Shown here in pieces: positions 1 through 64,000 of a DNA stretch of 64,000 nucleotides. The notes beneath the pieces are model-generated. The model saw only the letters and a program-made list of their open reading frames with translations. It did no database searches and was not told the DNA's origin. Numbering within the stretch: the first letter of the stretch is position 1; every line of letters begins with the position of its first letter. The stretch lies in assembly GCF_019219825.1 (NCBI RefSeq), contig NZ_JAHUXH010000007.1, positions 1 to 64,000 on the forward strand. Reading direction: 5' to 3'. Made by a program: the position numbers and the translations under genes. The DNA comes from Streptomyces sp. TRM70350. GTDB lineage: Bacteria; Actinomycetota; Actinomycetes; Streptomycetales; Streptomycetaceae.

Positions 1-41
1 AACAAACACCTCTCCATAGTTCTCACGTGCCTCAGGGAAAA

Positions 42-83
42 CTCCTAAAGCGGGTGTCGCAGATTCGAATCCTGCCGGGGGCA
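42..83 (+). other. tRNA-Arg(CCT) 3'-half fragment (att-like scar)
   Basis: The segment reads as the 3' part of a tRNA from the anticodon loop (CTCCTAA) through the T arm (TTCGAAT loop) to an acceptor strand CGGGGGC and discriminator A. No D arm or 5' acceptor strand (expected GCCCCCG) precedes it, so it cannot fold as a tRNA. The first T-stem base pair is broken (GCAGA against CCTGC). A second, better conserved copy lies at 1214-1254. Duplicated 3' tRNA halves starting in the anticodon loop are what site-specific integrases leave behind. Confidence 0.75.
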
Positions 84-114
84 CAGACCTAAGCCGCGGG
101 TCAGGGAAGTGTTA

Positions 115-148
115 GGCCCCCCTTTCAGTTCGAACGGAGGGGCTTTTC
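115..148 (+). terminator. Terminator-like hairpin after the tRNA fragment
   Basis: A GC-rich inverted repeat (GCCCCCC against GGAGGGGC, one mismatch) is followed by TTTT. It sits about 30 nt past the tRNA fragment, where a tRNA terminator would be, and may have been carried along with it. Confidence 0.45.
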
Positions 149-285
149 CGCGCCCGGAGTCCACGAAGAGTCCACAGCCCCATGCTCCCTGGATGCGCCT
201 CTCGCAGACCTGCGCGGTATCCGTCGGAAGGCGGCTGGGCAGGCGATCTCCCCGGGAAGGCCAGGCTACGCCGGAGAAGACCTGG

Positions 286-300
286 CATACTTGAAGTATG
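286..300 (+). promoter_or_regulatory. Dyad overlapping the vapB start codon
   Basis: CATACTT-G-AAGTATG is a perfect 7-bp dyad whose last three bases are the ATG of the antitoxin gene. Ribbon-helix-helix antitoxins usually bind such dyads at their own promoter. No well-spaced Shine-Dalgarno is visible (GAAG ends one base before the ATG), so a leaderless transcript is possible. Confidence 0.4.
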
Positions 301-564
301 GCAACCCGGAAGATCACCATCACCGTGCCGGAAGAGCTGGTGGAATCGATCAAGGAACGCGTCGACGCGCGCGGGGTGTCCGGTTACATCGCCGCCGCCG
401 CCGCTCACCAGGACGCCATGGACCGACTGCGCGAGCTTGCCGAACGCCTCGAAGAAGAGCACGGCGCCGTGACGGACGACGAGCAGCAAGCAGCGCTGGA
501 CCGCATCGCCGCCATTGACAACTGGCATGACGAGCAGCGATCGCGTCCGGACGAGGCCACGTGA
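298..564 (+). CDS. VapB-like antitoxin
   Basis: An 88-residue protein opening with a short strand (KITITVPEEL) followed by helices, the outline of a ribbon-helix-helix DNA-binding antitoxin, with an acidic C-terminal half that would wrap the toxin. The stop overlaps the start of the PIN-domain gene (GTGA), so the two are translationally coupled. By analogy with VapBC pairs it would neutralise the downstream toxin and repress the operon; the dyad on its start codon supports this. The family call rests on operon structure and fold-like features, not on a database match. Confidence 0.7.
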   Translation: MATRKITITVPEELVESIKERVDARGVSGYIAAAAAHQDAMDRLRELAERLEEEHGAVTDDEQQAALDRIAAIDNWHDEQRSRPDEAT

Positions 565-1007
565 GCCGTACCACCCGAGCGAAGCTGCACCGGCCGCGAC
601 AGCGCGTCTTCGTGTTCGGCTCCGAGGCTCTCTCCAAAGCGGTTCAGGGCGACCGGGAGATGGCCGCGCTGATCAAGACGGCTCCGCGGCTCGACATCCC
701 GATCGTCACCTCGGCGCTCGCGACCTTGGAGGCATGGGACCCTCGCGAAGCGGCCAGGCAGGCATTGTGGAACTGGACGCTGTCCCGGGTCCGCGTCGTG
801 CACACGGACGACCAGGTGATCGCCATGGCGCGCGACATGCTGAGGGCAGCGGGCCTGCACGGTCACAAGTACGCCATCGACGCCGTTCTGGCAGCCGTGG
901 CCGGACGAGAAGCCGCGCAGGGCGCCCAGGCGACCGTCTTCACCTCCGACACCGACGACATGAACCAGCTCCTCGCGGGACACTCCGTGCGAGTCGAGAA
1001 GGTCTGA
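561..1007 (+). CDS. VapC-like PIN-domain toxin, possibly inactive
   Basis: A 148-residue PIN-domain protein; such toxins are Mg-dependent RNases that use three or four acidic residues. The later acidic positions are present (HKYAIDAVLA near residue 110, FTSDTDDMNQ near 130). At the first position, where the family has Asp at the end of strand 1, this protein has Gly: VFVFGSEALSK near residue 20. If the alignment is right, metal binding is crippled and the toxin may be dead. It starts with GTG overlapping the antitoxin stop. The pair lies between two tRNA-Arg fragments, so it is probably a surviving passenger of an integrated element. Confidence 0.75.
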   Translation: MSRTTRAKLHRPRQRVFVFGSEALSKAVQGDREMAALIKTAPRLDIPIVTSALATLEAWDPREAARQALWNWTLSRVRVVHTDDQVIAMARDMLRAAGLHGHKYAIDAVLAAVAGREAAQGAQATVFTSDTDDMNQLLAGHSVRVEKV

Positions 1008-1213
1008 CGAGACGCCGCCCGTACCTCACTCCCACCACTCGCCGACTCGACTGAGCAACCTGTGCCCTCGTCGGACAGCATCCACCGGCGCATATCCAGC
1101 CCACACGGGAACGGAAAGCACCGCGAAGACGTGAGAACTGCGGAGCAGTGTTTCCCCAGGCCAGGAACGCTGCAGTCCATATTTCCGCAGGCCACAGCCC
1201 CGCCAAGAGAAAA

Positions 1214-1254
1214 CTCCTGAAGGGGTGTCGCAGGTTCGAATCCTGCCGGGGGCA
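1214..1254 (+). other. Second tRNA-Arg(CCT) 3'-half fragment
   Basis: A second copy of the tRNA 3' half with an intact T arm (GCAGG/CCTGC around TTCGAAT), acceptor strand CGGGGGC and discriminator A. It begins at the anticodon loop, and the sequence before it does not resemble a tRNA 5' half. Together with 42-83 it forms direct repeats about 1.17 kb apart bracketing the vapBC pair. That fits successive integrations at one tRNA-Arg gene lying to the left of the window. Confidence 0.75.
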
Positions 1255-1307
1255 CCCACGCGTTGCGTCGCTGACCTGGGGTTTCTTCCCCCGGGAGGCG
1301 CTCTATT

Positions 1308-1339
1308 CGGCCTCGGGCTCCTCGTCCGGGGCCGTTTTT
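1308..1339 (+). terminator. Intrinsic terminator
   Basis: A 9-bp stem (CGGCCTCGG with CCGGGGCCG, one G-T pair) and short loop are followed by TTTTT. It lies about 55 nt after the second tRNA fragment and probably was the terminator of the original tRNA-Arg gene. Confidence 0.65.
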
Positions 1340-1412
1340 CGTGAGCAACGGGTACTGCTCGGCCTGTAGCCGGTCTGTATGCGCAGGTCTGGACGTCGGT
1401 CCCCTTCCCCGG

Positions 1413-2756
1413 TCAGGCCAGACCGAACTTCTCGGCGTGCACCTGCCGCGCGGGAACCCGCAGGTCTCGTAGGCCGGAGAGCACGGCCCCGGTCATGGCG
1501 GGCGGGCCGCAGACGTACACGTCGCGTTCGGCGATGTCGGGGACCAGATGGTGCAGGCTCTCCGGGCTGAATGGCGGTGGGGCACCGTGCTCGCCGGTCC
1601 TGCCGGTGAGCAGGTGCAGCCGTCCGCCCCGGAGCGCGACCAGCTGGCGCACCTCGTTCAGCAGCACGGCGTCGGCCTCGCTGCGCACCCGGTACAGCAC
1701 GACGACGTCGCCGGTCGCCTGCTCCTCCAGCATGGCCCGCACGGGCGTGATCCCCACGCCGCCCGCGATCAGCAGGACGCCGGGCCGGGTCCGGTGCAGC
1801 GAGGTGAACGCCCCGTACGGCCCCTCCACGAAGGCGCGGCTGCCGACCGGGACGTTCCGGAGGCCGGCACTGGCGCTGCCCGCCGCCTTCGCCGTGAGGC
1901 GCAGCCCCTGTCCGCCCGGCGCTGCCGACAGGGAGAAGGGGTTGGCCAGCCACCAGTGGTTGTGCCCGGGGAACCGCCAGATGCAGAACTGGCCCGCGCG
2001 GGCGGGAAACTTGTCGAGGTGCCGGCCGGTGACGTACACGGAGACCACGTTGTCCGACTCCGGCACCACGGCCGTGACGCGGAACCGGTGGTAGGCGTTG
2101 CGCCACAGCGGCATGGCGGCACGCCCCGTCAGCAGTGCGCCGAAGGCGAACAGCCACAGGATCCACCAGTAGGCCGTGGCCAAGGCGGAGGACGTGAACG
2201 TCGTGGTCTCCTGCAACTGATGGACGAACGACAGGCCCAGGGCCACGTAGAGCAGCAGGTGCAGGCCGTGCCAGACCTCGTACCGCAGCCGCCGCCGCAG
2301 GGGCCGGGTGGAGATCACGGCGATCACGACGATGACGGCCGCGGCAAGCATGCCCAGCAGGGAGGCCGGCACCCCGCTCAGTGCGACGAACGTCTTCCCC
2401 ATGGACGTGTCGTCGAGTGTCGCGTAGCCGAGCACCACCAGCGTGGCGTGGGTGAGCACGGTCCACAGCAGCGAGAAACCGACCCAGCGGTGCCACACCG
2501 TGAGCCGGTCCATCCCGATACGGCGGTCCAGCCAGGGCAGCCGGGCCACTAGCAGCAGTTGGAACAGCATCAGCAGGGCCGCGTGCAGTCCGAAGAACTT
2601 GGCGACCGTGAGCACCCCGTTCTTGCCCGAACCGGCACTGACGAACAGCGCCTCGACAACCACCAGGTTGGCGATGACGAATGTCCACATCGCCCAGCGC
2701 GCCGCGTCCACCGGAAGCACACTGCTGCCCCGCACCGTGCCACTCGCCATGTCCAT
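1413..2756 (-). CDS. Ferric-reductase-like membrane flavocytochrome
   Basis: About 447 residues in two parts. The N-terminal half has roughly six membrane helices with paired histidines (WHRW and THATL; VWHGLH and VHQL) suited to heme binding, as in the ferric reductase transmembrane domain. The C-terminal half is a flavodoxin-reductase-like module with an FAD motif (NPFSLSAAP), a nucleotide-binding glycine loop (GGVGITP) and the terminal CGPPAM motif. It would pass electrons from NAD(P)H through FAD to heme and an acceptor outside the cell; the acceptor is unknown. The start at 2756 is chosen because GAGGAAA lies just upstream; an upstream start would add 23 residues without a good RBS. Confidence 0.85.
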   Translation of the reverse strand: MDMASGTVRGSSVLPVDAARWAMWTFVIANLVVVEALFVSAGSGKNGVLTVAKFFGLHAALLMLFQLLLVARLPWLDRRIGMDRLTVWHRWVGFSLLWTVLTHATLVVLGYATLDDTSMGKTFVALSGVPASLLGMLAAAVIVVIAVISTRPLRRRLRYEVWHGLHLLLYVALGLSFVHQLQETTTFTSSALATAYWWILWLFAFGALLTGRAAMPLWRNAYHRFRVTAVVPESDNVVSVYVTGRHLDKFPARAGQFCIWRFPGHNHWWLANPFSLSAAPGGQGLRLTAKAAGSASAGLRNVPVGSRAFVEGPYGAFTSLHRTRPGVLLIAGGVGITPVRAMLEEQATGDVVVLYRVRSEADAVLLNEVRQLVALRGGRLHLLTGRTGEHGAPPPFSPESLHHLVPDIAERDVYVCGPPAMTGAVLSGLRDLRVPARQVHAEKFGLA

Positions 2757-3062
2757 GCTTTCCTCACATCCCCCGTGGCCGCTGCACTCGCGGCCCATAT
2801 GCACTGACCCATGAAGATCGAGCAATTGGTCCGGACGCGCACCTCAATCGGATACGCATACGGAGCGTGGGCCCGATCCGTTCACGCCAGAACCGTCGAA
2901 TCCGACCACCGTTCCGTCGGTGCGTCCTGCGGAGCAGGGTTCCGCAATGGTTCGCGTCGCGGGGTGGTGCAGCTCTCGACGGTGTGGCCGGCGCCGCGAA
3001 CGTCAGCAGTACGCTGAATCCGGCGGGATCGGGCCCGCGGCACGGTGTCCGGGAGGTGCTTC
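2757..3062. other. Intergenic region, nothing recognised
   Basis: About 300 bp between the divergent ferric-reductase-like gene and the Uma2 remnant. It must hold the promoter of the minus-strand gene. No convincing gene, hairpin or repeat was seen. Confidence 0.4.
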
Positions 3063-3329
3063 ATGACGGCCGAGATGGTGGCTCCGGCGTGGATGCATGA
3101 GCAGATCACGGCGGAGGAGTACGAGTCCTGGTCCGAGGAGCAGTGCCACGGTATCGAGATCGTGGACGGCATGGTCGTCGTGACTCCGGGTGCGTCCAAG
3201 CGGCACAACCGGCTGGCCCGGATTCCGGCGAACGCCCTGGATGCCGCCGCGGGCACGGAATGGAACGCCGACACGGCCCGGCGCGGTACGACGGCAGGCC
3301 CACTTGGTAAGGAAGCCAGGCGAGGGTGA
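3063..3329 (+). pseudogene. Truncated Uma2-family protein
   Basis: The first 65 or so residues match the start of Uma2 proteins common in Streptomyces (AEEYESWSEE, IEIVDGMVVVTPGASKRHN). After WNAD the similarity stops and the frame ends within about 20 unrelated residues, whereas the family is normally near 190 residues with its PD-(D/E)XK nuclease core further on. The catalytic half is therefore missing. It is the first of several broken genes in 3.0-4.2 kb. Confidence 0.65.
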
Positions 3330-3517
3330 GGGCGAACTGGATTCCGTGACGGTCGAGGTGGCACCATCAGGGTCGCCGGACACCCGCGAGTCCGAGTCCG
3401 TGTCCTCGGGCCCGTCTGTCCTCAAGCCGGTGCAGGAGGCCGATGCAAAGGCCACGGGCGGGACGCGAAGAGGCGGAGCCGACGACCCACAGCAGCAACT
3501 CCTCGAAGGACGTGTCC

Positions 3518-3964
3518 ATGCGGCTGGCCCTGAAGACGTCGGACCCTGTGCGAACCCGGTCCCTGCGCAGGGTACTCATCACACTTCTGGTTGCCGCTGT
3601 CGCCGCCGCCCTGGCTATCGGCGGCATCGCGGTGGCCAACGCGGTGAACCAGCCGGAGCTCCGGATACGCGGCATCCCCAGCAGCGGCGTGCTGAACGCC
3701 GCCGCGCTCTCCGAGGCCACGCTCACGGTGGACGTGGTCGATCGCAACGGCGACGAGGCGCTGGGCAATGAGGCGCTGCGCAGTGTCGAGGTCAGGCTGA
3801 ACGGCGAGATCGTCCCCACCCTGTGGGTCGGAGGCCACAGGGTGCTCGACGTGGGGGCGTTGCGGGACGGGGAGTACGAGCTGACGGTGACCGCCGACCC
3901 GGGCCTGCTCTCGGCGGAGATCAGTCTCAGTCGCCGCTTCATCGTGGACACCACCCAGCCCTGA
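3518..3964 (+). pseudogene. Truncated membrane-anchored secreted protein
   Basis: 148 residues from an ATG preceded by GAAGGA. There is a basic N-terminus, one membrane helix (VLITLLVAAVAAALAIGGIA, about residues 17-36), then a beta-rich extracellular domain (LRIRGIP, VEVRLNGEIVPTLWVGG) like the Ig-like N-terminal region of secreted Streptomyces polysaccharide-deacetylase-type proteins. The frame stops right after FIVDTTQP, where a catalytic domain would be expected, next to an integrase remnant. I read it as a 3'-truncated gene; a complete short secreted protein is possible. Confidence 0.5.
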
Positions 3965-3966
3965 CC

Positions 3967-4178
3967 TCAAGGTCCCAGACGCGTGCTGAACTCGTCCACG
4001 AGCACGTCCGCGCCGCCGCCCCTGCAGTCGGAGAGGGAAACAGCTCGCTGGCTCCCCCGGGTAACCCAACACTGCGCCTTGCGCGGGACGATCGCCCACG
4101 GGCGCGTCCGCGGCCTCCTGTTCGAGCTGGGGGAGGACGCTGGTGTAGGTGTCGGCGGTGAGCTTGTACGAGGAGTGC
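3967..4178 (-). pseudogene. C-terminal remnant of a tyrosine recombinase (integrase)
   Basis: On the minus strand the motif LGHSSYKLTADTYTSVLPQ is readable at about 4175-4120. It is the typical end of actinomycete phage or plasmid tyrosine recombinases and includes the catalytic Tyr (DTYTSV). Upstream the frame meets a stop and the rest of the catalytic domain is absent. Downstream the reading continues in another frame (SDCRGGGADVLVDE, ending at 3967), so there is at least one frameshift as well. It is a dead integrase tail that supports the integration history of the left end. Confidence 0.65.
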
Positions 4179-4294
4179 CCGAGGGTTCCGGAGCGGAGAC
4201 GGCCGCCGCGGCAGGTGCCGGACGAGACGGTCCGAGGTCACACGACTCCAGAGCGGCAACCGCGTGAGGGCCGGACGGTCGCAGCGTTCGGGCC

Positions 4295-5128
4295 TCACGC
4301 GGGAGCGGCGCCGTGGGCAGGTGAGCCGTCCGGTGAAGGGCGGGCGTGGTGCTGCGGGCGCCAGGTCGCGACGAGGGCTGCGGCGAGGAGCAGTTCGGCG
4401 ATGTCGCCGCCGTAGTACATGATCTCCGCACCGCCCTGGACTTCGGGTACGGGGGCGTGGATGTCGACCCAGAAGCCGCCGTACATCAGTTGTGAGATCA
4501 CCGCATGGGCGGCGATGGCCACGCCGAGCCAGACCAGACGGGCGCGGACGCCGGGCCGGACAGGCGCGGGGTCGGGCCCGGCGATCACGTGGGCGAACAG
4601 GCACCCCGACAGCAGAAAGTGCAGGTGCAGCAGCCAGTGCCCGCCCGGGTGGGCCATGGCCGCGTTGTAGAGCGGGGTGAAGTAGACAACCGCGAGGCTG
4701 CCGGTGGACAGCAGCAGGCTGACGGCCGGACGGGCGAACAACCGCGCGGGGCGGCTGTGGACCACGGCGGTGAGCCGACGAGCGCGGGCGGCGGGCAGCG
4801 TGCGCAGCAGCAGAGTGACCGGCGCGCCGAGCACCAGGGCGAGCGGGGCGTACATGCCGATCAGCAGGTGCTGGACCATGTGCCCGCGGAAATCGGCGTG
4901 CGCGAAGGGCGCGACCGGCGGCAGAAGTGCCGTGGCCAGCAGGACCAGCCCGGTGAGGAAGGCCGCGGTGCGCCAGTTGCTCCAGCCCCGCACCGGGTTG
5001 CGGAGCCGAGCCCGGTGGGCCAGGCACAGATACGTACCGGCGCACACCAGCGCGGCGAGCGCGGGCACCAGTATCTCCGGCACACTGCTGCCCGGGTCAT
5101 GGCCGGGAATGGGGTGGTCGTGCTCCAT
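4295..5128 (-). CDS. CtaG-family cytochrome c oxidase assembly protein
   Basis: A 277-residue membrane protein with about seven helices and the histidine-rich segments of the caa3-type CtaG family (FRGHMVQHLLIGMYAPLALVLG, HWLLHLHFLLSGCLF, YYGGDIAELLLA). These proteins help assemble or metallate terminal oxidases, though many actinobacterial members are uncharacterised. The start ATG overlaps the stop of the upstream DUF2243 gene (TGATG), so the two are co-translated. The tail is rich in His, Pro and Ala. Confidence 0.85.
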   Translation of the reverse strand: MEHDHPIPGHDPGSSVPEILVPALAALVCAGTYLCLAHRARLRNPVRGWSNWRTAAFLTGLVLLATALLPPVAPFAHADFRGHMVQHLLIGMYAPLALVLGAPVTLLLRTLPAARARRLTAVVHSRPARLFARPAVSLLLSTGSLAVVYFTPLYNAAMAHPGGHWLLHLHFLLSGCLFAHVIAGPDPAPVRPGVRARLVWLGVAIAAHAVISQLMYGGFWVDIHAPVPEVQGGAEIMYYGGDIAELLLAAALVATWRPQHHARPSPDGSPAHGAAPA

Positions 5129-5688
5129 CAGGCGGTCCGCCGTGCCTGTCGGCCGGCGGGAGTCTCGGGGTCGAAGGACTGTCCGCCGCGCTGCAGCAGC
5201 CAGCCCCCGGCCACCAGCAGCGCGCCCAGCAGCAGGAAGCCCAAATCCCACCAGATCTGGCCGTCACCGGCGTAGACGTGGTGGATGCCCAGGACGTGGT
5301 GGTCCAGGACGCCCTCGACGAGGTTGAACAGCCCCCAGCCGACCAGGACCCAGCCCCACAGCACCCTGGAGCTCCACACGCGGCGCCGGTTGTGGGTGAC
5401 CCGGGAGTACAGGATGGCGAGCCCGGTCAGCACAGCGAGCCAGCACACCACGTGGAAGATGCCGTCCCACACGGTGTTCATCTCCAACCCCGACACCGTG
5501 TTGGGGTTGTAGTACTTCACCCCGATACGGTCGTCGTTGGTGCTGGTGAGCATGTGATGCCACTGCAGAAGCTGGTGCAGGAGAATGCCGTCGACGAACC
5601 CGCCGAGCCCCACCCCCAGCACGATCCCCGGCAACTGGAGTCCGGCCGGAACCGTACCCGCCCCGGTCTCGCCCGCGGTGGTCGCCAT
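5128..5688 (-). CDS. DUF2243 membrane protein
   Basis: 186 residues with four or five membrane helices. It carries the DUF2243 hallmarks: GGFVDGILLHQLLQWHHM near residue 31, WDGIFH in the middle, and NLVEGVLDHHVLGIHHV later. The conserved histidines suggest metal binding, but no function is established. DUF2243 and CtaG-type genes are often paired in actinobacteria, as here with overlapping codons, hinting at a shared role in oxidase or copper handling. Confidence 0.85.
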   Translation of the reverse strand: MATTAGETGAGTVPAGLQLPGIVLGVGLGGFVDGILLHQLLQWHHMLTSTNDDRIGVKYYNPNTVSGLEMNTVWDGIFHVVCWLAVLTGLAILYSRVTHNRRRVWSSRVLWGWVLVGWGLFNLVEGVLDHHVLGIHHVYAGDGQIWWDLGFLLLGALLVAGGWLLQRGGQSFDPETPAGRQARRTA

Positions 5689-6089
5689 CGCCCTGCCTCC
5701 GTCCCGTCAGCACCGGTGTTCGCGTCTTTCGGCTGTGCGGGTTTCCCGCCGGGGGGCCGTACTGAGGCGCGGCACAGCCCGTTCCTTGTCACGGTCTACC
5801 AGCTCCCCGGCCACACTGCGGCCACACTTTCGGCCGTTTGGCGGCGCTCGTCCCGTCTCTCGGCGAACCGACGGCCGGAGCCGCCGATGAGCGTCTGGGC
5901 CGGCCCATCGCGGGAGCGGTCCTGCTGGTGAACAGCCTCTGGTTGGCTTGGCGCCGCCTCGCCAGGCTCCGGAAACCGACCCGCCCGTCGTAGCGACGCC
6001 ACGCAACCGTCACCTGGTCAGTGAATGACTGCGCCCTTGCCGAAGCCGCGCGCTGCCAGTTGCTGTTCGGCCACCAGCGCCCATGCGCA
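5689..6089. other. Region without a recognised gene
   Basis: About 400 bp between the DUF2243 gene and the DUF3995 remnant. An open frame runs through on the minus strand, but its residues (Arg, Ala, Pro and Ser rich) look like random high-GC translation. Nothing can be supported beyond a promoter for the DUF2243-CtaG pair. Confidence 0.35.
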
Positions 6090-6330
6090 CCGCGCCGCCG
6101 AAGCCCGAGTGCCACCGCGGCGCCGACCAGGCACAGGAGGCCGACTCCCCAGAGGCCTCCGGCTACGAACCAGGCCGGTCGCTCGGACACGAGACGCTCA
6201 CCGGACGAGACATCCAGCCCCACTTGCCCGCCGAGGGCCCAGAAGAAATGCAAACCAGCGAAAGCCACCGCCCAACCGGCAGCAAGGTACCCGAAGCGGA
6301 GACGAGGACGGGGCGCCCGTGGCGGACTGG
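6090..6330 (-). pseudogene. Remnant of a DUF3995 membrane protein
   Basis: A stretch reading GYLAAGWAVAFAGLHFFWALGG, then ERPAWFVAGGLWGVGLLCLVGAAVALGL, matches the first two helices of DUF3995 proteins. No good start codon precedes the first helix (the first ATG is inside it). After the second helix the residues stop looking like a membrane protein, whereas the family has about four helices. I call it a broken copy. Confidence 0.45.
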
Positions 6331-6363
6331 GTTGCCGATGTGGGGTTGCAGGGAGGTGGCCGG

Positions 6364-6879
6364 TTATTCGTCCCGCCTGGGGCTGAACTTCAAGATGACC
6401 CTCTCGTCGTCCGGCCGGTCGAAGTCGACATGGATGTCGCCGGTCTGGACTGTTCCGGTGCCGCCCACCCAGCCCCTCAGCGGCGAGGGTTGGTCGTCGG
6501 TCGCCGAGAACTCGACTCTGTCGTCTGTGATGCGGTCCACCGTGAACGTCTCGGAGATGAACTTGGGGGCGAACCGGATCGTGTCTCCATCCCTGACTTC
6601 CACCTCACAGGTGCGGTCCAGGCACGCATCCAGGTCCCGCCCGTCCCGGGCCTCCTTGCGTGTCGGGGACGGCGTGGGGGTCGGAGACGGCGTGGCCGGT
6701 GAGGAGGGGGACGCCGAGCGCTGTCCCTTGCCCGCCGTCGGCGTCACGGCACTCCCCGATGCGTCGCTGTCACCGCCACCGCAGGCCGTGACCATAAACG
6801 CGAGGACCGGCCCGAGCGCCCAGAGCGCGCGGGACCTCGCGGGAGCCGTCCGACCTCCTGCGGCCTGCGCTTTGTCCAT
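6364..6879 (-). CDS. Putative lipoprotein
   Basis: 171 residues. A hydrophobic signal (ALWALGPVLAFMVTACGGG) ends in a lipobox with Cys near residue 33. A Ser/Thr/Pro-rich linker (SPTPTPSPT) follows, then a small beta-rich domain with a CLDRTC Cys pair. It should be anchored outside the membrane. No family was recognised. The start at 6879 has a purine-rich AGGGGGAAG upstream. It lies 120 bp beyond the end of the biosynthetic operon and may or may not belong to it. Confidence 0.7.
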   Translation of the reverse strand: MDKAQAAGGRTAPARSRALWALGPVLAFMVTACGGGDSDASGSAVTPTAGKGQRSASPSSPATPSPTPTPSPTRKEARDGRDLDACLDRTCEVEVRDGDTIRFAPKFISETFTVDRITDDRVEFSATDDQPSPLRGWVGGTGTVQTGDIHVDFDRPDDERVILKFSPRRDE

Positions 6880-6999
6880 GCGTGTCTTCCCCCTCGGTAG
6901 GTTCAACCGATTCCGGTCCGGCAGCGATGCGGCCAACGGCTCGCTGATGAGGGCATCCTGGTGCAGGACGCCCGGGACCGGTCCCGGGCAACCACCCGG

Positions 7000-8322
7000 T
7001 CACGTCGGGGCGAGGAACGGTCCGGAGGTGCGGCACGCGGGGTTGGCGCCCATGCCGACGACGGCGCTGTCTCCGTACGGCAAGGCGCGGATGTGCGAAC
7101 CCGCGTATCCACCGGGGGTGAGGAAGACGTCCCAGGCGGCCATCCAGTCCTCGACGCGGCCCGTGCGAGGACTGACGACGGGTTCCCGGCGCGGCACCAC
7201 CCGCTCCTGGGCGACGAAGCCGTGGCCGGCGCACGAGTCGAGGACGCGGGCCCAGTCCCGGTCGCCGAGTTCCCAGCCGGCGTGGATGCCGGTTCCGGCG
7301 AAGTCCCCACGCGGCTTGACGATCAGCTGCTCCCGGTGCTCGCGGCAGTGCTCGACGAGGGCGGGGGTGAGCTCACGGGTCCACGGCAGCACCCGGTCCA
7401 CCAGGTCCCGCTCCGCCATCGTGAAGGCGTCCCGGCTCCGTTCGTCCGACAGCAGCGCCAGGCAGCCCTTGTTGGCGTACAGGGAGCTCTGGAAGGTGGT
7501 GAACAGCACCACCCTGCCCTCCTCGTGCGCACGCAGGATCGGCTCGACGGCCTCCTCGGCACCGGGGGTACGGGCGATCTGGGCCGGGGAGAAGTAGCGC
7601 AGCACCACGTCGAGGGGGGCGCCGTCGAGGTGCAGTCGGCCGTCCTTCTCACCGACCTGGCCCACCTCGCCGATGCGCAGGTCGATCCCGAGGCCGCGCA
7701 TCATCTCCTGGAAGGAGCGCACCAGATGGAGGTACGGGGCCAGGCCGCCGTCCCCTTCGACCAGGGCCACGACGGGGTCCGCCCCACCGGTCAGCGGGGC
7801 CGCGGCGGCACGCAGGGCGTCGGCGATGCGTTCCCCGGTGTGCACATAGCTCAGCCGGTGTTCCTCGGCGAAGGCGCGGAAGGCCGGAACGCCGAGCAGC
7901 GCCCGCTGGATCTCGGCCCGGTCGGCGCCGCCCAGTTCGCTGCCCACGTTGAACTCCAGCAGCTTGAAGGACGTGCCGTCGTGGTAGATGTCGGCGCGGC
8001 CGTAGGGGACGGGTTCCGCGTCCGCGAAGCGGCGCATCAGGGCGGCCTGCCGGGGCGGTATCCCGAGGGCGTCGCAGTACGCGCCGAGGTCGCCGTCGAA
8101 GAGTCGCGTGGGGAGTTGGGTGAGCAGGTCGAAGACCGACCGGATGTCGTCGGCGAAGGCGCGCATCCGGGTCTCGTCGATGAAGAACGGACGCGGTAGC
8201 AGCCGGTGGCCGCAGGACTCGTGGAACAGCGGCGGGAACTGGGCGTCGGCCATGGCGTGCAGCAGGTCCGTGTTCCCGTTCAGGCACTGCTCGTTGTAGG
8301 CCGTGGTCACCTGGTCCGTCAT
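7000..8322 (-). CDS. ATP-grasp-type protein (glutathionylspermidine-synthase-like)
   Basis: 440 residues. Motifs resemble circularly permuted ATP-grasp enzymes: KLLEFNVGSELGG near residue 120, LIVKPRGDFAGTGIHAG near 335 (nucleotide-binding Lys and glycine loop) and GFVAQERVVPRREP. Such enzymes activate a carboxylate as an acyl-phosphate and join it to an amine. It is the last gene of the long operon and the third ATP-grasp protein in it, so it is a candidate to add a further amide bond or a self-resistance group. It is separated from the MFS gene by a tandem repeat array; AGAGGA precedes the ATG. Confidence 0.65.
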   Translation of the reverse strand: MTDQVTTAYNEQCLNGNTDLLHAMADAQFPPLFHESCGHRLLPRPFFIDETRMRAFADDIRSVFDLLTQLPTRLFDGDLGAYCDALGIPPRQAALMRRFADAEPVPYGRADIYHDGTSFKLLEFNVGSELGGADRAEIQRALLGVPAFRAFAEEHRLSYVHTGERIADALRAAAAPLTGGADPVVALVEGDGGLAPYLHLVRSFQEMMRGLGIDLRIGEVGQVGEKDGRLHLDGAPLDVVLRYFSPAQIARTPGAEEAVEPILRAHEEGRVVLFTTFQSSLYANKGCLALLSDERSRDAFTMAERDLVDRVLPWTRELTPALVEHCREHREQLIVKPRGDFAGTGIHAGWELGDRDWARVLDSCAGHGFVAQERVVPRREPVVSPRTGRVEDWMAAWDVFLTPGGYAGSHIRALPYGDSAVVGMGANPACRTSGPFLAPT

Positions 8323-8333
8323 GGGTTGGTCCT

Positions 8334-8588
8334 CTGTTGTCGGGGTTCGCCGCGTCTTCTGTTCTCGGGGTACGCCGCGTCTTCTGTTCCCGGGGTACGC
8401 CGCGTCTTCTGTTCCCGGGCGTTCGCCGGGCTACTGTTCCCGGGCGTTCACCGCGCCTTCTGTACCCGGGCGCTCGCCGGGCTACTGTTCCCGGGCGTTC
8501 ACCGCGTCATCTGTTCCCGGGCATTCACCGCGCCTTCTGTTCCCGGGCATTCACCGCGTCATCTGTTCCCGGGCATTCACCGCGTCTT
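8334..8588 (-). repeat. Tandem array of about ten 25/26-bp repeats
   Basis: The gap between the MFS gene and the third ATP-grasp gene is filled by ten head-to-tail units of 25 or 26 bp. On the plus strand each begins CTGTTCCCGGG and ends CCGCGTCTT or a close variant. Most units carry the palindrome CCCGGG. Units 1-3 (8334-8408) are one subtype (GGGGTACGCC); later units alternate CGTTCACCGCG, CATTCACCGCG and CGTTCGCCGGG. No unique spacers, so it is not CRISPR. It lies inside the operon transcript. Confidence 0.9.
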
Positions 8589-8594
8589 CGCGGG

Positions 8595-9878
8595 CTATTG
8601 GGAGGGCAGTTCGCGCATGGTCCGCAGGGGTGAGAAGAACACCGGCAGCCACGCGACCGACAGGGTCACGGCGCCTGTCCACAGGGCGGCGCGTACGGAG
8701 GCGTACTCGCCGATGACCGCGGCGAGTCCGGCTCCGATCGCCAGCGCTCCGGTGAACAGGAAGCGCATGGTGGCGTTCATCCGGCCCAGCAGCGCGTCGG
8801 GGGTGACGCGCTGGCGGAAGCTGACCATCAGCACGTTGTCGACGCCCATGCGGAACGTGACCAGCAGCCAGCATCCGGCGGCCACCCACAGCCACACCCC
8901 GCGGTCCAGGACGAACGGCACGGCGAGGGCGAACGGGGCAGTGGACAGGCCGAAGATCCACGGAACGCGGCCCGCGCCCAGCCACTCCCCCGTCCGACGG
9001 GCCGCGAACGCCCCCAGGAAGACACCGACTCCGCCGACGGACAGGAACACGCCGATCGTCCACACCGGCAGGTGCAGTTCGTCGCGGAACAGCACCGGGA
9101 TCATGGTCGTGATGGTGAAGACGGACAGGTTGGTGACGGCCCCGGCCAGCGCCACCGGCCGCAGCACGGCATGGCCGAACACGAACCGGACGCCTTCGGC
9201 GACCTCCGCCGCGAGGCTCTTGCGCCGGTCCCTGGGCGGCTTCTCCTGTGGTGCGCGGATGCGGGTCAGGCAGAGCGCGGACCACAGGAAGCCCAGCGCG
9301 TTGGCGAGCACGGCGACCGGGGCGGTGAGCGCCGCGACCAGGAAGCCGCCGCCGCCCCGGCCGCCGACCTGGAGTGCCGCGTCCCAGCCGTTCAGCTGGG
9401 CGTTCGCCTGAATCAGCCGGTCCCGGCCGACGAGCTGGGGCAGGCAGCTCTGGGCGGCCACGTCGAAGAGCACGGTGGCGCAGCCGGACAGCAGGACCAC
9501 GGCGTAGAGCTGCTCGATGGTGAGGACGTCCAGCCAGGCGGCGACCGGTACGAAGGCGAGCAGCGCGGTCCGCGCCAGGTCGGTGACGATCATGACGTGG
9601 CGGTAGCGCATCCGGTCCACCCAGGCTCCGGCCGGCAGCCCGATGAGGAGGAAGGCGGCGGTGGACAGCATGCCGAGCAGGCCGACCTGCCCGGGGGAGG
9701 CGTCCAGGGCCTCGATGGCCACCAGCGGCAGCGCGATGTAGCCGATGTGCGTGCCGACCTTGCTGACCACGGCGCCCGCGAACAGCATCCGGAAGTCGTG
9801 GTCGCGCAGGAGGGAACCGGTCTCGGCGGCGCCGCGCGGCGCGGTGCCCTTGCCGTCGGTCGTCCGCGGCTCGGCCAT
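8595..9878 (-). CDS. MFS transporter (probable exporter)
   Basis: A 427-residue, roughly twelve-helix major facilitator protein with the loop-2/3 motif region (GLPAGAWVDRMRYR, near residue 80) and a second pseudo-repeat in the C-terminal half (GAFAARRTGEW). It resembles the enterobactin-exporter-like MFS proteins common in actinobacterial biosynthetic clusters. The start overlaps the stop of the ATP-grasp gene upstream (TGATG). Its position inside a biosynthetic operon argues for export of the product and self-protection; the substrate cannot be read from sequence. Confidence 0.85.
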   Translation of the reverse strand: MAEPRTTDGKGTAPRGAAETGSLLRDHDFRMLFAGAVVSKVGTHIGYIALPLVAIEALDASPGQVGLLGMLSTAAFLLIGLPAGAWVDRMRYRHVMIVTDLARTALLAFVPVAAWLDVLTIEQLYAVVLLSGCATVLFDVAAQSCLPQLVGRDRLIQANAQLNGWDAALQVGGRGGGGFLVAALTAPVAVLANALGFLWSALCLTRIRAPQEKPPRDRRKSLAAEVAEGVRFVFGHAVLRPVALAGAVTNLSVFTITTMIPVLFRDELHLPVWTIGVFLSVGGVGVFLGAFAARRTGEWLGAGRVPWIFGLSTAPFALAVPFVLDRGVWLWVAAGCWLLVTFRMGVDNVLMVSFRQRVTPDALLGRMNATMRFLFTGALAIGAGLAAVIGEYASVRAALWTGAVTLSVAWLPVFFSPLRTMRELPSQ

Positions 9879-11170
9879 CAGGCGCCGTCCCCGGTGCGCG
9901 GGGCGGGCATCGTGCGGAAGCGGAGGATCTCGTCGACCTCGGCGCAGCGGCGTGCCGCGTCCGCCGTGTCCTTGCCGGTGGCGATGACGTATCCCATCGC
10001 CCGGTCCCATCCGGCCCGGATCGCGGGCACCGTGTCGCCGACGTTCATCTGCAGCATGACGCCCGTGTCGGCGCCCGAGAGTTCCACCAGCCCCGGGACG
10101 CCGGGCAGTTTGGCACCGACCGGCGCCTGCCGCACCACCACTCCGGACTCCGTCAGCCGCTCGATCCCGTCGAATCCGGTGATCACGCCCGGTTCGGGGG
10201 CGAAGAAGCGGATGTGTCCGGCGCCGACCGGCTCGGGCGCCCGCTCGGGCAGCTTCTCGATGCCCAGCGGGACGGACAGGAACAGCCGGGAGAAGTCCAG
10301 TCCGTAGGCGCGGCGCAGGATGGAGGGGGTGCCGCCGCCGCCCATGCGGCTGTGCGACTCCAGCATTCTCGGGCCGTCCGCCGTGAGGATGAACTCGGTG
10401 TGGGTGGGGCCTTCCCACAGGCCGACCTCGGTGAGCAGGGCAACGGTCTGGCGGTGGAGTTCGTCCGTCCACTCGGAGCCGTACGCGCCGGGTATGGAGT
10501 GCTCCATCTCGACGAGGTGCTCGTCGAGCACCGACGTCATCAGGGCCACGGGAAGGTGGCGGCCCTCGGCGGAGAACGCCTCGACGCTGATCACCGGGCC
10601 GTCGAGGTACTCCTCGGCCAGCGCCCTGCGGTACCCGGCGGCGGCGAGCTGCTCCCACGCGTCCGCCGCGGCTGCCTCGTCGTCGAGGATGTGCACGTCG
10701 GCGCTGGCGGTGCCGTCGACGGGCTTGACGACGATCCGGCCGCCGACGGCGCGCAGGAACGAGGTGAGGGACCGGGCGCTGTCGACGACCTGGTACCGGA
10801 CCGGGCTGACCCCGGCGCGGGCCAGTGCCTCCCGGGTGAGCACCTTGTCGTACAGGGCGCGTACCGCGGAGACGCTGTTGCCCGGCAGGCCGAGTTGCTC
10901 CACGACGACGGCGGTCGGGACGGCTCCGGCCTCGCTGGTGGTCAGCACCCGCTCGAAGGGGCGTTCCTCGTGCAGCGGGCGGATCGCCTCCAGCAGCGAT
11001 CCGGCGTCGGACAGCTCCGCGTGCACGATGCGCTCGCAGTAGTCGTGGAGCATCTCCTCGTACATGCCGGGCGCGTGGACGAGTACGACGTCCAGGTCGA
11101 GGTCGAGGGCGGACATCACCGAGTGCGAGTGGCCGCCGACGACGGCCACCCGGCGCCTGGTGCTGGTCAT
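9878..11170 (-). CDS. ATP-grasp carboxylate-amine ligase
   Basis: 430 residues with a Rossmann-like N-terminus (VAVVGGHSHSVMSALDLDLDVV), a central ATP-grasp domain (GRIVVKPVDGTASADVHIL near residue 145; the Lys contacts ATP) and the Mg-binding end segment (THTEFILTADGPRMLESHSRMGGGG near 255-275). This is the layout of biotin-carboxylase-like ligases that make dipeptides and amides without an NRPS. It overlaps the preceding ligase gene (ATGA) and the following MFS gene. I infer it couples a cluster-made acid to an amine. Confidence 0.85.
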   Translation of the reverse strand: MTSTRRRVAVVGGHSHSVMSALDLDLDVVLVHAPGMYEEMLHDYCERIVHAELSDAGSLLEAIRPLHEERPFERVLTTSEAGAVPTAVVVEQLGLPGNSVSAVRALYDKVLTREALARAGVSPVRYQVVDSARSLTSFLRAVGGRIVVKPVDGTASADVHILDDEAAAADAWEQLAAAGYRRALAEEYLDGPVISVEAFSAEGRHLPVALMTSVLDEHLVEMEHSIPGAYGSEWTDELHRQTVALLTEVGLWEGPTHTEFILTADGPRMLESHSRMGGGGTPSILRRAYGLDFSRLFLSVPLGIEKLPERAPEPVGAGHIRFFAPEPGVITGFDGIERLTESGVVVRQAPVGAKLPGVPGLVELSGADTGVMLQMNVGDTVPAIRAGWDRAMGYVIATGKDTADAARRCAEVDEILRFRTMPAPRTGDGA

Positions 11171-12426
11171 TCGGTCTCCAGTCGCAGGGTGGCGGTCATG
11201 TGCCGGAACGTGGCGTCGAGTTCGTCCTCGCTGTCCACGGTGAAGATGAGGTGCCCGTGGCCCTGGAACGTCCGCGGTGGTACGAGCAGCTGCTCGCCGG
11301 GGCTCCGGTAGATCTGCACCTCGTCCACCCGAGGGTCGGCGCGCACCTCGTCCAGGCCGGTGACCGTGGTGAGGGTGCCCGCCCGGTCGGGGAAGATGTT
11401 CCAGAAGCCGACGGGAGTAGGCCGCTCGGCCGGTTCGACACGGGGCGCGCGCCCGCGGGCGATGTCCAGCACCGCCTCGACCATGTCGACGCCGGTGGAG
11501 AGCAGCACGGACCGGTAGATGGGGCCGCCGCCCATCCGGGCCGCGGCCTCCAGCACCACGGGTTCGGTGTCACCACGCAGCCGGAACTCGACATGCGTGG
11601 CACCGGTGGTGATGCCCAGCGCCCGGTGCACGGCGACGGTGGCCTCCTCGACCGCCCGCACCGTCTTCTCCGGCAGCCGGGTGGGGGTGCAGGCGTACAC
11701 CTCCTCGAAGGTGGGGCCGGTGGGCAGCGGCTTGTCGTGGATGGCCAGGGTGTGCGTGACGCTGTCGTGGACCAGCGACTCGACGCAGATCTCCGCGCCG
11801 GGCACGAACTCCTCCAGCAGCAGCCCGCCGTCGTACTCCTGGTGCGCGGAGCGGTGCAGCGGATCGTAGGTGAAGCCGTCCCAGGCTCCCTTGAGGAAGC
11901 CGTCGAAGTGTTCGGCGAGCTCGTCCTCGTTGTCCACACTGCGCACGAACATGCTGCCGGTGCCGAGGACCGGCTTCATCACCAGCGGAAAGCCGGTGTG
12001 CCGGGCCACCTCGCGGGCCTCGTCGAGGGACCGGGCGATGCCGTGGCGCGGCTGCGGCACGCCGCCGGCGGCGAACGCCTCGCGCATCGCCCACTTGTCG
12101 CGGGCCAGCCGGGCGGTGCGCTCGCTCACCGAGACCAGCCCGAACTCGGCCGCCACCCGTGCGGCCGAGGGCACGGGGGCCTCGGCGAAGGTGACCACCG
12201 CCGAGAACGGTTCGCTCTCCTCCGCTGCGAGGGCCTGCACCGCGGCGAGCGTCTCCTCGATGCTGCTGGTGTCCGCGATGACGACCCGGTCGACGTACTC
12301 CGCTTCCCACTCGGGGTCCTTCATCACCAGCAGCAGGCGTTCGCCGTGGTCGTGGGCGTACTGCCGGGCCCGCGCCAGATGACGGCGGCGGCTGAGGTTC
12401 TTCTTGTGGAGGACGAGGATGCTCAT
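11167..12426 (-). CDS. ATP-grasp carboxylate-amine ligase
   Basis: 419 residues with the same architecture as its neighbour: nucleotide-binding LVMKPVLGTGSMFVRS near residue 145, an EEFVPGAEICVES segment, and the metal-binding THVEFRL...VVLEAAARMGGG block near 285-305. The two proteins are clearly different, so this is not a recent duplication. An acyl-phosphate mechanism is expected. Two tandem ligases suggest two amide bonds, or alternative partners, in the product. Confidence 0.85.
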   Translation of the reverse strand: MSILVLHKKNLSRRRHLARARQYAHDHGERLLLVMKDPEWEAEYVDRVVIADTSSIEETLAAVQALAAEESEPFSAVVTFAEAPVPSAARVAAEFGLVSVSERTARLARDKWAMREAFAAGGVPQPRHGIARSLDEAREVARHTGFPLVMKPVLGTGSMFVRSVDNEDELAEHFDGFLKGAWDGFTYDPLHRSAHQEYDGGLLLEEFVPGAEICVESLVHDSVTHTLAIHDKPLPTGPTFEEVYACTPTRLPEKTVRAVEEATVAVHRALGITTGATHVEFRLRGDTEPVVLEAAARMGGGPIYRSVLLSTGVDMVEAVLDIARGRAPRVEPAERPTPVGFWNIFPDRAGTLTTVTGLDEVRADPRVDEVQIYRSPGEQLLVPPRTFQGHGHLIFTVDSEDELDATFRHMTATLRLETE

Positions 12427-12448
12427 GGTGGTGGTCTCTGCCTTCCGT

Positions 12449-13297
12449 TCAGGCGAGTTGGGACAGCCGCGTGAACTGGTCGTCGGTGAGCTCGATGTCG
12501 GCGGCCCGCATGTTCTCTTCCAGGTGGGCGATCGAGGAGGTGCCGGGGATCGGGATGACCACGGGTGAGCGGCGCAGCAGCCAGGCGAGGGCCACCTGGG
12601 CGGGCGTGGCGCCGAGTTCCCGGGCGATGCCGGCCACCGGGCTGCCGGGGCCGGCGTGCTCGCCGCGCGCGATGGGGAGCCACGGGATGAAGGCGATGTT
12701 CTCCCGGGTGCAGTGGTCGAGCACCGCTTCGTGGGAGCGGTCGGTCAGATTGAACAGGTTCTGGACGCTCACCACGTCGAAGTAGGTGCGGGCTTCCTCG
12801 ATCTGCTCGACGGTGACCTCGGACAGGCCGAGGTGGCGGACCTTGCCCTCCTGCTGGAGCTGGGCCAGGGCGCCGAACTGGTCGGCGGTCGGCACCTGCG
12901 GGTCGATCCGGTGCAGCTGGTACAGGTCGATGCGCTCCACGCGCAGCCGGCGCAGGCTCAGCTCGCACTGCTGGCGCAGGTACTCGGGGCGGCCGAGCGG
13001 CTTCCACTCCCGCGGGGACGGGCGGCTCTGGCCCGCCTTGGTGGCGATGACGACGTTCTCCGGGTAGGGGTGGAGGGCTTCGGCGAGCTGCTCCTCGTTG
13101 GTTCCGGGGCCGTAGGCGTCCGCGGTGTCGATGAAGTCGACGCCGAGTTCGACGGCGCGGCGGGCGACCTTGAGCGCTCCCTCGGGGTCCGCGGGCAGGC
13201 CCCAGTTCAGCTCGCCGGTGAGCCGCATGGCACCGAAGCCGAGACGGTGGACGGTGAGGTCGCCGCCGAGGGTGAAGGTGGCGGGCTGCTTGGTCAT
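12449..13297 (-). CDS. Aldo/keto reductase
   Basis: A 282-residue NADPH-dependent (alpha/beta)8-barrel reductase. The tetrad is visible: Asp in DFIDTADAYG, Tyr in the same motif, Lys in VIATKAG and His in YQLHRID. The NADP-binding end (VIPIPGTSSIAHLEEN) is present and the length is normal. Its ATG overlaps the stop of the quinone oxidoreductase gene (ATGA). In the pathway it could reduce a carbonyl of the sugar-like or keto-acid intermediate. Confidence 0.9.
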   Translation of the reverse strand: MTKQPATFTLGGDLTVHRLGFGAMRLTGELNWGLPADPEGALKVARRAVELGVDFIDTADAYGPGTNEEQLAEALHPYPENVVIATKAGQSRPSPREWKPLGRPEYLRQQCELSLRRLRVERIDLYQLHRIDPQVPTADQFGALAQLQQEGKVRHLGLSEVTVEQIEEARTYFDVVSVQNLFNLTDRSHEAVLDHCTRENIAFIPWLPIARGEHAGPGSPVAGIARELGATPAQVALAWLLRRSPVVIPIPGTSSIAHLEENMRAADIELTDDQFTRLSQLA

Positions 13298-14304
13298 GCT
13301 GGGTCTCCGATCGTGGTGCTGGGGGTGAGCAGAAGTTTTCCGGTCGAGGCGCGGCTCTCCAGAACCCGATGAGCCTGCCCTGCCGCCTCCAGGGGAAAAC
13401 TGCCGCCGATGTGGACGTCGAGTCGGCCGTCCGCGACGAGGCCGAAGACCTCGGCGGCGCGGCGCGCGAGTTCCTCGGTGGTGGCGATGTGGTGGTCGAG
13501 GTTGGGCCGGGTGACGAACACGGATCCCGCGGTGTTGAGCCGCTGGAGGTCGACGGGGGGCACCCGCCCCCCGGCCTGGCCGAAGAGCGCGAGGGTGCCG
13601 CGCGTCCGCAGCGACGCCAGGCTCGCGTCGAAGGTGGGAGCACCGACGCCGTCGTACACCGCGGCCACCCCTTCGCCGCCGGTCAGCTCCCGCACCGCCG
13701 CGGCGACATCGACGGCGTCCGCGCCGGTGCACAGCACCTGCCAGGCGCCGGCCGCGCGGGCGGTCTTCTCCTTCTCCGGCGCCGAGACGGTGCCGATCAC
13801 CCGTCCGCCGCGCAGCCGCACCAGCTGGGTGAGCAGCAGGCCCATGCCGCCGGCCGCCGCGTGCACCAGCACGGTGTCGCCGGGCCGCACGCGGTGGGTG
13901 TCGTGCGTGAGGTAGTGGGCCGTCATGCCCTGCAGCAGGACCGCGGCCGCGGTCCGGGAGCCGAGGCCGGCCGGGACGGGGACGGCCCGGTGCGCCGGGA
14001 CCACCGCGAGTTCGGCGTATCCGCCCGGCTGGTTGGCCCAGGCGACCCGGTCGCCGACCCGGTGCCGGACGGCGTCGCCGGGCGCCGTCGGGCCGGTGGC
14101 GATGACGACGCCCGCCGCTTCGGCGCCGGGAACGAAGGGCAGCGGGCCGGGATAGGCGCCCGACCGGCGGTAGACGTCGATGAAGTTCACCCCCGCCGCC
14201 TCGACCGCGACCAGCAGCTCTCCCGCGCCCGGCCGCGGATCCGCCACGTCCTCGGTGCGCAGCACGTCCGCGGTGCCGAACTCCCGGACCAGCACGGCCC
14301 TCAT
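13294..14304 (-). CDS. Quinone oxidoreductase-like MDR enzyme
   Basis: A 336-residue medium-chain reductase of the zeta-crystallin/QOR group without zinc ligands. It has an N-terminal GroES-like fold (AAGVNFIDVYRRSG), an NADPH Rossmann segment (VLVHAAAGGMGLLLTQL near residue 150) and a typical end (ESRASTGKLLLTP). These enzymes reduce enones or quinones. A paralogue is at 24037-24999 in the second operon. Its ATG overlaps the aminotransferase stop and its own stop overlaps the aldo/keto reductase start. Confidence 0.9.
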   Translation of the reverse strand: MRAVLVREFGTADVLRTEDVADPRPGAGELLVAVEAAGVNFIDVYRRSGAYPGPLPFVPGAEAAGVVIATGPTAPGDAVRHRVGDRVAWANQPGGYAELAVVPAHRAVPVPAGLGSRTAAAVLLQGMTAHYLTHDTHRVRPGDTVLVHAAAGGMGLLLTQLVRLRGGRVIGTVSAPEKEKTARAAGAWQVLCTGADAVDVAAAVRELTGGEGVAAVYDGVGAPTFDASLASLRTRGTLALFGQAGGRVPPVDLQRLNTAGSVFVTRPNLDHHIATTEELARRAAEVFGLVADGRLDVHIGGSFPLEAAGQAHRVLESRASTGKLLLTPSTTIGDPA

Positions 14305-15269
14305 GACAGCGGGACCTCCGTGATCCACTGCGGGTGGCGGTCGTCCTCGCCGCGCACCAGGCGTCCGTACGCCCGGGACAGCGCACGGGTCACCGGACCG
14401 GGGGTGCCGTCCCGCACGGTCAGACCGTCGATGGTGGTGACGGGAAGCACCTCCCACGCCGTGCCCATGAAGAAGATCTCGTCGGCGAGATACAGCTCGG
14501 TGCGGTCCACCTCCCGCTCCTCGACCGGGATGCCGAGGTCGCGCAGCAGGACCAGCGCGGTGTCCCGGGTGATGCCGGGCAGGACGCCGCTGGTGAGGGA
14601 GGGGGTGACGGCGACGCCGTCGCGCACCAGGGCGAGGCAGGCCCCCGCGCCCTCGCTGACCTTGTGCCGCTCGTTGAGCATGACCGGCCAGTCGTGGCCG
14701 TTCTCCCTGGCCTCCATCAACGCGAGTCGGCCGTTGTGGTAGTTGGAGAACGCCTTGGCGCGCGGCGGCGCCGAGTGCTCGCCCACCCGCAGCCAGGAGC
14801 TGACGGCGGCCCGGCAGCCGCGTTCGGTGTCCAGCGCGCTGCGGAACGGCCAGGAATCGATGATCACCTCGCAGACCGCGCCGGACGGGACCATCTGCTC
14901 CCTGATGATGCCGCGGGGGAAGGCCCACGGCCGCAGATAGGTGTCCTCCCGGTAGCCGTTGAGGGTGAGGAGGTCCACCACGGCCCGGTGCAGTTCGTCG
15001 GCCGGATGCGGCAGCGACAGGCGGCACAGCCGGGCCGAGTCGGCGAGCCGGCGCAGATGGTCGTCGAGCCGGAAGACCAGCAGCCGCTCGCCGTCGGCGG
15101 CGAGGTAGGCCTTGACGCCCTCGAAGACGGCGGCGACCGAGGCGTGGCCGACGGCGTTGACATGGACGGCGGCCTGCTCCCAGGGCACGAGGTCGCCGGA
15201 GCGCCAGAGCCATTCCGGGTGCCCGGCCTGCGGGCTGGCCAGGGTCTCCAGTGCGGATGCGGTGGTCAT
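14301..15269 (-). CDS. Class IV (branched-chain-type) aminotransferase
   Basis: 322 residues of the PLP fold-type IV family. The Schiff-base Lys is in AKAFSNYHNG (about K172). The phosphate-binding and C-terminal motifs are present (SLTSGVLPGITRDT, ELYLADEIFFMGTAWEVLPV). The reaction is transfer of an amino group from glutamate to a 2-keto acid. In a pathway with a PEP-condensing synthase this would turn a 2-keto acid into an amino acid for the ATP-grasp ligases. A housekeeping leucine/valine role is less likely given the context. Confidence 0.9.
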   Translation of the reverse strand: MTTASALETLASPQAGHPEWLWRSGDLVPWEQAAVHVNAVGHASVAAVFEGVKAYLAADGERLLVFRLDDHLRRLADSARLCRLSLPHPADELHRAVVDLLTLNGYREDTYLRPWAFPRGIIREQMVPSGAVCEVIIDSWPFRSALDTERGCRAAVSSWLRVGEHSAPPRAKAFSNYHNGRLALMEARENGHDWPVMLNERHKVSEGAGACLALVRDGVAVTPSLTSGVLPGITRDTALVLLRDLGIPVEEREVDRTELYLADEIFFMGTAWEVLPVTTIDGLTVRDGTPGPVTRALSRAYGRLVRGEDDRHPQWITEVPLS

Positions 15270-15949
15270 ACGACGGGTGTCCCTTCGGTGCGGAAGCCGT
15301 CCGCCGCCAGGTCGTAGTGGGTCAGGGAGGGCAGTACGGCGTCGGCGTGACCGAGTTCGGCCGCGTCGCCGACCGCGTTGGGCACCGCGAGGCAGCGGAC
15401 GCCGGCGGCGCGGGCGGCCCGTACCCCGATCGCCGAGTCCTCGAAGGCGACGGCGTGTGCGGGGGCGCAGTCGAGGACGCGGAGCGCCAGTTCGTACAGG
15501 TCGGGATGGGGCTTGTGGCGTGCCGCCAGGTCGCCGGTCACCAGGGCGGCGAAACGGTCACGTACGCCGAGGCGCTGCAGGTGGTGCGCCACCCAGGCGT
15601 GCGGCGCGCTGGAGACCACCGCGGCCTGCACTCCCCGCGCCCGTGCCGCGTCGAGCAGTTCGCGCACGCCGGGGCGCAGCGGCTGGCTGTCGCACAGCTG
15701 CCGCTTGCGCTCCTTGCGGTCGGCCACCAGGGTCGCGGCCCGCGTGCCGCCGACGCGGGCCGCGAGGTCATCGGCGGCGAGCCGTTCGCCGTCGGCGCGG
15801 CCCACCATGGAGTGCCACAGGCTCTCGGGGAACCGCAGGCCGCACGCGGCGTAGATCTCCCGCCATGCGCGGTGGCCCGCGCTCTCCGTGTCGCAGATCA
15901 GGCCGTCGAAGTCCAGCAGCACGGCGCGGGGCCGCACGGCGGCGGTCAC
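15266..15949 (-). CDS. HAD-superfamily phosphatase
   Basis: 227 residues, beta-phosphoglucomutase-like subgroup. Motif I is DFDGLICDTE near residue 12 (nucleophile Asp and acid/base Asp), motif II is VVSSAP, motif III Lys is in HKPHPDLYE and motif IV is FEDSAIGVRAA. A GTG start overlaps the stop of the oxidase gene upstream (GTGA). In this operon it most simply dephosphorylates a sugar-phosphate or keto-acid phosphate intermediate, as in KDO and nonulosonate routes. Confidence 0.9.
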   Translation of the reverse strand: MTAAVRPRAVLLDFDGLICDTESAGHRAWREIYAACGLRFPESLWHSMVGRADGERLAADDLAARVGGTRAATLVADRKERKRQLCDSQPLRPGVRELLDAARARGVQAAVVSSAPHAWVAHHLQRLGVRDRFAALVTGDLAARHKPHPDLYELALRVLDCAPAHAVAFEDSAIGVRAARAAGVRCLAVPNAVGDAAELGHADAVLPSLTHYDLAADGFRTEGTPVV

Positions 15950-17277
15950 CGCGCCACACCGGTCAGGGCCGGGGCCGTCACCGGGCCGAGTACCTTCTGC
16001 ACGTACTCGTTCGAGAAGACCCCGAGCGGGTCCAGTTCCGCCCGTACGCGCTGGAAGTCCTGCCAGCGCGGGTAGCGGGGCGCGAGCAGCTCGGCCGTGG
16101 CGGTGTGCGCCTTGCCCCAGTGCGGACGGGCCTCGTGTTCGCGCAGGACGCACTCCGCGGCGCGCAGGATCTCGATCTGGTCGGCGGTGCGGGGCACGGT
16201 GAGATTGACGTAGCCGGTCGCCCGCCCGTACGCGGGAGAGAGCGGGACGTCGTCGCCCGCGCCGACCCGTACCAGGACCGAGTACGGGGAGTAGGTGCCC
16301 AGCCGGCGCAGCACGGGCCGCAGGCCGCGCAGGGCGTCGGCCGTGCGCTCCAGGGGCAGCGCGTGTTCCATGGCCAGGAACCGCACCGGCTGCGGGAAGG
16401 TGAACACCCGGTGGCTCGCGTCCGTGTACGTGCTGTCGGGCCACAGGCCGCCCAGCCGCCGGGTGAGCCAGGGCACCGCCGCGGCACCGGCCGCCTTGGC
16501 GACCTGGCCGGTGAGACCGCACCGCACCTCGTCGAGGGTGGCGGCGTAACGGCGCAGCGGAGCGCGCGGCGTGGCGGCCTGCGTGGTGCGGTCGACCGAG
16601 CGGAGCGTGACACGGTCGGTCCACGGCAGCCAGTTGAGGCTCGGATGCTCGCTCTGTGCCGCCCAGTCGGTGAAGCGTTCCAGCAGCGCGTCCAGCGGCT
16701 CGTCGCTCAGCCGCAGCCGGAGGTTGAACTGCGGGACGCAGCGCAGGGTGACGGTGCTCAGGACGCCGAGGGTGCCCAGCGCGGTCCGTACCGCGCCCCA
16801 CAGGTCCGGGTCGCCGTCCGGGCCGATGTCGCGGACCGCGCCGTCGGCGGTGACCAGGCGGACCCGGGCCACCTGCCCGGACAGCGGCGGGTGGGCCAGC
16901 CCGGTGCCGTGGTTGCCGGTGGACAGGGCGCCCGCCACGGTCTGCTCGCCGAGGGTGCCGATGTTCTCCAGGGCGAGGCCCGCGCGGTCCAGCTCCTCGC
17001 ACAGCGCCGCGATGCGGGTGCCCGCGCGGACCGTGACGTGACCGGCGGCGCGGTCCACGGCGATGACACCGGAGTACGAGGTGAGGTCGAGCAGCACACC
17101 GGGAGTCGTCGCCAGGCGGTTGAACGAGTGGCCGGTCCCCACCGCCCGCACCGTCAGTCCGCTGCCGGCGGCCGCCCGCACCGCCTGCACGATCTCATCC
17201 TCACTCGTGGGGCGGACCAGCTGCGCGGGAGCGCAGCCGACCGTGCCGGACCAGGTACGCCAAGTGGATCGCAGCAC
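15946..17277 (-). CDS. FAD-linked oxidase (aldonolactone oxidase type)
   Basis: 443 residues in the VAO family. An N-terminal FAD-binding domain carries GTGHSFNRL, whose His (about residue 50) is the usual covalent flavin attachment, and GTLGEQTVAGALSTGNHGTG. The C-terminal ALO-type domain ends with RPHWGKAHT. Relatives oxidise sugar alcohols or aldonolactones with O2. A GTG start at 17277 is favoured by GAAGGG just upstream. It probably oxidises a hydroxyl on the polyol-like intermediate. Confidence 0.85.
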   Translation of the reverse strand: MLRSTWRTWSGTVGCAPAQLVRPTSEDEIVQAVRAAAGSGLTVRAVGTGHSFNRLATTPGVLLDLTSYSGVIAVDRAAGHVTVRAGTRIAALCEELDRAGLALENIGTLGEQTVAGALSTGNHGTGLAHPPLSGQVARVRLVTADGAVRDIGPDGDPDLWGAVRTALGTLGVLSTVTLRCVPQFNLRLRLSDEPLDALLERFTDWAAQSEHPSLNWLPWTDRVTLRSVDRTTQAATPRAPLRRYAATLDEVRCGLTGQVAKAAGAAAVPWLTRRLGGLWPDSTYTDASHRVFTFPQPVRFLAMEHALPLERTADALRGLRPVLRRLGTYSPYSVLVRVGAGDDVPLSPAYGRATGYVNLTVPRTADQIEILRAAECVLREHEARPHWGKAHTATAELLAPRYPRWQDFQRVRAELDPLGVFSNEYVQKVLGPVTAPALTGVAR

Positions 17278-17312
17278 TGTTTTCCCTTCGTTGTTGACGG
17301 TCCGTCGGCTGG

Positions 17313-18191
17313 TCAGTGCCGCGCGCAGAACCGCTGGAGCGCGTCCCGCCAGTGCGGCAGCGACAGCCCCAGGCCCGCCAGCCGCTCGGTGCACAGCGAG
17401 GAGTCGCGCGGCCTGCCGCCGACGAAGCCGCACTCCGCCATGGCGAGCGGCTTCGGCTCGGGCACGTCGGGGCGCAGCTCGTGCAGGGCCAGTCCGACGT
17501 CGTACCAACTGGCCGTGCCGGCGTTGGCGACGTGGAGGGTGCCGCTGACCGGCTCGGGGCGGGTCAGCAGGAACACCAGCGCCCGGGCCAGGTCGGCGGT
17601 GTACGTCGGCAGGCTGTACTGGTCCGCGACCAGGGCGGCCGGGCGCCCCTCGGCGGCCTGCCGCAGCGCCGCCAGCACCACGTCCACCCGTTCGTCCGCC
17701 CCGCCGAAGAGCCAGGACGTGCGCACGGACAGCGCCCGCTCGCCCAGTACGGCGCAGATACGCTCACCGGCCAGCTTGGTCGCCCCGTACACGCTCAGCG
17801 GACTGGGCAGGTCGGTCTCCCGGTAGCCGCCCTCCGGAGGCGCCGTCCCGTCGAAGACGTAGTCGCTGGAGAGGTACACCAGCCGGCTGCCGGTGCGGCG
17901 GCACGCCTCGGCCACGTTGCGCACGCCCGCGACATTGACGCGCAGCGCCCGCGCGGGGTCGCGTTCGCAGTCGTCGACGACGGCGTGTGCGGCGGTGTGG
18001 ACCACGACGTCGGGGCGGAAGGACTCGATGGACCGGGTGACCGCCCCGGCGTCCGCGATGTCGAAGTCGGCGCGCGAGACGCCGTGCGTCCGCCAGGTGC
18101 CGGTCACCGGGTCGGCGGCCAGGGCGGCGGTGAGGGCGGTGCCCAGCATGCCGTCCGCACCGGTCAGGTACAGCCGGGTGGCGGCGCCCAT
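17313..18191 (-). CDS. RmlD-like NAD(P)-dependent sugar reductase
   Basis: 292 residues of the extended SDR family resembling dTDP-4-dehydrorhamnose reductase: LTGADGMLGTAL (nucleotide loop), DVVVHTAA, LVYLSSDYVFDG and catalytic YGATKLAGE. No other deoxysugar genes (RmlA/B/C type) occur nearby, so a dTDP-rhamnose role is unlikely and the substrate is probably pathway-specific. Its start overlaps the stop of the RraA-like gene (TGATG). Confidence 0.85.
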   Translation of the reverse strand: MGAATRLYLTGADGMLGTALTAALAADPVTGTWRTHGVSRADFDIADAGAVTRSIESFRPDVVVHTAAHAVVDDCERDPARALRVNVAGVRNVAEACRRTGSRLVYLSSDYVFDGTAPPEGGYRETDLPSPLSVYGATKLAGERICAVLGERALSVRTSWLFGGADERVDVVLAALRQAAEGRPAALVADQYSLPTYTADLARALVFLLTRPEPVSGTLHVANAGTASWYDVGLALHELRPDVPEPKPLAMAECGFVGGRPRDSSLCTERLAGLGLSLPHWRDALQRFCARH

Positions 18192-18865
18192 CACAGGTGC
18201 CCGAACTCTTCGAGCAGTTCCAGCACGGTCGCCCCCGAGGAGATCTTCTCCCGGATGGTGCGCTCCTTGCCGATGTTGAGGCGGGTGCCCTCCAGCACGT
18301 CCTCGGCGAGCGCGGGCGGAACCACGGCGATGCCGTTCTCGTCGGCGACAAGGATGTCCCCGGGGTTGATCACCTGACCGCCCACCACGACGGGCACGTT
18401 GACCTGGACCGGCTCGGTGCGGTCGTGCACGGCGGTGGGTGAGGGCCGCGGAACGGTGGACCGGTACCACAGCGGGAAGTCGAGGTCGCGGATCTCGTCG
18501 ACGTCGCGCACCGCGCCGTCGACGATGCCCGCGCCGATCCCGGCCTTGAGGGACAGCGTGGACATCAGCCCGCCCCACATGGCGGTGAGCGGGGTTCCGT
18601 GGCAGGCGACGACAATGATGTCGCCGGGCTGGGCCCGGGCCAGTACCGGCATGCAGTCGACGAGGTCGTCGATGGACAGGTTGACGGTGAGCGCCGGGCC
18701 GACGACCTTGTGCTCCGGCTTCACGGTGAGGAAGCCGCCGATCGCTCCGACCCGTCGGCGCGCGTCCGTCACCAGGCAGCTGGGGCTGTACTCGTTCAGG
18801 ACCTCGCGAAAGGCGTCCACCAGCTGCTGCGGGGGCCGTACGAGATCGTTGTAGACCGTTTCCAT
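18191..18865 (-). CDS. RraA-family aldolase-like protein
   Basis: 224 residues. The signature GGLMSTLSLKAGIGAGIVDG with RDVDEI (about residues 100-130) matches the RraA / 4-hydroxy-4-methyl-2-oxoglutarate aldolase family, metal-dependent enzymes that cleave hydroxy-keto acids to pyruvate or act as lyases. Next to a NeuB-like synthase it could make or break a C-C bond in a keto-acid intermediate. The RNase-regulator branch of the family is shorter and less likely here. It lies 24 nt after the transketolase stop. Confidence 0.85.
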   Translation of the reverse strand: METVYNDLVRPPQQLVDAFREVLNEYSPSCLVTDARRRVGAIGGFLTVKPEHKVVGPALTVNLSIDDLVDCMPVLARAQPGDIIVVACHGTPLTAMWGGLMSTLSLKAGIGAGIVDGAVRDVDEIRDLDFPLWYRSTVPRPSPTAVHDRTEPVQVNVPVVVGGQVINPGDILVADENGIAVVPPALAEDVLEGTRLNIGKERTIREKISSGATVLELLEEFGHL

Positions 18866-18889
18866 CGGTGGGTTCTCCTGTTCGGGATG

Positions 18890-20869
18890 TCAGTGGGGTG
18901 CGGCGGCGGTGCGGAGTGCCTCGGCCAGTGCGGGGGCGTCCAGGCCGTGTGCCGCGAGCGCCTCCGCCTCGGTGCCGCAGCGCGGCACCTCGGTGAGGCC
19001 GATGCCGCGGAAGCGGGGAGCCGCGTCGAGTCCCAGCTCCACCAGGGCACGGGCGAGGGTGTCGGCCTGCCCGCCCTGCGTGTAGTGGTTCTCGACCACC
19101 GTCAGCGTCTCGGCCCCGGCCGCGAGGTCCGCGAGCCATTCGGGATCGACGCGGTTGAGCCAGGGCAACTCGACGACGGTCACCTCGATGCCGTCGGCCG
19201 CCAGCAGGTCCGCCGCCCGCAGCAGTCCCGCGAGGACGACGGGGCCGGATCCCACGGCTACCGTGGGGCCGCCCGCCCGCACCACACGGCCGCGGCCGAC
19301 CCGGAGCCGTGCCGCCGGGAGTGCGTCCACCTCGCTGGGTACGGGCGCGCTGACGAGCCGCAGGTAGACGCTCTCCTCGGCGGTGGCGCAGAACTCCACG
19401 GCGGCGCGCACCCCGGACGCGTTGGCCGGTTCCAGCACCAGCAGGCCCGGTACGGCGCCGAGCGCGCTGACGTCGCGTACCGCCTGGTGGGAGTGGCCCG
19501 GTGCGGCCGGGAGCAGGCCGGCGAGGGAGCCGGTGTAGATCGCCCTGCGTCCCTCGGTGGCGTTGTTGTAGATCTGCTCGTTGGGCCGGGAGTGCAGGAA
19601 GCAGGAGAAGGAGTGGACGAACGGCAGCCGCCCGCCGGCGGCGAGGCCGCCCGCCGCGGACACCATGTCCTGTTCCGCGATGCCGCATTCGAAGAACCGG
19701 TCGGGGAACTCCTCGGAGAACGGGATGAGTCCGGTGTCGAGCACCAGGTCCGCGTCGAGTGCCACGATCCGCTCGTCCCGGCGGGCCAGTTCCACCAGCG
19801 CGTGGCCGTACACCTGAGGCAGACGCTCGGCGGCCACGGCGGCGGCCGGGACCGGGTCGGGCACCGCCTGCGCCACCCGCAGCGGCTCCAGACCGTGCCG
19901 GGACAGTATCTCCGCGGCGGTGGCGGCGAGTTCGGCGTACGCCGAGCGGTAGTCGTCCGCGGACGGGGCACCGCTGTGGTAGCGGTACATCCACTCGCCG
20001 TCCCGCAGGGAGGTGGTGGCCGCGAACGTGTCGCAGCCGGCGCCCTTGACCGTGTCGGCGATGATGACGGCCGGCTGGTCGGGGAAGCTCTCGGCGCGCT
20101 TGCGGAAGGCGGCCTCCAGCTCCAGGGGGTCGTGGCCGTCGCAGCGCAGCGCACCCCAGCCGAAGGCGCGGAACTTCGCCTCCAGGTCGCCGAGGTCGCT
20201 GACATCGGCCACCCAGGTGTCGGACTGGATCTTGTTGTGGTCCACGACGACGGTCAGTTCCCGCATCCGGTGCCGGACCGCCCCCGCGAGCGCCTCCCAG
20301 TTCTGGCCCTCCTGGAGTTCGCCGTCACCGGTCATGACGTAGACGCGGCGCGCCCGCCCGGCCAGCCGGTCGGCGAGGACGAGTCCCTTGGCCTTGGAGA
20401 TGCCCATGCCCAGCGAGCCGGTGTTGAACGGCATGTGCGGGGTGTGCACATCGGGGTGTCCGGGCAGCCCGTCGATGCGGCGCAGCCCGTGCAGGAGGTC
20501 CTCGGGCAGCGCTCCGAGACCGATCAGCGCCGCGTACAGGCCCGGAGCGTCATGGCCCTTGGAGGAGAAGTAGACGTCGCCGTCGGTCTCGAAGGGCCGC
20601 CGCATCTCGTGCAGGTACAGATGGGTGACGATGTCCGCGGCGCTGAAGCTGGAGCCCAGGTGTCCCGATCCGGCTCGCTTGATCATGTAGAGGGTGTTGA
20701 CGCGGCTGAGGGTGCTCACGGCCCGTGAGCGGTCGTACGGATCGGGGATCTGCTCCCGTACGCGGGCGAACTCGGCCGCCGGCACCCAGTGCAGGGTGGT
20801 GGTCATGGTTGACTCCGTGGTCGTGGTTGACTCCGTGGTCGTGGTTGACTCCGTGGTCGTGGTGGTCAC
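18890..20869 (-). CDS. Transketolase-like thiamine-diphosphate enzyme with a repeat-coded N-terminus
   Basis: About 659 residues if it starts at the GTG at 20869, or 638 from the ATG at 20806. The thiamine-diphosphate domain has SGHLGSSFS and the GDGELQEGQNWEA motif. The pyrimidine domain has catalytic Glu in FECGIAEQDMVSAAGG and the C-terminal domain is present, so both halves often split in secondary metabolism are fused here. The GTG overlaps the SDR stop (GTGA), like most junctions of this operon, and adds a TTTTES-repeat leader. The ATG has the better Shine-Dalgarno (GGAG, 6 nt). It would transfer a two-carbon ketol unit. Confidence 0.85.
   Translation of the reverse strand: MTTTTTESTTTTESTTTTESTMTTTLHWVPAAEFARVREQIPDPYDRSRAVSTLSRVNTLYMIKRAGSGHLGSSFSAADIVTHLYLHEMRRPFETDGDVYFSSKGHDAPGLYAALIGLGALPEDLLHGLRRIDGLPGHPDVHTPHMPFNTGSLGMGISKAKGLVLADRLAGRARRVYVMTGDGELQEGQNWEALAGAVRHRMRELTVVVDHNKIQSDTWVADVSDLGDLEAKFRAFGWGALRCDGHDPLELEAAFRKRAESFPDQPAVIIADTVKGAGCDTFAATTSLRDGEWMYRYHSGAPSADDYRSAYAELAATAAEILSRHGLEPLRVAQAVPDPVPAAAVAAERLPQVYGHALVELARRDERIVALDADLVLDTGLIPFSEEFPDRFFECGIAEQDMVSAAGGLAAGGRLPFVHSFSCFLHSRPNEQIYNNATEGRRAIYTGSLAGLLPAAPGHSHQAVRDVSALGAVPGLLVLEPANASGVRAAVEFCATAEESVYLRLVSAPVPSEVDALPAARLRVGRGRVVRAGGPTVAVGSGPVVLAGLLRAADLLAADGIEVTVVELPWLNRVDPEWLADLAAGAETLTVVENHYTQGGQADTLARALVELGLDAAPRFRGIGLTEVPRCGTEAEALAAHGLDAPALAEALRTAAAPH
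20807..20862 (-). repeat. Three 18-bp tandem repeats at the transketolase start
   Basis: Three nearly identical 18-bp units (plus strand GGTTGACTCCGTGGTCGT) lie between the SDR stop and the transketolase ATG. On the coding strand each unit carries GGAG followed six bases later by ACG; in the last unit this becomes ATG. Read in frame with the transketolase they encode TTTTES repeats, so they are either a repeated leader or a low-complexity N-terminal tail. Confidence 0.85.
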
Positions 20870-21675
20870 CAGCACACGAATCCGCCGTCGACGAGGAGTT
20901 CGGTCCCCGTGACGTACCGGCTCATGTCGGACGCGAGGAACAGCAGCGGCCCGACGAGGTCGTCCTCGGTGGCCATGCGCCCCAGCGGGACCCGGGCGAC
21001 GAACTTCTCCCGGAACCGCGGGTCCTGGCCGCCCAGCACACCCCCGGGCGAGAGCGTGTTCACCCGGACCCCGGACGGCCCCCAGAAGGCGGCCAGATAC
21101 CGGGTCAGGGCGGCGACCCCCGCCTTCGACATGCCGTAGGCGGGCGGTTTGAGAAAGGGCGGGTCCAGCTCGATGTGGTCGTAGAAGCGGGGGTCCGGCG
21201 CCACGGTGCCGTACAGGGATCCGATGTTGATCACGGATCCGCTGCCCCGCCGGGCCATCTCGGTGCCGAACACCTGGCAGGTCCGCAGCACCCCCACCGC
21301 GTTGACGTCGAGGACGGTGCACGAGAGTTCCTCGGGGATGTCCTCGAAGAGCCAGCTGCCCGCGTCGGCGGACGGCGGCTGGTCGATGCCCGCGTTGTTG
21401 ACGAGGACGCCGGGCGGGCCCAGGCGGTCCAGGCAGGCGCCCAGCGCGTCCTGGAGGCTGGGCCGGTCGGTCACGTCCCCGTAGTGGAAGACGAACCGAC
21501 CGGCCGCGCCCTGCGTGCACTCGCCGAACTCCGCGAGCGCGACGTCGTCGGGTTTGACCCTGTCCAGCCCGAAGACGTCCGCGCCCGCGCGCAGGAGCGC
21601 CCTGGTCCACACCCTGCCGAGCCGGCCGCCGACACCGGTGACCACAGCGGTGCTGCCGGTCAGGCCGGACAGCAC
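20866..21675 (-). CDS. SDR-family oxidoreductase
   Basis: A 269-residue classical short-chain dehydrogenase: cofactor loop TGVGGRLGRV, LVNNAGID, catalytic Ser in NIGSLYG, YGMSKAG and the C-terminal ASDMSRYVTGTELLVDGG. The GTG start is 3 nt after the NeuB-like stop. The NeuB-SDR order recalls surface-sugar loci, but the neighbouring transketolase, aldolase and ligases point to a small-molecule pathway. Probably reduces or oxidises the NeuB product. Confidence 0.9.
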   Translation of the reverse strand: MLSGLTGSTAVVTGVGGRLGRVWTRALLRAGADVFGLDRVKPDDVALAEFGECTQGAAGRFVFHYGDVTDRPSLQDALGACLDRLGPPGVLVNNAGIDQPPSADAGSWLFEDIPEELSCTVLDVNAVGVLRTCQVFGTEMARRGSGSVINIGSLYGTVAPDPRFYDHIELDPPFLKPPAYGMSKAGVAALTRYLAAFWGPSGVRVNTLSPGGVLGGQDPRFREKFVARVPLGRMATEDDLVGPLLFLASDMSRYVTGTELLVDGGFVCW

Positions 21676-21678
21676 GGG

Positions 21679-22761
21679 TCAGCCCGCCTGTCGGGTGCCG
21701 ACGCCCGTGGCGGCCCTGGCCAGCAGCTCCGGCGCGAAGGCGCCGTCCGCCGGCAGGGGCTCGCGCAGGGTCGCGCCCAGCACCTCGTCGAGCCGGTACG
21801 GCTTCATGCCGTCGCCGGGCGACTTGGCGATGACGTCCTCTGCCGTGACCGTGTGACCGGCCGGCAGGTCCCGCACCGCCACGAGCTTCTTGCCCATCTT
21901 GCGCACGGCCGCCGCCTCGCGCTCGCCGCACACCTTCTCCGGTGAGCCCAGCGTCCGGCGGGTGCGGGCCAGGGACGCGGTGAGGTCGGCCAGCAGCGGC
22001 GGGTCCAGGGAGAAGTGGTGGTCGCTGCCGGGACGGGACTGGTCGAGGGTGAAGTGCTTCTCGATCACGCGTGCGCCCACCGTGTACGCCAGGCAGCTGG
22101 CCTCGTTGCCCAGGTCGTGGCCGGAGAAGCCGATGACCACGTCCGGGAACTCCCGCCGGTACGTCTCGATCACCGACAGGTTGAGGTCCTCGGGGCCGGC
22201 CGGATAGACCGCGGTGCACTGGAGCAGCGCCAGCCGGTCGTTGACCGGCAGGATCGTGTCGACCGCCCGCCGCACCTCGTCCATCGTGGCTCCGCCGGTG
22301 CTGACGACGAGGGCCTTGCCGGTCTTGGCGGCATAGCCGAGGAGCGGGGTGTTGGTCACGTCCGCGGAGGCGATTTTGATCGCCGGGACATCGATCTCCA
22401 TCAGGAAGTCCACCGACGGCATGTCGAAAGCCGTGGAGAAGAAGTCGATGCCGAGTTCCCGGGCCAGCTTCGCCAGGTGGACATACTCGTCACGGCCGAA
22501 CTCCAGGAACTCCCGGTGTTCGCCGTAGGTGGCACCGAAGCTGTTCCGGCCCACATACGGCTGGTGGTACATCTCCCGGGTGAACAGGACCTTGTTGTCC
22601 CGCTTCTGCAGCTTCGCGGCCGACGCACCGGCCGCCGCGGCCTGCCGGAAAAGCTCCTCCGCTTTTTCCAGGCTGCCTTCGTGATTGTGGCCGATCTCAG
22701 CGATGACATACGCCTCGGTATCGTCGGCGATACGTCGGTTCGATATTTCGAGTTCGCGCAT
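21679..22761 (-). CDS. NeuB/SpsE-like PEP-condensing synthase
   Basis: 360 residues. The barrel has AEIGHNHEGSLEKAE near the N-terminus, AIKIASADVTN and IGFSGHD; a C-terminal SAF antifreeze-like domain (AVRDLPAGHTVTAEDVIAKSPG, about residues 285-310) completes the sialic acid synthase layout. These enzymes condense phosphoenolpyruvate with an aldose to a 2-keto-3-deoxy acid. No CMP-sialate synthetase, epimerase or glycosyltransferase is nearby, so the product is probably not a surface nonulosonate. It is the first gene of the operon and the likely entry step. Confidence 0.9.
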   Translation of the reverse strand: MRELEISNRRIADDTEAYVIAEIGHNHEGSLEKAEELFRQAAAAGASAAKLQKRDNKVLFTREMYHQPYVGRNSFGATYGEHREFLEFGRDEYVHLAKLARELGIDFFSTAFDMPSVDFLMEIDVPAIKIASADVTNTPLLGYAAKTGKALVVSTGGATMDEVRRAVDTILPVNDRLALLQCTAVYPAGPEDLNLSVIETYRREFPDVVIGFSGHDLGNEASCLAYTVGARVIEKHFTLDQSRPGSDHHFSLDPPLLADLTASLARTRRTLGSPEKVCGEREAAAVRKMGKKLVAVRDLPAGHTVTAEDVIAKSPGDGMKPYRLDEVLGATLREPLPADGAFAPELLARAATGVGTRQAG

Positions 22762-22887
22762 ACCTGTGCCGTCTTCCTTCCAGTTCCGGATTACTCGACG
22801 ACATTTCCCGGGCCCAAGGCAATCCTGCCATCGGTGAGACGCTTTCAGAAGGAATATCGGGCGTCATAGCGCTGTCCTAAGATGGCC

Positions 22888-22903
22888 AGTCCACAAGTGG
22901 ACT
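22888..22903 (+). promoter_or_regulatory. Dyad upstream of the LuxR-type gene
   Basis: AGTCCAC-AA-GTGGACT, perfect 7-bp arms, about 17 nt before the regulator ATG and in the divergent promoter region it shares with the NeuB operon. It could be the binding site of the regulator itself or of another factor controlling both directions. Confidence 0.4.
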
Positions 22904-22919
22904 TGGACGGAACAGGAGC

Positions 22920-23963
22920 ATGACGACACCAAACCCACCAAAACCGGCAGAATTGGATGACGCCTGCAGATCCGCGTACACCCACGCGGTGCGCCAGGGC
23001 GTCTTCGTCGAAGGCGACATCGCCGAGCGGCTCTCCTGCGGCACCGACGAGGTGGCACGCATCAGGGACGTGCTGCAGCAACTTCGTCTCCTGGCCCCCT
23101 GTCAGGAGGGGCCGCCCGTCCCCGTCAGCCCGGACCTGGCCGAGGCCGAGCTCTCCGCCCTGCTGGAGAGCGGCATCCTGGAGCGCCGGCAGCAGCTGGC
23201 CCGCATACACCGTCAGATGCGGTCCCTCGCACCGCTCTACCGCGAGCACCAGCAACCGATCCCGACCTCCCGGGCCGTGCGGCTGATCGAGAACCCGGCC
23301 GAGGTGCGGCGCGAACTCGCCGCGGCCGCCCGCAACTGCTCCCGCGAGGCGTTCACCGTGCAACCGGGCGGCGGCCGCAACGCCCGCACCCTCAACGAGG
23401 CGGTGGTACGCGACACCGCCATGCTGGAGCGGGGGGTGAAGATGCGGATCCTCTATCAGCACACCGCGCGAGCCAACCTGGCCACCCGCACCTATGTCCG
23501 CAAGGTCTCCGCGCTGGGGGCCGAGGTGCGCACGGCCGAGGAGGTCTACGAGCGGCTCATCATCTTCGACCGCTCGGTCGCCTTCGTGCCGCAGGAGCGG
23601 CAGGGCAGCCAGCCCCCGGGAGCCGCGATCGTCACGGACGAGACCACCGTCGGCTACCTGTGGCGCATCCACGACAAGATGTGGGACTCCGCTCGGCCGT
23701 ACGACGCCTCCGACGTCGAGTACGCCAGCACCTCGGAGGAGATCAAGTCCTCCATCCTGCGGCTGATGGCCACCGGTCTGAAGGACGACGTCATCGCCCG
23801 CAAACTCGGCATGGCGACCCGGACCTGCCGTCGCTACATGGCGGGCATCATGGACGAACTGGGCGCGACCAGCCGCTTCCAGGCGGGTGCGCTCGCCGCG
23901 GCCCAGGGCCTGGTCACACCGGACCCCCAGGATTCGACGGGGGGCGCGCAATCCTCCGACTGA
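22920..23963 (+). CDS. LuxR-type HTH regulator (TrmB-like architecture)
   Basis: 347 residues. An N-terminal winged-helix-like segment (GDIAERLSCGTDEVARIRDVL) precedes a central domain with a phospholipase-D-like or TrmB-like flavour (ARNCSREAFTVQPGG, MLERGVKMRILYQHTARAN). A C-terminal LuxR HTH (ILRLMATGLKDDVIARKLGMATRTCRRYMAGIMDELGA, about 285-320) binds DNA. This layout is frequent in actinobacterial biosynthetic clusters as a pathway-specific regulator. It is divergent from the NeuB operon and convergent with the glutamate mutase operon, so it probably controls one or both. AGGAG precedes the ATG. Confidence 0.85.
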   Translation: MTTPNPPKPAELDDACRSAYTHAVRQGVFVEGDIAERLSCGTDEVARIRDVLQQLRLLAPCQEGPPVPVSPDLAEAELSALLESGILERRQQLARIHRQMRSLAPLYREHQQPIPTSRAVRLIENPAEVRRELAAAARNCSREAFTVQPGGGRNARTLNEAVVRDTAMLERGVKMRILYQHTARANLATRTYVRKVSALGAEVRTAEEVYERLIIFDRSVAFVPQERQGSQPPGAAIVTDETTVGYLWRIHDKMWDSARPYDASDVEYASTSEEIKSSILRLMATGLKDDVIARKLGMATRTCRRYMAGIMDELGATSRFQAGALAAAQGLVTPDPQDSTGGAQSSD

Positions 23964-23973
23964 CACCATGGGC

Positions 23974-24025
23974 CAGGACATGCGTGTGGCCGCCGGCTGT
24001 TGCCGGCGGCCACACGCATGTCCTG
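23974..24025. terminator. Perfect 24-bp hairpin between convergent genes
   Basis: Two perfectly complementary 24-base arms (starting CAGGACATGCGTG) flank a 4-base loop TGTT, 10 nt after the regulator stop and 12 nt past the stop of the opposite gene. No T-run follows on either strand. By position it is a bidirectional terminator, though the length and perfection are unusual. Confidence 0.75.
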
Positions 24026-24036
24026 CACACCCGCGC

Positions 24037-24999
24037 TCAGGGAATCAGCAGCAGTTTCCCGGTGGTCGAGCGGTCCTCCAGCATCCGGTGCGCCCGCGCC
24101 GCTTCGTCGAGCGGCAGCTCCTGGGAGACCAGCGGCCGCATCGCGCCGGCCGCGAGCAGGGCGAACACCTCGGCCGCCCGCGCCCGCAGCGCCTCGCTGT
24201 CCGGCACATGGTCGCCGAGGGTCGGCCGGGTCACGTACAGCGATCCCCCCGTGCGCAGCAGCCCGGTGTCGAGCGCGGGTACCGGCCCGCTGGACGCCCC
24301 GCACATCACCAGGACGCCGCGTCGCCCGAGAGCACGCAGACTGTCCCGCCAGGTGTCGGCGCCCACGGAGTCGTACACGGCCTGCGCACCGGCTCCCTCG
24401 GTCAGTTCGCGGACACGGTCGCCGAATCCCGCGTAGCGCAGGACGTGCCGGGCGCCCGCCTCCAGGGCGACCTTCTCCTTCTCCGCGCTGGACACCACGG
24501 CGATCACCGTCGCCCCGCGGTGTGCGGCCAGTTGCACCAGGAGCCGGCCGAGGCCGCCCGCCGCGGCCAGGACGACGACCGTCTCGCCCGCACCGACCGG
24601 GTGGGTGTCGTGGGTCAGGTAGTGCGCGGCGAGGCCCTGGAGCAGCACGGCGGCCGCGTCGCGGGCCGTCACCCCGCCGGGCACCGGGACCAGCTTGCCC
24701 GCGGGCACTGCCACGGTCGGGGCGTAGGCACCCCGGTGCGACGCGTAGGCCACCGTGTCACCGACGGCGAAGTCGGTCACGCCCTCCCCGGTCGCGACCA
24801 CCGTGCCGGCCGCCTCCTGGCCCGGCACGAACGGCAGGTCGCCGGGGAGGCTGCCGTCCCTGTAGTACACGTCGATGTAGTTGACCCCCACGGCCTCGTT
24901 GCGCACCAGGACCTGTCCGGGCTCAGGCGCGGGCGTCTCCACCTCCTCGACCAGCAGCTGATCGGGGCCTCCGGTCCGGTGTACGCGGACGGCTTTCAC
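24037..24999 (-). CDS. Quinone oxidoreductase-like MDR enzyme (second copy)
   Basis: 320 residues, paralogous to 13294-14304: EAVGVNYIDVYYRDGSLPG, NADPH loop (VVLAAAGGLGRLLVQL), and the same end (EDRSTTGKLLLIP). The GTG start at 24999 has GGGAGG upstream and lies inside the end of the mutase E gene (77 nt overlap), so translation is probably coupled. Its presence with the glutamate mutase genes suggests an enone reduction in the same pathway. Confidence 0.88.
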   Translation of the reverse strand: MKAVRVHRTGGPDQLLVEEVETPAPEPGQVLVRNEAVGVNYIDVYYRDGSLPGDLPFVPGQEAAGTVVATGEGVTDFAVGDTVAYASHRGAYAPTVAVPAGKLVPVPGGVTARDAAAVLLQGLAAHYLTHDTHPVGAGETVVVLAAAGGLGRLLVQLAAHRGATVIAVVSSAEKEKVALEAGARHVLRYAGFGDRVRELTEGAGAQAVYDSVGADTWRDSLRALGRRGVLVMCGASSGPVPALDTGLLRTGGSLYVTRPTLGDHVPDSEALRARAAEVFALLAAGAMRPLVSQELPLDEAARAHRMLEDRSTTGKLLLIP

Positions 25000-26380
25000 G
25001 GGGTCCTCCCAGGGCGTCGGGGTCCGGGTTCCGGGCAGTCTCCCCGAACAGTAGGGGGAAGTAGTTGATGTCGGCGGTGAGTTCGGCCAGCAGCGAACCC
25101 ATCTCGGGCGCCGCGCCGGCACCGGAGCGCACCTGGTCGCGGTGACGGCGCAGGGTGCGCTCGGACAGCGGCAGCCGGCCGGCCGAGAGGTAACGGATCG
25201 CCCCTGAGGCGTCGCGCCGGGGGATCACCTCCGAGCGGGCGTGTCTGCTGGCGCTGAACGGGATGTCGAGCCGACCGTCCGCGAACGCCTCGACCACCGC
25301 GGCTTTGGTGTCCGGCCGTTCGAGCACCGGCTCCACGATCTCCGCCACCTCGGCCAGGATCCACTCCAGTTCCTGGGCGGTGCGCTCCTCGTCCGGAGCG
25401 ACGAAGCCGAGCAGCGGTGAGTTGGCGCGCCGCGCGAGCCGGATCCCGGCCGCGTTCGCCTCGGCGTCCGGGATGCCGTAGGCCTCCTGGTACGTCTTGG
25501 TGAGGAGCTTGGAGGCGCCGCCGAGCCGGGCGACCAGCGCCCCGTACAGAATGAGGTCCTCGGCGTTGTCCCGTTCCCGCGGGAACACCCCCATGAACTC
25601 GTGCAGTACGGCATGGACGTCGATGTCGCCGGGCAGATAGCGCGCGGCCAGCAGCGGGATCGCCCGGAGCGCGGCGACGTCCTGGGCGACGTGCCCGCCC
25701 TGCGGGTACGCCACCGAGATGCACCGCACCCCCGCACGCGCCGCCAGCACCGCCTCCAGAACGCTGACGGCAAGGCTCACGGAGGGCGGCACGAGCACGG
25801 CGGTGAGGGTGCCGAACAGCTCCCGGTCGACGATCACCCCCAGCTCCGCGAGTTCACCGCAGCGCCGGTCCACCGCCTCCCAGGCCGCGAGTGAATCGGC
25901 CAGGGCGACATCCTTGGAGTACGGCAGGTTGTACGAGATCCCGCCGCCCTCGAAGGAGGTGATGCCGGAGGCCACGGCCACCTCGAACATCAGCCGGGCG
26001 TCCGGGGATCCGTGGCGGATCTGCAGGGGCGCGGCCACCGCCTCGTTGAGTTCCCGGCCGCGCGCCCAGCCGTGCGCCACCAGCGGATAGCCGTTGAGCT
26101 CGCGCGGGCTGAGGTGCGCGAGCCGGCGTGCCCGGTCGAACCGGCCCAGGCGGGTGTGCGAGTCGATGGTGATGGTGAGGATGTCCGGTTCGCCCTGCGC
26201 CGCGAGCGTCTGCAGCAGCTCACGCATGGCGTCGTGGCCGCCCACTCCGCAGCGGGGCTGCACGGCGACCCGCCCCGCCTCCCGGTACCGCCCGAGCACC
26301 TGCGCTGCGGGCTCCTTGCCCAGGGAGCGGATGTAGGCGACCGACTCCTGAAGCGGCGGCAGCGGCACGCCGCCGGTCAC
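24923..26380 (-). CDS. Glutamate mutase E (epsilon) subunit
   Basis: 485 residues, close to the usual length of the catalytic E subunit of coenzyme-B12-dependent glutamate mutase, which interconverts L-glutamate and threo-3-methylaspartate. Diagnostic stretches are AVQPRCGVGGHDAMRELL, TITIDSHTRLGRF, SFEGGGISYNLPYSK and YLPGDIDVHAVLHEFMGVFPRE. The GTG start overlaps the S-subunit stop. In Streptomyces such pairs supply 3-methylaspartate for antibiotics (friulimicin, vicenistatin and nikkomycin-type pathways are known users) rather than catabolism. Confidence 0.92.
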   Translation of the reverse strand: MTGGVPLPPLQESVAYIRSLGKEPAAQVLGRYREAGRVAVQPRCGVGGHDAMRELLQTLAAQGEPDILTITIDSHTRLGRFDRARRLAHLSPRELNGYPLVAHGWARGRELNEAVAAPLQIRHGSPDARLMFEVAVASGITSFEGGGISYNLPYSKDVALADSLAAWEAVDRRCGELAELGVIVDRELFGTLTAVLVPPSVSLAVSVLEAVLAARAGVRCISVAYPQGGHVAQDVAALRAIPLLAARYLPGDIDVHAVLHEFMGVFPRERDNAEDLILYGALVARLGGASKLLTKTYQEAYGIPDAEANAAGIRLARRANSPLLGFVAPDEERTAQELEWILAEVAEIVEPVLERPDTKAAVVEAFADGRLDIPFSASRHARSEVIPRRDASGAIRYLSAGRLPLSERTLRRHRDQVRSGAGAAPEMGSLLAELTADINYFPLLFGETARNPDPDALGGPRESRPRTPDRRPRSAAGRGGGDARA

Positions 26381-26832
26381 GATGCCGCGCGCGGCCGGGC
26401 GACGGCCTTCCGCTCGGCGTGCAGCCGGTCCAGCAGAGCGGGCAGTTCGGCGGGGTCCTCAAGGATGTGGTCCACCCCGAGCGCACGCAGCCGGTCCAGG
26501 AAGGCCGCCTCCTTGTGGCTGCCCACGGAGAGGTTGCCGCCGAGCACCACGGGACACGCGATGGCGCCGGACGCCTTGGCCGCCGGGAGGTCGCGCAGGT
26601 CCTCCTGGGCGTGGCCGTTGAGGCTGCCGATGATGACTGCCTCGGCCTGCGGGTGCTCGGCGCAGGCGGCGGCGAACTCGCTCACCGGCGTGCAGGTGCC
26701 GAGGTTGACGACATGGAAGCCGAGGCTCCGCAGAGTGTGGGCGATCAGATGGTTGGCCACGGCGTGGGCGTCGCTGGCCGCGACGCCGAGGATGACCGAC
26801 CGGCGTTGTGGGTTCTGCTCGTGCGCGTACAA
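26377..26832 (-). CDS. Glutamate mutase S (sigma, B12-binding) subunit
   Basis: About 151 residues from a TTG start with GAGGAG six bases upstream; no ATG is available in frame. The flavodoxin-like B12-binding fold is clear: GVAASDAHAVANHLI, GFHVVNLGTCTPVSEF, VIIGSLNGH and VVLGGNLSVGSH. The cobalamin signature is normally D-x-H-x-x-G; here it reads DAHAVA, with Ala at the last position. The His that ligates cobalt is kept. It precedes and overlaps the E-subunit gene. Confidence 0.88.
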   Translation of the reverse strand: MYAHEQNPQRRSVILGVAASDAHAVANHLIAHTLRSLGFHVVNLGTCTPVSEFAAACAEHPQAEAVIIGSLNGHAQEDLRDLPAAKASGAIACPVVLGGNLSVGSHKEAAFLDRLRALGVDHILEDPAELPALLDRLHAERKAVARPRAAS

Positions 26833-26897
26833 CGGCTGCTCCTCATGGGTGATCCGCTCCTGACGGCTGCTCCGGCCGACCGGCGCCGCCTTCGCCG

Positions 26898-28097
26898 TCA
26901 GTCGTCGAAGGCGGCGAAGAGTTCCCGCTTGCTGACCGACGCGATCCGCGCGGCGTCGTACTCCTCGGGGTCGGCTGCGGCGATCGAGTCGAACACCCGG
27001 TTGATGGCGGGCACGAGGCCCCACACCTGCTCGTAGCCGGGCCAGCCACGGTGCCCCGACTCCAGGTCGCGCTGCCGGGCGAACAGATAGTCGTGCCACT
27101 CCCTGCTGGACGGGTACCGGTGGTGGTAGTCGTGCACGACGGTGTCGCCCGTCAGCACCAGATAGCGGGCGGGCGCGTGGACGAGGAGCATCCGGGCGGT
27201 CCACCGGCACCACGCGACGGCACCCCGGCCCGTCGGCGCGGCCTCGCCGATGAAGATGGCGTTGGTCAGTCCGGCGAAGTACTCACGGCCGCGGCGCACT
27301 TCGGTGCCCTTCGCCGGGAAGGTGTGCTTGACGCACAGCCGCAGGGTGTTGCTCACCTGGAACAGCGGGACCAGCGGGACGCACCACACCACGAGGAACG
27401 CCGGCCAGGTGCCGGTGACCGCGGTGACGCCGGTCAGTGCCCCGTACAGCACCGTCGCCGTCGCCTTCTCGGCGCCTGCCGAGGCCTGCCAGAAGGACCG
27501 GGCCCGTGCCACCGCGAACTGCAGGTGGAACAGCGGCGAGAAGATCCTGCCCAGGACTCTTCGCCACATCTCCTCCCGTGACATCCCCGGTGCCAGCCCG
27601 AGGCTGATCAGGAACGCCTGCACGGTGGGATCACGCAGGGTCATGTGGTGGGCGGCGTGGTGGTCCGCCACATGCTCCCGGCTGTAGCGCTCGAAGTTCT
27701 GGATCACCAGGACCGAGGAGATGAGGTGACCGAGGGCCCGGTCCACCGTGCGTCGCCGGTACATGTTCCGGTGCGAACACTGGTGATAGATCATCATGCG
27801 CAGGTTGCGCATGCCGTGCAGGGTGACCGCCCAGCCGACCGGCAGCAGCACCAGCCACCAGCCGCTCAGCACCCAGGCGGCGGCGGACACGGCCGCGCCG
27901 GCCGCCATCGCACTCACCGCGGAGACGAGATGGTAGGTGGGTGTCCACCCGGGCGGTTTCTGGCCCTCGATCGGTTTACCGGTGAACAATGTCAGCCGGT
28001 GCTGCAGAAAGCCGGGCAGGGCTCGCATTGTCTCCCGGGGGTCCGTTTCCCGCGCAGGTACCCCGGCTCCCCTCGGCGTTACGGACTCCGCTGCCAT
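26898..28097 (-). CDS. Fatty-acid desaturase-like membrane di-iron enzyme
   Basis: About 399 residues from the ATG at 28097 (GAGAGGGG upstream). Three histidine clusters of membrane desaturases or hydroxylases are present: HQCSH (about 105), HVADHHAAHH (about 143-151) and HDYHH in the C-terminal third, interleaved with membrane helices (SGWWLVLLPVGWAVTLHGM). The reaction would be O2-dependent desaturation or hydroxylation of an acyl or other hydrophobic substrate. It is 65 nt upstream of the glutamate mutase S gene on the same strand, so probably in that operon. Confidence 0.8.
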   Translation of the reverse strand: MAAESVTPRGAGVPARETDPRETMRALPGFLQHRLTLFTGKPIEGQKPPGWTPTYHLVSAVSAMAAGAAVSAAAWVLSGWWLVLLPVGWAVTLHGMRNLRMMIYHQCSHRNMYRRRTVDRALGHLISSVLVIQNFERYSREHVADHHAAHHMTLRDPTVQAFLISLGLAPGMSREEMWRRVLGRIFSPLFHLQFAVARARSFWQASAGAEKATATVLYGALTGVTAVTGTWPAFLVVWCVPLVPLFQVSNTLRLCVKHTFPAKGTEVRRGREYFAGLTNAIFIGEAAPTGRGAVAWCRWTARMLLVHAPARYLVLTGDTVVHDYHHRYPSSREWHDYLFARQRDLESGHRGWPGYEQVWGLVPAINRVFDSIAAADPEEYDAARIASVSKRELFAAFDD

Positions 28098-28186
28098 TCC
28101 GCCCCTCTCGGGTTTACCGTCGGACCGGCCGGACAGGAATTGCTCCCCGTCCGGCCGATGGCCAGTCGTGCCGAATCGTCGGACGT

Positions 28187-28351
28187 TCAGTCCCATCCCG
28201 TGTCATCGCCGGAGTCGGCGGCGCAATGCGGAACGGGAGCATTCCATTCCGCGAGATCCGGTCCCGAGGCGGCGCCGGCCATCCCCGAACCCTCGACAAC
28301 GAAAGCGGACAGGAAAGCTGCGATCACGGTCAGGCGAATGATGCCGGACAT
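28187..28351 (-). CDS. Small secreted peptide, 54 residues
   Basis: A short frame starts at an ATG preceded by AGGGGGAAAAC. Its first 30 residues form a good signal peptide (basic start, hydrophobic MSGIIRLTVIAAFLSAFVV, then GAASG). The predicted mature part of about 25 residues is acidic, with one Cys and three Trp or Pro-flanked turns (PDLAEWNAPVPHCAADSG). It lies 89 nt upstream of the desaturase gene on the same strand and ends where the desaturase leader begins. No family was recognised; it could be a secreted peptide or a translated leader. Confidence 0.5.
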   Translation of the reverse strand: MSGIIRLTVIAAFLSAFVVEGSGMAGAASGPDLAEWNAPVPHCAADSGDDTGWD

Positions 28352-28408
28352 GTTTTCCCCCTATTGATCTGCTGCCGCTTCGGCAATCAGTTACCTCCGG
28401 CTGCGCGC

Positions 28409-29689
28409 TCAGATACTGCCATCGATGGGGGGCCGTGAGGGGGCCGATTTATGCGAAGACGGTGACCGCAAAAGGACTGACCGGAACTGGACTCGGACAG
28501 AACGCCGCGTAGCGGGCGCGCGGCCCCTGCGCGTCCGCCACCCCAGCCACCCCAGCCACCCCGTCACCGCCACCGACAGCCCCGCCATCGCCGTCATCGC
28601 CACCGCCGGGGAGCCGATCTGGGCCACCGTCCCCGCGAGCGCCGCGCTCACCCCCTGCGTCGTGAGCATCCCCGCCGAGTGCAACCCCAGGGCGTGGCCG
28701 CCGAGTTCCTCCGGGACCAGGGCCATCAGGCGCTCCTGCTGGACCAGGCTCGCCCCGAAGCCGACGGAGGCCACGGCGACGAGGGTGGCGGCGAGCGGGA
28801 CCGCCGGGTGCACGAAGAACAGCAGGTACGGCGCGGCCAGCAGCAACAGCAGCGGTACGCCGAGGCGGGCGCGCGCGGCGGGCGGCACCAGGCGGCCGAC
28901 CGTCACGTCCCCGACGAACATCCCCAGCGCCGCACAGGCGAACAGCAGCCCCGCGTCCCGGGGAGCGTACGACACATACAGCGACTCGCAGCCGACGATC
29001 AGCCCGTTGGGGACCCACAGGGCGAGGTAGAGGCGCCGGCGCTGGGCGCAGGACCACAGGAGGGCGTTGGTGCGCCAGGTCGCCGCCACGGACGGGCGGG
29101 CGGACCTGCGCGGCGGGCGGGGCGTGAGGCCCAGACGGGCCGTGACGGCCGCCGCCAGGAACAGCAGCGCCGACAGCAGCAACGTCACGCGCGCCGACCC
29201 GATCGCCACCAGCAGGGCGCCGCCCGTCGCGTATCCGGCGATCTGTACGGCGCCGCTCATCATGTTGAACACCGAACGGCCCAGCAGATAGCCGTCCTTG
29301 GACAGGATCTCCGTCAGCAGCCCCCACCGCACTCCCCCGCCCAGCGACGCGACCAGCCCCTGCGCCAGGACGACGACAAGGACCGCCCAGACCGGCAGAC
29401 CGGGCAGCGCCAGGAGCGCCGTACCCGCCGCGAAGCCCAGCGAGACGGCCGTGAGCGCGTTCCTCGGCGGCAGACCGTCCGCCCACGACAGCAACAGCGT
29501 CGCGCCCAGCACCTGCGCCAGCGACGGGCCGAACATGCTCACCGCCGACAGCAGCGGCGAGCCGGTCGCCTCGTACACCAGCGTGCCCAGGGCCAGGCCG
29601 CCGATCGTCTGGCCCGCGATGTGGGCCGAGGAGGAGAGGAAGAGAGGGGTGAACTCCGGGGTGCGGAACAGATGTCGGTAACTGCGCAT
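28409..29689 (-). CDS. MFS transporter
   Basis: 426 residues with twelve predicted helices (for example AGQTIGGLALGTLVYEATGSPL and GALLVAIGSARVTLLLSALLF) in the drug-exporter-like MFS group. It is divergent from a DUF5937/ArsR-type regulator with a perfect dyad between them, a common efflux-plus-regulator arrangement. It may export a toxic compound sensed by that regulator; whether it serves the neighbouring cluster is unknown. The last 35 residues are hydrophilic. Confidence 0.85.
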   Translation of the reverse strand: MRSYRHLFRTPEFTPLFLSSSAHIAGQTIGGLALGTLVYEATGSPLLSAVSMFGPSLAQVLGATLLLSWADGLPPRNALTAVSLGFAAGTALLALPGLPVWAVLVVVLAQGLVASLGGGVRWGLLTEILSKDGYLLGRSVFNMMSGAVQIAGYATGGALLVAIGSARVTLLLSALLFLAAAVTARLGLTPRPPRRSARPSVAATWRTNALLWSCAQRRRLYLALWVPNGLIVGCESLYVSYAPRDAGLLFACAALGMFVGDVTVGRLVPPAARARLGVPLLLLLAAPYLLFFVHPAVPLAATLVAVASVGFGASLVQQERLMALVPEELGGHALGLHSAGMLTTQGVSAALAGTVAQIGSPAVAMTAMAGLSVAVTGWLGWLGWRTRRGRAPATRRSVRVQFRSVLLRSPSSHKSAPSRPPIDGSI

Positions 29690-29728
29690 GCGGGGAGCCT
29701 GCGGCCGCCCCGCGCAGGCGAGTTAGTG

Positions 29729-29746
29729 TTTCGCGCACACGCGAAA
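29729..29746. promoter_or_regulatory. Operator-like dyad between divergent MFS and regulator genes
   Basis: TTTCGCG-CACA-CGCGAAA, perfect 7-bp arms, in the 80-bp divergent promoter region. Its symmetry and position fit the operator of the adjacent ArsR-type regulator. Confidence 0.55.
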
Positions 29747-29769
29747 GGTCCCGGGGGTGCGGAAAGAAC

Positions 29770-30780
29770 ATGGGCTGGTGGCAGGTCAACGCCGACACCC
29801 TCGCCCGCAGCCGCTTCCTCCTCTCCCCCTACGCCGAGACCTTCGCGAGCCTGAAGCTCCTGCACGCCGGTGTCGGCGCCCATCCCGGCGAGCAGGCCTG
29901 GCTGCGCGCCCATCTGCCGGGGTACCGGGCCCGGCTCGCGGCCGATCCCGTCACCGCGCTGCTCGTCCGCGCCGGGCTCGGCCGGGACTGGATCGCCGAC
30001 TTCCTGACGCCGACCCCGCGGGACGGGGAGAGCGTCGCGGACGCGGTCGCGCGGGTGCGCGCGGCACGTCCCGAGGCCGTCCGCGCGCATCTGCGGAGGT
30101 CCCTCGGCGGCCCGCTGCCCGCCGCGCTGGAGCGGGACGACCTCGCCGAGCGGGCCGCGCGGCTGGCCGAGTACGTCTGGGAGGAGGGCGTACGACCGTA
30201 CTGGGGCCGTCGGCGGCGCGTGCTGGAGGCCGATGTGGTGGCCCGGACCGCGCAGGTGAGCCGGGGTGGCTGGGCGGCCGTGCTGGACGCGTTGCGGCCG
30301 GGGCGGACGCGGTGGCTCGGGGAGAGCCGTTTGCAGGTCAATCCGCACGAGTACCCGCCGCGGGAGATCTCGGGTGCGGAGCTGCTCTTCGTGCCGGTCA
30401 CCCCGCAGACCGGGTGGGTGTCGTGGGAGGAGCCGCGGCGGGAGCGGTACGCCGTCGTCTACCCGTGCGTGGGCGTCCTCGCCGACGAGCGGAACCGGCC
30501 ACCCGTGCCCGCCGGGCTCGGCGCGCTGCTCGGGCGTGCGCGGGCCGAGGTGCTGGTACTGCTGGAGTCGCCGATGAGCACGACGCAGGTCGTCGCCGTG
30601 ACCGGGCAGCGGCTCGGGTCGGTCGGACGGCACCTGCGGGTGCTGCTGGACGCGGGGCTGGTGGAACGGCGGCGGGCCGGACGCTCGGTGCTGTACTCGC
30701 GGACGGCGGCGGGAGAGGTCCTCCTGAGGTCGGCCGAGCGGCCCCCTCCTGAACGCCCTCCCGACACCCGCCGGGGCTAA
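29770..30780 (+). CDS. ArsR-type winged-helix regulator (DUF5937-like)
   Basis: 336 residues. The long N-terminal domain (SRFLLSPYAETFASLKLLHAG; AEYVWEEGVRPYWGRRRRVLEADV) is that of the DUF5937 group. The C-terminal winged helix (VLVLLESPMSTTQVVAVTGQRLGSVGRHLRVLLDAGLVERRRAGRSVLYS, about 260-315) is ArsR-like. It probably represses the divergent MFS gene through the dyad at 29729-29746. The effector is unknown. Confidence 0.8.
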   Translation: MGWWQVNADTLARSRFLLSPYAETFASLKLLHAGVGAHPGEQAWLRAHLPGYRARLAADPVTALLVRAGLGRDWIADFLTPTPRDGESVADAVARVRAARPEAVRAHLRRSLGGPLPAALERDDLAERAARLAEYVWEEGVRPYWGRRRRVLEADVVARTAQVSRGGWAAVLDALRPGRTRWLGESRLQVNPHEYPPREISGAELLFVPVTPQTGWVSWEEPRRERYAVVYPCVGVLADERNRPPVPAGLGALLGRARAEVLVLLESPMSTTQVVAVTGQRLGSVGRHLRVLLDAGLVERRRAGRSVLYSRTAAGEVLLRSAERPPPERPPDTRRG

Positions 30781-30804
30781 TGCCGGGGCACTAGCATCCG
30801 CCCC

Positions 30805-31311
30805 ATGACCAATGACGCACACGCATCCGTCCTCGACGTCGACATCAACGCGCTCCAGGGTGGCTCCGCCGACCTCGAGCAGTACGCCGGGCAGGCCGTG
30901 CTCATCGTGAACGTGGCCTCCAAGTGCGGGCTGACCCCGCAGTACGCCGGGCTGGAGCGGCTGCACGAGCGGTACGCGGACCGCGGGTTCACCGTGCTCG
31001 GCGTGCCCTGCAACCAGTTCCTCGGGCAGGAGCCAGGCAGCGCCGAGGAGATCGCCGAGTTCTGCTCGGCGACGTACGGCGTGACCTTCCCGATGACCGA
31101 GAAGGTCGAGGTGAACGGGGAGGGCAGGCATCCGCTGTACGAGCGGCTGGTCGGCTTCGCCGACGGCGAGGGGCACAGCGGGGACATCCGCTGGAACTTC
31201 GAGAAGTTCCTGATCGGGCGGGACGGCACGGTCGTCGCCCGGTTCTCGCCGCAGACCGAGCCGGAGGCGGCTCAGGTCGTGTCGGCGGTGGAGCGGCAGC
31301 TCGCCGCTTGA
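30805..31311 (+). CDS. Glutathione peroxidase-family thiol peroxidase
   Basis: 168 residues. The catalytic triad is visible: Cys in NVASKCGLTPQY (about 41), Gln in PCNQFLGQ (about 76) and Trp in RWNFEKF. It is the Cys form. Streptomyces lacks glutathione, so it probably uses thioredoxin or mycothiol-linked reductants to remove peroxides. The length is typical. It is 24 nt after the regulator and likely read from the same or a nearby promoter. Confidence 0.92.
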   Translation: MTNDAHASVLDVDINALQGGSADLEQYAGQAVLIVNVASKCGLTPQYAGLERLHERYADRGFTVLGVPCNQFLGQEPGSAEEIAEFCSATYGVTFPMTEKVEVNGEGRHPLYERLVGFADGEGHSGDIRWNFEKFLIGRDGTVVARFSPQTEPEAAQVVSAVERQLAA

Positions 31312-31363
31312 CCTTTCCCCTGGGGCAGACCCGAGCTTCCTGTCACCGGGCGAACGGCGCCCG

Positions 31364-32239
31364 GTGACGGAGGATGACGTGGTGGACGTGGGAGAGGAAC
31401 TGCTCACCATCGGCGCGTTCGCCGCCCGGGCGCGGCTGTCGGCCAAGGCCCTGCGGCTGTACGACCGGCTGGGGCTGCTGGCCCCGGCGCACGTGGACGA
31501 GGCCAGCGGCTACCGCTACTACCGCGCCGGACAGGTCGAACGCGCCCGGCTCGTGGCGCTCCTGCGCCAGCTCGACATGCCGCTCGCGCGGATCGCCGAG
31601 GTCGTCGAGGCGCCGGACGGGGCCGCTGCCGCCGACCGGCTCGCCGCGTACTGGGCGGACGTCGAGGCGCGGGTGGCGGGGCAGCGGACGCTCGCCGAGT
31701 ACCTCCGTGGACGACTGTCGGGGAGGAGCTGCGAGATGTACGGGAAGTTCGTGGTCGAGACGGTGGACGTGCCCGAGCAGGTGCTGATCACCGAGACGCG
31801 GCATGTGCTGGCGGGCGAGCTGCCGACGTGGATCGGCGCGTCGCTGGGCCGACTCGAGGAGGCGGCGAAGGAGTGCGGCGGCAGCACGGCGGCGCCGTTC
31901 GTCGTGTACCACTCCGAGGTGTCGATGGAGAGCGACGGACCGGCCGAGTCCTGCGTGCCGGTGGCCGACGAGGCGGCGGCCCGGGCGTGGGTCGAGCGGC
32001 ACGGCCGTACGTGGGAGACGAGGGTACGCGTGGAACCGGCCCAGCGGCTGGCCTATACCCGGATCACCAAGGCACAGGTGGCGCACCCTCAGATCCTGGC
32101 CGCCTTCGGCGCGGTGGAGGCGTGGATCCCGAAGCAGGGGCTGTGGCAGGCGGGCCCGTGCCGGGAGGTCTACTTCGCGGACTGGGACGCGGCCGGGGCC
32201 GAGGACCCGGTGTGCGACGTGGCGTTCCCCGTGCGGTGA
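31364..32239 (+). CDS. MerR-family regulator with GyrI-like ligand domain
   Basis: 291 residues. N-terminal MerR helix-turn-helix: LLTIGAFAARARLSAKALRLYDRLGLLAPAHVDEASGYRYY, then a coiled linker. The C-terminal half (KFVVETVDVPEQVLITETRHV, FVVYHSEVS, YTRITKAQV, EVYFADWDAAG) resembles the GyrI-like or effector-binding domain of BmrR-type activators. It would bend its promoter when a ligand binds. A GTG start is used; a later in-frame GTG is possible. Confidence 0.85.
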   Translation: MTEDDVVDVGEELLTIGAFAARARLSAKALRLYDRLGLLAPAHVDEASGYRYYRAGQVERARLVALLRQLDMPLARIAEVVEAPDGAAAADRLAAYWADVEARVAGQRTLAEYLRGRLSGRSCEMYGKFVVETVDVPEQVLITETRHVLAGELPTWIGASLGRLEEAAKECGGSTAAPFVVYHSEVSMESDGPAESCVPVADEAAARAWVERHGRTWETRVRVEPAQRLAYTRITKAQVAHPQILAAFGAVEAWIPKQGLWQAGPCREVYFADWDAAGAEDPVCDVAFPVR

Positions 32240-32262
32240 TGTGACGGCCCGAGGACAGGGCC

Positions 32263-32303
32263 GAGCCCTCTCGGCTAGGACGGCGAACTGGTCGAGAGGG
32301 CTC
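32263..32303. terminator. Bidirectional terminator
   Basis: GAGCCCTCTCG and CGAGAGGGCTC form a perfect 11-bp stem around a 19-nt loop, between the convergent MerR and DUF397 genes. Only short T/A runs flank it. Confidence 0.6.
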
Positions 32304-32352
32304 TTGGGGTACTGCTGTGCAGTTGTCGGGCGGTGTCAGGGAGGCCCTCTCC

Positions 32353-32544
32353 TTACGCCTTGACCGAGGCCACGAAAGCGCTCCACGCGGTCGACGGGAA
32401 CGCCAGGACGGGACCCTCGGTCACCTTGGAGTCCCGGACGGAGATTGCGGACAGGACAGGGGACTTGATCTCGACGCACGCGCCGTTGCCCTGGGAGTAC
32501 GAGGACTTGACCCACGCGTCCGTCGCGCCCTGCTTGATTGCCAT
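32353..32544 (-). CDS. DUF397 protein
   Basis: 63 residues with the DUF397 signature (AWVKSSYSQGNGACVEI, VRDSKVTEGPVLAFPSTAWSAFV). These small proteins occur in tens of copies in Streptomyces, nearly always beside an XRE-DUF5753 regulator, and are thought to act as its partner or antitoxin-like modulator in developmental regulation. Here the partner lies immediately upstream on the same strand. The start at 32544 is the only ATG giving the family length. Confidence 0.88.
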   Translation of the reverse strand: MAIKQGATDAWVKSSYSQGNGACVEIKSPVLSAISVRDSKVTEGPVLAFPSTAWSAFVASVKA

Positions 32545-32735
32545 TTTCGCTCCGGTAAGCAGTTGCTGAGTTGCTGTGATTGCGCCAACGTTCTTGCTTG
32601 GTGGCGTGATCGACGCTACTCGCCAACATCGCCGCACGGAGCAGCCATTCACTCGACCGGCTGGCATATTCCAGCAAGGACTTCCGTACGGACCGGGTGA
32701 CGGTGTACCCTTCCGCGCCGCAAGTCCCACAGGGC

Positions 32736-33593
32736 TCAGCGGGCGTAGCTCTTCGCCACATCCGAGAGGAACACCCGGGTTTGGTCCACATTCAGCGCCT
32801 GTGCCCGCAAATGCTCGTACATGACGCTGTACTTCTGGACGTCCTGCGGCTTCTCCAGGTAGAGGTCGCTGGTGACGCCCTCGATGTAGACCACGCTGGA
32901 GTCGGCGGCGTCCGGGAACTCCAGGATCGCGTACTGCCCGCTCACGCCGGGGTGCGCGCCCATCTCGAACGGGATCAACTGCACGGTGACGTGCGGCAGC
33001 TGGGACATCTCCAGCAGGTGCTCCAGCTGGTCGATCATCACCTGTCTGTTGCCGACCTCACGGCGTACGGCGGCCTCGTCGAGCACCGCCCACAGGCGCA
33101 GCGGGTTCTCCTCGGCGGCAATACGTTCCTGCCGACGCAGCCGTACCTGAACACGTCTGTCGATGTCGGTGGGCGTCGCCTCCGGCAGCGCGCCGCGGAT
33201 CAGCGCCTCGGCGTACTGGCGCGTCTGCAGCAGGCCGGGAACCACCTGCGGGTCGTACACCCGAAGGCTCGCCGCGTCGGTCTCCAGGCCGATGTAGACG
33301 CTGTACGGGATGTCGCCGAAGGAGTGCCACCAGCCCTGCTGGCGCGAGTCCTTGGCCATCTGCATCAGCGAGTCGACGATCCGGTGGTCCTCCACCTCGT
33401 AGACACCGCACAGGTCACGGACGTCGCGCTGGCTGATGCTGCGCCGGCCGTTCTCCAGGCGGCTGATCTTCGACTGGGACACCAGCAGCCGCTCCGCCAC
33501 CTCCTCGGCCGTCATGCCCTTGAGCTCGCGGAGCCTGCGCAGCTCCTGGCCCAGCCGGCGCCGCCTGACGGTGGGATTGACATTGGACGCCAC
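32736..33593 (-). CDS. XRE-family regulator with DUF5753 domain
   Basis: 285 residues. N-terminal helix-turn-helix: LGQELRRLRELKGMTAEEVAERLLVSQSKISRLENGRRSIS (about 12-52). The rest is the DUF5753 domain (WHSFGDIPYSVYIGLETDAASLRVYDPQVVPGLLQT, HVTVQLIPFEMGAHPGVSGQYAILEF). A GTG start is supported by GGAGGTG upstream. It forms the usual regulator/DUF397 pair with the next gene. Confidence 0.92.
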   Translation of the reverse strand: MASNVNPTVRRRRLGQELRRLRELKGMTAEEVAERLLVSQSKISRLENGRRSISQRDVRDLCGVYEVEDHRIVDSLMQMAKDSRQQGWWHSFGDIPYSVYIGLETDAASLRVYDPQVVPGLLQTRQYAEALIRGALPEATPTDIDRRVQVRLRRQERIAAEENPLRLWAVLDEAAVRREVGNRQVMIDQLEHLLEMSQLPHVTVQLIPFEMGAHPGVSGQYAILEFPDAADSSVVYIEGVTSDLYLEKPQDVQKYSVMYEHLRAQALNVDQTRVFLSDVAKSYAR

Positions 33594-33975
33594 GGGACGT
33601 GCACCTCCGGCTGCGTGCCTCGAAACCTGCAACTATGCGTATCTGCTGTTGAGCAGACTGCCACCAAGGGGCTACTTACCGCTGGGAAACAGCGGATATG
33701 CGGCGGGTACGCGACAGGACGCACGTTCGTACGACGTCGTACGACGTCGTACGAGGGGTACGCGAAGCGGGCGCGGACATGCGGCCGCGCGGGGCGGTGG
33801 GGCCGTCCGTCGTCCGAACGACGGCTCCCGCCACCCCGCGCGGACCACTGCGGCTCCCGAACCGGGTCTTGGGGACTCAGGCGCGGCGCGTGCGGTGCGT
33901 GGTGCGGCCTGGTGGCCGTACCGATGGTGCTGGGTGGTGCCGTTGAGGTGATGGTGCGCTGCCGTGGACCGCGGC
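33594..33975. other. Intergenic region with a long palindrome
   Basis: About 380 bp without a credible gene between the XRE promoter and the end of the GPP34 gene. It contains a 28-nt perfect palindrome (33727-33754) and a short hairpin (CCGTCGT-CCGA-ACGACGG, about 33808-33825). Confidence 0.6.
33727..33754. repeat. 28-nt perfect palindrome
   Basis: Built from the 10-mer ACGACGTCGT, itself a palindrome, repeated head to tail and flanked by TCGT and its complement. It can form a cruciform or be read as two adjacent 10-bp operators. No gene starts directly beside it: the XRE gene is transcribed away, 130 bp to the left. Confidence 0.75.
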
Positions 33976-34728
33976 TCAGTGGGCCACGACGCGTGCCATC
34001 GCGCCGCGGCGCGGCTGCACCGGGACGCTCCGGGCCGGCTCCGCGGTCCGGGCTCCGGCGGCGGCCTGGCGGCCGGCCGGGGCCGGGCTGCGGCGCGGCT
34101 GGGCCGCGACGCCGTTCTGGACGTCCATCACGGCGTGCGCCACGAGGCCGCCCATCGGGTCGTGCCGGATCAGGTCCCGCAGCCGGGAACGGGACGAGCG
34201 CCCCTCGTTGCCCGGATACAGGTGCTTGCCGAGACCGACCGCGTGGGCCAGGGCGGCGAGCGCCGCGGTCCGCGGGTCCGGCGGTACGCCGGTGCGGATC
34301 GCGGAATCCAGCCGGGCCCTGATCTCCCGGCTGATGGCGTTGTCCGTCGCCTGGTAGCGAGTCGTCGGCAGCACCCCGCACATCTGACCGGCCACGGCGT
34401 GCACCATGCCGCACCGCTCCAGATGCGAGAGGTAGGTCTGGCGGAGCCCCAGTCGTGGCCCGCCGATCCAGTGGACCGCCCGTACCGGAGCGCCGCGCCT
34501 GCGCAGCAACTCCAACGCGCAATCCAGTGTCGGATCTCCTGTCGGCCGTGGTACCACCACGGCGATACGATCCCCGTCTGGGGCTATCCGTCCGGCCAGC
34601 GCCAGCTCCACTAGCTGTGCTCCGGCCAGACCGAGGTCGAGCGACTGCGGCTGTGCAGTGGTACCCGTGGCCGGGTCCAGTGCCAGCAGCAGAAGCTCCT
34701 CCGGAAGTGTTCTGCGGCTCCTGCCCAT
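33976..34728 (-). CDS. GPP34-family (GOLPH3-like) protein
   Basis: 250 residues. The N-terminal part has the GPP34 hallmark (TLPEELLLLALDP, LAGAQLVELALAGRIA, LRQTYLSHLERCGMV). Eukaryotic relatives bind phosphatidylinositol-4-phosphate on Golgi membranes; actinobacterial members are uncharacterised. The C-terminal 50 residues are Ala/Arg/Pro-rich and disordered. GGGAGG lies just before the start. It is divergent from the D,D-carboxypeptidase gene. Confidence 0.85.
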   Translation of the reverse strand: MGRSRRTLPEELLLLALDPATGTTAQPQSLDLGLAGAQLVELALAGRIAPDGDRIAVVVPRPTGDPTLDCALELLRRRGAPVRAVHWIGGPRLGLRQTYLSHLERCGMVHAVAGQMCGVLPTTRYQATDNAISREIRARLDSAIRTGVPPDPRTAALAALAHAVGLGKHLYPGNEGRSSRSRLRDLIRHDPMGGLVAHAVMDVQNGVAAQPRRSPAPAGRQAAAGARTAEPARSVPVQPRRGAMARVVAH

Positions 34729-34977
34729 CCATGCCTCCCCGCGTGGATGAATGACAGGGTGACCCCTCTCACATTGGTCTGTCGAGGGTGCGTGACCTGT
34801 TTGTAAGGGAACCAGTAGGTATGTCGTTCTCGTCTTCGGCGTGGGTCGGGTCCGCACACAGGACACTGGTACATGGTTCGGACAGCGCTTCGGACAGTCC
34901 TGTGGGGGCGGTGGTCCGGGCAACGGTTCACGGTTGGGTACGCGCACGGAGGCGTGCGGCGCATGGAGGAGGCATCG

Positions 34978-37761
34978 GTGGCGGGCGAGTCCCCCGACAG
35001 GTCGAAGCAGCGCGAGTCGTCGGCAGAACCGACGTCGGGGAGCGCGAGTCCGGTTCCCGAGGCCAGAAACGGCGCCACCACCGCCCGTGACCCACGGCTC
35101 GCCGTGGCACGGGAGTCCGGGGGCGGGCGTGAGAGGGACACGGCGACGCGGGTGCTCTCGGTGAAGGAACTCTCCGAGGAGTCCGAGGAGTCCGAGGGGG
35201 CTGCCGGGGAGGCGGCTTCCGAGCAGCCCACGGGCCGTGAGAAGCGCGCCGGGGCCGGGAACGCCGACGAGTCCGACGCGGCGGGCGACGAGCGGCTGCG
35301 GGCGGCTGTGGCGGCGTGGGTGACGTCCGGGGAGGGGAGGCCCGAGGGGGGCGCGGCCGAGGGCGGCGACGAGGTGGACACGAACGCGGACAAGGCTGCG
35401 GCCGAGCCCGGCAACAAGGCCGACACGAACGCCGACAAGGCTGCGGCCGAGGGCGGCACCGACGCCGACACGAACGCCCACGAGCCCGGCGACAAGGCTG
35501 CGGCCAAGCCCGGCAACGAGGCCCAGGGTGAGCGTGAGGGCGGCACCGACGCCGCCGGGGCCGAGAAACCCGCCGATGCCGAGGACTCCGGCGAGGAGGG
35601 CGCGGCAGAGGACGCGACGCCCGCCGGTGAGGAGAACTCCGGCGAGGTGGAGGCTCCCGCCCGGCAAGGCGAACGCGCTGAGGAGCCGGACGCCCGGGGC
35701 GAGAAGCCCGGCGACACCGGCGCCCCGGCGGCGGACGCCCAGGACGGCCCCGAGGACGACGCCCAGTCCGGCGCCGCCGAAAAGCCGACGGCCCAGGGCG
35801 CTTCCGCAGCCGACCCGGTCGGCCAGGACCGGGAGAACGCCCGCACCGCCGACCACGCCGAGCCCGGGGACGCCGACGCCGCAGCCGAGGAGACCGGTGG
35901 CGACGCCGACCACGTGCGCGGCACCGCGACCGCGGCCGAGGACGCCCAGTCCGGCGCCGCCGAAAAGCCGACGGCCCAGGGCGCTTCCGCAGCCGACCCG
36001 GTCGGCCAGGACCGGGAGAACGCCCGCACCGCCGACCACGCCACGCGCACAGACCGCACCACCGCCGAGAGCCGCTCCGAGGGTCACCGCGGCCCGCAGT
36101 CCCGCACCGGCGACGCCCCCAAGGCCGACGCACCCCCCGTGGACCAGCCCACGGCCGTCTTCAGGGCCGTGAAGCCGTCGACGACGGGCGTCGACCAGCC
36201 GACCACGACGCTGAAGCTGGGGGGCGCCAAGAAGCCCGCTCCTGCGCCGGAGTCGGACGCCGAGCGCACCAGCAGGTTCGTCGCGCTCAAGCCCCTGGAC
36301 GACCCCTCGACGCGCAAGCCGCAGCGGGCCGCCGAGGCGACGACCGCGCTGCCGAAGGTGCCGTCCGACAAGCCCAAGGCGCCCGCCGAGGCCACCACCG
36401 CGCTCCCGAGGATCCCCGCCGACCAGACCGCCCCGGTGCCGCAGGTCGGCCCGGAGCGGACGACGCAGCAGCCCCTGCCGCCGAAACCGCCGCTGGATCT
36501 GCTGGCGGAGCTGACCAACACCCCGCCGCCCCCGGAGACCCCCCTGCGGACGGCGGTGCGGCGGATCAAGATCTGGACGCCGCTGGTGCTGCTGCTGGCG
36601 ATCGTGTTTGCGATCGTGCAGGCCGTACGCCCGCTGCCGACGCCCACCCTCGAACTCACCGCCGAGGACTCGTACACCTTCGACGGCAACCAGGTCACCC
36701 TGCCGTGGCCGAACGAGGGTCAGGGCGCGATGGACGTCACCGGCATCGGCACGATGGGCGGCTTCGGCGAGCAGAAGCCGGTCGCCATCGGCTCGGTCGC
36801 CAAGGCCATGACGGCGTACGTCGTGCTGCAGAAGCACCCGTTGAAGCCCGGCGAGGAGGGCCCGAAGATCACGGTCGACGCGCTCGCCGAGAAGGAGGGC
36901 GGCTACGACCAGGTCGGCGGCGAGTCCACGCTCAACACCGTCAAGGAGGGCGACCAGCTCACCCTGCGCCAGGCGCTGTCCGCCATCATGATCCCCTCCG
37001 CGAACAACATCGCGCGTCTGCTGGCCCGTTGGGACGCCGGTACCGAGGCCGCGTTCATCAAGAAGATGAACGACACCGCCAAGGAACTGGGCATGAAGAA
37101 CACCACGTACACCGACGCCTCCGGCCTGAAGGAGACCACCGTCTCCACCGCCGAGGACCAGGTGAAGCTCGGCAACGAGCTGGTGAAGATCCCGGCCCTG
37201 GTGGAGATCACCAAGCTCCCCGAATGGTTCGACCCGTCCGGTCAGAAGTGGCGCAACTGGAACACCCTCGTGCCGTACAACGGCGCCATCGGCATCAAGA
37301 CCGGCACCACCACCGCGGCCGGCGGCAACCTGCTGTTCGCCGCCACCAAGGAGGTCGGCGGCGAGACGGTCACCGTGGTCGGCGCGATCCTCGGCCAGCA
37401 CAAGGCGCCGATCATCGACACGGTGAACGCCGTCAGCGAGACCGCGATGCTCGGCGCCCAGGACGCGCTGACCTCGGCGAAGATCCTGAAGAAGGGCGAT
37501 GTCGTCGGGTACGTCGACGACCGGCTCGGCGGCCGGACGCCGGTCGTCGTCACGCAGGACGTCACCGCGGTCGGCTGGGCGGGCCTGAAGGTGAAGCTGT
37601 CCTTCGCCTCCGACGCCGTACCGCACACCGCGAAGTCCGGCACCAAGGTCGGCACGCTCACCGTGGGCGACGGCAGCGGAGGCGCGGTCGAGGTGCCGGT
37701 GGCCCTGCAGTCGGACCTCACCGAACCCGGCTTCACGGACAAGCTGACCCGCGTCGCCTGA
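34978..37761 (+). CDS. D-alanyl-D-alanine carboxypeptidase with a very long acidic cytoplasmic N-terminus
   Basis: About 927 residues. Residues 1-530 are disordered, rich in Glu/Ala/Asp/Pro, and contain an exact 34-residue duplication. One membrane helix follows (IWTPLVLLLAIVFAIVQAV, about 532-550). The extracellular peptidase S11 domain has catalytic SVAK (about 605), SANN and KTGT. It trims the terminal D-Ala of peptidoglycan stem peptides. Typical S11 enzymes are near 400 residues, so the N-terminal half is an add-on, perhaps a scaffold. The GTG start is supported by GGAGGAG; an ATG at 34963 is an alternative. Confidence 0.88.
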   Translation: MAGESPDRSKQRESSAEPTSGSASPVPEARNGATTARDPRLAVARESGGGRERDTATRVLSVKELSEESEESEGAAGEAASEQPTGREKRAGAGNADESDAAGDERLRAAVAAWVTSGEGRPEGGAAEGGDEVDTNADKAAAEPGNKADTNADKAAAEGGTDADTNAHEPGDKAAAKPGNEAQGEREGGTDAAGAEKPADAEDSGEEGAAEDATPAGEENSGEVEAPARQGERAEEPDARGEKPGDTGAPAADAQDGPEDDAQSGAAEKPTAQGASAADPVGQDRENARTADHAEPGDADAAAEETGGDADHVRGTATAAEDAQSGAAEKPTAQGASAADPVGQDRENARTADHATRTDRTTAESRSEGHRGPQSRTGDAPKADAPPVDQPTAVFRAVKPSTTGVDQPTTTLKLGGAKKPAPAPESDAERTSRFVALKPLDDPSTRKPQRAAEATTALPKVPSDKPKAPAEATTALPRIPADQTAPVPQVGPERTTQQPLPPKPPLDLLAELTNTPPPPETPLRTAVRRIKIWTPLVLLLAIVFAIVQAVRPLPTPTLELTAEDSYTFDGNQVTLPWPNEGQGAMDVTGIGTMGGFGEQKPVAIGSVAKAMTAYVVLQKHPLKPGEEGPKITVDALAEKEGGYDQVGGESTLNTVKEGDQLTLRQALSAIMIPSANNIARLLARWDAGTEAAFIKKMNDTAKELGMKNTTYTDASGLKETTVSTAEDQVKLGNELVKIPALVEITKLPEWFDPSGQKWRNWNTLVPYNGAIGIKTGTTTAAGGNLLFAATKEVGGETVTVVGAILGQHKAPIIDTVNAVSETAMLGAQDALTSAKILKKGDVVGYVDDRLGGRTPVVVTQDVTAVGWAGLKVKLSFASDAVPHTAKSGTKVGTLTVGDGSGGAVEVPVALQSDLTEPGFTDKLTRVA
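35758..35859 (+). repeat. 102-bp exact direct repeat, copy 1
   Basis: Identical to 35941-36042, spacing 183 nt, both in frame inside the carboxypeptidase gene. Each encodes 34 residues beginning DAQSGAAEKPTAQGAS. Exact identity at all codon positions indicates a recent duplication or gene conversion. Confidence 0.92.
35941..36042 (+). repeat. 102-bp exact direct repeat, copy 2
   Basis: Second copy of the repeat at 35758-35859, in frame in the disordered region of the carboxypeptidase. Confidence 0.92.
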
Positions 37762-37968
37762 CCCGGCCGCGCCCCACCACCCCACCGCACCCCGTCGGCG
37801 GAGCCCTCCCCGGGCGCCCGTCGGCGGGGTGCGTGCTAGCGTCACGAAACGGGACAGGACGCCCGCGCACGGGACGGGCGCGGGAACGCCTCGTCACCTG
37901 GCCGAAAACAGCCGGGAAACGGGGTGCGCGGCCGAGAAGAGAAGACGGGACACGGGGAGTGCCAACAG

Positions 37969-39816
37969 GTGGCCACTGCGGAGCCGACACGCACCGACGA
38001 CACCGGTCCGGGCCCGGGATCCGGCCCGCGAATACGCGTGCCCGGCGGGCCGCCCGAGAGAGCGCGCGACGGATCGCCCGGCGGGCCGCCCGGGGTGACC
38101 GTCCGTGACCGGCTGAAGCGACTCGCCCGGCATCCCGTCGTTCTCACCACCGCCCTCGCGGGGGTGCTCCACGTCACCTGGTTCTTCACCTTCGCGAACA
38201 GCGGCGGGGACCTCGCCGCGCAGGACGCCTGGGCCGAGTTCGTCGGCCGCCACCCCGACTCGGCGTACAACCTCGCCTGGTACGGCGGCATGCACCCGGT
38301 GTCGTACAGCGTGGTGTCGCCGTATCTGATGTCGCTGCTCGGCGTGCGGACGACGATGATGATCGCGGGGACGCTCTCCGCGGGGCTGCTGACGCTGATC
38401 CTGGTGCGCGGCCGTGCGGTGCGGCAGCCGCTGTGGGCCGGGCTCGCGGGGGTGTTCGGGCTGCTGTGCAACGCGGTGTCGGGACGGGTGACGTTCGGGC
38501 TCGGCACGCTGTTCGCGCTGGCCGCGGTCGCGGTGGTGTTCTGCTGGCCGTACCGCTGGCGTTACAGGCGCTGGGCGAAGGCCCTGTGCGCCGCTCCCCT
38601 CGCCGCGCTCGCCACCATGTCCTCGCCCGTCGCCGGGTTGTTCGTGGGTCTGGTGGCGGTCGCGCTGTTCCTGCAGAAGCGGCGGCCGGGCGCGTGGGCG
38701 CTGGGGCTCGCGCCGTCCGCCGTGGTGGCGGTGTCGGCGTGGGCGTTCCCGTTCTCCGGCACCCAGCCGATGTCCTTCGGGTCGGCGGCCCTGCCCCTGG
38801 TCTACTCGGTGCTCGTCTTCCTGCTCGTCCCGCACGACTGGAAGACCGTGCGCATCACCTCCGCCGTGTACGGCCTGTCCGTGCTGCTGGTGTGGCTGAT
38901 CAGCTCACAGATCGGGTCGAACATCACCCGGCTGGCGATGCTGTTCGCGGGCGTGGCGCTGGTGGCCGCGCTGCCGTTCGCGGTGCCGCGCTCGCGCAAG
39001 TGGTACGCGATCGTGGTGGCCTTCACCGGGTTCGTCGCCTGGATCGGCTACAAGTCGGTCGACGACGTGGTCCATACGACGCCGAGGGCGTCCTGGGCAC
39101 GTGAACTGGCTCCGCTGGTCAACGAACTGCAGCAGGTCGGCGCCGAGAAGGGCCGCGTCGAGGTGGTCCCGGCCCGCTCCCACCGCGAGGCCTCCGCGCT
39201 CGCCCCGTACGTCAACCTCGCCCGCGGCTGGAACCGCCAGGCCGACATGAAGCGCAACCCGCTCTTCTACGACGACACCCTCAACTCGGCCAACTACCAC
39301 GAGTGGCTCAAGCGCTGGGCCGTGCACTACGTCGTGCTGCCCAAGGACGAGCCGGACGGGGACGGCGGTGAGCGGGAGCGGCAGCTGGTGCAGCGCGGGC
39401 TGCCGTATCTGACGCAGATCTGGGGCGACGCGAACTGGCAGCTGTTCAAGGTGACCGACCCGACCCCGCTCGCCGATCCACCGGCCGTCGTGGAGCGGGC
39501 CGAACAGGGTGAGATGACTCTCCGCGTGAAGCAGCCGGGCCGGGTGCTGATCCGCGTCCCGTACTCGCCGTGGCTGAAACTGGTCGACGCCGAGGGTGAG
39601 GGGGTCGAGGCGCCGCAGGAGACGGAGGCCTCCAAGGACCGTCCCGAGGGCGCGCCGAAGACGTACCACAACCTCAACGGCTGCCTGATGGAGACCGAGG
39701 AGGACGCGGAGGGCGACAAGTGGACGGTCCTGCTGGCGCCGCGCGCGGGCACGTACCGGCTGGCGTCGCCCTACGACCTGCCTCGGGGGACGCCGTGTCC
39801 GGAGGAGCTGAGGTGA
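37969..39816 (+). CDS. Large integral membrane protein of unknown function
   Basis: About 615 residues. A 55-residue Pro/Gly-rich cytoplasmic tail is followed by ten or so membrane helices (LTTALAGVLHVTWFFTFANSGG, GLTLILVRG-like stretches, LVYSVLVFLLVP). A C-terminal extracellular domain of about 250 residues carries EVVPARSHREASALAPYVNLARGW and YHEWLKRWAVHYVVLP, like the soluble end of GT-C-type glycosyltransferases or YfhO-like proteins. It lies downstream of the carboxypeptidase on the same strand, suggesting a cell-envelope role. The GTG start at 37969 has GGGGAG upstream. Confidence 0.7.
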   Translation: MATAEPTRTDDTGPGPGSGPRIRVPGGPPERARDGSPGGPPGVTVRDRLKRLARHPVVLTTALAGVLHVTWFFTFANSGGDLAAQDAWAEFVGRHPDSAYNLAWYGGMHPVSYSVVSPYLMSLLGVRTTMMIAGTLSAGLLTLILVRGRAVRQPLWAGLAGVFGLLCNAVSGRVTFGLGTLFALAAVAVVFCWPYRWRYRRWAKALCAAPLAALATMSSPVAGLFVGLVAVALFLQKRRPGAWALGLAPSAVVAVSAWAFPFSGTQPMSFGSAALPLVYSVLVFLLVPHDWKTVRITSAVYGLSVLLVWLISSQIGSNITRLAMLFAGVALVAALPFAVPRSRKWYAIVVAFTGFVAWIGYKSVDDVVHTTPRASWARELAPLVNELQQVGAEKGRVEVVPARSHREASALAPYVNLARGWNRQADMKRNPLFYDDTLNSANYHEWLKRWAVHYVVLPKDEPDGDGGERERQLVQRGLPYLTQIWGDANWQLFKVTDPTPLADPPAVVERAEQGEMTLRVKQPGRVLIRVPYSPWLKLVDAEGEGVEAPQETEASKDRPEGAPKTYHNLNGCLMETEEDAEGDKWTVLLAPRAGTYRLASPYDLPRGTPCPEELR

Positions 39817-40659
39817 TCAGCGGAGCTGGTCGACGTACCGGTCCGTGCCCGGCACGGTCGGGATGAAGGGCGCGACCAGTTCCGTCCGCCCCGGTTCCTC
39901 CATCTGGCCGAGCCCCGCGAAGTGCTCCTCCCAGCACTCCCTGGGGTCCGTCTCCAGGAACCACAGCAGGGTCAGCCGGGTGTCGACGCCCTCGACCTGT
40001 TTGACGTACGTCATGCGGTCGCCGGGCAGCGGGACGGGGCGGAAGACGGTGACGAGGGCGGCCGGGGAGCCGGTGAGCCGCCTGGGGAGGTGGCGGGTGC
40101 GCAGCCACTGGAGCAGTTCGGCGCGCTGCTGCGGCGAGTCGGCGTCGACGACCTGGAGCACCAGTCCGGCGTAGGGGTGGTCGAGGGCGTGGAAGTCGCG
40201 GGGCCCGGCCGCCCCGTCCCGGTAGACGGTCGTCTCGTGGTCGTGGAACGCCGTGAAGACGTGGGTGCGGGCGTGGTGGACGCGGGCGTCGCGGTTGAGG
40301 CGCTGGTTGATCGCGACGGTCCACTTCATGTGGTCGGCGTGGCGGCCCGCGGTGATCCAGTACGTCGACAGGTAGCAGCCCGCGGTGACGGGCTGGGCGA
40401 TCGCCGACTTCTCGGGGTGGCGCAGGAGTTGCAGATCGCGGGTGGCCACCCAGCGGCGGCCGGCGTACATCCAGGGCATGGCCATCGCGCCGGCGTAGTA
40501 GTGGTCGTCCTCGTACCAGCGGTTGTAGGCGTACTCGTGGCCCGGGTGCGGTTCGACCATGGTGATCAGGGCATGGCCGGGGCGGACGCCGTAGGGGCCG
40601 ACGGCGGCCAGTTCGGCGTAGAGCTCGCTGCGGGTGTCGCCCGCGTCAGTGGCGTTCAT
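39817..40659 (-). CDS. Conserved hypothetical protein (ferredoxin-like/EthD-like fold suspected)
   Basis: 280 residues with no signal or membrane helix. The N-terminal part (ALITMVEPHPGHEYAYNRWYEDDHYYAGAM) recalls dimeric alpha/beta-barrel proteins, and a second similar half may follow (AALVTVFRPV, RLTLLWFLETDP). No catalytic motif was recognised. Its promoter region is shared with a divergent SDR and contains a CTGACG-N3-CGTCAG operator, also found upstream of catabolic genes near 60.7 and 63.7 kb, so it may belong to the same degradation regulon. Its stop abuts the stop of the convergent membrane-protein gene. Confidence 0.6.
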   Translation of the reverse strand: MNATDAGDTRSELYAELAAVGPYGVRPGHALITMVEPHPGHEYAYNRWYEDDHYYAGAMAMPWMYAGRRWVATRDLQLLRHPEKSAIAQPVTAGCYLSTYWITAGRHADHMKWTVAINQRLNRDARVHHARTHVFTAFHDHETTVYRDGAAGPRDFHALDHPYAGLVLQVVDADSPQQRAELLQWLRTRHLPRRLTGSPAALVTVFRPVPLPGDRMTYVKQVEGVDTRLTLLWFLETDPRECWEEHFAGLGQMEEPGRTELVAPFIPTVPGTDRYVDQLR

Positions 40660-40690
40660 GGTGTTCCCCTTTCCTCGCGTCGCCCATACT

Positions 40691-40705
40691 CTGACGCTCC
40701 GTCAG
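40691..40705. promoter_or_regulatory. CTGACG-N3-CGTCAG operator (TetR-type)
   Basis: CTGACGCTCCGTCAG, perfect 6-bp arms, between the divergent hypothetical and SDR genes. The same site occurs at 60676-60690 and 63709-63723, with a weaker one at 60730-60744. Confidence 0.65.
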
Positions 40706-40733
40706 GAATATGGCCAGAGAGGTGGGGTCCGCG

Positions 40734-41522
40734 GTGTCGCTGCTGCACGGCAGGACAGTCGTCGTCTCCGGTGTGGGCGCCGGACTCGGCCACCAGGTCG
40801 CGGCCGCCGTCGTACGGGACGGCGGGAACGCGGTGCTCGGCGCGCGCACGGAGGCGAACCTGGCCAAGAGCGCGGCCGCGATCGATCCGGACGGCGCGCA
40901 CACGGCGTACCGGGCGACGGACATCACCGACGAGGCGCAGTGCGCGGCGCTGGCCGGGCTGGCGCGGGAGCGTTTCGGGGGGATCGACGCGGTGGTCCAT
41001 GTCGCCGCCTTGGACAGCTACTTCGGCGGGCTTCAGGACGCCGACTTCGCGACCTGGCTTTCGGTGATCGACGTGAACCTGCTGGGGTCGCTGCGGATGA
41101 CGCGGGCGTGTCTGCCGGGCCTGAAGGAGGGCGGCGGCGGGTCGGTGGTGTTCATCGGGACGCAGTCGGCGCTGGCGGCTCCGACGCAGGTGCGGCAGGC
41201 GGCGTACGCGGCGTCGAAGGGGGCGCTGACCAGCGCGATGTACTCGCTGGCGCGGGAGGTGGGGCCGTACCGGATCCGGGTGAACTCCGTGCTGCCGGGG
41301 TGGATGTGGGGGCCGCCGGTGCAGGCGTACGTGCGGCACGCCGCGCACACCGAGGGGGTGCCGGAGGAAGAGGTGCTGGGGCGGCTGACCGGGCGGATGG
41401 CGTTGCCCGAGCCGGCCACGGACGGGGACGTGGCGGACGCGGCGGTGTTCCTGGCGTCGGACCGGGCGCGGGCCATCACGGGGCAGTCGCTGCTGGTCAA
41501 CGCGGGGGAGTTGATGCGCTGA
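40734..41522 (+). CDS. SDR-family oxidoreductase
   Basis: About 262 residues. Cofactor loop SGVGAGLGHQV, DITDEAQC, Ser in FIGTQSALAAP, catalytic YAASKG and the end DRARAITGQSLLVNAGE. It oxidises or reduces an unknown alcohol or ketone. An upstream ATG at 40710 would add eight residues, but AGGA is too close to it; GAGGTGGGG favours the GTG at 40734. The operator just upstream places it under TetR-like control. Confidence 0.88.
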   Translation: MSLLHGRTVVVSGVGAGLGHQVAAAVVRDGGNAVLGARTEANLAKSAAAIDPDGAHTAYRATDITDEAQCAALAGLARERFGGIDAVVHVAALDSYFGGLQDADFATWLSVIDVNLLGSLRMTRACLPGLKEGGGGSVVFIGTQSALAAPTQVRQAAYAASKGALTSAMYSLAREVGPYRIRVNSVLPGWMWGPPVQAYVRHAAHTEGVPEEEVLGRLTGRMALPEPATDGDVADAAVFLASDRARAITGQSLLVNAGELMR

Positions 41523-41559
41523 GGCCATCCGCGGCTGATTCATGTGGTCCCGACTGGGC

Positions 41560-41847
41560 CGTGCTCATCGGCTACTTCGGCGTGATGGTCGCGATCGGCG
41601 TCTGGTCGCACCAGCGCGTCGACAACGTCATGAGGGCGGTGTGCCGCCGCAGTACCAGGTGTCGATCCCGCTGGCGGTGTCCCTGATCCTGTACGTCCTG
41701 ATCGGCTACGTGAAGCCGGAGGACATCCCGGACCGGCTGGCGATCACCGAGAAGATCAACACGGACGGCGGCGGAGCGGCGGCGGCCGTACCGGCACCGG
41801 CCGGGGCGGCGGACGGTGTGGTGGGGGTGGGGCCGGGCAGGGAGTAG
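41560..41847 (+). pseudogene. Sodium:solute symporter remnant
   Basis: Two pieces of one membrane protein sit side by side in different frames: an N-terminal first helix (WAVLIGYFGVMVAIGVWSHQ) to about 41630, and a C-terminal end (QYQVSIPLAVSLILYVLIGYVKPEDIP) from about 41645. More than 400 residues between them are missing. The order matches NSS/SSS-type symporters with the core deleted. Confidence 0.6.
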
Positions 41848-41925
41848 CCCTGAAGCGGATGGGCGGCCTTCCCCTCCGGGGGCGGATGCCTGTCCGTTCA
41901 CCGGGCGGGTTCCCTGTGAGGTCGG

Positions 41926-43041
41926 TCACGCCCTCGGATAGCGCGCCAGCCACGCCGGGGAGGCGGCCGCCGGGCTGTGCAGGGCCGGGCCCTGGGTCAT
42001 CTCCATGGCGAAGTCGTCGGCCAGTTCGAGGATGGTGGGGCGGCCCTCCAGCTCGGCCAGCCAGGCCGGTGGCAGGGCGGTCTCGCCGTGCAGGGCGCCG
42101 AGGAGGCCGCCGGTCAGGGCGGCGGTGGCGGCGGAGGGCCCGTCGTGATTGACGGCGAGGCGCAGTCCGTGCCGTACGTCCTCGCCGACCAGGGCGCAGT
42201 AGACGGCGGCGGAGACGAGCCGGTCGGCGGTGCCGTCGCCGGCCAGTCCGGCGACCCGGTCCGGCGTCGGGATGCCCTGCCGTACCGCACCCAGCGCGTG
42301 CTGCAACGCATCGGCCACCGGCTGGTGCCCCGGCCGGGCGGCGAGCAGGCCGAGCGCCCGCTGCACGGCCCCGTCCAGGCTCTCGCCGCGGGCCAGCGTG
42401 TGCACGATCACGGCGTACGCGCCCGCCGCCAGGTACGCGGTGGGGTGGCCGTGGGTCTGGGCGGCGCACTCCACGGCGAGCTGGACGACCAGGTGCGGTT
42501 CCCAGCCGACGAGCAGCCCGAAGGGCGCGGAACGGGCGGCGGCCTCGGGTCCCGCCTCCCCCGGATTCTTCGGCATCTCCAGCGTGCCCATGGTCTCGTC
42601 GCCGAGCCCGATCAGCAGGGCGCGGGTCGGATCCCGCCGGGCGTACAGCCACTCCTCCCGGGCCAGCCACCCGTCCTCCTTGCGCCGCTCGTCCGGCCCC
42701 CAGTCGCGCTGGGTGGCGGCCCAGCGCAGATACGCCCGGTGCAGATCGGTCGGCGGATGCCAGGCGCCGGTGTCGCGGCGGACCTGGGCGCGGATCAGCC
42801 CGTCGACGGAGAAGAGGGTGAGCTGGGTGAGGTGGGTGACGGCACCGCGCCTGCCATAGGCCGGGGCGAGATCGACAACGCCCTCGGGCCCGTGCGCCGC
42901 CCGGATACCGTCCATGTCCAGCCGGTCCACGGCCGCGCCCAGCGCGTCCCCGACGGCGGCACCGAGCAGCGTCCCGCGTACCCGGCTTCGGAAGTCCTGC
43001 TGCTCGGCACGCCCCCAGACGGCGCCCGCTGTCGCATCCAC
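41926..43041 (-). CDS. ADP-ribosylglycohydrolase-family protein
   Basis: 371 residues. N-terminal RVRGTLLGAAVGDALGAAVD is the family hallmark and NHDGPSAATAALTGGLLGALHG near residue 310 is the Mg-binding end motif (Asp-Gly-Pro-Ser with the following Ala/Thr). It would remove ADP-ribose from proteins or small molecules. The first metal-binding acidic cluster seems partly changed (LTQLTLFSVDGLI in place of the usual TDDT-type motif), so activity is uncertain. The GTG start has GGGGAGG upstream. Confidence 0.85.
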   Translation of the reverse strand: MDATAGAVWGRAEQQDFRSRVRGTLLGAAVGDALGAAVDRLDMDGIRAAHGPEGVVDLAPAYGRRGAVTHLTQLTLFSVDGLIRAQVRRDTGAWHPPTDLHRAYLRWAATQRDWGPDERRKEDGWLAREEWLYARRDPTRALLIGLGDETMGTLEMPKNPGEAGPEAAARSAPFGLLVGWEPHLVVQLAVECAAQTHGHPTAYLAAGAYAVIVHTLARGESLDGAVQRALGLLAARPGHQPVADALQHALGAVRQGIPTPDRVAGLAGDGTADRLVSAAVYCALVGEDVRHGLRLAVNHDGPSAATAALTGGLLGALHGETALPPAWLAELEGRPTILELADDFAMEMTQGPALHSPAAASPAWLARYPRA

Positions 43042-43286
43042 CAGACCTCCCCAGGGCACCGTCCGTACGTACGACAGCTCCGCACTGTATTCGACGGGGA
43101 ACGGTCGGATCAGGGGGCGGATCGGTATGCGGGGTCTGGTGGAAGTGGTCGCGATTGGCCGCTTATGGGTCCGCTCATGGTCCGTGACTCCAAGGACCGG
43201 CGCCGCGCCCACCTCGCCTTCGGGCGCCGGGCGTGGAGTGGCTTCGTGGGGGCGTGGGGAGCGCGTGACGCTGGTAGAGAAGAGGC

Positions 43287-43802
43287 ATGTCCACAACCAC
43301 CCCACGCACCACCAGACGCACTCTCCCCCTCGCCGCCACCGCCCTTACCGGCACCGTGGCCCTCTACATGGCCCTCGTCGCCTTCGGGAACATCACCGAC
43401 TTCGGTACGAACCAGGACTTCGTCCGGCATGTCCTGGCCATGGACACCACGTTCAAGGACGAGGACCTGATGTGGCGGGCCGTCACGGACACCGCGCTGC
43501 AGGACGCGGCGTATGTCGCGATCATCGCGTGGGAGACGGTCGCCGCGCTCCTGCTCATCGCCGGTACGTGGTTCTGGGCGCGCGGCCCCCACGCGCTGGC
43601 GCGGCGGATATCGACGTACGGCCTGCTGATGGTGATGCTGCTGTTCGGCGCCGGGTTCCTCGCGATCGGGGGTGAGTGGTTCGCGATGTGGCAGTCGGAG
43701 GACTGGAACGGGCTGGACGCGGCGACCCGGGTGTTCCTGGTGAGCGGCGTCGTGCTGCTGGTGAATCATCTGCCCGTCGGGCAGGCCGAGCCCACTACTT
43801 GA
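43287..43802 (+). CDS. DUF2165-family membrane protein
   Basis: 171 residues with four membrane helices (LAATALTGTVALYMALVAFGNITDF near residue 15; YGLLMVMLLFGAGFLAIGGEWFAMWQS). The motifs FGNITDFGTNQDFVRHVLAMDT and GGEWFAMW define DUF2165. Function unknown. It converges with the next gene and overlaps its end by 8 nt. Confidence 0.88.
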   Translation: MSTTTPRTTRRTLPLAATALTGTVALYMALVAFGNITDFGTNQDFVRHVLAMDTTFKDEDLMWRAVTDTALQDAAYVAIIAWETVAALLLIAGTWFWARGPHALARRISTYGLLMVMLLFGAGFLAIGGEWFAMWQSEDWNGLDAATRVFLVSGVVLLVNHLPVGQAEPTT

Positions 43803-44364
43803 CGACCGTCACCGTCGTCCCCGCCGTACCGAACGTCCACAGCGCGTCCCCGTCGGCCGACTTCATGCGGATACCGCCGGTCCGCGTGCCGGACGCGGCC
43901 GGTGGGGGCGAGGAGCCGTCCACGGCGGCGGAGAAGGCGATGCTGACGCCGGACTTGGCGGCGAAGTAGACGACGTGCTCGATCTGCACGCCGTCGGAGC
44001 CGGTGGTGGCCTCGGTGCGGGTGCCGACCGTGTACGTACCGGGGTCGGGGTCGACCGTGCCGGGCCACACCGTGAACGTACGGCGGGGACTGTCACTGGC
44101 GTCGACCAGCCACACCCGCCGCTCCCCCAGCGAGTAGACGATCCGCCGCCCGGTTCCGGAGCCGTCGGGTACGGCCACCGGGGCCGGTGCGCTCGGCGCG
44201 GGCCTGGCGCTCGCGGACGCCGAGGGGCCGGGCCGGGCCGCCGTGGCCGTGGGTCGCGGCCCCTGCTCGGCCTGCACGGCGAGCACGGCGACCCCCGCGA
44301 TCGCCCCCACGGTCAGGCCGGACACCCAGGCCCACGAGGGAAGCCGTCGGGCAGGCACGGGCAC
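43795..44364 (-). CDS. Membrane-anchored secreted protein, degenerate L,D-transpeptidase-like
   Basis: 189 residues: one N-terminal helix (WAWVSGLTVGAIAGVAVLAV), a Pro/Ala/Ser linker, then a beta-rich domain (RRIVYSLGERRVWLVDASD, GTYTVGTRTEATTG, GIRMKSADGDALWTFG). The domain outline resembles YkuD-type L,D-transpeptidases, but the essential Cys and His of the HXnSHGxxR-(C) motif are absent. It is probably non-catalytic, or a different family. Confidence 0.55.
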   Translation of the reverse strand: MPVPARRLPSWAWVSGLTVGAIAGVAVLAVQAEQGPRPTATAARPGPSASASARPAPSAPAPVAVPDGSGTGRRIVYSLGERRVWLVDASDSPRRTFTVWPGTVDPDPGTYTVGTRTEATTGSDGVQIEHVVYFAAKSGVSIAFSAAVDGSSPPPAASGTRTGGIRMKSADGDALWTFGTAGTTVTVVK

Positions 44365-44437
44365 GCATCTCCTCAGTCTCCGACCCCCGACATCGAGGGT
44401 CGGATCATCGTACTGTGCGTGCCTGAACGCCCCTCCG

Positions 44438-47023
44438 TCAGTCCAGCACCGGCAACAACTCCGGCAGATGCCCGTCCGACGCCGCGGCCGCCCGCTGCCG
44501 TTCCTCCGGGACCTCGCCGTACAGGGTCGTGCGGGGGCGGGACGGGCGGCCCGCCGCCTCCGCCACCGCCACCAGGTCGCGGACCGACTTGTACGAGCCG
44601 TAGGACGAGCCCGCCATGCGGGAGATCGTCTCCTCCATCAGCGTGCCGCCCAGGTCGTTCGCGCCGGAGCGGAGCATCTCCGCCGCGCCGTCCGTGCCCA
44701 GTTTCACCCAGCTTGTCTGGATGTTGGGGATCCAGGGGTGCAGGAGCAGGCGGGCCATGGCCGTGACCGCCCTGTTGTCCCTCGTCGACGGGCCGGGGCG
44801 GGCGATGCCCGCCAGGTACACCGGTGCGTTCGTGTGGATGAACGGAAGCGTGACGAACTCCGTGAAGCCGCCCGTCCGCTGCTGTATGCGGGCCAGCGTG
44901 CGCAGGTGGCCCAGCCAGTGGCGGGGCTGGTCCACGTGGCCGTACATCATCGTGGAGGAGGAGCGGATGCCCAGTTCGTGGGCCGTGGTGACGACCTCGA
45001 TCCACGTGGCCGTGGGGAGCTTGCCCTTCGTCAGCACCCAGCGGACCTCGTCGTCCAGGATCTCCGCCGCCGTACCCGGGATGGAGTCCAGGCCCGCCTC
45101 CTTCGCCGCCGTCAGCCACTCCCGGATGGACATGCCGGTGCGCGTGGCGCCGTTCACGACCTCCATCGGGGAGAAGGCGTGCACGTGCATGCCGGGGACC
45201 CGGGACTTCACCGCCCGCGCGATGTCGAAGTACGCCGTGCCGGGCAGGTCGGGGTGGATGCCGCCCTGCATGCAGACCTCCACCGCGCCCACGTCCCACG
45301 CCTGTTGGGCACGGTCCGCCACCTGGTCCAGCGACAGCGTGTACGCGTCGGCGTCCGTGCGGCGCTGCGCGAAGGCGCAGAAGCGGCATCCCGTGTAGCA
45401 GACGTTGGTGAAGTTGATGTTGCGGGTGACGATGTACGTGACGTCGTCGCCGACCGCCGACCTGCGCACGTCGTCCGCCACACGGCACAGCGCGTCCAGC
45501 GCCGGGCCGTCCGCGTGCAGCAGCGCCAGCGCCTCCTCGTCCGTCAGGCGCGTCGGGTCGTCCGCCGCCGTCGCCAGCGCCGCGCGCACGTCCGTGTCGA
45601 TGCGCTCCGGGACCATGCCGGGGGCGGCGGCCTCGCGCAGGGCGCCCCAGTCCCCGTACACCTCGTCGAAGTCGTCGCGGCGGTCGGACGTACGGCCCTC
45701 GGTGTCGATCGTGGCGTGCAGGTCCGTACGGCCGGACGGCACGAACGCCTCGTCCGGCTCCTGCCACGGCAGCCCCTGGGGCAGCGCCCCGGACCGCGCA
45801 AGTCCCGTCTCCGGGTCGGCCAGGGCCGCCACGTGCGGGCGCAGCCTCGGGTCCAGCCAGGGCTCGCCGCGGCGGACGAACTCCGGGTACACACAGAGAC
45901 GTTCCCGCAGCTCGAAACCGGCGGCCGCGGACTTCGCCGCCAGTTCCTCGATCTGCGGCCAGGGGCGCTCGGGGTTCACATGGTCGATGGTCAGCGGGGA
46001 GACGCCGCCCCAGTCGTCGATCCCGGCCCCGATCAGCCGCTCGTACTCCGCGTCCACCAGGTTCGGCGGGGCCTGCAGGCAGGCCGCCGGGCCCATGATG
46101 TGCCGCGCCACCGCCACCGTCGCGACCAGCTCGTCCAGCTCCGCGTCCGGCATGCCGCGCATCGCCGTGTCCGGTTTGGCGCGGAAGTTCTGGATGATCA
46201 GTTCCTGGATGCCGTGGTACGCCCGGGAGACGCGGCGCAGCGCGAAGAGGGACTCGGCGCGCTCCTCGTACGTCTCGCCGATGCCGATGAGGATCCCGGA
46301 GGTGAAGGGGACCGAGGACCGGCCCGCGTCCTCCAACACCCGCAGGCGCACGGCGGGTTCCTTGTCCGGGGAGCCGTAGTGCGGGCCGCCGGGCTCCGAC
46401 CAGAGGCGGGTCGCCGTCGTCTCCAGCATCATGCCCATCGACGGGGCCACGGGCTTCAGGCGCTGGAAGTCGGTCCACGTCATCACGCCCGGGTTGAGGT
46501 GAGGGAGCAGGCCCGTCTCCTCCAGGATGCGGACGGAGATGGCGCGGACGTAGGCGATGGTGTCGTCGTAGCCGTGCGCGTCGAGCCACTCGCGCGCCTC
46601 GGGCCAGCGGTCCTCGGGCTTGTCGCCGAGGGTGATGAGGGCTTCCTTGCAGCCGAGCGCGGCGCCGCGCCGGGCGATGTCGAGGACCTCGTCCGGAGAC
46701 ATGAACATTCCGTGCCCCGCCCGGCGCAGCCTGCCGGGGACGGTGACGAACGTGCAGTAGTGGCACTTGTCCCGGCACAGCCGGGTCAGGGGGATGAAGA
46801 CGCTCTTCGAGTACGTGATGACGCCGGGGCGACCGGCCGCTTCCAGTCCCGCGTCCCGCACCCGGGCGGCGGACGCGGCGAGGTCGTCGAGAGCCTCGCC
46901 GCGGGCCTGGAGCAGTACGGCCGCCTCGGCGACGTCGAGGGCGACGCCGTCACGAGCGCGTTTCAGGGCGCGACGCAGGGAGTTCTCGGTGGGGCCGGTT
47001 CCGGAGGTCGCGGAAGTCGTCAT
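44438..47023 (-). CDS. fbiC: FO synthase, CofG-CofH fusion
   Basis: 861 residues with two radical-SAM domains. The N-terminal CofG-like half has [10 protein letters not shown] (about 93-102); the C-terminal CofH-like half has [10 protein letters not shown] (about 540-550). Together they make FO, the deazaflavin core of coenzyme F420, from a flavin precursor and tyrosine. The fused form is typical of actinobacteria. The full length and intact clusters indicate a working gene. It neighbours an F420-type oxidoreductase. Confidence 0.97.
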
Positions 47024-47061
47024 CCTTCGAGCATACGGTCGAGCTGATCAGCGCAGGCCGG

Positions 47062-47910
47062 TCAGGCCAGGAAGCCGCCGTACCCGTCCAACGCCCGCAG
47101 CACCTCCGCCTCCCCCGCCGGCGGCAACTGCACGACGACCTCCTCGATGCCGAGTTCGGCGTAGTGCGCGAGCTTGCCCGGGCTCGGGTGGACGGCGTAC
47201 GGGACGACCTGGAGGGCGGACGGGTCGCGGCCCGCGTCGGACCAGGCGGCGCGCAGCCGGGGCAGTGACTCGGACAGGCCGCGCCCGCCGATCGGCAGCC
47301 AGCCGTCGGCGTACTCGCAGATGTGGGAGAAGAGTTTCGGGCCCGCGGCGCCGCCCATGAGCGTGCGGGGGCCCACGACCGGGCCGCGCGGCTTCTGCAC
47401 CGGCTTGGGGTGGGCGTGGCTGGCGCGCACGCTGCCGAACTCGCCCTCGTACGCGGTCGGTTCCTGCGACCACAGCGCGCGCATCAACGCCATCCGGTCC
47501 CGGACCAGTTCCCGCCGCGTCCGCCACTCCACCCCGTGGTCGGCGGCCTCCTCGACGTTCCAGCCGAAGCCGAGGCCGAGGGTGAAGCGGCCGCCGGAGA
47601 GGTGGTCGAGGGTCGCGACCTGCTTGGCCAGGTCGATCGGGTCGTGCTGGGCGACCAGCGTGATGCCGGTGCCGAGACCGAGGCGCTCGGTGACGGCGGC
47701 GGCCTGGCCGAGCGCGACGAAGGGGTCGAGGGTGCGGCCGTACTCGGGGGGCAGGTCGCCGCCCGCCGGGTACGGGGTGGTCCGCTCGACCGGGATGTGG
47801 GTGTGCTCGGGCAGGTACAGCCCGGCGAAGCCCCGCTGCTCCAGCTCGCGGGCGAGCCGGGTCGGGGTGATGGTCTCGTCCGTGAGGAAGACGGTGACGG
47901 CGATGCGCAT
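47062..47910 (-). CDS. LLM-class F420-dependent oxidoreductase
   Basis: A 282-residue luciferase-like TIM barrel: TVFLTDETITPTRLARELEQRGFAGLYLPEHTHIP, ERLGLGTGITLVAQHDPIDLAKQVATLDHLSGGRFTLGLGFGWN and the RLRAAW end. This subgroup (F420-binding LLM) transfers hydride from reduced F420. The substrate is unknown. It lies 38 nt upstream of fbiC on the same strand and could be co-transcribed with it. Confidence 0.9.
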   Translation of the reverse strand: MRIAVTVFLTDETITPTRLARELEQRGFAGLYLPEHTHIPVERTTPYPAGGDLPPEYGRTLDPFVALGQAAAVTERLGLGTGITLVAQHDPIDLAKQVATLDHLSGGRFTLGLGFGWNVEEAADHGVEWRTRRELVRDRMALMRALWSQEPTAYEGEFGSVRASHAHPKPVQKPRGPVVGPRTLMGGAAGPKLFSHICEYADGWLPIGGRGLSESLPRLRAAWSDAGRDPSALQVVPYAVHPSPGKLAHYAELGIEEVVVQLPPAGEAEVLRALDGYGGFLA

Positions 47911-48043
47911 GTCCCATCTCTACCGGGGGATCCGCCATCTGTCCATACCGACCGGTCGGCATCAGGCCGGGAGCGTGGGCGCGTAAGGGCGCTATCCCCT
48001 TGCGGTGTTCCGGAGTTCACGCCGTCCGCCCATCCTGGTCCGC

Positions 48044-49549
48044 ATGTGTGACGACAACGCGGGGATCGGAAGACGCACACTGTTCGTGACGGGTGCCGCC
48101 GCCGCGCTTACGCTCTCGGGTGTGAGCTTCGCGTCGGCCGCCGGCCAGCAGCAGACGAAGACCGTACGGGGCACACTCCCGCCCGGTTCACCCGACTTCG
48201 TGTACGTACCGGTGGACATCCCCTCCGGCGTACGGGAGCTGAAGGTCGCCTACACCTACGACCGCCCCTCCGTCCCCTCCGGCACCGCGGGCAACGCCCT
48301 CGACATCGGCGTCTTCGACGAGCGCGGCACCGAGCTGGGCGGCCGGGGCTTCCGGGGCTGGTCGGGCGGGGCACGCACGGAGTTCTTCATCCGCGCGGAC
48401 GAGGCGACCCCCGGCTACATCGCGGGTCCGGTGCGGCGCGGGACCTGGCACATCGCGCTGGGTCCGTACACAGTGGCGCCGCAGGGGCTGACGTACGAGA
48501 TCACGATCACGCTGACGTACGGCGCATCCGGTGCCGCCGTCGAGCCGACGTACCCGCCGGACCGGGCGAAGGGCCGGGGCCGGGACTGGTACCGGGGCGA
48601 CTGCCATCTGCACTCCTGGTACTCCGACGGCCGCCGCACCCCCGCCGAGATCGGGGCGCTGGCGCGGGCGGCGGGCCTGGACTTCATCAACAGCTCGGAG
48701 CACAACACCCACTCCGCGCACGCCCACTGGGCCGACGTGGCGGGCGACGACCTGCTGGTGATGCTGGGCGAGGAGGTCACGACGCGCAACGGTCACGTGG
48801 TCGCGCTCGGCACCGACCCCGGCACGTTCGTCGACTGGCGCTACCGGGCCCGCGACAACCGCTACGGCCGGTTCGCCCGCCAGATCCGCAAGGCGGGCGG
48901 CCTGGTCGTCCCGGCCCACCCGCACGCCACCTGCGTCGGCTGCAACTGGAAGTTCGGCTTCGGCGAGGCGGACGCCATCGAGGTGTGGAACGGCCCCTGG
49001 ACACCCGACGACGAGATGGCGCTGGCCGACTGGGACAGCATGCTGGTCGCGTCCCTGAAGGAGGAGGGGCGGGACTGGATCCCGGCGATGGGCAGCAGCG
49101 ACGCCCACCGGGACCCGGACGTCGTCGGCCGCCCGCAGACCGTCGTCCTCGCCGACGACCTGACCCGGGAGGCGATCCAGGAGGGCATCCGCGCGGGACG
49201 CTCGTATGTCGCCGAGTCGGCGAAGGTGTCGCTGTCCTTCACGGCGTCCGGCGGACGGGGCGAACACGCCGGTATCGGCGAGCGGTTGAGGACCGACCGG
49301 GACACGCCGGTGACCGTGCGGCTGGAGGTGAGCGGGGCCCCGCGGTGCGTCGTGCGGTTCGTCACCGACCAGGGGGTGCTGCACACGAGCGCGCCGCTGC
49401 CGGTGGCGGGTTCGGGGGTCGTGGAGTGGCGTACGACGCCCTCGTACGCGGCCTATGTACGGGCCGAGTTGCGGCACGAGACGGCACTGGGGCCGCTGCC
49501 GGGGGCGCCGGCGGCGTTCACCAATCCGATCTTTCTGGGCGGCACGTGA
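48044..49549 (+). CDS. Secreted PHP-domain metallohydrolase (CehA/McbA family)
   Basis: 501 residues. A Tat signal leads (IGRRTLFVTGAAAALTLSGVSFASAAG). A beta-sandwich domain spans about 40-175, then the PHP catalytic domain: DCHLHSWYSDG (about 187), NSSEHNTHS, EEVTTRNGHVVALG, VPAHPHA and MGSSDAHRDPD supply the metal-binding His/Asp set. Relatives hydrolyse esters or phosphoesters. The first ATG after the 47.9 kb promoter region with a Tat motif was taken as start. It is probably exported folded with metal. Confidence 0.88.
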   Translation: MCDDNAGIGRRTLFVTGAAAALTLSGVSFASAAGQQQTKTVRGTLPPGSPDFVYVPVDIPSGVRELKVAYTYDRPSVPSGTAGNALDIGVFDERGTELGGRGFRGWSGGARTEFFIRADEATPGYIAGPVRRGTWHIALGPYTVAPQGLTYEITITLTYGASGAAVEPTYPPDRAKGRGRDWYRGDCHLHSWYSDGRRTPAEIGALARAAGLDFINSSEHNTHSAHAHWADVAGDDLLVMLGEEVTTRNGHVVALGTDPGTFVDWRYRARDNRYGRFARQIRKAGGLVVPAHPHATCVGCNWKFGFGEADAIEVWNGPWTPDDEMALADWDSMLVASLKEEGRDWIPAMGSSDAHRDPDVVGRPQTVVLADDLTREAIQEGIRAGRSYVAESAKVSLSFTASGGRGEHAGIGERLRTDRDTPVTVRLEVSGAPRCVVRFVTDQGVLHTSAPLPVAGSGVVEWRTTPSYAAYVRAELRHETALGPLPGAPAAFTNPIFLGGT

Positions 49550-49852
49550 GCGAGCCGGGACGCCGCGCAACAGTGATCGCCTCGGCGGAGTCACGGGCCA
49601 GGGGTGTCGTGTACGTGCATTCCACAGGGGGGCCGCCAGCCGGGGATCTCACGGCCCATCGCCGGATCGCGGCGGATGGCCACGAGCGCTTCGCGGACGA
49701 CGTCCCGCTCCCCCTCCGTCAGGCCGCCGAACGCCTTGCGACGGGCTCGGCCTCCTCCAACGGGACCTCGTTTCAAGACCGTTCCCTTCGGCCGCTCGGG
49801 TAACCCACCTTCGCCCGGCCCATCTGGGGCGGAGCAGTAGAAGGACGAGACG
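49550..49852. other. Junction region with a tRNA half and a possible toxin fragment
   Basis: About 300 bp. On the minus strand a short frame (about 49591-49770; LTEGERDVVREALVAIRRDP then REIPGWRPP) looks like a piece of a RelE/ParE-type toxin, at low confidence. It directly abuts the broken end of a tRNA-Ser 5' half at 49771. No complete gene is present. Confidence 0.4.
49771..49809 (-). other. 5' half of tRNA-Ser(TGA)
   Basis: The minus strand from 49809 reads as a class II tRNA 5' half: acceptor strand GGTGGGT, D arm CCCGAGCGGCCGAAGGG, anticodon 5' stem ACGGT and loop CTTGAAA (anticodon TGA, serine). Immediately after the loop the tRNA sequence ends. No matching 3' half (expected ACCGT stem, acceptor ACCCACC) follows, so it is not a working gene. 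The break lies exactly in the anticodon loop. Confidence 0.7.
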
Positions 49853-50020
49853 TTGGATCAGGTCACGCTCAGCATCTTGGCGCTGTTCGGCTTGCTCAGC
49901 TTGGCTCTCGGCTACGGTGCCAAGCTCGGTCGCGAGGTTGACGATTTCTTCCATGCGTGGCGGGGGCCGGCTGCTCGCCTGCGTCGATGGCGGCGTAGTC
50001 GCCAGCACCACCAGCAGTGA
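49853..50020 (+). CDS. Small membrane protein, 55 residues
   Basis: Short frame from a TTG with AAGGAC six bases upstream. One membrane helix (LSILALFGLLSLALGYGAKL, residues 6-25), then a basic tail (RRWRRSRQ). A strong hairpin terminator starts 20 nt after the stop. The good RBS and the terminator make it a likely gene; function unknown. Confidence 0.55.
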   Translation: MDQVTLSILALFGLLSLALGYGAKLGREVDDFFHAWRGPAARLRRWRRSRQHHQQ

Positions 50021-50039
50021 GGCTGCTTCCCGTCTCCTA

Positions 50040-50071
50040 CGGAAGGGGCTGCGTCATCACAGCCCCTTCCG
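50040..50071 (+). terminator. Hairpin terminator
   Basis: A perfect 12-bp stem (GGAAGGGGCTG with CAGCCCCTTCC, plus a closing C-G pair) around an 8-nt loop, directly after the 55-residue membrane protein gene. Confidence 0.7.
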
Positions 50072-50398
50072 GTCACATTGTCCTGGGACGGCCTCGTGGT
50101 GGTGGCGGAGCACCGTGCGCGGGAACAGCCGCCGGTAAATCGGCGATGACTGTGGGCAGGCTGAACCGGCAAAATTCGCGTATGTCAGATGACTGGCCCC
50201 CGCCTGGGCATAGCTTTTACTACCGAATGGACACCCAGCTTGAGGGTGATTTGCTCCTCGGAGCAGATGGGCCGCAGGCGAGGCTCCCACGCCGAGGAAC
50301 CTGATCCGGTGGACATTTCGTCACCTCGACGCGAATCGTGTATCTAGGCTCGGCATGGTCTGAGATGCTGGGTGCACCGCGTGAGAGGGGCCGCAGGT
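50072..50398. other. Intergenic region, only a doubtful short frame
   Basis: About 330 bp. A 40-residue frame from the ATG at 50182 to 50304 (SDDWPPPGHSFYYRMD) has no clear ribosome binding site and is not supported. The region must hold the NUDIX promoter. Confidence 0.35.
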
Positions 50399-50932
50399 AT
50401 GGAGTGGAAGACCCACGGTGAGCGACAGATCTACACCAACAAGTGGGTGAATCTGTGTCTGGTCGACGTCCAGCAGCCCGACGGGCGCAGGTGGGAGTAC
50501 CACGTCGTCCGCCTCCGGCACCTGGCCGTGGCCGCCGTGGTCAATGACCGCCAAGAGGTTCTGATGATGTGGCGGCACCGCTTCATCACCGACTCGTGGG
50601 CCTGGGAACTGCCCATGGGCCTGGTCGAGGAAGGCGAGACCCCCGAGCAGGCAGCGGCCCGCGAAGTCCTGGAAGAGACGGGCTGGCGCCCCGGCCCCAT
50701 AAAGCCCCTGATCTACGCCGAGCCCGCCAACGGGATCACCGACTCGCAGCACCACGTCTTCCGCGTGGATGGCGCGATCTACGCCGGACTGCCCACTGAG
50801 AAGAACGAGTCGGACCGCATCGAGTGGATTCCCCTCTCTGAGATCCGGGGCATGATCGACCGCCGGGAGATCGTGAGCAGTGGCTCGCTCGTGGGTCTGC
50901 TGTACCTGCTCATGGACGAAGCGACCCGCTGA
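50399..50932 (+). CDS. NUDIX hydrolase
   Basis: 177 residues. The Nudix box is intact at about residues 78-100: it starts GLVEEGETPEQ and ends REVLEETGW, with the Mg-binding glutamates. It resembles ADP-ribose pyrophosphatase-type enzymes that split nucleoside-diphosphate-X compounds. ATG at 50399; a GTG at 50372 would add nine residues. Its end overlaps the convergent XRE-TPR gene by 23 nt. Confidence 0.9.
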   Translation: MEWKTHGERQIYTNKWVNLCLVDVQQPDGRRWEYHVVRLRHLAVAAVVNDRQEVLMMWRHRFITDSWAWELPMGLVEEGETPEQAAAREVLEETGWRPGPIKPLIYAEPANGITDSQHHVFRVDGAIYAGLPTEKNESDRIEWIPLSEIRGMIDRREIVSSGSLVGLLYLLMDEATR

Positions 50933-52250
50933 CCGGAGGTAAAAGTTCCCGTAGGCGCGACTCGAAGGCCAGCGCCACGGGCTCCTGCCTGTGCGGAGCC
51001 AACTGCCCGTAGAACTCCCTGAGATGGCCCGACACGCGCTCAGAGGCCACGGCCGACGCCGGTTCCAGCGCTTGCGTGGCGGTGTGGCATGCCTGGTCGA
51101 GCTTGCCCTGGTCCAACTGCGTCCGTGCCAGCCAGAACGAATGAAACGCGCGGCCTCGCTGGTTGGTGCGTTTCTCCCGCCGCAGGGCATCCGCGATCAA
51201 CGGTTCAGCGGTCGCCGCTTCACCCAGTTGGCCATGTGCAATGCCCGTGTCCACGATGAGCTTCGGCTCGTCGAAGTACGTCACCCATGACGGGTCCGGG
51301 TCGCTCGACCGGATCTGCTCGAAATGGCGGTGCGCTTCGCCGATCGCCCGGTGCGTATCGTCGCGGTTCCCGAGGGTGGCATGGGCGAACGCTTCCCGCA
51401 TGGACAGCATCGACAGGACGCGCGGGGTCGTGCCGAGTGCCGAACGGGCCTGGTCCTGGGCGGCTGTCACGAGTGCCAGGGAGTCCGCGGGCTTGTCCTG
51501 GTAGGTCGCCTGCAAGCTCATGCACGCGAGGACGTTGGCCATGAACTGCCGGTCGTCGATCTCCTTGGCCAGTTGCAGGGCCTCAGTGAAGTACGCGCGG
51601 GCCTGGTTGTACTGGCGGGCGTCGAAGTACGTCCAGCCGGTGAGGCGTGCCAACTCGGCAGCGATACCGAACAGGCCGTTCTGGATGGACGGCCGCCGGT
51701 TCTCCTTCAGGAGGCCGACGACATACCGGAGCTGGCCGACGATGGCCGGCCTCAGCGCCTCGCCACCGTGCTGGTCGTCTCGTCGCCAGTAGTCCTCGAT
51801 GGAGGAGCGGAACGCTTCGAGGGTTGCTGCGCTGAGCTTGGATCGCGTGGCCAGAGCCAAGATGCTGTCGACATCGGGGCCTGGCAGTGACGCGGGGGTC
51901 TGCTGCTCGGGCTCCGGCAGTTGCGGCGCCTCTCGCTCAGAGACCATGAGGGCCTGAGGCGTCTCCCACGGTCTACGGGCAAGCCCCAGCATGTGGCCAG
52001 GGATGCGCAAGCCGTCCGAGATCCGCTCGATGACGTCCATGTGCTGCAACTGACGTCGTCCTGCGATGACTTCGCCGACACGGCTCGGCGTCAGGTCGCA
52101 GCGCCGGGCGATCATCGACGGATAGATCCCGGCCCTGGTCTTCACCAGCCGGAAGACTCTGGCGAAGTCCCGTACCCGGCACGCATCGATCATCTCCGGA
52201 TCGGTGAGCAGCCTGGCAGGCAGTTCCTGCGGCCGGTCGGCGTCGGGCAT
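50910..52250 (-). CDS. XRE-type regulator with TPR-like repeats
   Basis: About 446 residues. The N-terminal HTH (RLVKTRAGIYPSMIARRCDLTPSRVGEVIAGRRQL, about 35-70) is followed by helical repeats of the TPR kind (YFDARQYNQARAYFTEALQLAKEI, FWLARTQLDQGKLDQACHTATQAL). Such Streptomyces proteins resemble peptide-sensing regulators but their ligands are unknown. A 17-nt dyad lies in the divergent promoter region and is its likely operator, controlling itself and the small genes to the right. Confidence 0.85.
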   Translation of the reverse strand: MPDADRPQELPARLLTDPEMIDACRVRDFARVFRLVKTRAGIYPSMIARRCDLTPSRVGEVIAGRRQLQHMDVIERISDGLRIPGHMLGLARRPWETPQALMVSEREAPQLPEPEQQTPASLPGPDVDSILALATRSKLSAATLEAFRSSIEDYWRRDDQHGGEALRPAIVGQLRYVVGLLKENRRPSIQNGLFGIAAELARLTGWTYFDARQYNQARAYFTEALQLAKEIDDRQFMANVLACMSLQATYQDKPADSLALVTAAQDQARSALGTTPRVLSMLSMREAFAHATLGNRDDTHRAIGEAHRHFEQIRSSDPDPSWVTYFDEPKLIVDTGIAHGQLGEAATAEPLIADALRREKRTNQRGRAFHSFWLARTQLDQGKLDQACHTATQALEPASAVASERVSGHLREFYGQLAPHRQEPVALAFESRLRELLPPVSGSLRP

Positions 52251-52309
52251 TGGGTGGCTCCCCACTGCGAGGGCTACGCAACGTCACTGGGTCTCTACTT
52301 CCCGCGATG

Positions 52310-52326
52310 TTACCCAAGTTGGGTAA
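52310..52326. promoter_or_regulatory. Operator-like dyad upstream of the XRE-TPR gene
   Basis: TTACCCAA-G-TTGGGTAA, perfect 8-bp arms, 60 nt from the regulator start and about 40 nt before the divergent small gene. Fits control of both directions by the XRE regulator. Confidence 0.6.
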
Positions 52327-52362
52327 TCAGCCTGACCTTTCCGCCGTGGTGCCCGGATCGCG

Positions 52363-52605
52363 ATGCTCCTGGACATGGCGAGCAACCAGCAGACCAGACC
52401 AGGCAGCGGTGAACTGGCAAAGGACACCGCCAGTGGACGTATTGGCGTCGTCATGGGTGAGGTCGGCGGCCGCGTGCAAATAAGGCCGATCGGCGGCGGC
52501 ACGGAGTGGGACGCCATTCCGGGCAACGTGAAGCCGCCGAGTGCGCGGGAGGAACTGAGCGCGCGCCTGGCCATCCGGAACGGCAACAGTCGGGACGGGC
52601 TGTGA
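52363..52605 (+). CDS. Small hypothetical protein, 80 residues
   Basis: A compact, probably beta-rich protein (ASGRIGVVMGEVGGRVQIRPIGGGTEWDAIPGNVKPP). Its stop overlaps the ATG of the next small gene (TGATG). No Shine-Dalgarno is obvious; the start may be 52363 or 52375. Divergent from the XRE-TPR gene across the dyad. No family recognised. Confidence 0.6.
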   Translation: MLLDMASNQQTRPGSGELAKDTASGRIGVVMGEVGGRVQIRPIGGGTEWDAIPGNVKPPSAREELSARLAIRNGNSRDGL

Positions 52606-52703
52606 TGCGGGCCATCGGCCGGTACGCCGGAGTCCTGTTCATCGTCATGATCAGTGGGTCGTGCGGCCTGGTGATCGGCATGGCTCTCGCCATCGGCCAG
52701 TAG
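52605..52703 (+). CDS. Tiny membrane protein, 32 residues
   Basis: MRAIGRYAGVLFIVMISGSC and the rest form a single hydrophobic helix of about 23 residues. Translation is coupled to the 80-residue gene by a TGATG overlap, the main support for it being real. Confidence 0.5.
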   Translation: MRAIGRYAGVLFIVMISGSCGLVIGMALAIGQ

Positions 52704-52860
52704 ACCGGTCACCCCGGACGGGTGCCAGTTTCCTTGGCTCCCCCCTTTCCCCGTCCGGGGTGGCCTCCCAAGCCCGCCTCTTGGTCGTTCTCAGGTCAAG
52801 ACTCGGCGACTGATGCGGGCGGCAAGTGCCAAGCACCGCCATACACAAGGGAGTAGTCGC

Positions 52861-53304
52861 ATGACGGCAACGGCGAACGATCAGAAGACCGGTCGCGCGG
52901 TGGCTGGTGAGGAACTCTTCGAAAGCCTCACCCACTTCGTGGTCGTCCACAACGGGCAGTCCCGCGAGCGGGCCGAGCGGATCGCGGACCAGGCGGTGGC
53001 CTTCGTGGTCACGGCGGCCACCGCCACCGTCCCCATGGTCCCGTCGGACGACGTGGACCTCGGCCTGCACGCGCTCATCCTGCACACCAAGGAGTACGCC
53101 GCACTCTGCGAGCAGTACGCGGGCCGCTTCCTCCACCACAACCCGGCACCGGGCGGTGGGGCCCGGGACCCCGAGAAGGTCGCCGCCTCGGCGCGCGCCA
53201 TGAAGGCGGCCGGGTTCATGGTCTTCGATGACCTGTGGACCGTGGACGGCACGAACCTGGCGCAGTGCGACTCGGACTGCGGCCGGCCGTACGGCCAGGC
53301 GTAG
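52861..53304 (+). CDS. Hypothetical protein with a His/Cys-containing helical domain
   Basis: 147 residues, AGGGAG upstream of the ATG. The central part (VDLGLHALILHTKEYAALCEQYAGRFLHHNP, about 60-95) resembles the conserved helical motif of glycine-rich-domain (GRDP/DUF1399-like) proteins, and the C-terminus has a CDSDCG pair that might bind metal. Function unknown. It precedes the kinase-like gene by 71 nt on the same strand, so the two are probably one operon. Confidence 0.6.
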   Translation: MTATANDQKTGRAVAGEELFESLTHFVVVHNGQSRERAERIADQAVAFVVTAATATVPMVPSDDVDLGLHALILHTKEYAALCEQYAGRFLHHNPAPGGGARDPEKVAASARAMKAAGFMVFDDLWTVDGTNLAQCDSDCGRPYGQA

Positions 53305-53375
53305 CAACACGACAGCAGCGGCGCGGCCGGCCTCAGCTCCTGGTCGGCCGTGTTCGTCCGGAAGGAGAAGAGACG

Positions 53376-54212
53376 TTGTCCGGGTCATCCCCTGAACTGC
53401 CGATCGTGGTGCTCGACGCACTGATGCCCACGGCTCAGCGCCTCGTCGTGGACCGCCGTGGCTCCATGGTGTGGGAGGTCGAAAGCCATCGGGGCCACTA
53501 CGCCGTGAAGGTCGGCTACCCGATCGGGGCCACGGCCGACTGGCCCGCCCAGCCCTGGACCGCGCTCGCACCCGCGCGTGAGGGAGCCGTTCTGCATCGT
53601 CTTGGCTTCGATGACTTCGCGTACGGCGAGTGGGAGCGCGGGACGTGGAACTTCCAGCCGTGGCGCGAAGGGCCGGACTTGTACCAGTTGTGGGAGCCCT
53701 GCCGTAGGCAGGACTCGTCCGTCGAACCGCCCGCCAGTGTCGCGCTCGGTTGTGTCGAGGCGCTGGCCGAACTCCACGCAAAGGGCTGGTCCCACGGTGA
53801 CGTACAGCCCGCTCACTTCATCATCGGGCCGGAGCGGACTCACCTCATCGATCTCGCCCTGGCTCGGGGCGGACATGTGCCCGAGGGGTACGACTTCCCG
53901 TTCCGCGGCTGCCTCGTCCACTACGAGGCGCCGGAGATCGCGCGCAGCGTGCTCGCGACAGGAGAAGCCGAACCGACGCAGGAAGCCGACATCTACGCGC
54001 TCGGCGCGTCCCTCCTCATCTCCGCCACCGGCTGGCGAGCTGTCGAGTATCCGGACGACGCTCCGCGCCCCGTCCAGAGAGAGGCCGTGGCAAGCGGCAA
54101 GCGTCGTCCCGTGAAAGCCCCCGGTGAGCTGGGCGAGTTGGTCGACGCAATGCTCAGCTATGCCCCGGAGGACCGGCCGACCATCTACGAGGTGGGCAAA
54201 GCCCTGAGCTGA
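53376..54212 (+). CDS. Protein-kinase-like protein
   Basis: 278 residues from a TTG with AAGGAG upstream. Kinase-fold motifs are reduced but recognisable: beta-3 Lys in HYAVKVGYP, a catalytic loop HGDVQPAHFI (HxD with the Asn position changed to His/Phe), a metal-binding IDLALARG in place of DFG, an APE-like YEAPEIAR, and ADIYALGASLLISATG. It may phosphorylate a small molecule or protein, or be a pseudokinase. It is the last gene before a strong terminator and probably works with the preceding 147-residue protein. Confidence 0.75.
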   Translation: MSGSSPELPIVVLDALMPTAQRLVVDRRGSMVWEVESHRGHYAVKVGYPIGATADWPAQPWTALAPAREGAVLHRLGFDDFAYGEWERGTWNFQPWREGPDLYQLWEPCRRQDSSVEPPASVALGCVEALAELHAKGWSHGDVQPAHFIIGPERTHLIDLALARGGHVPEGYDFPFRGCLVHYEAPEIARSVLATGEAEPTQEADIYALGASLLISATGWRAVEYPDDAPRPVQREAVASGKRRPVKAPGELGELVDAMLSYAPEDRPTIYEVGKALS

Positions 54213-54226
54213 CTCCCAGTAGCGAA

Positions 54227-54271
54227 GACCGGACCACCCACAGCCTGGACAGCATCACGGGTGGTCCGGTC
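54227..54271 (+). terminator. Hairpin terminator after the kinase-like gene
   Basis: GACCGGACCACCC and GGGTGGTCCGGTC form a perfect 13-bp stem around a 19-nt loop, 15 nt past the stop. No T-run, as is common in Streptomyces. Confidence 0.7.
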
Positions 54272-54860
54272 GCGGAATCCCTGGTCAGGACCCCGGTGCC
54301 GATGGTATCGGGGCGGTTGGCGTGCTCGGATGCGGGTGCTGCTGCAACCCCCGGCTTCGCGTTGTCGAGTTGGAGAGGGGTCCTGACCTGAGCCACCGAA
54401 AGTCAGCCACGGCGGCGGGTACGCCGAAAGAGCACCGTCACGTGTGTCTCCAGCAACCCCCCGCCGGCCTCAGCCACGCTTCTTCCATTCGTCACGGCCC
54501 TCGCCCCGTCCCGGCCTGGGCGTTGTCGACGCAGGTGCCTGGCGTGTGGTCCTGCCTGTGGCTTTGGGTTCCATCGGCTGCGAAGCGTGGACTGGTCGGG
54601 TAGCGGGGTCTCGCTTGGTCGGTGTCGGCCTGGTCCTGGTGCTCGGACTGGTCAGGTTGTTTCCTGGTCTGGCTGTCCGCCTTGGCGGTGTTGCGCGCTG
54701 AGCGGCGGGGGCCGCCGGAGCGGTGGCGGAGACAAGGAGGGCCGGCGGCCACGGGCCGCCGGCGCGCGCGGCCCGCCGTAGGAGGGCGAATTTCTACTTC
54801 CGGTCACGAATTTGGAATCGACTCTGGGACCCTGAAAAATGTTGCCGCCAACGACCTCGG
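54272..54860. other. Long non-coding stretch
   Basis: About 590 bp with no credible gene on either strand. It includes a 10-bp inverted repeat (GCCGGCGGCC-ACG-GGCCGCCGGC, 54741-54763) that could be a terminator, and ends at the 3' half of a tRNA-Ser. The sequence looks decayed, as expected at an island edge. Confidence 0.5.
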
Positions 54861-54912
54861 CGGAGGCGGTGGGTTTTGAACCCACGGTGACATCGCTGCC
54901 ACGGCGGTTTCA
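54861..54912 (-). other. 3' half of a tRNA-Ser
   Basis: The minus strand from 54912 reads TGAAA (anticodon loop end), stem CCGCC, a long variable arm (GTGGCAGCGATGTCACC, a hairpin typical of serine tRNA), T arm GTGGG-TTCAAAA-CCCAC, and acceptor CGCCTCC with discriminator G. No D arm or anticodon 5' stem precedes it. The break is again in the anticodon loop. The acceptor does not pair with the 5' half at 49771-49809, so they derive from different serine tRNA genes. Confidence 0.7.
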
Positions 54913-54944
54913 CGCCCGCTGCCTCCGGCTCGTGCACGCTGATC

Positions 54945-55772
54945 TCACTCCGCGGGCGGCCCGGCCAGGTCCGCGACCACGGCCGCGTGGTCCGAGGGCC
55001 AGACGCCGTCCACCGGGCCGTCGCCCGCCCGCCGGACCGACCGCACATGGCCGAGGCCGTCCGGGCCGGGTGGGCCGACGTGGATGTAGTCGATGCGGGC
55101 GGCGGGGTACCGGCCGGGGGCGACGTACGGGTTCGCCGGGTCCCAGGTGTGGGACGGGGCGCCCGGGTCGGCGTACTCCCAGGCGTCGAGGAGGACCTGG
55201 CGGGGGACGGCCGGGGTGGTCCGGTAGCCGCCGAGGAGGCGGATCTCGTCGGAGTCGGGCCAGGCGTTGAAGTCGCCGGTGACGACCGGCGGGAAGGGGG
55301 TGTCGCCCCGGTGCTCGGCGACGAACTCGGCGAGCGCGGTGACCTGACGGCAGCGGGTGGCCGAGGCGTGCAGGGCGGAGGTGAGGTGGGTGGTGAAGAA
55401 GGGCACCGTGCAGGAGGGTGTGGCCAGGCGGGTGTAGAGGGCGAGGCGGCCGTCGTCGACGTCCGTGGGCGCCGGGAGCGGGAGGACGGCCTGTTCGGTG
55501 ATGGGCCAGCGGCTGAGGACGGCGTTGCCGATGCCGACGGTGGGGTCCCCGATGCGGTGCTGCCAGCGCTCGGGGGCGTGCGACGGGGCCCACGTCCAGT
55601 GCAGGCCCAGTGCGCCGGCCAGCCACTCGGCGAGGTTCTCACCCCCCTGGTCCCACACCTCCTGCAGGCCCACGACATCGGGACGCAGCTCGCGCAGCGC
55701 GCCGAGGATCGCCTTCTGCCGTTCCGCCCAGGGCCCGAACCGCCACCACAGGTTCCAGGTCACGACCCGCAT
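54945..55772 (-). CDS. Endonuclease/exonuclease/phosphatase-family protein
   Basis: 275 residues. The EEP fold motifs are present: RVVTWNLWW at the start, GLQEVWD (metal Glu near residue 37), THLTSALHASATRCRQ, VVTGDFNAWPDS (near 160), RIDYIHVG and the final WPSDHAAVVADL. It cleaves a phosphodiester or phosphoester; the substrate could be nucleic acid, lipid or sugar. No signal peptide, so cytoplasmic. Start at 55772 chosen because GAGGAC precedes it and the protein then begins with the conserved strand. Confidence 0.9.
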   Translation of the reverse strand: MRVVTWNLWWRFGPWAERQKAILGALRELRPDVVGLQEVWDQGGENLAEWLAGALGLHWTWAPSHAPERWQHRIGDPTVGIGNAVLSRWPITEQAVLPLPAPTDVDDGRLALYTRLATPSCTVPFFTTHLTSALHASATRCRQVTALAEFVAEHRGDTPFPPVVTGDFNAWPDSDEIRLLGGYRTTPAVPRQVLLDAWEYADPGAPSHTWDPANPYVAPGRYPAARIDYIHVGPPGPDGLGHVRSVRRAGDGPVDGVWPSDHAAVVADLAGPPAE

Positions 55773-55852
55773 GCCCACCGTCCTCGTCGCACCGCGTCCG
55801 AGGACCATTGAATCAACAACCACCCCGTTACGACACAGGAGACGTCACGCCG

Positions 55853-56248
55853 ATGAGCCGCATCGACGACCTCAGATTCCGCACCGCCACCACGGTCCAG
55901 CGCCGCGTCCTCAACCCCGTCCTGCGCCGACTCCCCCTCCAGACCCTCCTGGAGACCACGGGCCGGGTCTCCGGCCTCCCCCGCCGCACCCCGGTCGGCG
56001 GCCGCCGCGTCGGCGGCTCCTTCTGGCTGGTCTCGGAGTTCGGCGACCGCTCCCAGTACGTCCGCAACATCCGCGCAAACCCGCGGGTGCGGGTGCGGCT
56101 CGGGGGCCGGTGGTACGAGGGGACGGCTCACCTCCTGCCCGACGACGACCCGAAGGCCCGGCTGCGCGCCCTGCCCCGCATGAACAGCACGGCGGTGCGG
56201 GCGATCGGCACGAACCTGCTGACGGTGCGGGTGGATCTGGACACGTGA
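55853..56248 (+). CDS. Deazaflavin-dependent nitroreductase-family protein (Ddn-like)
   Basis: 131 residues with the split-barrel outline: RVLNPVLRRLP, TTGRVSGLPRRTPV, FWLVSEFGDRSQYVRNIRANPRVRVRLGGRWYEG. This is the small F420-binding group that includes mycobacterial Ddn. It would use F420 as hydride carrier or cofactor, consistent with fbiC in the same window. Substrate unknown. Confidence 0.88.
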   Translation: MSRIDDLRFRTATTVQRRVLNPVLRRLPLQTLLETTGRVSGLPRRTPVGGRRVGGSFWLVSEFGDRSQYVRNIRANPRVRVRLGGRWYEGTAHLLPDDDPKARLRALPRMNSTAVRAIGTNLLTVRVDLDT

Positions 56249-56263
56249 GGAGGGCGCCGCACC

Positions 56264-57709
56264 TCACCCCGGCCACACGATCGCCTGCACCTCGCTGTAC
56301 GCGTGCAGCGCGTACGAGCCGACGTCCCTCCCCACACCGCTCTTCTTGAAGCCGCCGAAGGGCGCCTCCATGTTGCGGCCGACGGTGTTGATGCCGACGC
56401 CGCCCGCCCGCAGGCGGCGGGCGACGCGGAAGGCGCGGGCCACGTCGGCGGACCAGACGTAGTCGATGAGGCCGTAGTCGCTGTCGTTGGCCAGGGCCAC
56501 CCCCTCGTCCTCGTCGTCGAAGGGGATGACGACGACCACCGGGCCGAAGATCTCCTCCCGGGCCACGCGCATGTCGTTCGTGCAGTCGGCGAGGAGCGTC
56601 GGGGACACATAGAAGCCGCGGTCCATGGGCGGTCGTGCGCCACCGGTGACGACCGTCGCGCCTTCCTTGCGGCCGAGTTCGACGTACGACTCCACACGGT
56701 CCCGGTGTGCGGCGGAGATCAGCGGGCCGACGACCGTGTCCCGTTCACGCGGGTCTCCGACCTTCAACCGGCCCGCACAGTCCGCCAGGTGCTCCACCAG
56801 CCGGTCGTACACGCCCCGCTGCGCCAGCACCCGCGTCGGTGCCGTGCAGATCTGGCCGCTGTAGAAGGAGAACGTCGTGCCGATGCCGGCGACCGCCGAG
56901 CCGAGGTCGGCGTCGTCGAGGACGAGGGCCGCCCCCTTGCCGCCCAGCTCCATCAACTGGCGTTTCATGGCACGCCCGCACACCTCGGCGATGCGCTGCC
57001 CGACGGCCGTGGAGCCGGTGAAGCTGACCATGTCCACGTCGGGTGAGGCGACGGCGGCCTCTCCGGTCTCCGCCGATCGACCCGAGACCACGTTCACCAC
57101 GCCCGGCGGAACTCCCGCCTCCTCCAGCGCCTCCGCCATCCGGTACACGGACAGCGGGTCCTGCGGGGCCGGTTTGACCACCACCGTGTTGCCCATCGCC
57201 AGGGCCGGGGCGACCTTGCCGACCGTGTTCGCCCAGGGGTTGTTGTACGAGGTGATGCAGGTGACGACCCCGACCGGCTGGCGCACGGCCAGTGCCCCCA
57301 TCACGCCCGCCTTCCCGATCGGACCGGCCTCGTTGATCTGCGGCGCGATCGGCCACTCGGCGGGCTCGACGCGGGCGTACCGGCGAAAGCGCGCCGCCGC
57401 GACGCCGACCTGCATCCCGCGTGCCGTGCCGGTCGTCGCGCCCGTCTCGGCCCGGGCCAGTTCGGCGTACGGCACGAGGCGGGCCCGGATGATCTCCGCG
57501 GCCCGCCCCAGCACCGCCGCCCGCTCCTCCGCGGGCGTCGCCGACCACGCCCCGAAGGCCGCGCGCGCCGCCGCGCACGCCGCGTGCACCTGGTCCCGCG
57601 AGGCCTCCGGCGCCCACCCGACGGTCTGCTCGGTCGCCGGGTCGGTCACCTCGTAGTGGCCGCCGTCCGGCTCGACCCACTCGCCGCCGATGAACAGCCG
57701 CCGGTTCAC
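56264..57709 (-). CDS. NAD(P)-dependent aldehyde dehydrogenase
   Basis: 481 residues. Catalytic Glu in MELGGKG (about 252) and nucleophile Cys in GQICTAPTR (about 286); substrate channel and cofactor motifs TSYNNPWANTVGKVAPALAMGNTVVVKPAP and SFTGSTAVGQ are intact. Oxidises an aldehyde to the acid. A GTG start overlaps the stop of the amidohydrolase gene (GTGA), so the two work in one catabolic operon. Confidence 0.93.
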   Translation of the reverse strand: MNRRLFIGGEWVEPDGGHYEVTDPATEQTVGWAPEASRDQVHAACAAARAAFGAWSATPAEERAAVLGRAAEIIRARLVPYAELARAETGATTGTARGMQVGVAAARFRRYARVEPAEWPIAPQINEAGPIGKAGVMGALAVRQPVGVVTCITSYNNPWANTVGKVAPALAMGNTVVVKPAPQDPLSVYRMAEALEEAGVPPGVVNVVSGRSAETGEAAVASPDVDMVSFTGSTAVGQRIAEVCGRAMKRQLMELGGKGAALVLDDADLGSAVAGIGTTFSFYSGQICTAPTRVLAQRGVYDRLVEHLADCAGRLKVGDPRERDTVVGPLISAAHRDRVESYVELGRKEGATVVTGGARPPMDRGFYVSPTLLADCTNDMRVAREEIFGPVVVVIPFDDEDEGVALANDSDYGLIDYVWSADVARAFRVARRLRAGGVGINTVGRNMEAPFGGFKKSGVGRDVGSYALHAYSEVQAIVWPG

Positions 57710-59436
57710 CGGGTGCTCACCGTCCGCGTGTCCCGTCCCGACCGCAGCACCCGCCCGGGCACCGCGCCCGTCACCACGTCGTCCCGGATCGCCTCGACGC
57801 CGTTGACCCAGACCGCCCGCACGCCGATGGCCCGGGAGTCGAGCCGGGGGCTGTCTCCCGGCAGGTCGTGCACCAGGGTGGCCGTACCGGCGTCGATGCG
57901 TTCCGGATCGAAGAGGACGAGGTCCGCGTGGTAGCCCTCCCGGACCCGGCCCCGCTCCCGGAGCCCGAAGAGCCGGGCCGGATCGTCGGTGAGCATCTGC
58001 ACCGCCTGCTCCAGCCCCACCAGCTTCCGGCCGCGCAGACAGTCCCCCAGGAAGCGGGTGGTGTACGGCGCCCCGCACATGCGGTCCAGGTGCGCGCCCG
58101 CGTCCGAGCCGCCGAGCAGGACGTCCTCGTGCTGCCAGGTCTCGGCGCGCAGCGCCCAGGACGCGGGGTCGTTGTCGGTGGGCATGGGCCACAGGACCGT
58201 CCGCAGATCGTCGTTCGCGCAGATGCCGACCAGACAGGCGAAGGGGTCCTGGCCGCGCTCCGCCGCTATCTCCCGTACGACCCTCCCCGTCAGCCCCGCG
58301 TTCTGCGCGCTGTACGTGTCGCCGATGACGTACCGCCCGAAGTCCGCCAGCCGCCGGAAGACGCCCGCCTCCTTGGACGCGGCCCGCCTGAGCATCTCGG
58401 CCCGTAGGTCCGCGTCGCGGAGCTTCCGGATCCGCTCCGGCACGGGCAGGCCCAGGATCTCGCCCCAGCCCGGGATGAGGTTGAGCGCGCAGAAGGTGCC
58501 CAGCGACATGTTCATCGGCGTGAGGATCGGCATGGTGAGCGCCACCACCCGGCCGCCCGCCTTCCGGGCCCGCTCACTGGCCAGCAGCTGCCTCGGCACG
58601 CGCTGCGGGACCGCCGCGTCGATGGTCAGGACGTTCCAGTTCAGCGGGCGCCCGGCCGCCGCGCTCATCTCCACCAGCAGCTCGATCTCGGCGTCGCTGA
58701 ACTGATCCAGGCACCCCGCGACGATCGCCTCGATCTGCGTCCCCTCGTGCTCACCGACCGCCCGCGAGAGCGCCAGCAGCTCGGCGGGCTCGGCGTGCCG
58801 CGAGGCGACCGGCTGCCCGTCGCCGTCGGAGTGGGTGGACGACTGGGTGGTGGACAGCCCCCAGGCACCGGCGTCCATGGCGTCGTGCAGCAACCGCACC
58901 ATGGCGGCGAGCTGCTCCTCCGTCGGCCGCCCGCCCACCGCGTCCGGCCCCATCGCATACCGCCGCAGCGCACAGTGCCCCACCATGAAACCGGCGTTGA
59001 CCGCGATCCGCCCCTCCAGGGCGTCCAGGTACTCCCCGAAGCCGTGCCAGCTCCAGGGCGCCCCCTCCTCCAACGCGACCAGCGACATGCCCTCGACCTT
59101 GGACATCATCCGGCGGGTGTAGTCGGCGTCCTCCGGGCGGTCCGGGTTCAAGGGGGCCAGCGTGAAGCCGCAGTTGCCCGCCGCGACGGTCGTCACCCCG
59201 TGGTTGAGGGAAGGGGTCGCGTACGGGTCCCAGAAGAGCTGGGCGTCGTAGTGGGTGTGGGGGTCGACGAAGCCGGGGGCGAGGACCAGGCCGGAGGCGT
59301 CCTCGCTGGTGCGGGCCTTTTCAGTGACCGTACCGATGACGGCGATACGCCCGTCCCGGATCCCGACGTCGGCAGTGAAAGCAGCCGCACCGGTCCCATC
59401 GACGACGGCCGCACCTTTGATGACGTGATCGAGCAT
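57706..59436 (-). CDS. N-acyl-D-amino-acid deacylase-like amidohydrolase
   Basis: 576 residues. An amidohydrolase barrel with metal ligands in FVDPHTHYDAQLFWDP (about 60), GHCALR, and the late DAGAHLDRMCGAP. The layout matches the D-aminoacylase / dihydroorotase-like group that hydrolyses cyclic or acylated amides. AGGAGGTG precedes the ATG. It is co-translated with the aldehyde dehydrogenase, so the pathway probably frees and oxidises an aldehyde-bearing compound. Confidence 0.88.
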   Translation of the reverse strand: MLDHVIKGAAVVDGTGAAAFTADVGIRDGRIAVIGTVTEKARTSEDASGLVLAPGFVDPHTHYDAQLFWDPYATPSLNHGVTTVAAGNCGFTLAPLNPDRPEDADYTRRMMSKVEGMSLVALEEGAPWSWHGFGEYLDALEGRIAVNAGFMVGHCALRRYAMGPDAVGGRPTEEQLAAMVRLLHDAMDAGAWGLSTTQSSTHSDGDGQPVASRHAEPAELLALSRAVGEHEGTQIEAIVAGCLDQFSDAEIELLVEMSAAAGRPLNWNVLTIDAAVPQRVPRQLLASERARKAGGRVVALTMPILTPMNMSLGTFCALNLIPGWGEILGLPVPERIRKLRDADLRAEMLRRAASKEAGVFRRLADFGRYVIGDTYSAQNAGLTGRVVREIAAERGQDPFACLVGICANDDLRTVLWPMPTDNDPASWALRAETWQHEDVLLGGSDAGAHLDRMCGAPYTTRFLGDCLRGRKLVGLEQAVQMLTDDPARLFGLRERGRVREGYHADLVLFDPERIDAGTATLVHDLPGDSPRLDSRAIGVRAVWVNGVEAIRDDVVTGAVPGRVLRSGRDTRTVSTR

Positions 59437-59531
59437 GGGGCTCACCTCCTGGAGCCGCGGTGATCGGTCCTACCTAGGGGCGCGGGGAACTGCGCGACCA
59501 GCCCCCACAAACCCGCAGCCGCCAACGACGC

Positions 59532-60659
59532 TCAAGCCCCCCGCCGGAACCGCGAGGTCCGATGCACAGGATCCGTATCGATCTTCGGAATCACGTGCTC
59601 CCCGATCAGCCGAATCGTCTGCAACGTCTCCTCCTTCGGCACCCCCACCGGCAGCCCGAAGCTCAACTGATCGGCCCCCGCCTGCTCCCACCGCTTGCAC
59701 TGCCGCAGCACCTCGTCCGGATCGCCGCAGATCAGCAGCTCCTCCTCAATGAGCACCTCGACGAACTCCGCCGTGTACTCCGGCAACGTCTCCGGCCACA
59801 CCGGAAACCCCTCGGGCCGCGGAAACGTGTCGTGGTACCGGAACACCAGCGACGGCAGGTAGTGCAGCCCGCCCCCCACAGCGATCCGTATCGCCTCCTC
59901 ATGCGTCGGCGCACAGATCGCGGTCGTCGTCACCATCACGTTGTCGTTGACGAAGTCCCCCACCGGCTCCGCATCCACGACCGCCGTCTTGTACTGCTCC
60001 AGCACCCACTCCATGTCGGACACCTTCTGCACGCTGAAGCCCAGCACCCCGAGCCCCTTCTTCGCCGCCATGGCGTACGACGACGGCGACCCGGCCGCGT
60101 ACCACATCGCGGGATGCGACGCCCCGTACGGCTTGGGCAGCACCTTCCTCGGCGGCAGCGACCAGTGCTTGCCCTGGAAGCCCGCGTACTCGTCCTGCAG
60201 CCACATCCTGGGGAACTCGGCGATCGTCTCCTCCCAGATCTCCTTCGTGTGGTTCATGTCGGTGATGCCGGGCAGGAACCCGAGGATCTCGTGCGAGCCC
60301 GCACCGCGCCCGCTGCCGAACTCGAAGCGGCCCTCAGTGAGGTGGTCCAGCATGGCGACCTTCTCGGCGACCTTCACCGGGTGGTTGACCGGGGCGAGCG
60401 GGTTGAAGATGCCGGAGCCGAGGTGGATGCGCTCGGTGGCGTGCGCGAGGTAGCCGAGGAACACGTCGTTGGCGGAGAGGTGCGAGTACTCCTCCAGGAA
60501 GTGGTGCTCGGACGCCCAGGCGTACTTGAAGCCGGACCGGTCCGCCTCGATGACGTACTCGGTCTCCTCCATCAGCGCCTTGTGCTCGGCGAGCGGGTCG
60601 GTCTCGGCGCGCTTGCCCACGTATCCCTGTACAAAGAGCCCGAATTCCACGGAGTTCAC
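59532..60659 (-). CDS. LLM-class flavin-dependent oxidoreductase
   Basis: A 375-residue bacterial luciferase-like barrel (FGLFVQGYVGKRAETDPLAEH, YAWASEHHFLEEYSHLSA, RIHLGSGIFNPLAPVNHPVKVAEKVAMLDHL). It may be a monooxygenase using reduced flavin, or an F420 enzyme. A perfect CTGACG-N3-CGTCAG site lies 17 nt upstream of the start, so it should respond to the shared TetR-type regulator. It probably starts the operon toward the amidohydrolase, 95 nt downstream. Confidence 0.9.
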   Translation of the reverse strand: MNSVEFGLFVQGYVGKRAETDPLAEHKALMEETEYVIEADRSGFKYAWASEHHFLEEYSHLSANDVFLGYLAHATERIHLGSGIFNPLAPVNHPVKVAEKVAMLDHLTEGRFEFGSGRGAGSHEILGFLPGITDMNHTKEIWEETIAEFPRMWLQDEYAGFQGKHWSLPPRKVLPKPYGASHPAMWYAAGSPSSYAMAAKKGLGVLGFSVQKVSDMEWVLEQYKTAVVDAEPVGDFVNDNVMVTTTAICAPTHEEAIRIAVGGGLHYLPSLVFRYHDTFPRPEGFPVWPETLPEYTAEFVEVLIEEELLICGDPDEVLRQCKRWEQAGADQLSFGLPVGVPKEETLQTIRLIGEHVIPKIDTDPVHRTSRFRRGA

Positions 60660-60675
60660 CGTCCCTCTGCGGTAT

Positions 60676-60690
60676 CTGACGGATCGTCAG
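60676..60690. promoter_or_regulatory. CTGACG-N3-CGTCAG operator
   Basis: CTGACGGATCGTCAG, perfect 6-bp arms, just upstream of the LLM oxidoreductase gene. It matches the sites at 40691 and 63709 except for the central three bases. Confidence 0.65.
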
Positions 60691-60729
60691 TTCGCTGACT
60701 GTGGCACCGGACGTGCGTACCGTCAATAG

Positions 60730-60744
60730 CTGACGGACAGTCAG
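60730..60744. promoter_or_regulatory. Weaker operator copy
   Basis: CTGACGGACAGTCAG, 5-bp arms, 54 bp from the first site (about five helical turns centre to centre). It overlaps the stop codon of the upstream SDR, so it would act on the LLM promoter. Confidence 0.45.
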
Positions 60745-61511
60745 ATCAGGGCCACCCCGGCCAGCCAGCCACCGTCGATCACGAACGGCTGCCCGGTGAT
60801 GTAGGAGGAGTCGTCGCAGGTCAGGAAGAGCGTGAGCCGGGCCACCTCCTCCGGGCGTCCGACCCGGCCGAGCGGCACCAGCCTGCGGTACAGCTCGTCG
60901 AGGGCCCCCCGCGTCTGCTCGGGGTCCGCGTCCGGAGCCAGGCGGGCCGGGTTGGACATCGCCGTGTCGACGGCGCCGGGGCAGACGGCGTTGACGCGGA
61001 TCCCGCGGTGGGCCAGCTCCAGGGCGGCGACGCGGGTGAGGCCGAGGACGGCGTGCTTGGTCGCCGCGTAGGTGCCGACGGCGGCCATTCCGGTCATCCC
61101 CGTGTACGAGGCGGTGTTGACGATCGTGCCGCCGTCCGTCATCTCCGGGGCGACCGTCCGGATGCCGAGGAAGCAGCCGACCTGATTGACCCGCACCACC
61201 TCCATGAACTCGTCCAGGGGCGTGTCCACCAGCGCGTTGAAGCGCAGGATGCCCGCGTTGTTGACGAGCCCGTCGATCCGGCCGTACGCCTCCTTGGTGG
61301 CGGTGACGGCGGCGGACCACTGCTCCTCGCGGCTCACGTCGAGATGGACGTACCGCGCGCCGATCTCCTTGGCGAGGGCCTCGCCCTGGTCGTCGAGGAC
61401 GTCGGTGACGACGACCTCGGCGCCCTCCTCCCGGAACAGCCGGGCCTCCTGCTCCCCCTGCCCGCGCGCCGCGCCGGTGATGATCACGACACGTCCGTCC
61501 AGCTTGCCCAT
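60741..61511 (-). CDS. SDR-family oxidoreductase
   Basis: 256 residues. TGAARGQGEQEARLF cofactor loop, LVNNAGILRF, NTASYTGMTG, catalytic YAATKHA and the end ITGQPFVIDGG. It resembles 3-alpha/20-beta-hydroxysteroid-type or 3-oxoacyl reductases used in catabolism. It follows the LLM gene at 61515 with a 3-nt gap, in an operon starting at the amidohydrolase 2 gene. Confidence 0.9.
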   Translation of the reverse strand: MGKLDGRVVIITGAARGQGEQEARLFREEGAEVVVTDVLDDQGEALAKEIGARYVHLDVSREEQWSAAVTATKEAYGRIDGLVNNAGILRFNALVDTPLDEFMEVVRVNQVGCFLGIRTVAPEMTDGGTIVNTASYTGMTGMAAVGTYAATKHAVLGLTRVAALELAHRGIRVNAVCPGAVDTAMSNPARLAPDADPEQTRGALDELYRRLVPLGRVGRPEEVARLTLFLTCDDSSYITGQPFVIDGGWLAGVALI

Positions 61512-61514
61512 GTC

Positions 61515-62471
61515 TCAGTCCTCCGAAAGCAGCGGGCCGATGTCGCTCCCGAACGCCTCGATCTGGTCGGTGAGTTCGGCGCGGTCGCGGCTGCGGAACC
61601 GCACCTGGATCTGGTGCACGCCCATCGCCCGGTAGACCCGCAGCGACTCGGCGAGGGCCTCGGGCGGGCCGCTGATCGTCCGCCGCCCGACGTCCCAGGA
61701 GGGCGTGCCGACGTACAGCGGCTCGGCGATCGCGCCGACGGTGAACGCCGCCCCACCGCATCCATGCGCGGCTGCGCCGCGGGCCGCCTCCGCGCGCAGC
61801 CGCCGCAACGTGGCGATCTGCCGCGGCAGCCGGTCCCGGGGGTCGCCCTGGGGCAGCCAGCCGTCCCCCTTGAGCGCGGCCCGGCGCACGGCCGCCGGGG
61901 ACGATCCGCCGACCCAGAGGGGGATGCGCGACTGGGCGGGCCGGGGCCGCTGTCCGAGCCCCTCGAAGTCGTACCGCTTCCCGTGGTGCGCGGGGAACTC
62001 CTCCGGCCCGAGCGCGGCCCGCAGCGCGTCGATCGTCTCGTCGAGCACGGCCCCGCGCTGCCGGAAGTCCACGCCGAGCGCCTCGAACTCCTCCGGTACG
62101 TGCCCGGCCCCGACGCCGAGGATCAGGCGACCGCGCGACAGATGATCGAGGGTGGCGTACTGCTTGGCGGTGAGGAGCGGATGGCGCAGGCCGACAACGG
62201 CGACGTGGGAGAGCAGCCGGACGCGTTCGGTGACGGCCGCCAGGTGGGCGAGGGTGGCGACCGGGTCGTACCAGACCGTGCTCATCGCGGCGGCGAGACG
62301 GCGCGGGACGGCGACGTGGTCGCAGCAGGCGATGTAGTCGAAACCCGCCCGGTCGGCGGCGCGGGCGACCGCGACGAGGTCTTCCGGACCCGCGGCGGCC
62401 TCCCAGGGCTCGGCGTAGATGGTGCTCTGGGACTGGACGGGGAGCTGGATGCCGTAGCGAAGCACGCTCAT
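61515..62471 (-). CDS. LLM-class F420-type oxidoreductase
   Basis: 318 residues. YGIQLPVQSQSTIYAEPW start, FDYIACCDHVAVPRRLA, RVRLLSHVAVVGLRHPLLTAKQYATLDHLSRGRLILGVGAGH and IPLWVGGSSPAAVRRAA mark the F420-binding LLM group. ATG overlaps the amidohydrolase stop (ATGA). Likely reduces or oxidises a ring or ketone in the same catabolic route. Confidence 0.9.
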   Translation of the reverse strand: MSVLRYGIQLPVQSQSTIYAEPWEAAAGPEDLVAVARAADRAGFDYIACCDHVAVPRRLAAAMSTVWYDPVATLAHLAAVTERVRLLSHVAVVGLRHPLLTAKQYATLDHLSRGRLILGVGAGHVPEEFEALGVDFRQRGAVLDETIDALRAALGPEEFPAHHGKRYDFEGLGQRPRPAQSRIPLWVGGSSPAAVRRAALKGDGWLPQGDPRDRLPRQIATLRRLRAEAARGAAAHGCGGAAFTVGAIAEPLYVGTPSWDVGRRTISGPPEALAESLRVYRAMGVHQIQVRFRSRDRAELTDQIEAFGSDIGPLLSED

Positions 62472-63688
62472 GGTGCCCACAGGCCGTCCTGCGTCAGCCC
62501 CAGCAGCTCGATGGCGTTGCGGCGGACGATCCGTTCGACCGTGTCCGGGTCCAGGTGCCCCATCTGCGCCTCGCCGACCTCCCGCGACGTGGGCCAGGTG
62601 GAGTCGGAGTGCGGGTAGTCGGTCTCGTACAGGACGTTGCCGACGCCTATCGAGTCGAGGTTGCGCAGGCCGAAGGCGTCGTCGAAGAAGCAGCCGTGGA
62701 CGTGCTCGGCGAACAGCTCGGACGGGGGCCGGTGGACCTTGTCGGCGACGCCGCCCCAGCCGCGGTTCTCCTCCCAGACGACGTCGGCGCGCTCCAGGAT
62801 GTACGGGATCCAGCCGATCTGCCCTTCCGCGTACATGACCTTGAGATTCGGGAAGCGCTCGAACTTGCCGCTCATCAGCCAGTCGACCATCGAGAAGCAG
62901 CAGTTGGCGAAGGTGATGGTGGAGCCGACGGCGGGCGGGGCGTCGGCGGAGGTGGAGGGCATCCGGCTGCTGGAGCCGATGTGCATCGCGACGACCGTGC
63001 CGGTCTCGTCGCAGGCGGCGAGGAAGGGGTCCCAGTCGTCGGTGTGGACGGAGGGGAGGCCGAGGTGCGGGGGGATCTCCGAGAAGGCGACGGCGCGGAC
63101 GCCGCGCGCGGCGTTGCGGCGGACCTCCGCCGCGGCCAGCTCGGCGTCCCAGAGGGGGACGATGATGAGCGGGATCAGCCGCCCCCGCGCCTGCGGGCCG
63201 CACCACTCCTCCACCATCCAGTCGTTGTAGGCGCGGATGCAGAGCAGGCCGAGTTCGTGGTCCTTGGCCTCGGTGAAGGTCTGGCCGCAGAAGCGGGGGA
63301 AGGTGGGGAAGCAGAGGGCGGACTGGACGTGGTTGACGTCCATGTCGGCGAGTCGGGCGGGGACGTCGTACGAGCCCTGGCGCATCTGCTCGTACGTGAT
63401 GACCTCCAGTTTGATCTCGTCCCTGCTGTATCCCACGGCGGTGTCGAGGCGGGTGAGGGGCCGGTGCAGGTCCTCGTAGATCCACCAGTCGCCGATCGGC
63501 CCGTCGTCGCCGGGCCGGCCCATGACGGGCTTGAAGCGGCCACCGAGGAAGCTCATCTCCTTCAGCGGGGCGCGGACGATGCGGGGGCCGGTGTCGGCGT
63601 ACTTCCTGGGGAGGCGGTCCTGCCAGACGTTCGGGGGTTCGACGGTGTGGTCGTCGACGGAGATGATCTCGGGGAATCCGGTGTCCAT
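62468..63688 (-). CDS. Amidohydrolase 2-family metal-dependent hydrolase
   Basis: 406 residues. SVDDHTVEPPNVWQDRLP (DxHxxE-like first metal motif), AMHIGSSSRMPSTSAD (middle His), and YETDYPHSDSTWP (terminal Asp/His) match the ACMSD-like amidohydrolase 2 group, which includes decarboxylases and hydrolases of aromatic or cyclic acids. It is the first gene of an operon of amidohydrolase, LLM oxidoreductase and SDR. A perfect CTGACG-N3-CGTCAG site is 21 nt upstream. Confidence 0.9.
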   Translation of the reverse strand: MDTGFPEIISVDDHTVEPPNVWQDRLPRKYADTGPRIVRAPLKEMSFLGGRFKPVMGRPGDDGPIGDWWIYEDLHRPLTRLDTAVGYSRDEIKLEVITYEQMRQGSYDVPARLADMDVNHVQSALCFPTFPRFCGQTFTEAKDHELGLLCIRAYNDWMVEEWCGPQARGRLIPLIIVPLWDAELAAAEVRRNAARGVRAVAFSEIPPHLGLPSVHTDDWDPFLAACDETGTVVAMHIGSSSRMPSTSADAPPAVGSTITFANCCFSMVDWLMSGKFERFPNLKVMYAEGQIGWIPYILERADVVWEENRGWGGVADKVHRPPSELFAEHVHGCFFDDAFGLRNLDSIGVGNVLYETDYPHSDSTWPTSREVGEAQMGHLDPDTVERIVRRNAIELLGLTQDGLWAP

Positions 63689-63708
63689 GGGGGCACGGTA
63701 GCGCTGAT

Positions 63709-63723
63709 CTGACGAGCCGTCAG
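63709..63723. promoter_or_regulatory. CTGACG-N3-CGTCAG operator
   Basis: CTGACGAGCCGTCAG, perfect 6-bp arms, in the promoter of the amidohydrolase 2 operon. Confidence 0.65.
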
Positions 63724-63878
63724 CTATCTGTTCCGGGGCCTGGTTGTATCTCGGACGGCCCCGCGTGCTCAGGTCAGTGCGGAAGTGTGCGAAGACGGTG
63801 TGTGGAGCTGGTGGGATCCCGTGCACCCGGCTGTGACTGCGGTCTCGGCGGCTGACGCATCTGCCATGAGCAAGGCAA

Positions 63879-63912
63879 ACTGACAGGGTTGCTCAACTGA
63901 CAGGGTTGCTCA
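63879..63912 (+). repeat. 17-bp tandem duplication upstream of the last gene
   Basis: ACTGACAGGGTTGCTCA occurs twice head to tail with no mismatch, ending 21 nt before the ATG at 63934. Direct repeats in this place can be activator sites, for example for SARP-type proteins, or chance slippage. Confidence 0.8.
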
Positions 63913-63933
63913 GAGGGCCCTAGGGGGACGGCT

Positions 63934-64000
63934 ATGGACGGGGTGCCGGCACAAAGGCGTCCGGGCGGTGCGGAGGAGCCCGGCGCGCTGCGCTTCGGTG
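63934..64000 (+). CDS. 5' end of a gene, possibly an AfsR/SARP-type regulator (cut by window end)
   Basis: Only 22 residues are visible: MDGVPAQRRP, a Gly/Glu/Pro linker, then LRFG. Many AfsR/SARP regulators begin their DNA-binding domain with LRFGxLGP, so that family is a guess from four residues. AGGGGGA lies about six bases before the ATG. Confidence 0.4.
   Translation, partial: MDGVPAQRRPGGAEEPGALRFG

Follow-up and report, generated by a model that had tools for sequence, protein, structure and literature searches.

In a conserved biosynthetic operon of Streptomyces sp. TRM70350, a tandem array takes up almost the whole spacer in front of the final gene; this array is probably a lineage-specific and largely neutral minisatellite in a permissive position. 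This is the most economical reading, since the relationships among the units fit it, the content of the spacer is not conserved and the genome has many other non-coding arrays. The array would be transcribed as an untranslated spacer of a read-through mRNA, and its only fixed task would be to carry the Shine-Dalgarno (SD) sequence of the ligase gene at its end. The window is the whole stretch of 64,000 nucleotides that was analysed, and the features discussed are listed in Table 1. A literature search (titles and abstract openings) gave, among the matches listed, no paper treating the array or the operon.

Table 1 Features of the array, its spacer and the neighbouring genes (window coordinates)
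Feature	Position	Strand	Basis
Last gene (ligase), 440 aa, glutathione-synthetase-type ATP-grasp fold	7000..8322	minus	Predicted structure
Spacer from MFS stop codon (8597-8595) to ligase start codon (8322), 272 bp	8323..8594	minus	Sequence
Tandem array with nine complete 25/26-bp units, flanked on both sides by an incomplete one	8329..8589	minus	TRF, unit parsing
Likely SD of last gene, AGAGGA, in last partial unit, 7 nt before ATG	8330..8335	minus	Sequence; anti-SD duplex
Nine full units, first bases 8571, 8545, 8519, 8493, 8468, 8442, 8417, 8392, 8367	8343..8571	minus	Unit parsing
Four short GTG-led frames in a chain, the first three ending in a GTGA overlap with the next	8484..8580	minus	Sequence
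MFS transporter gene, upstream of array	8595..9878	minus	Pfam MFS_3 and MFS_1; gene call
Two ATP-grasp / L-amino-acid-ligase-like genes (LAL1, LAL2)	9878..12426	minus	Profile searches, sequence

Structure and origin of the array

TRF called the array over its full extent with a period of 25, 10.2 copies and a score of 319, and alternatively at 8334-8584 with a period of 51, 4.9 copies and a score of 320. These two calls have the top scores in the window. Along the mRNA (minus) strand the unit starts from 8571 to 8342 are spaced by 26, 26, 26, 25, 26, 25, 25, 25 and 25 bp. The upstream partial unit lies within 8594-8572 and the downstream one runs from 8342 to about 8329. The sequence-only reading had described ten units of 25/26 bp filling the gap between the MFS and ligase genes, most of them with a CCCGGG palindrome; TRF and unit parsing recovered these units, and CCCGGG occurs eight times, at the unit junctions. 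Self-identity of the array (best over ten lags, 256-bp stretch) is 0.60, compared to a window mean of 0.37 (sd 0.037). The array is real. The longest exact repeat inside it is 35 bp, a length at which short-read assembly could resolve the array, which should be within the reach of ordinary reads. On the mRNA strand the array is A-rich and poor in T (5.9 %). T is as low in 24 of 3984 overlapping 256-bp segments, 7 of which overlap the array itself, and skewed composition was also seen in several other surveyed arrays.

The difference between units rises with the distance between them (Mantel r 0.45, p 0.011, 20,000 shuffles); the lag-1 and lag-2 means taken alone were not significant (p 0.069 and 0.059). 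Units 7 and 8, which start at 8417 and 8392, have the same sequence. A single base separates units 4 and 6, and the unit that lies between these two is different, a pattern suggestive of a repeated dimer. Units 1 and 3 show one difference. The alternation of subtypes proposed earlier is seen in these two pairs, but not in the last three units, which form a run of one subtype (0-2 differences). It is a fair inference from the distance trend, the identical units 7 and 8 and the near-identical units 4 and 6 that slippage or unequal exchange produced the array, as had also been proposed from the letters of the stretch. Growth of the array from the SD region is suggested, though not demonstrated, by the resemblance of the last unit to this region. 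A sequence of ~25 bp beside the ribosome-binding site of the ligase would first have been duplicated in the spacer, and the duplicate would then have been amplified via slipped-strand replication or unequal exchange, in single units and partly in dimers.

The operon and its last gene

Nine genes are arranged in one order on the minus strand at 7000-17508, an order that is conserved in the genomes G218 and G088 and partly in Pilimelia terevasa and Streptomyces oryzae. They encode an FAD-type oxidase (the authors' reading), a HAD phosphatase, a class IV aminotransferase, a quinone oxidoreductase, an aldo-keto reductase, two L-amino-acid-ligase-like proteins, an MFS transporter and a glutathione-synthetase-like ligase. 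Upstream joints in the operon overlap, LAL1-LAL2 by ATGA and LAL2-MFS by TGATG, in contrast to the long spacer holding the array. Searches of Pfam and NCBIfam at the thresholds applied gave nothing for the last gene. Its structure model (mean pLDDT 92.8) was built on 20 sequences from the window and the loci. In the PDB this model matches glutathione synthetases from human, plant and yeast, together with the glutathionylspermidine synthetase of E. coli (best match E 4.6e-19, TM 0.63, 13 % identity). The ATP-grasp label that had been given to this gene is supported by the match to a glutathione-synthetase-type fold.

The same spacer in related bacteria

Shared gene order was found for all nine proteins tested in G218 and G088, for seven proteins in the available DNA of Pilimelia terevasa and for four in the contig of S. 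oryzae. In none of these four relatives does the corresponding spacer contain the array. Absence from close relatives with the same operon, combined with unchanged expression of the last gene, had been named beforehand as evidence against a role of the array, and the first of these two is what was observed. The spacer measures 433 bp in G218, the nearest relative by protein identity (MFS 85 %, ligase 86 %), 211 bp in G088, 137 bp in S. oryzae and 77 bp in Pilimelia terevasa, compared to 272 bp in the window. A spacer before the last gene is present in all five genomes, while its content is unconserved. As the gap is at least 77 bp in five of five genomes, the spacer as such may matter.

The G218 spacer contains a 316-bp multi-copy MITE-like element with inverted ends (L091:1619-1934). 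It starts at the MFS stop codon TAG, the last base of which is the first base of the element. The G218 loci examined yielded fourteen distinct elements of 163-452 bp, selected by their 20-bp inverted ends, in which no more than 2 mismatches were allowed; 9 of the 14 have TA flanks on both sides. Some forms have a core of 33-bp tandem repeats (L071, L075 and L080). The spacer of S. oryzae (L033:4042-4178), which is the same in G517, bears a dispersed repeat. This repeat matches its own genome at least 43 times, counting the copy in the spacer, and the genome of the window has at least 41 matches of shorter length. The same search for dispersed repeats, with at most 40 candidates scored per genome, gave none for the spacers of G088 and Pilimelia. 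Apart from its match to itself, the G088 spacer gave nothing stronger than weak matches (E 1e-5 to 1e-3) when compared with the other four genomes.

A MITE-like element with internal 33-bp tandem repeats in the very spacer that holds the array in the window could mean that the array is the remnant or cargo of a mobile element. The G218 element resembles BrickBuilt, a MITE with a minisatellite in Porphyromonas gingivalis described in PMC4596501 as intergenic tandem repeats inside inverted-repeat ends. In contrast to BrickBuilt, the array of the window has no inverted ends and no second place in its genome. Neither the terminal inverted repeats nor the several copies of a MITE were found for it, and a search of 8300-8620 gave no inverted repeat of at least 12 bp. 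Descent from a mobile element is extremely improbable.

Each species is represented by a single genome in the collections searched. Among the 392 genus genomes the ligase was found in 70 at E<=1e-40, own included, and at an identity of at least 76 % only in G218 and G088 besides its own genome. Six of the 394 family genomes, own included, gave a match at E<=1e-150, and a ligase search of the genome contigs gave 2 loci. In L126 and L127, with ligases of 56-58 % identity, no TRF array was found, and the MFS protein of the window had no match within the locus.

Tandem arrays elsewhere in the genome and the genus

Tandem arrays outside coding sequence occur frequently in this genome. A survey of 400 kb (340 kb of contig C121, window included, and 60 kb of C62) revealed 19 arrays with a TRF score of at least 100. 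Fourteen of these, including the array studied here, are non-coding, a split that is approximate because the gene caller was simple, composition-based and crude. Five of the non-coding arrays score at least 200 and three at least 300; one of the 14 scores higher than the present array, which comes second. Five of the 14 sit between co-directional genes. The 200 kb surveyed in each of G218 and G088, one stretch per genome picked for the operon, contained 22 arrays, of which 9 are non-coding; three of these nine are the 33-bp repeat of the G218 element. Elsewhere in the window an 18-bp tandem repeat (3.6 copies) lies at 20799-20863 between two minus-strand genes, and a 45-bp repeat (2.8 copies), the period of which is a multiple of three and which is possibly coding, lies at 35353-35478.

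A sequence search and a core-pattern scan placed the array at a single place in its own genome, the second match being due to the ligase part of the query. The regular spacing of 25-26 bp and the core conserved across units would suit a set of binding sites for a DNA-binding regulator. However, the 20-bp core (at most 3 mismatches) was found at only 1 place in the genome outside the array, compared to 3 for the pattern read backwards, and the array is missing from relatives that carry the operon. An operator array was rejected on the ground that the core is not dispersed in the genome, and a regulator-binding function is highly improbable.

With the array as query, weak matches were obtained in 14 of the 391 other genus genomes (392 with its own), at 15 places; two candidates were scored per genome, which limits the sensitivity of this search. 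Five of the 15 places lie on tandem arrays of similar motif with a score of at least 100. The array read backwards matched in 5 of the 391 other genomes, with one of its five places on such an array (Fisher p 0.06, forward compared to backwards query). At this p value against the backwards control, a dispersed family in the genus is not claimed. Arrays of somewhat similar motif, with best periods of 15-48 bp, were seen in other genus genomes at L036, L038, L039, L041 and L043, the last consisting of GCCCGGAACGGGACGCGGTGAACA units. L050 is cut by a contig end and its interval is inexact.

RNA folding

It had been speculated from the sequence alone that the array forms serial RNA hairpins which stabilise or attenuate the message. 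CCCGGG at eight unit junctions appears to favour this, and some fold is predicted for every single unit followed by CGGG (between -3.7 and -8.0 kcal/mol, units 4 and 6 being the most stable), while joined pairs containing unit 4 or 6 reach -15.7 to -18.3 kcal/mol. The RNA from 8310 to 8610 (301 nt) nevertheless has a folding energy of -102.4 kcal/mol, where its shuffles average -103.1 (z 0.14) and 53 of the 100 equal or exceed it in stability. When the columns of the nine joined full units were permuted, with the same permutation in every unit, 62 % of 300 permuted arrays folded as well or better (78 % on the opposite strand). Pieces of 60 nt have a weaker mean minimum free energy within the array (-18.2 kcal/mol, n=20) than in the flanking genes (-21.8, n=252). 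Furthermore, CCCGGG is self-complementary without a loop and does not form a hairpin by itself. Small local folds are present, none of them beyond what composition leads one to expect; the fold stability above this expectation that would mark a hairpin array or attenuator was not found for the array. The folding results do not support the proposal of serial hairpins, which is very unlikely to hold. An Rfam search over 6000-17000 gave no match at the gathering threshold, no terminator-like site was found within the array, and a sigma-70-type scan, which may not suit this organism, gave no promoter in it.

Relation to known repeat systems

MIRUs are interspersed, with copies at several places in the genome, and have a small reading frame that overlaps the adjacent genes at their stop and start codons. 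The array studied here is not interspersed, and its short GTG frames overlap each other, neither the MFS stop codon nor the ligase start codon. The array does fall under the basic definition of a bacterial satellite as worded in PMC6749651, at least 4 repeats of 10-200 nt, with its 10.2 copies of 25 bp. For Streptomyces coelicolor this source gives 38 satellites under its own, different definition; the satellites in PMC6749651 passed a regularity filter, whereas the present array is classed by the basic definition alone.

The closest parallel is the MIRU-VNTR spacer array between rnc and fpg1 of M. tuberculosis, as described in PMC2734929. In both cases direct repeats take up most of a co-directional spacer and run as far as the start codon; of the species compared, only one lineage has them, which for rnc-fpg1 is the tuberculosis complex (PMC2734929). 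The rnc-fpg1 repeats are 37, 26, 18 and 16 bp long, unlike the 25/26-bp units here, and the spacers of relatives are 1-54 bp long, compared to 77-433 bp here (PMC2734929). Six patterns were found among 32 isolates, and longer arrays were accompanied by modestly higher fpg1 mRNA; length variation and the link with expression were measured for rnc-fpg1 (PMC2734929), whereas the array here is known from the sequence of one genome.

Possible effects on the ligase

The ligase SD has a predicted anti-SD duplex of -5.9 kcal/mol, the other operon genes ranging from -7.0 to -10.7. Four units (within 8443-8571, minus strand) exceed the ligase SD in predicted strength, with values, calculated without a control, of -13.6 (unit 8545), -13.8 (8468), -8.6 (8571) and -8.8 kcal/mol (8519). 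It is conceivable that these SD-like units have a role in ribosome loading. The GTGA chaining of the short frames follows from the 26-bp units, 26 being one short of a multiple of three. The chain stops at a TAG in unit 4, about 160 nt short of the ligase, and a relay of minicistrons to this gene was rejected on this ground.

An array that needs no hairpins and whose length alters the amount of ligase through ribosome loading, polarity or decay of the mRNA is unlikely, though several observations are in line with it. The rnc-fpg1 array runs up to the start codon and goes with more fpg1 mRNA when longer (PMC2734929). The array of the window is less structured than the flanking genes and carries the ligase SD, and four of its units have stronger predicted anti-SD duplexes than this SD. 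Against it stands the absence of the array from four of four examined relatives with the operon. A more specific version, in which the array would be a fast-changing tuner with a unit derived from the ribosome-binding region of the ligase, with units that hold ribosomes and a unit number that sets product level or mix, is quite unlikely. Any effect on the ligase level would more likely act via spacer length or ribosome loading than via hairpins, and array length or the SD-like units might have a modest effect on ligase expression.

Several observations were counted against a largely neutral minisatellite: the T-poor, A-rich strand, the strong anti-SD units, the gap of at least 77 bp in all five genomes, the match on an array of similar motif in 5 of the 14 weak-match genus genomes, and the M. 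tuberculosis operon-spacer array that goes with the expression of the next gene (PMC2734929). A largely neutral, lineage-specific minisatellite is nevertheless the probable explanation.

Biological meaning

In five genomes one operon spacer contains an array, a MITE-like element, a dispersed repeat or none of these, which indicates that a different sequence is tolerated in each lineage. A striking intergenic tandem array is common in this genome and need not be regulatory. If it were true that the length of the array sets the dose of the ligase, nature would have supplied a simple means of adjusting a biosynthetic pathway.
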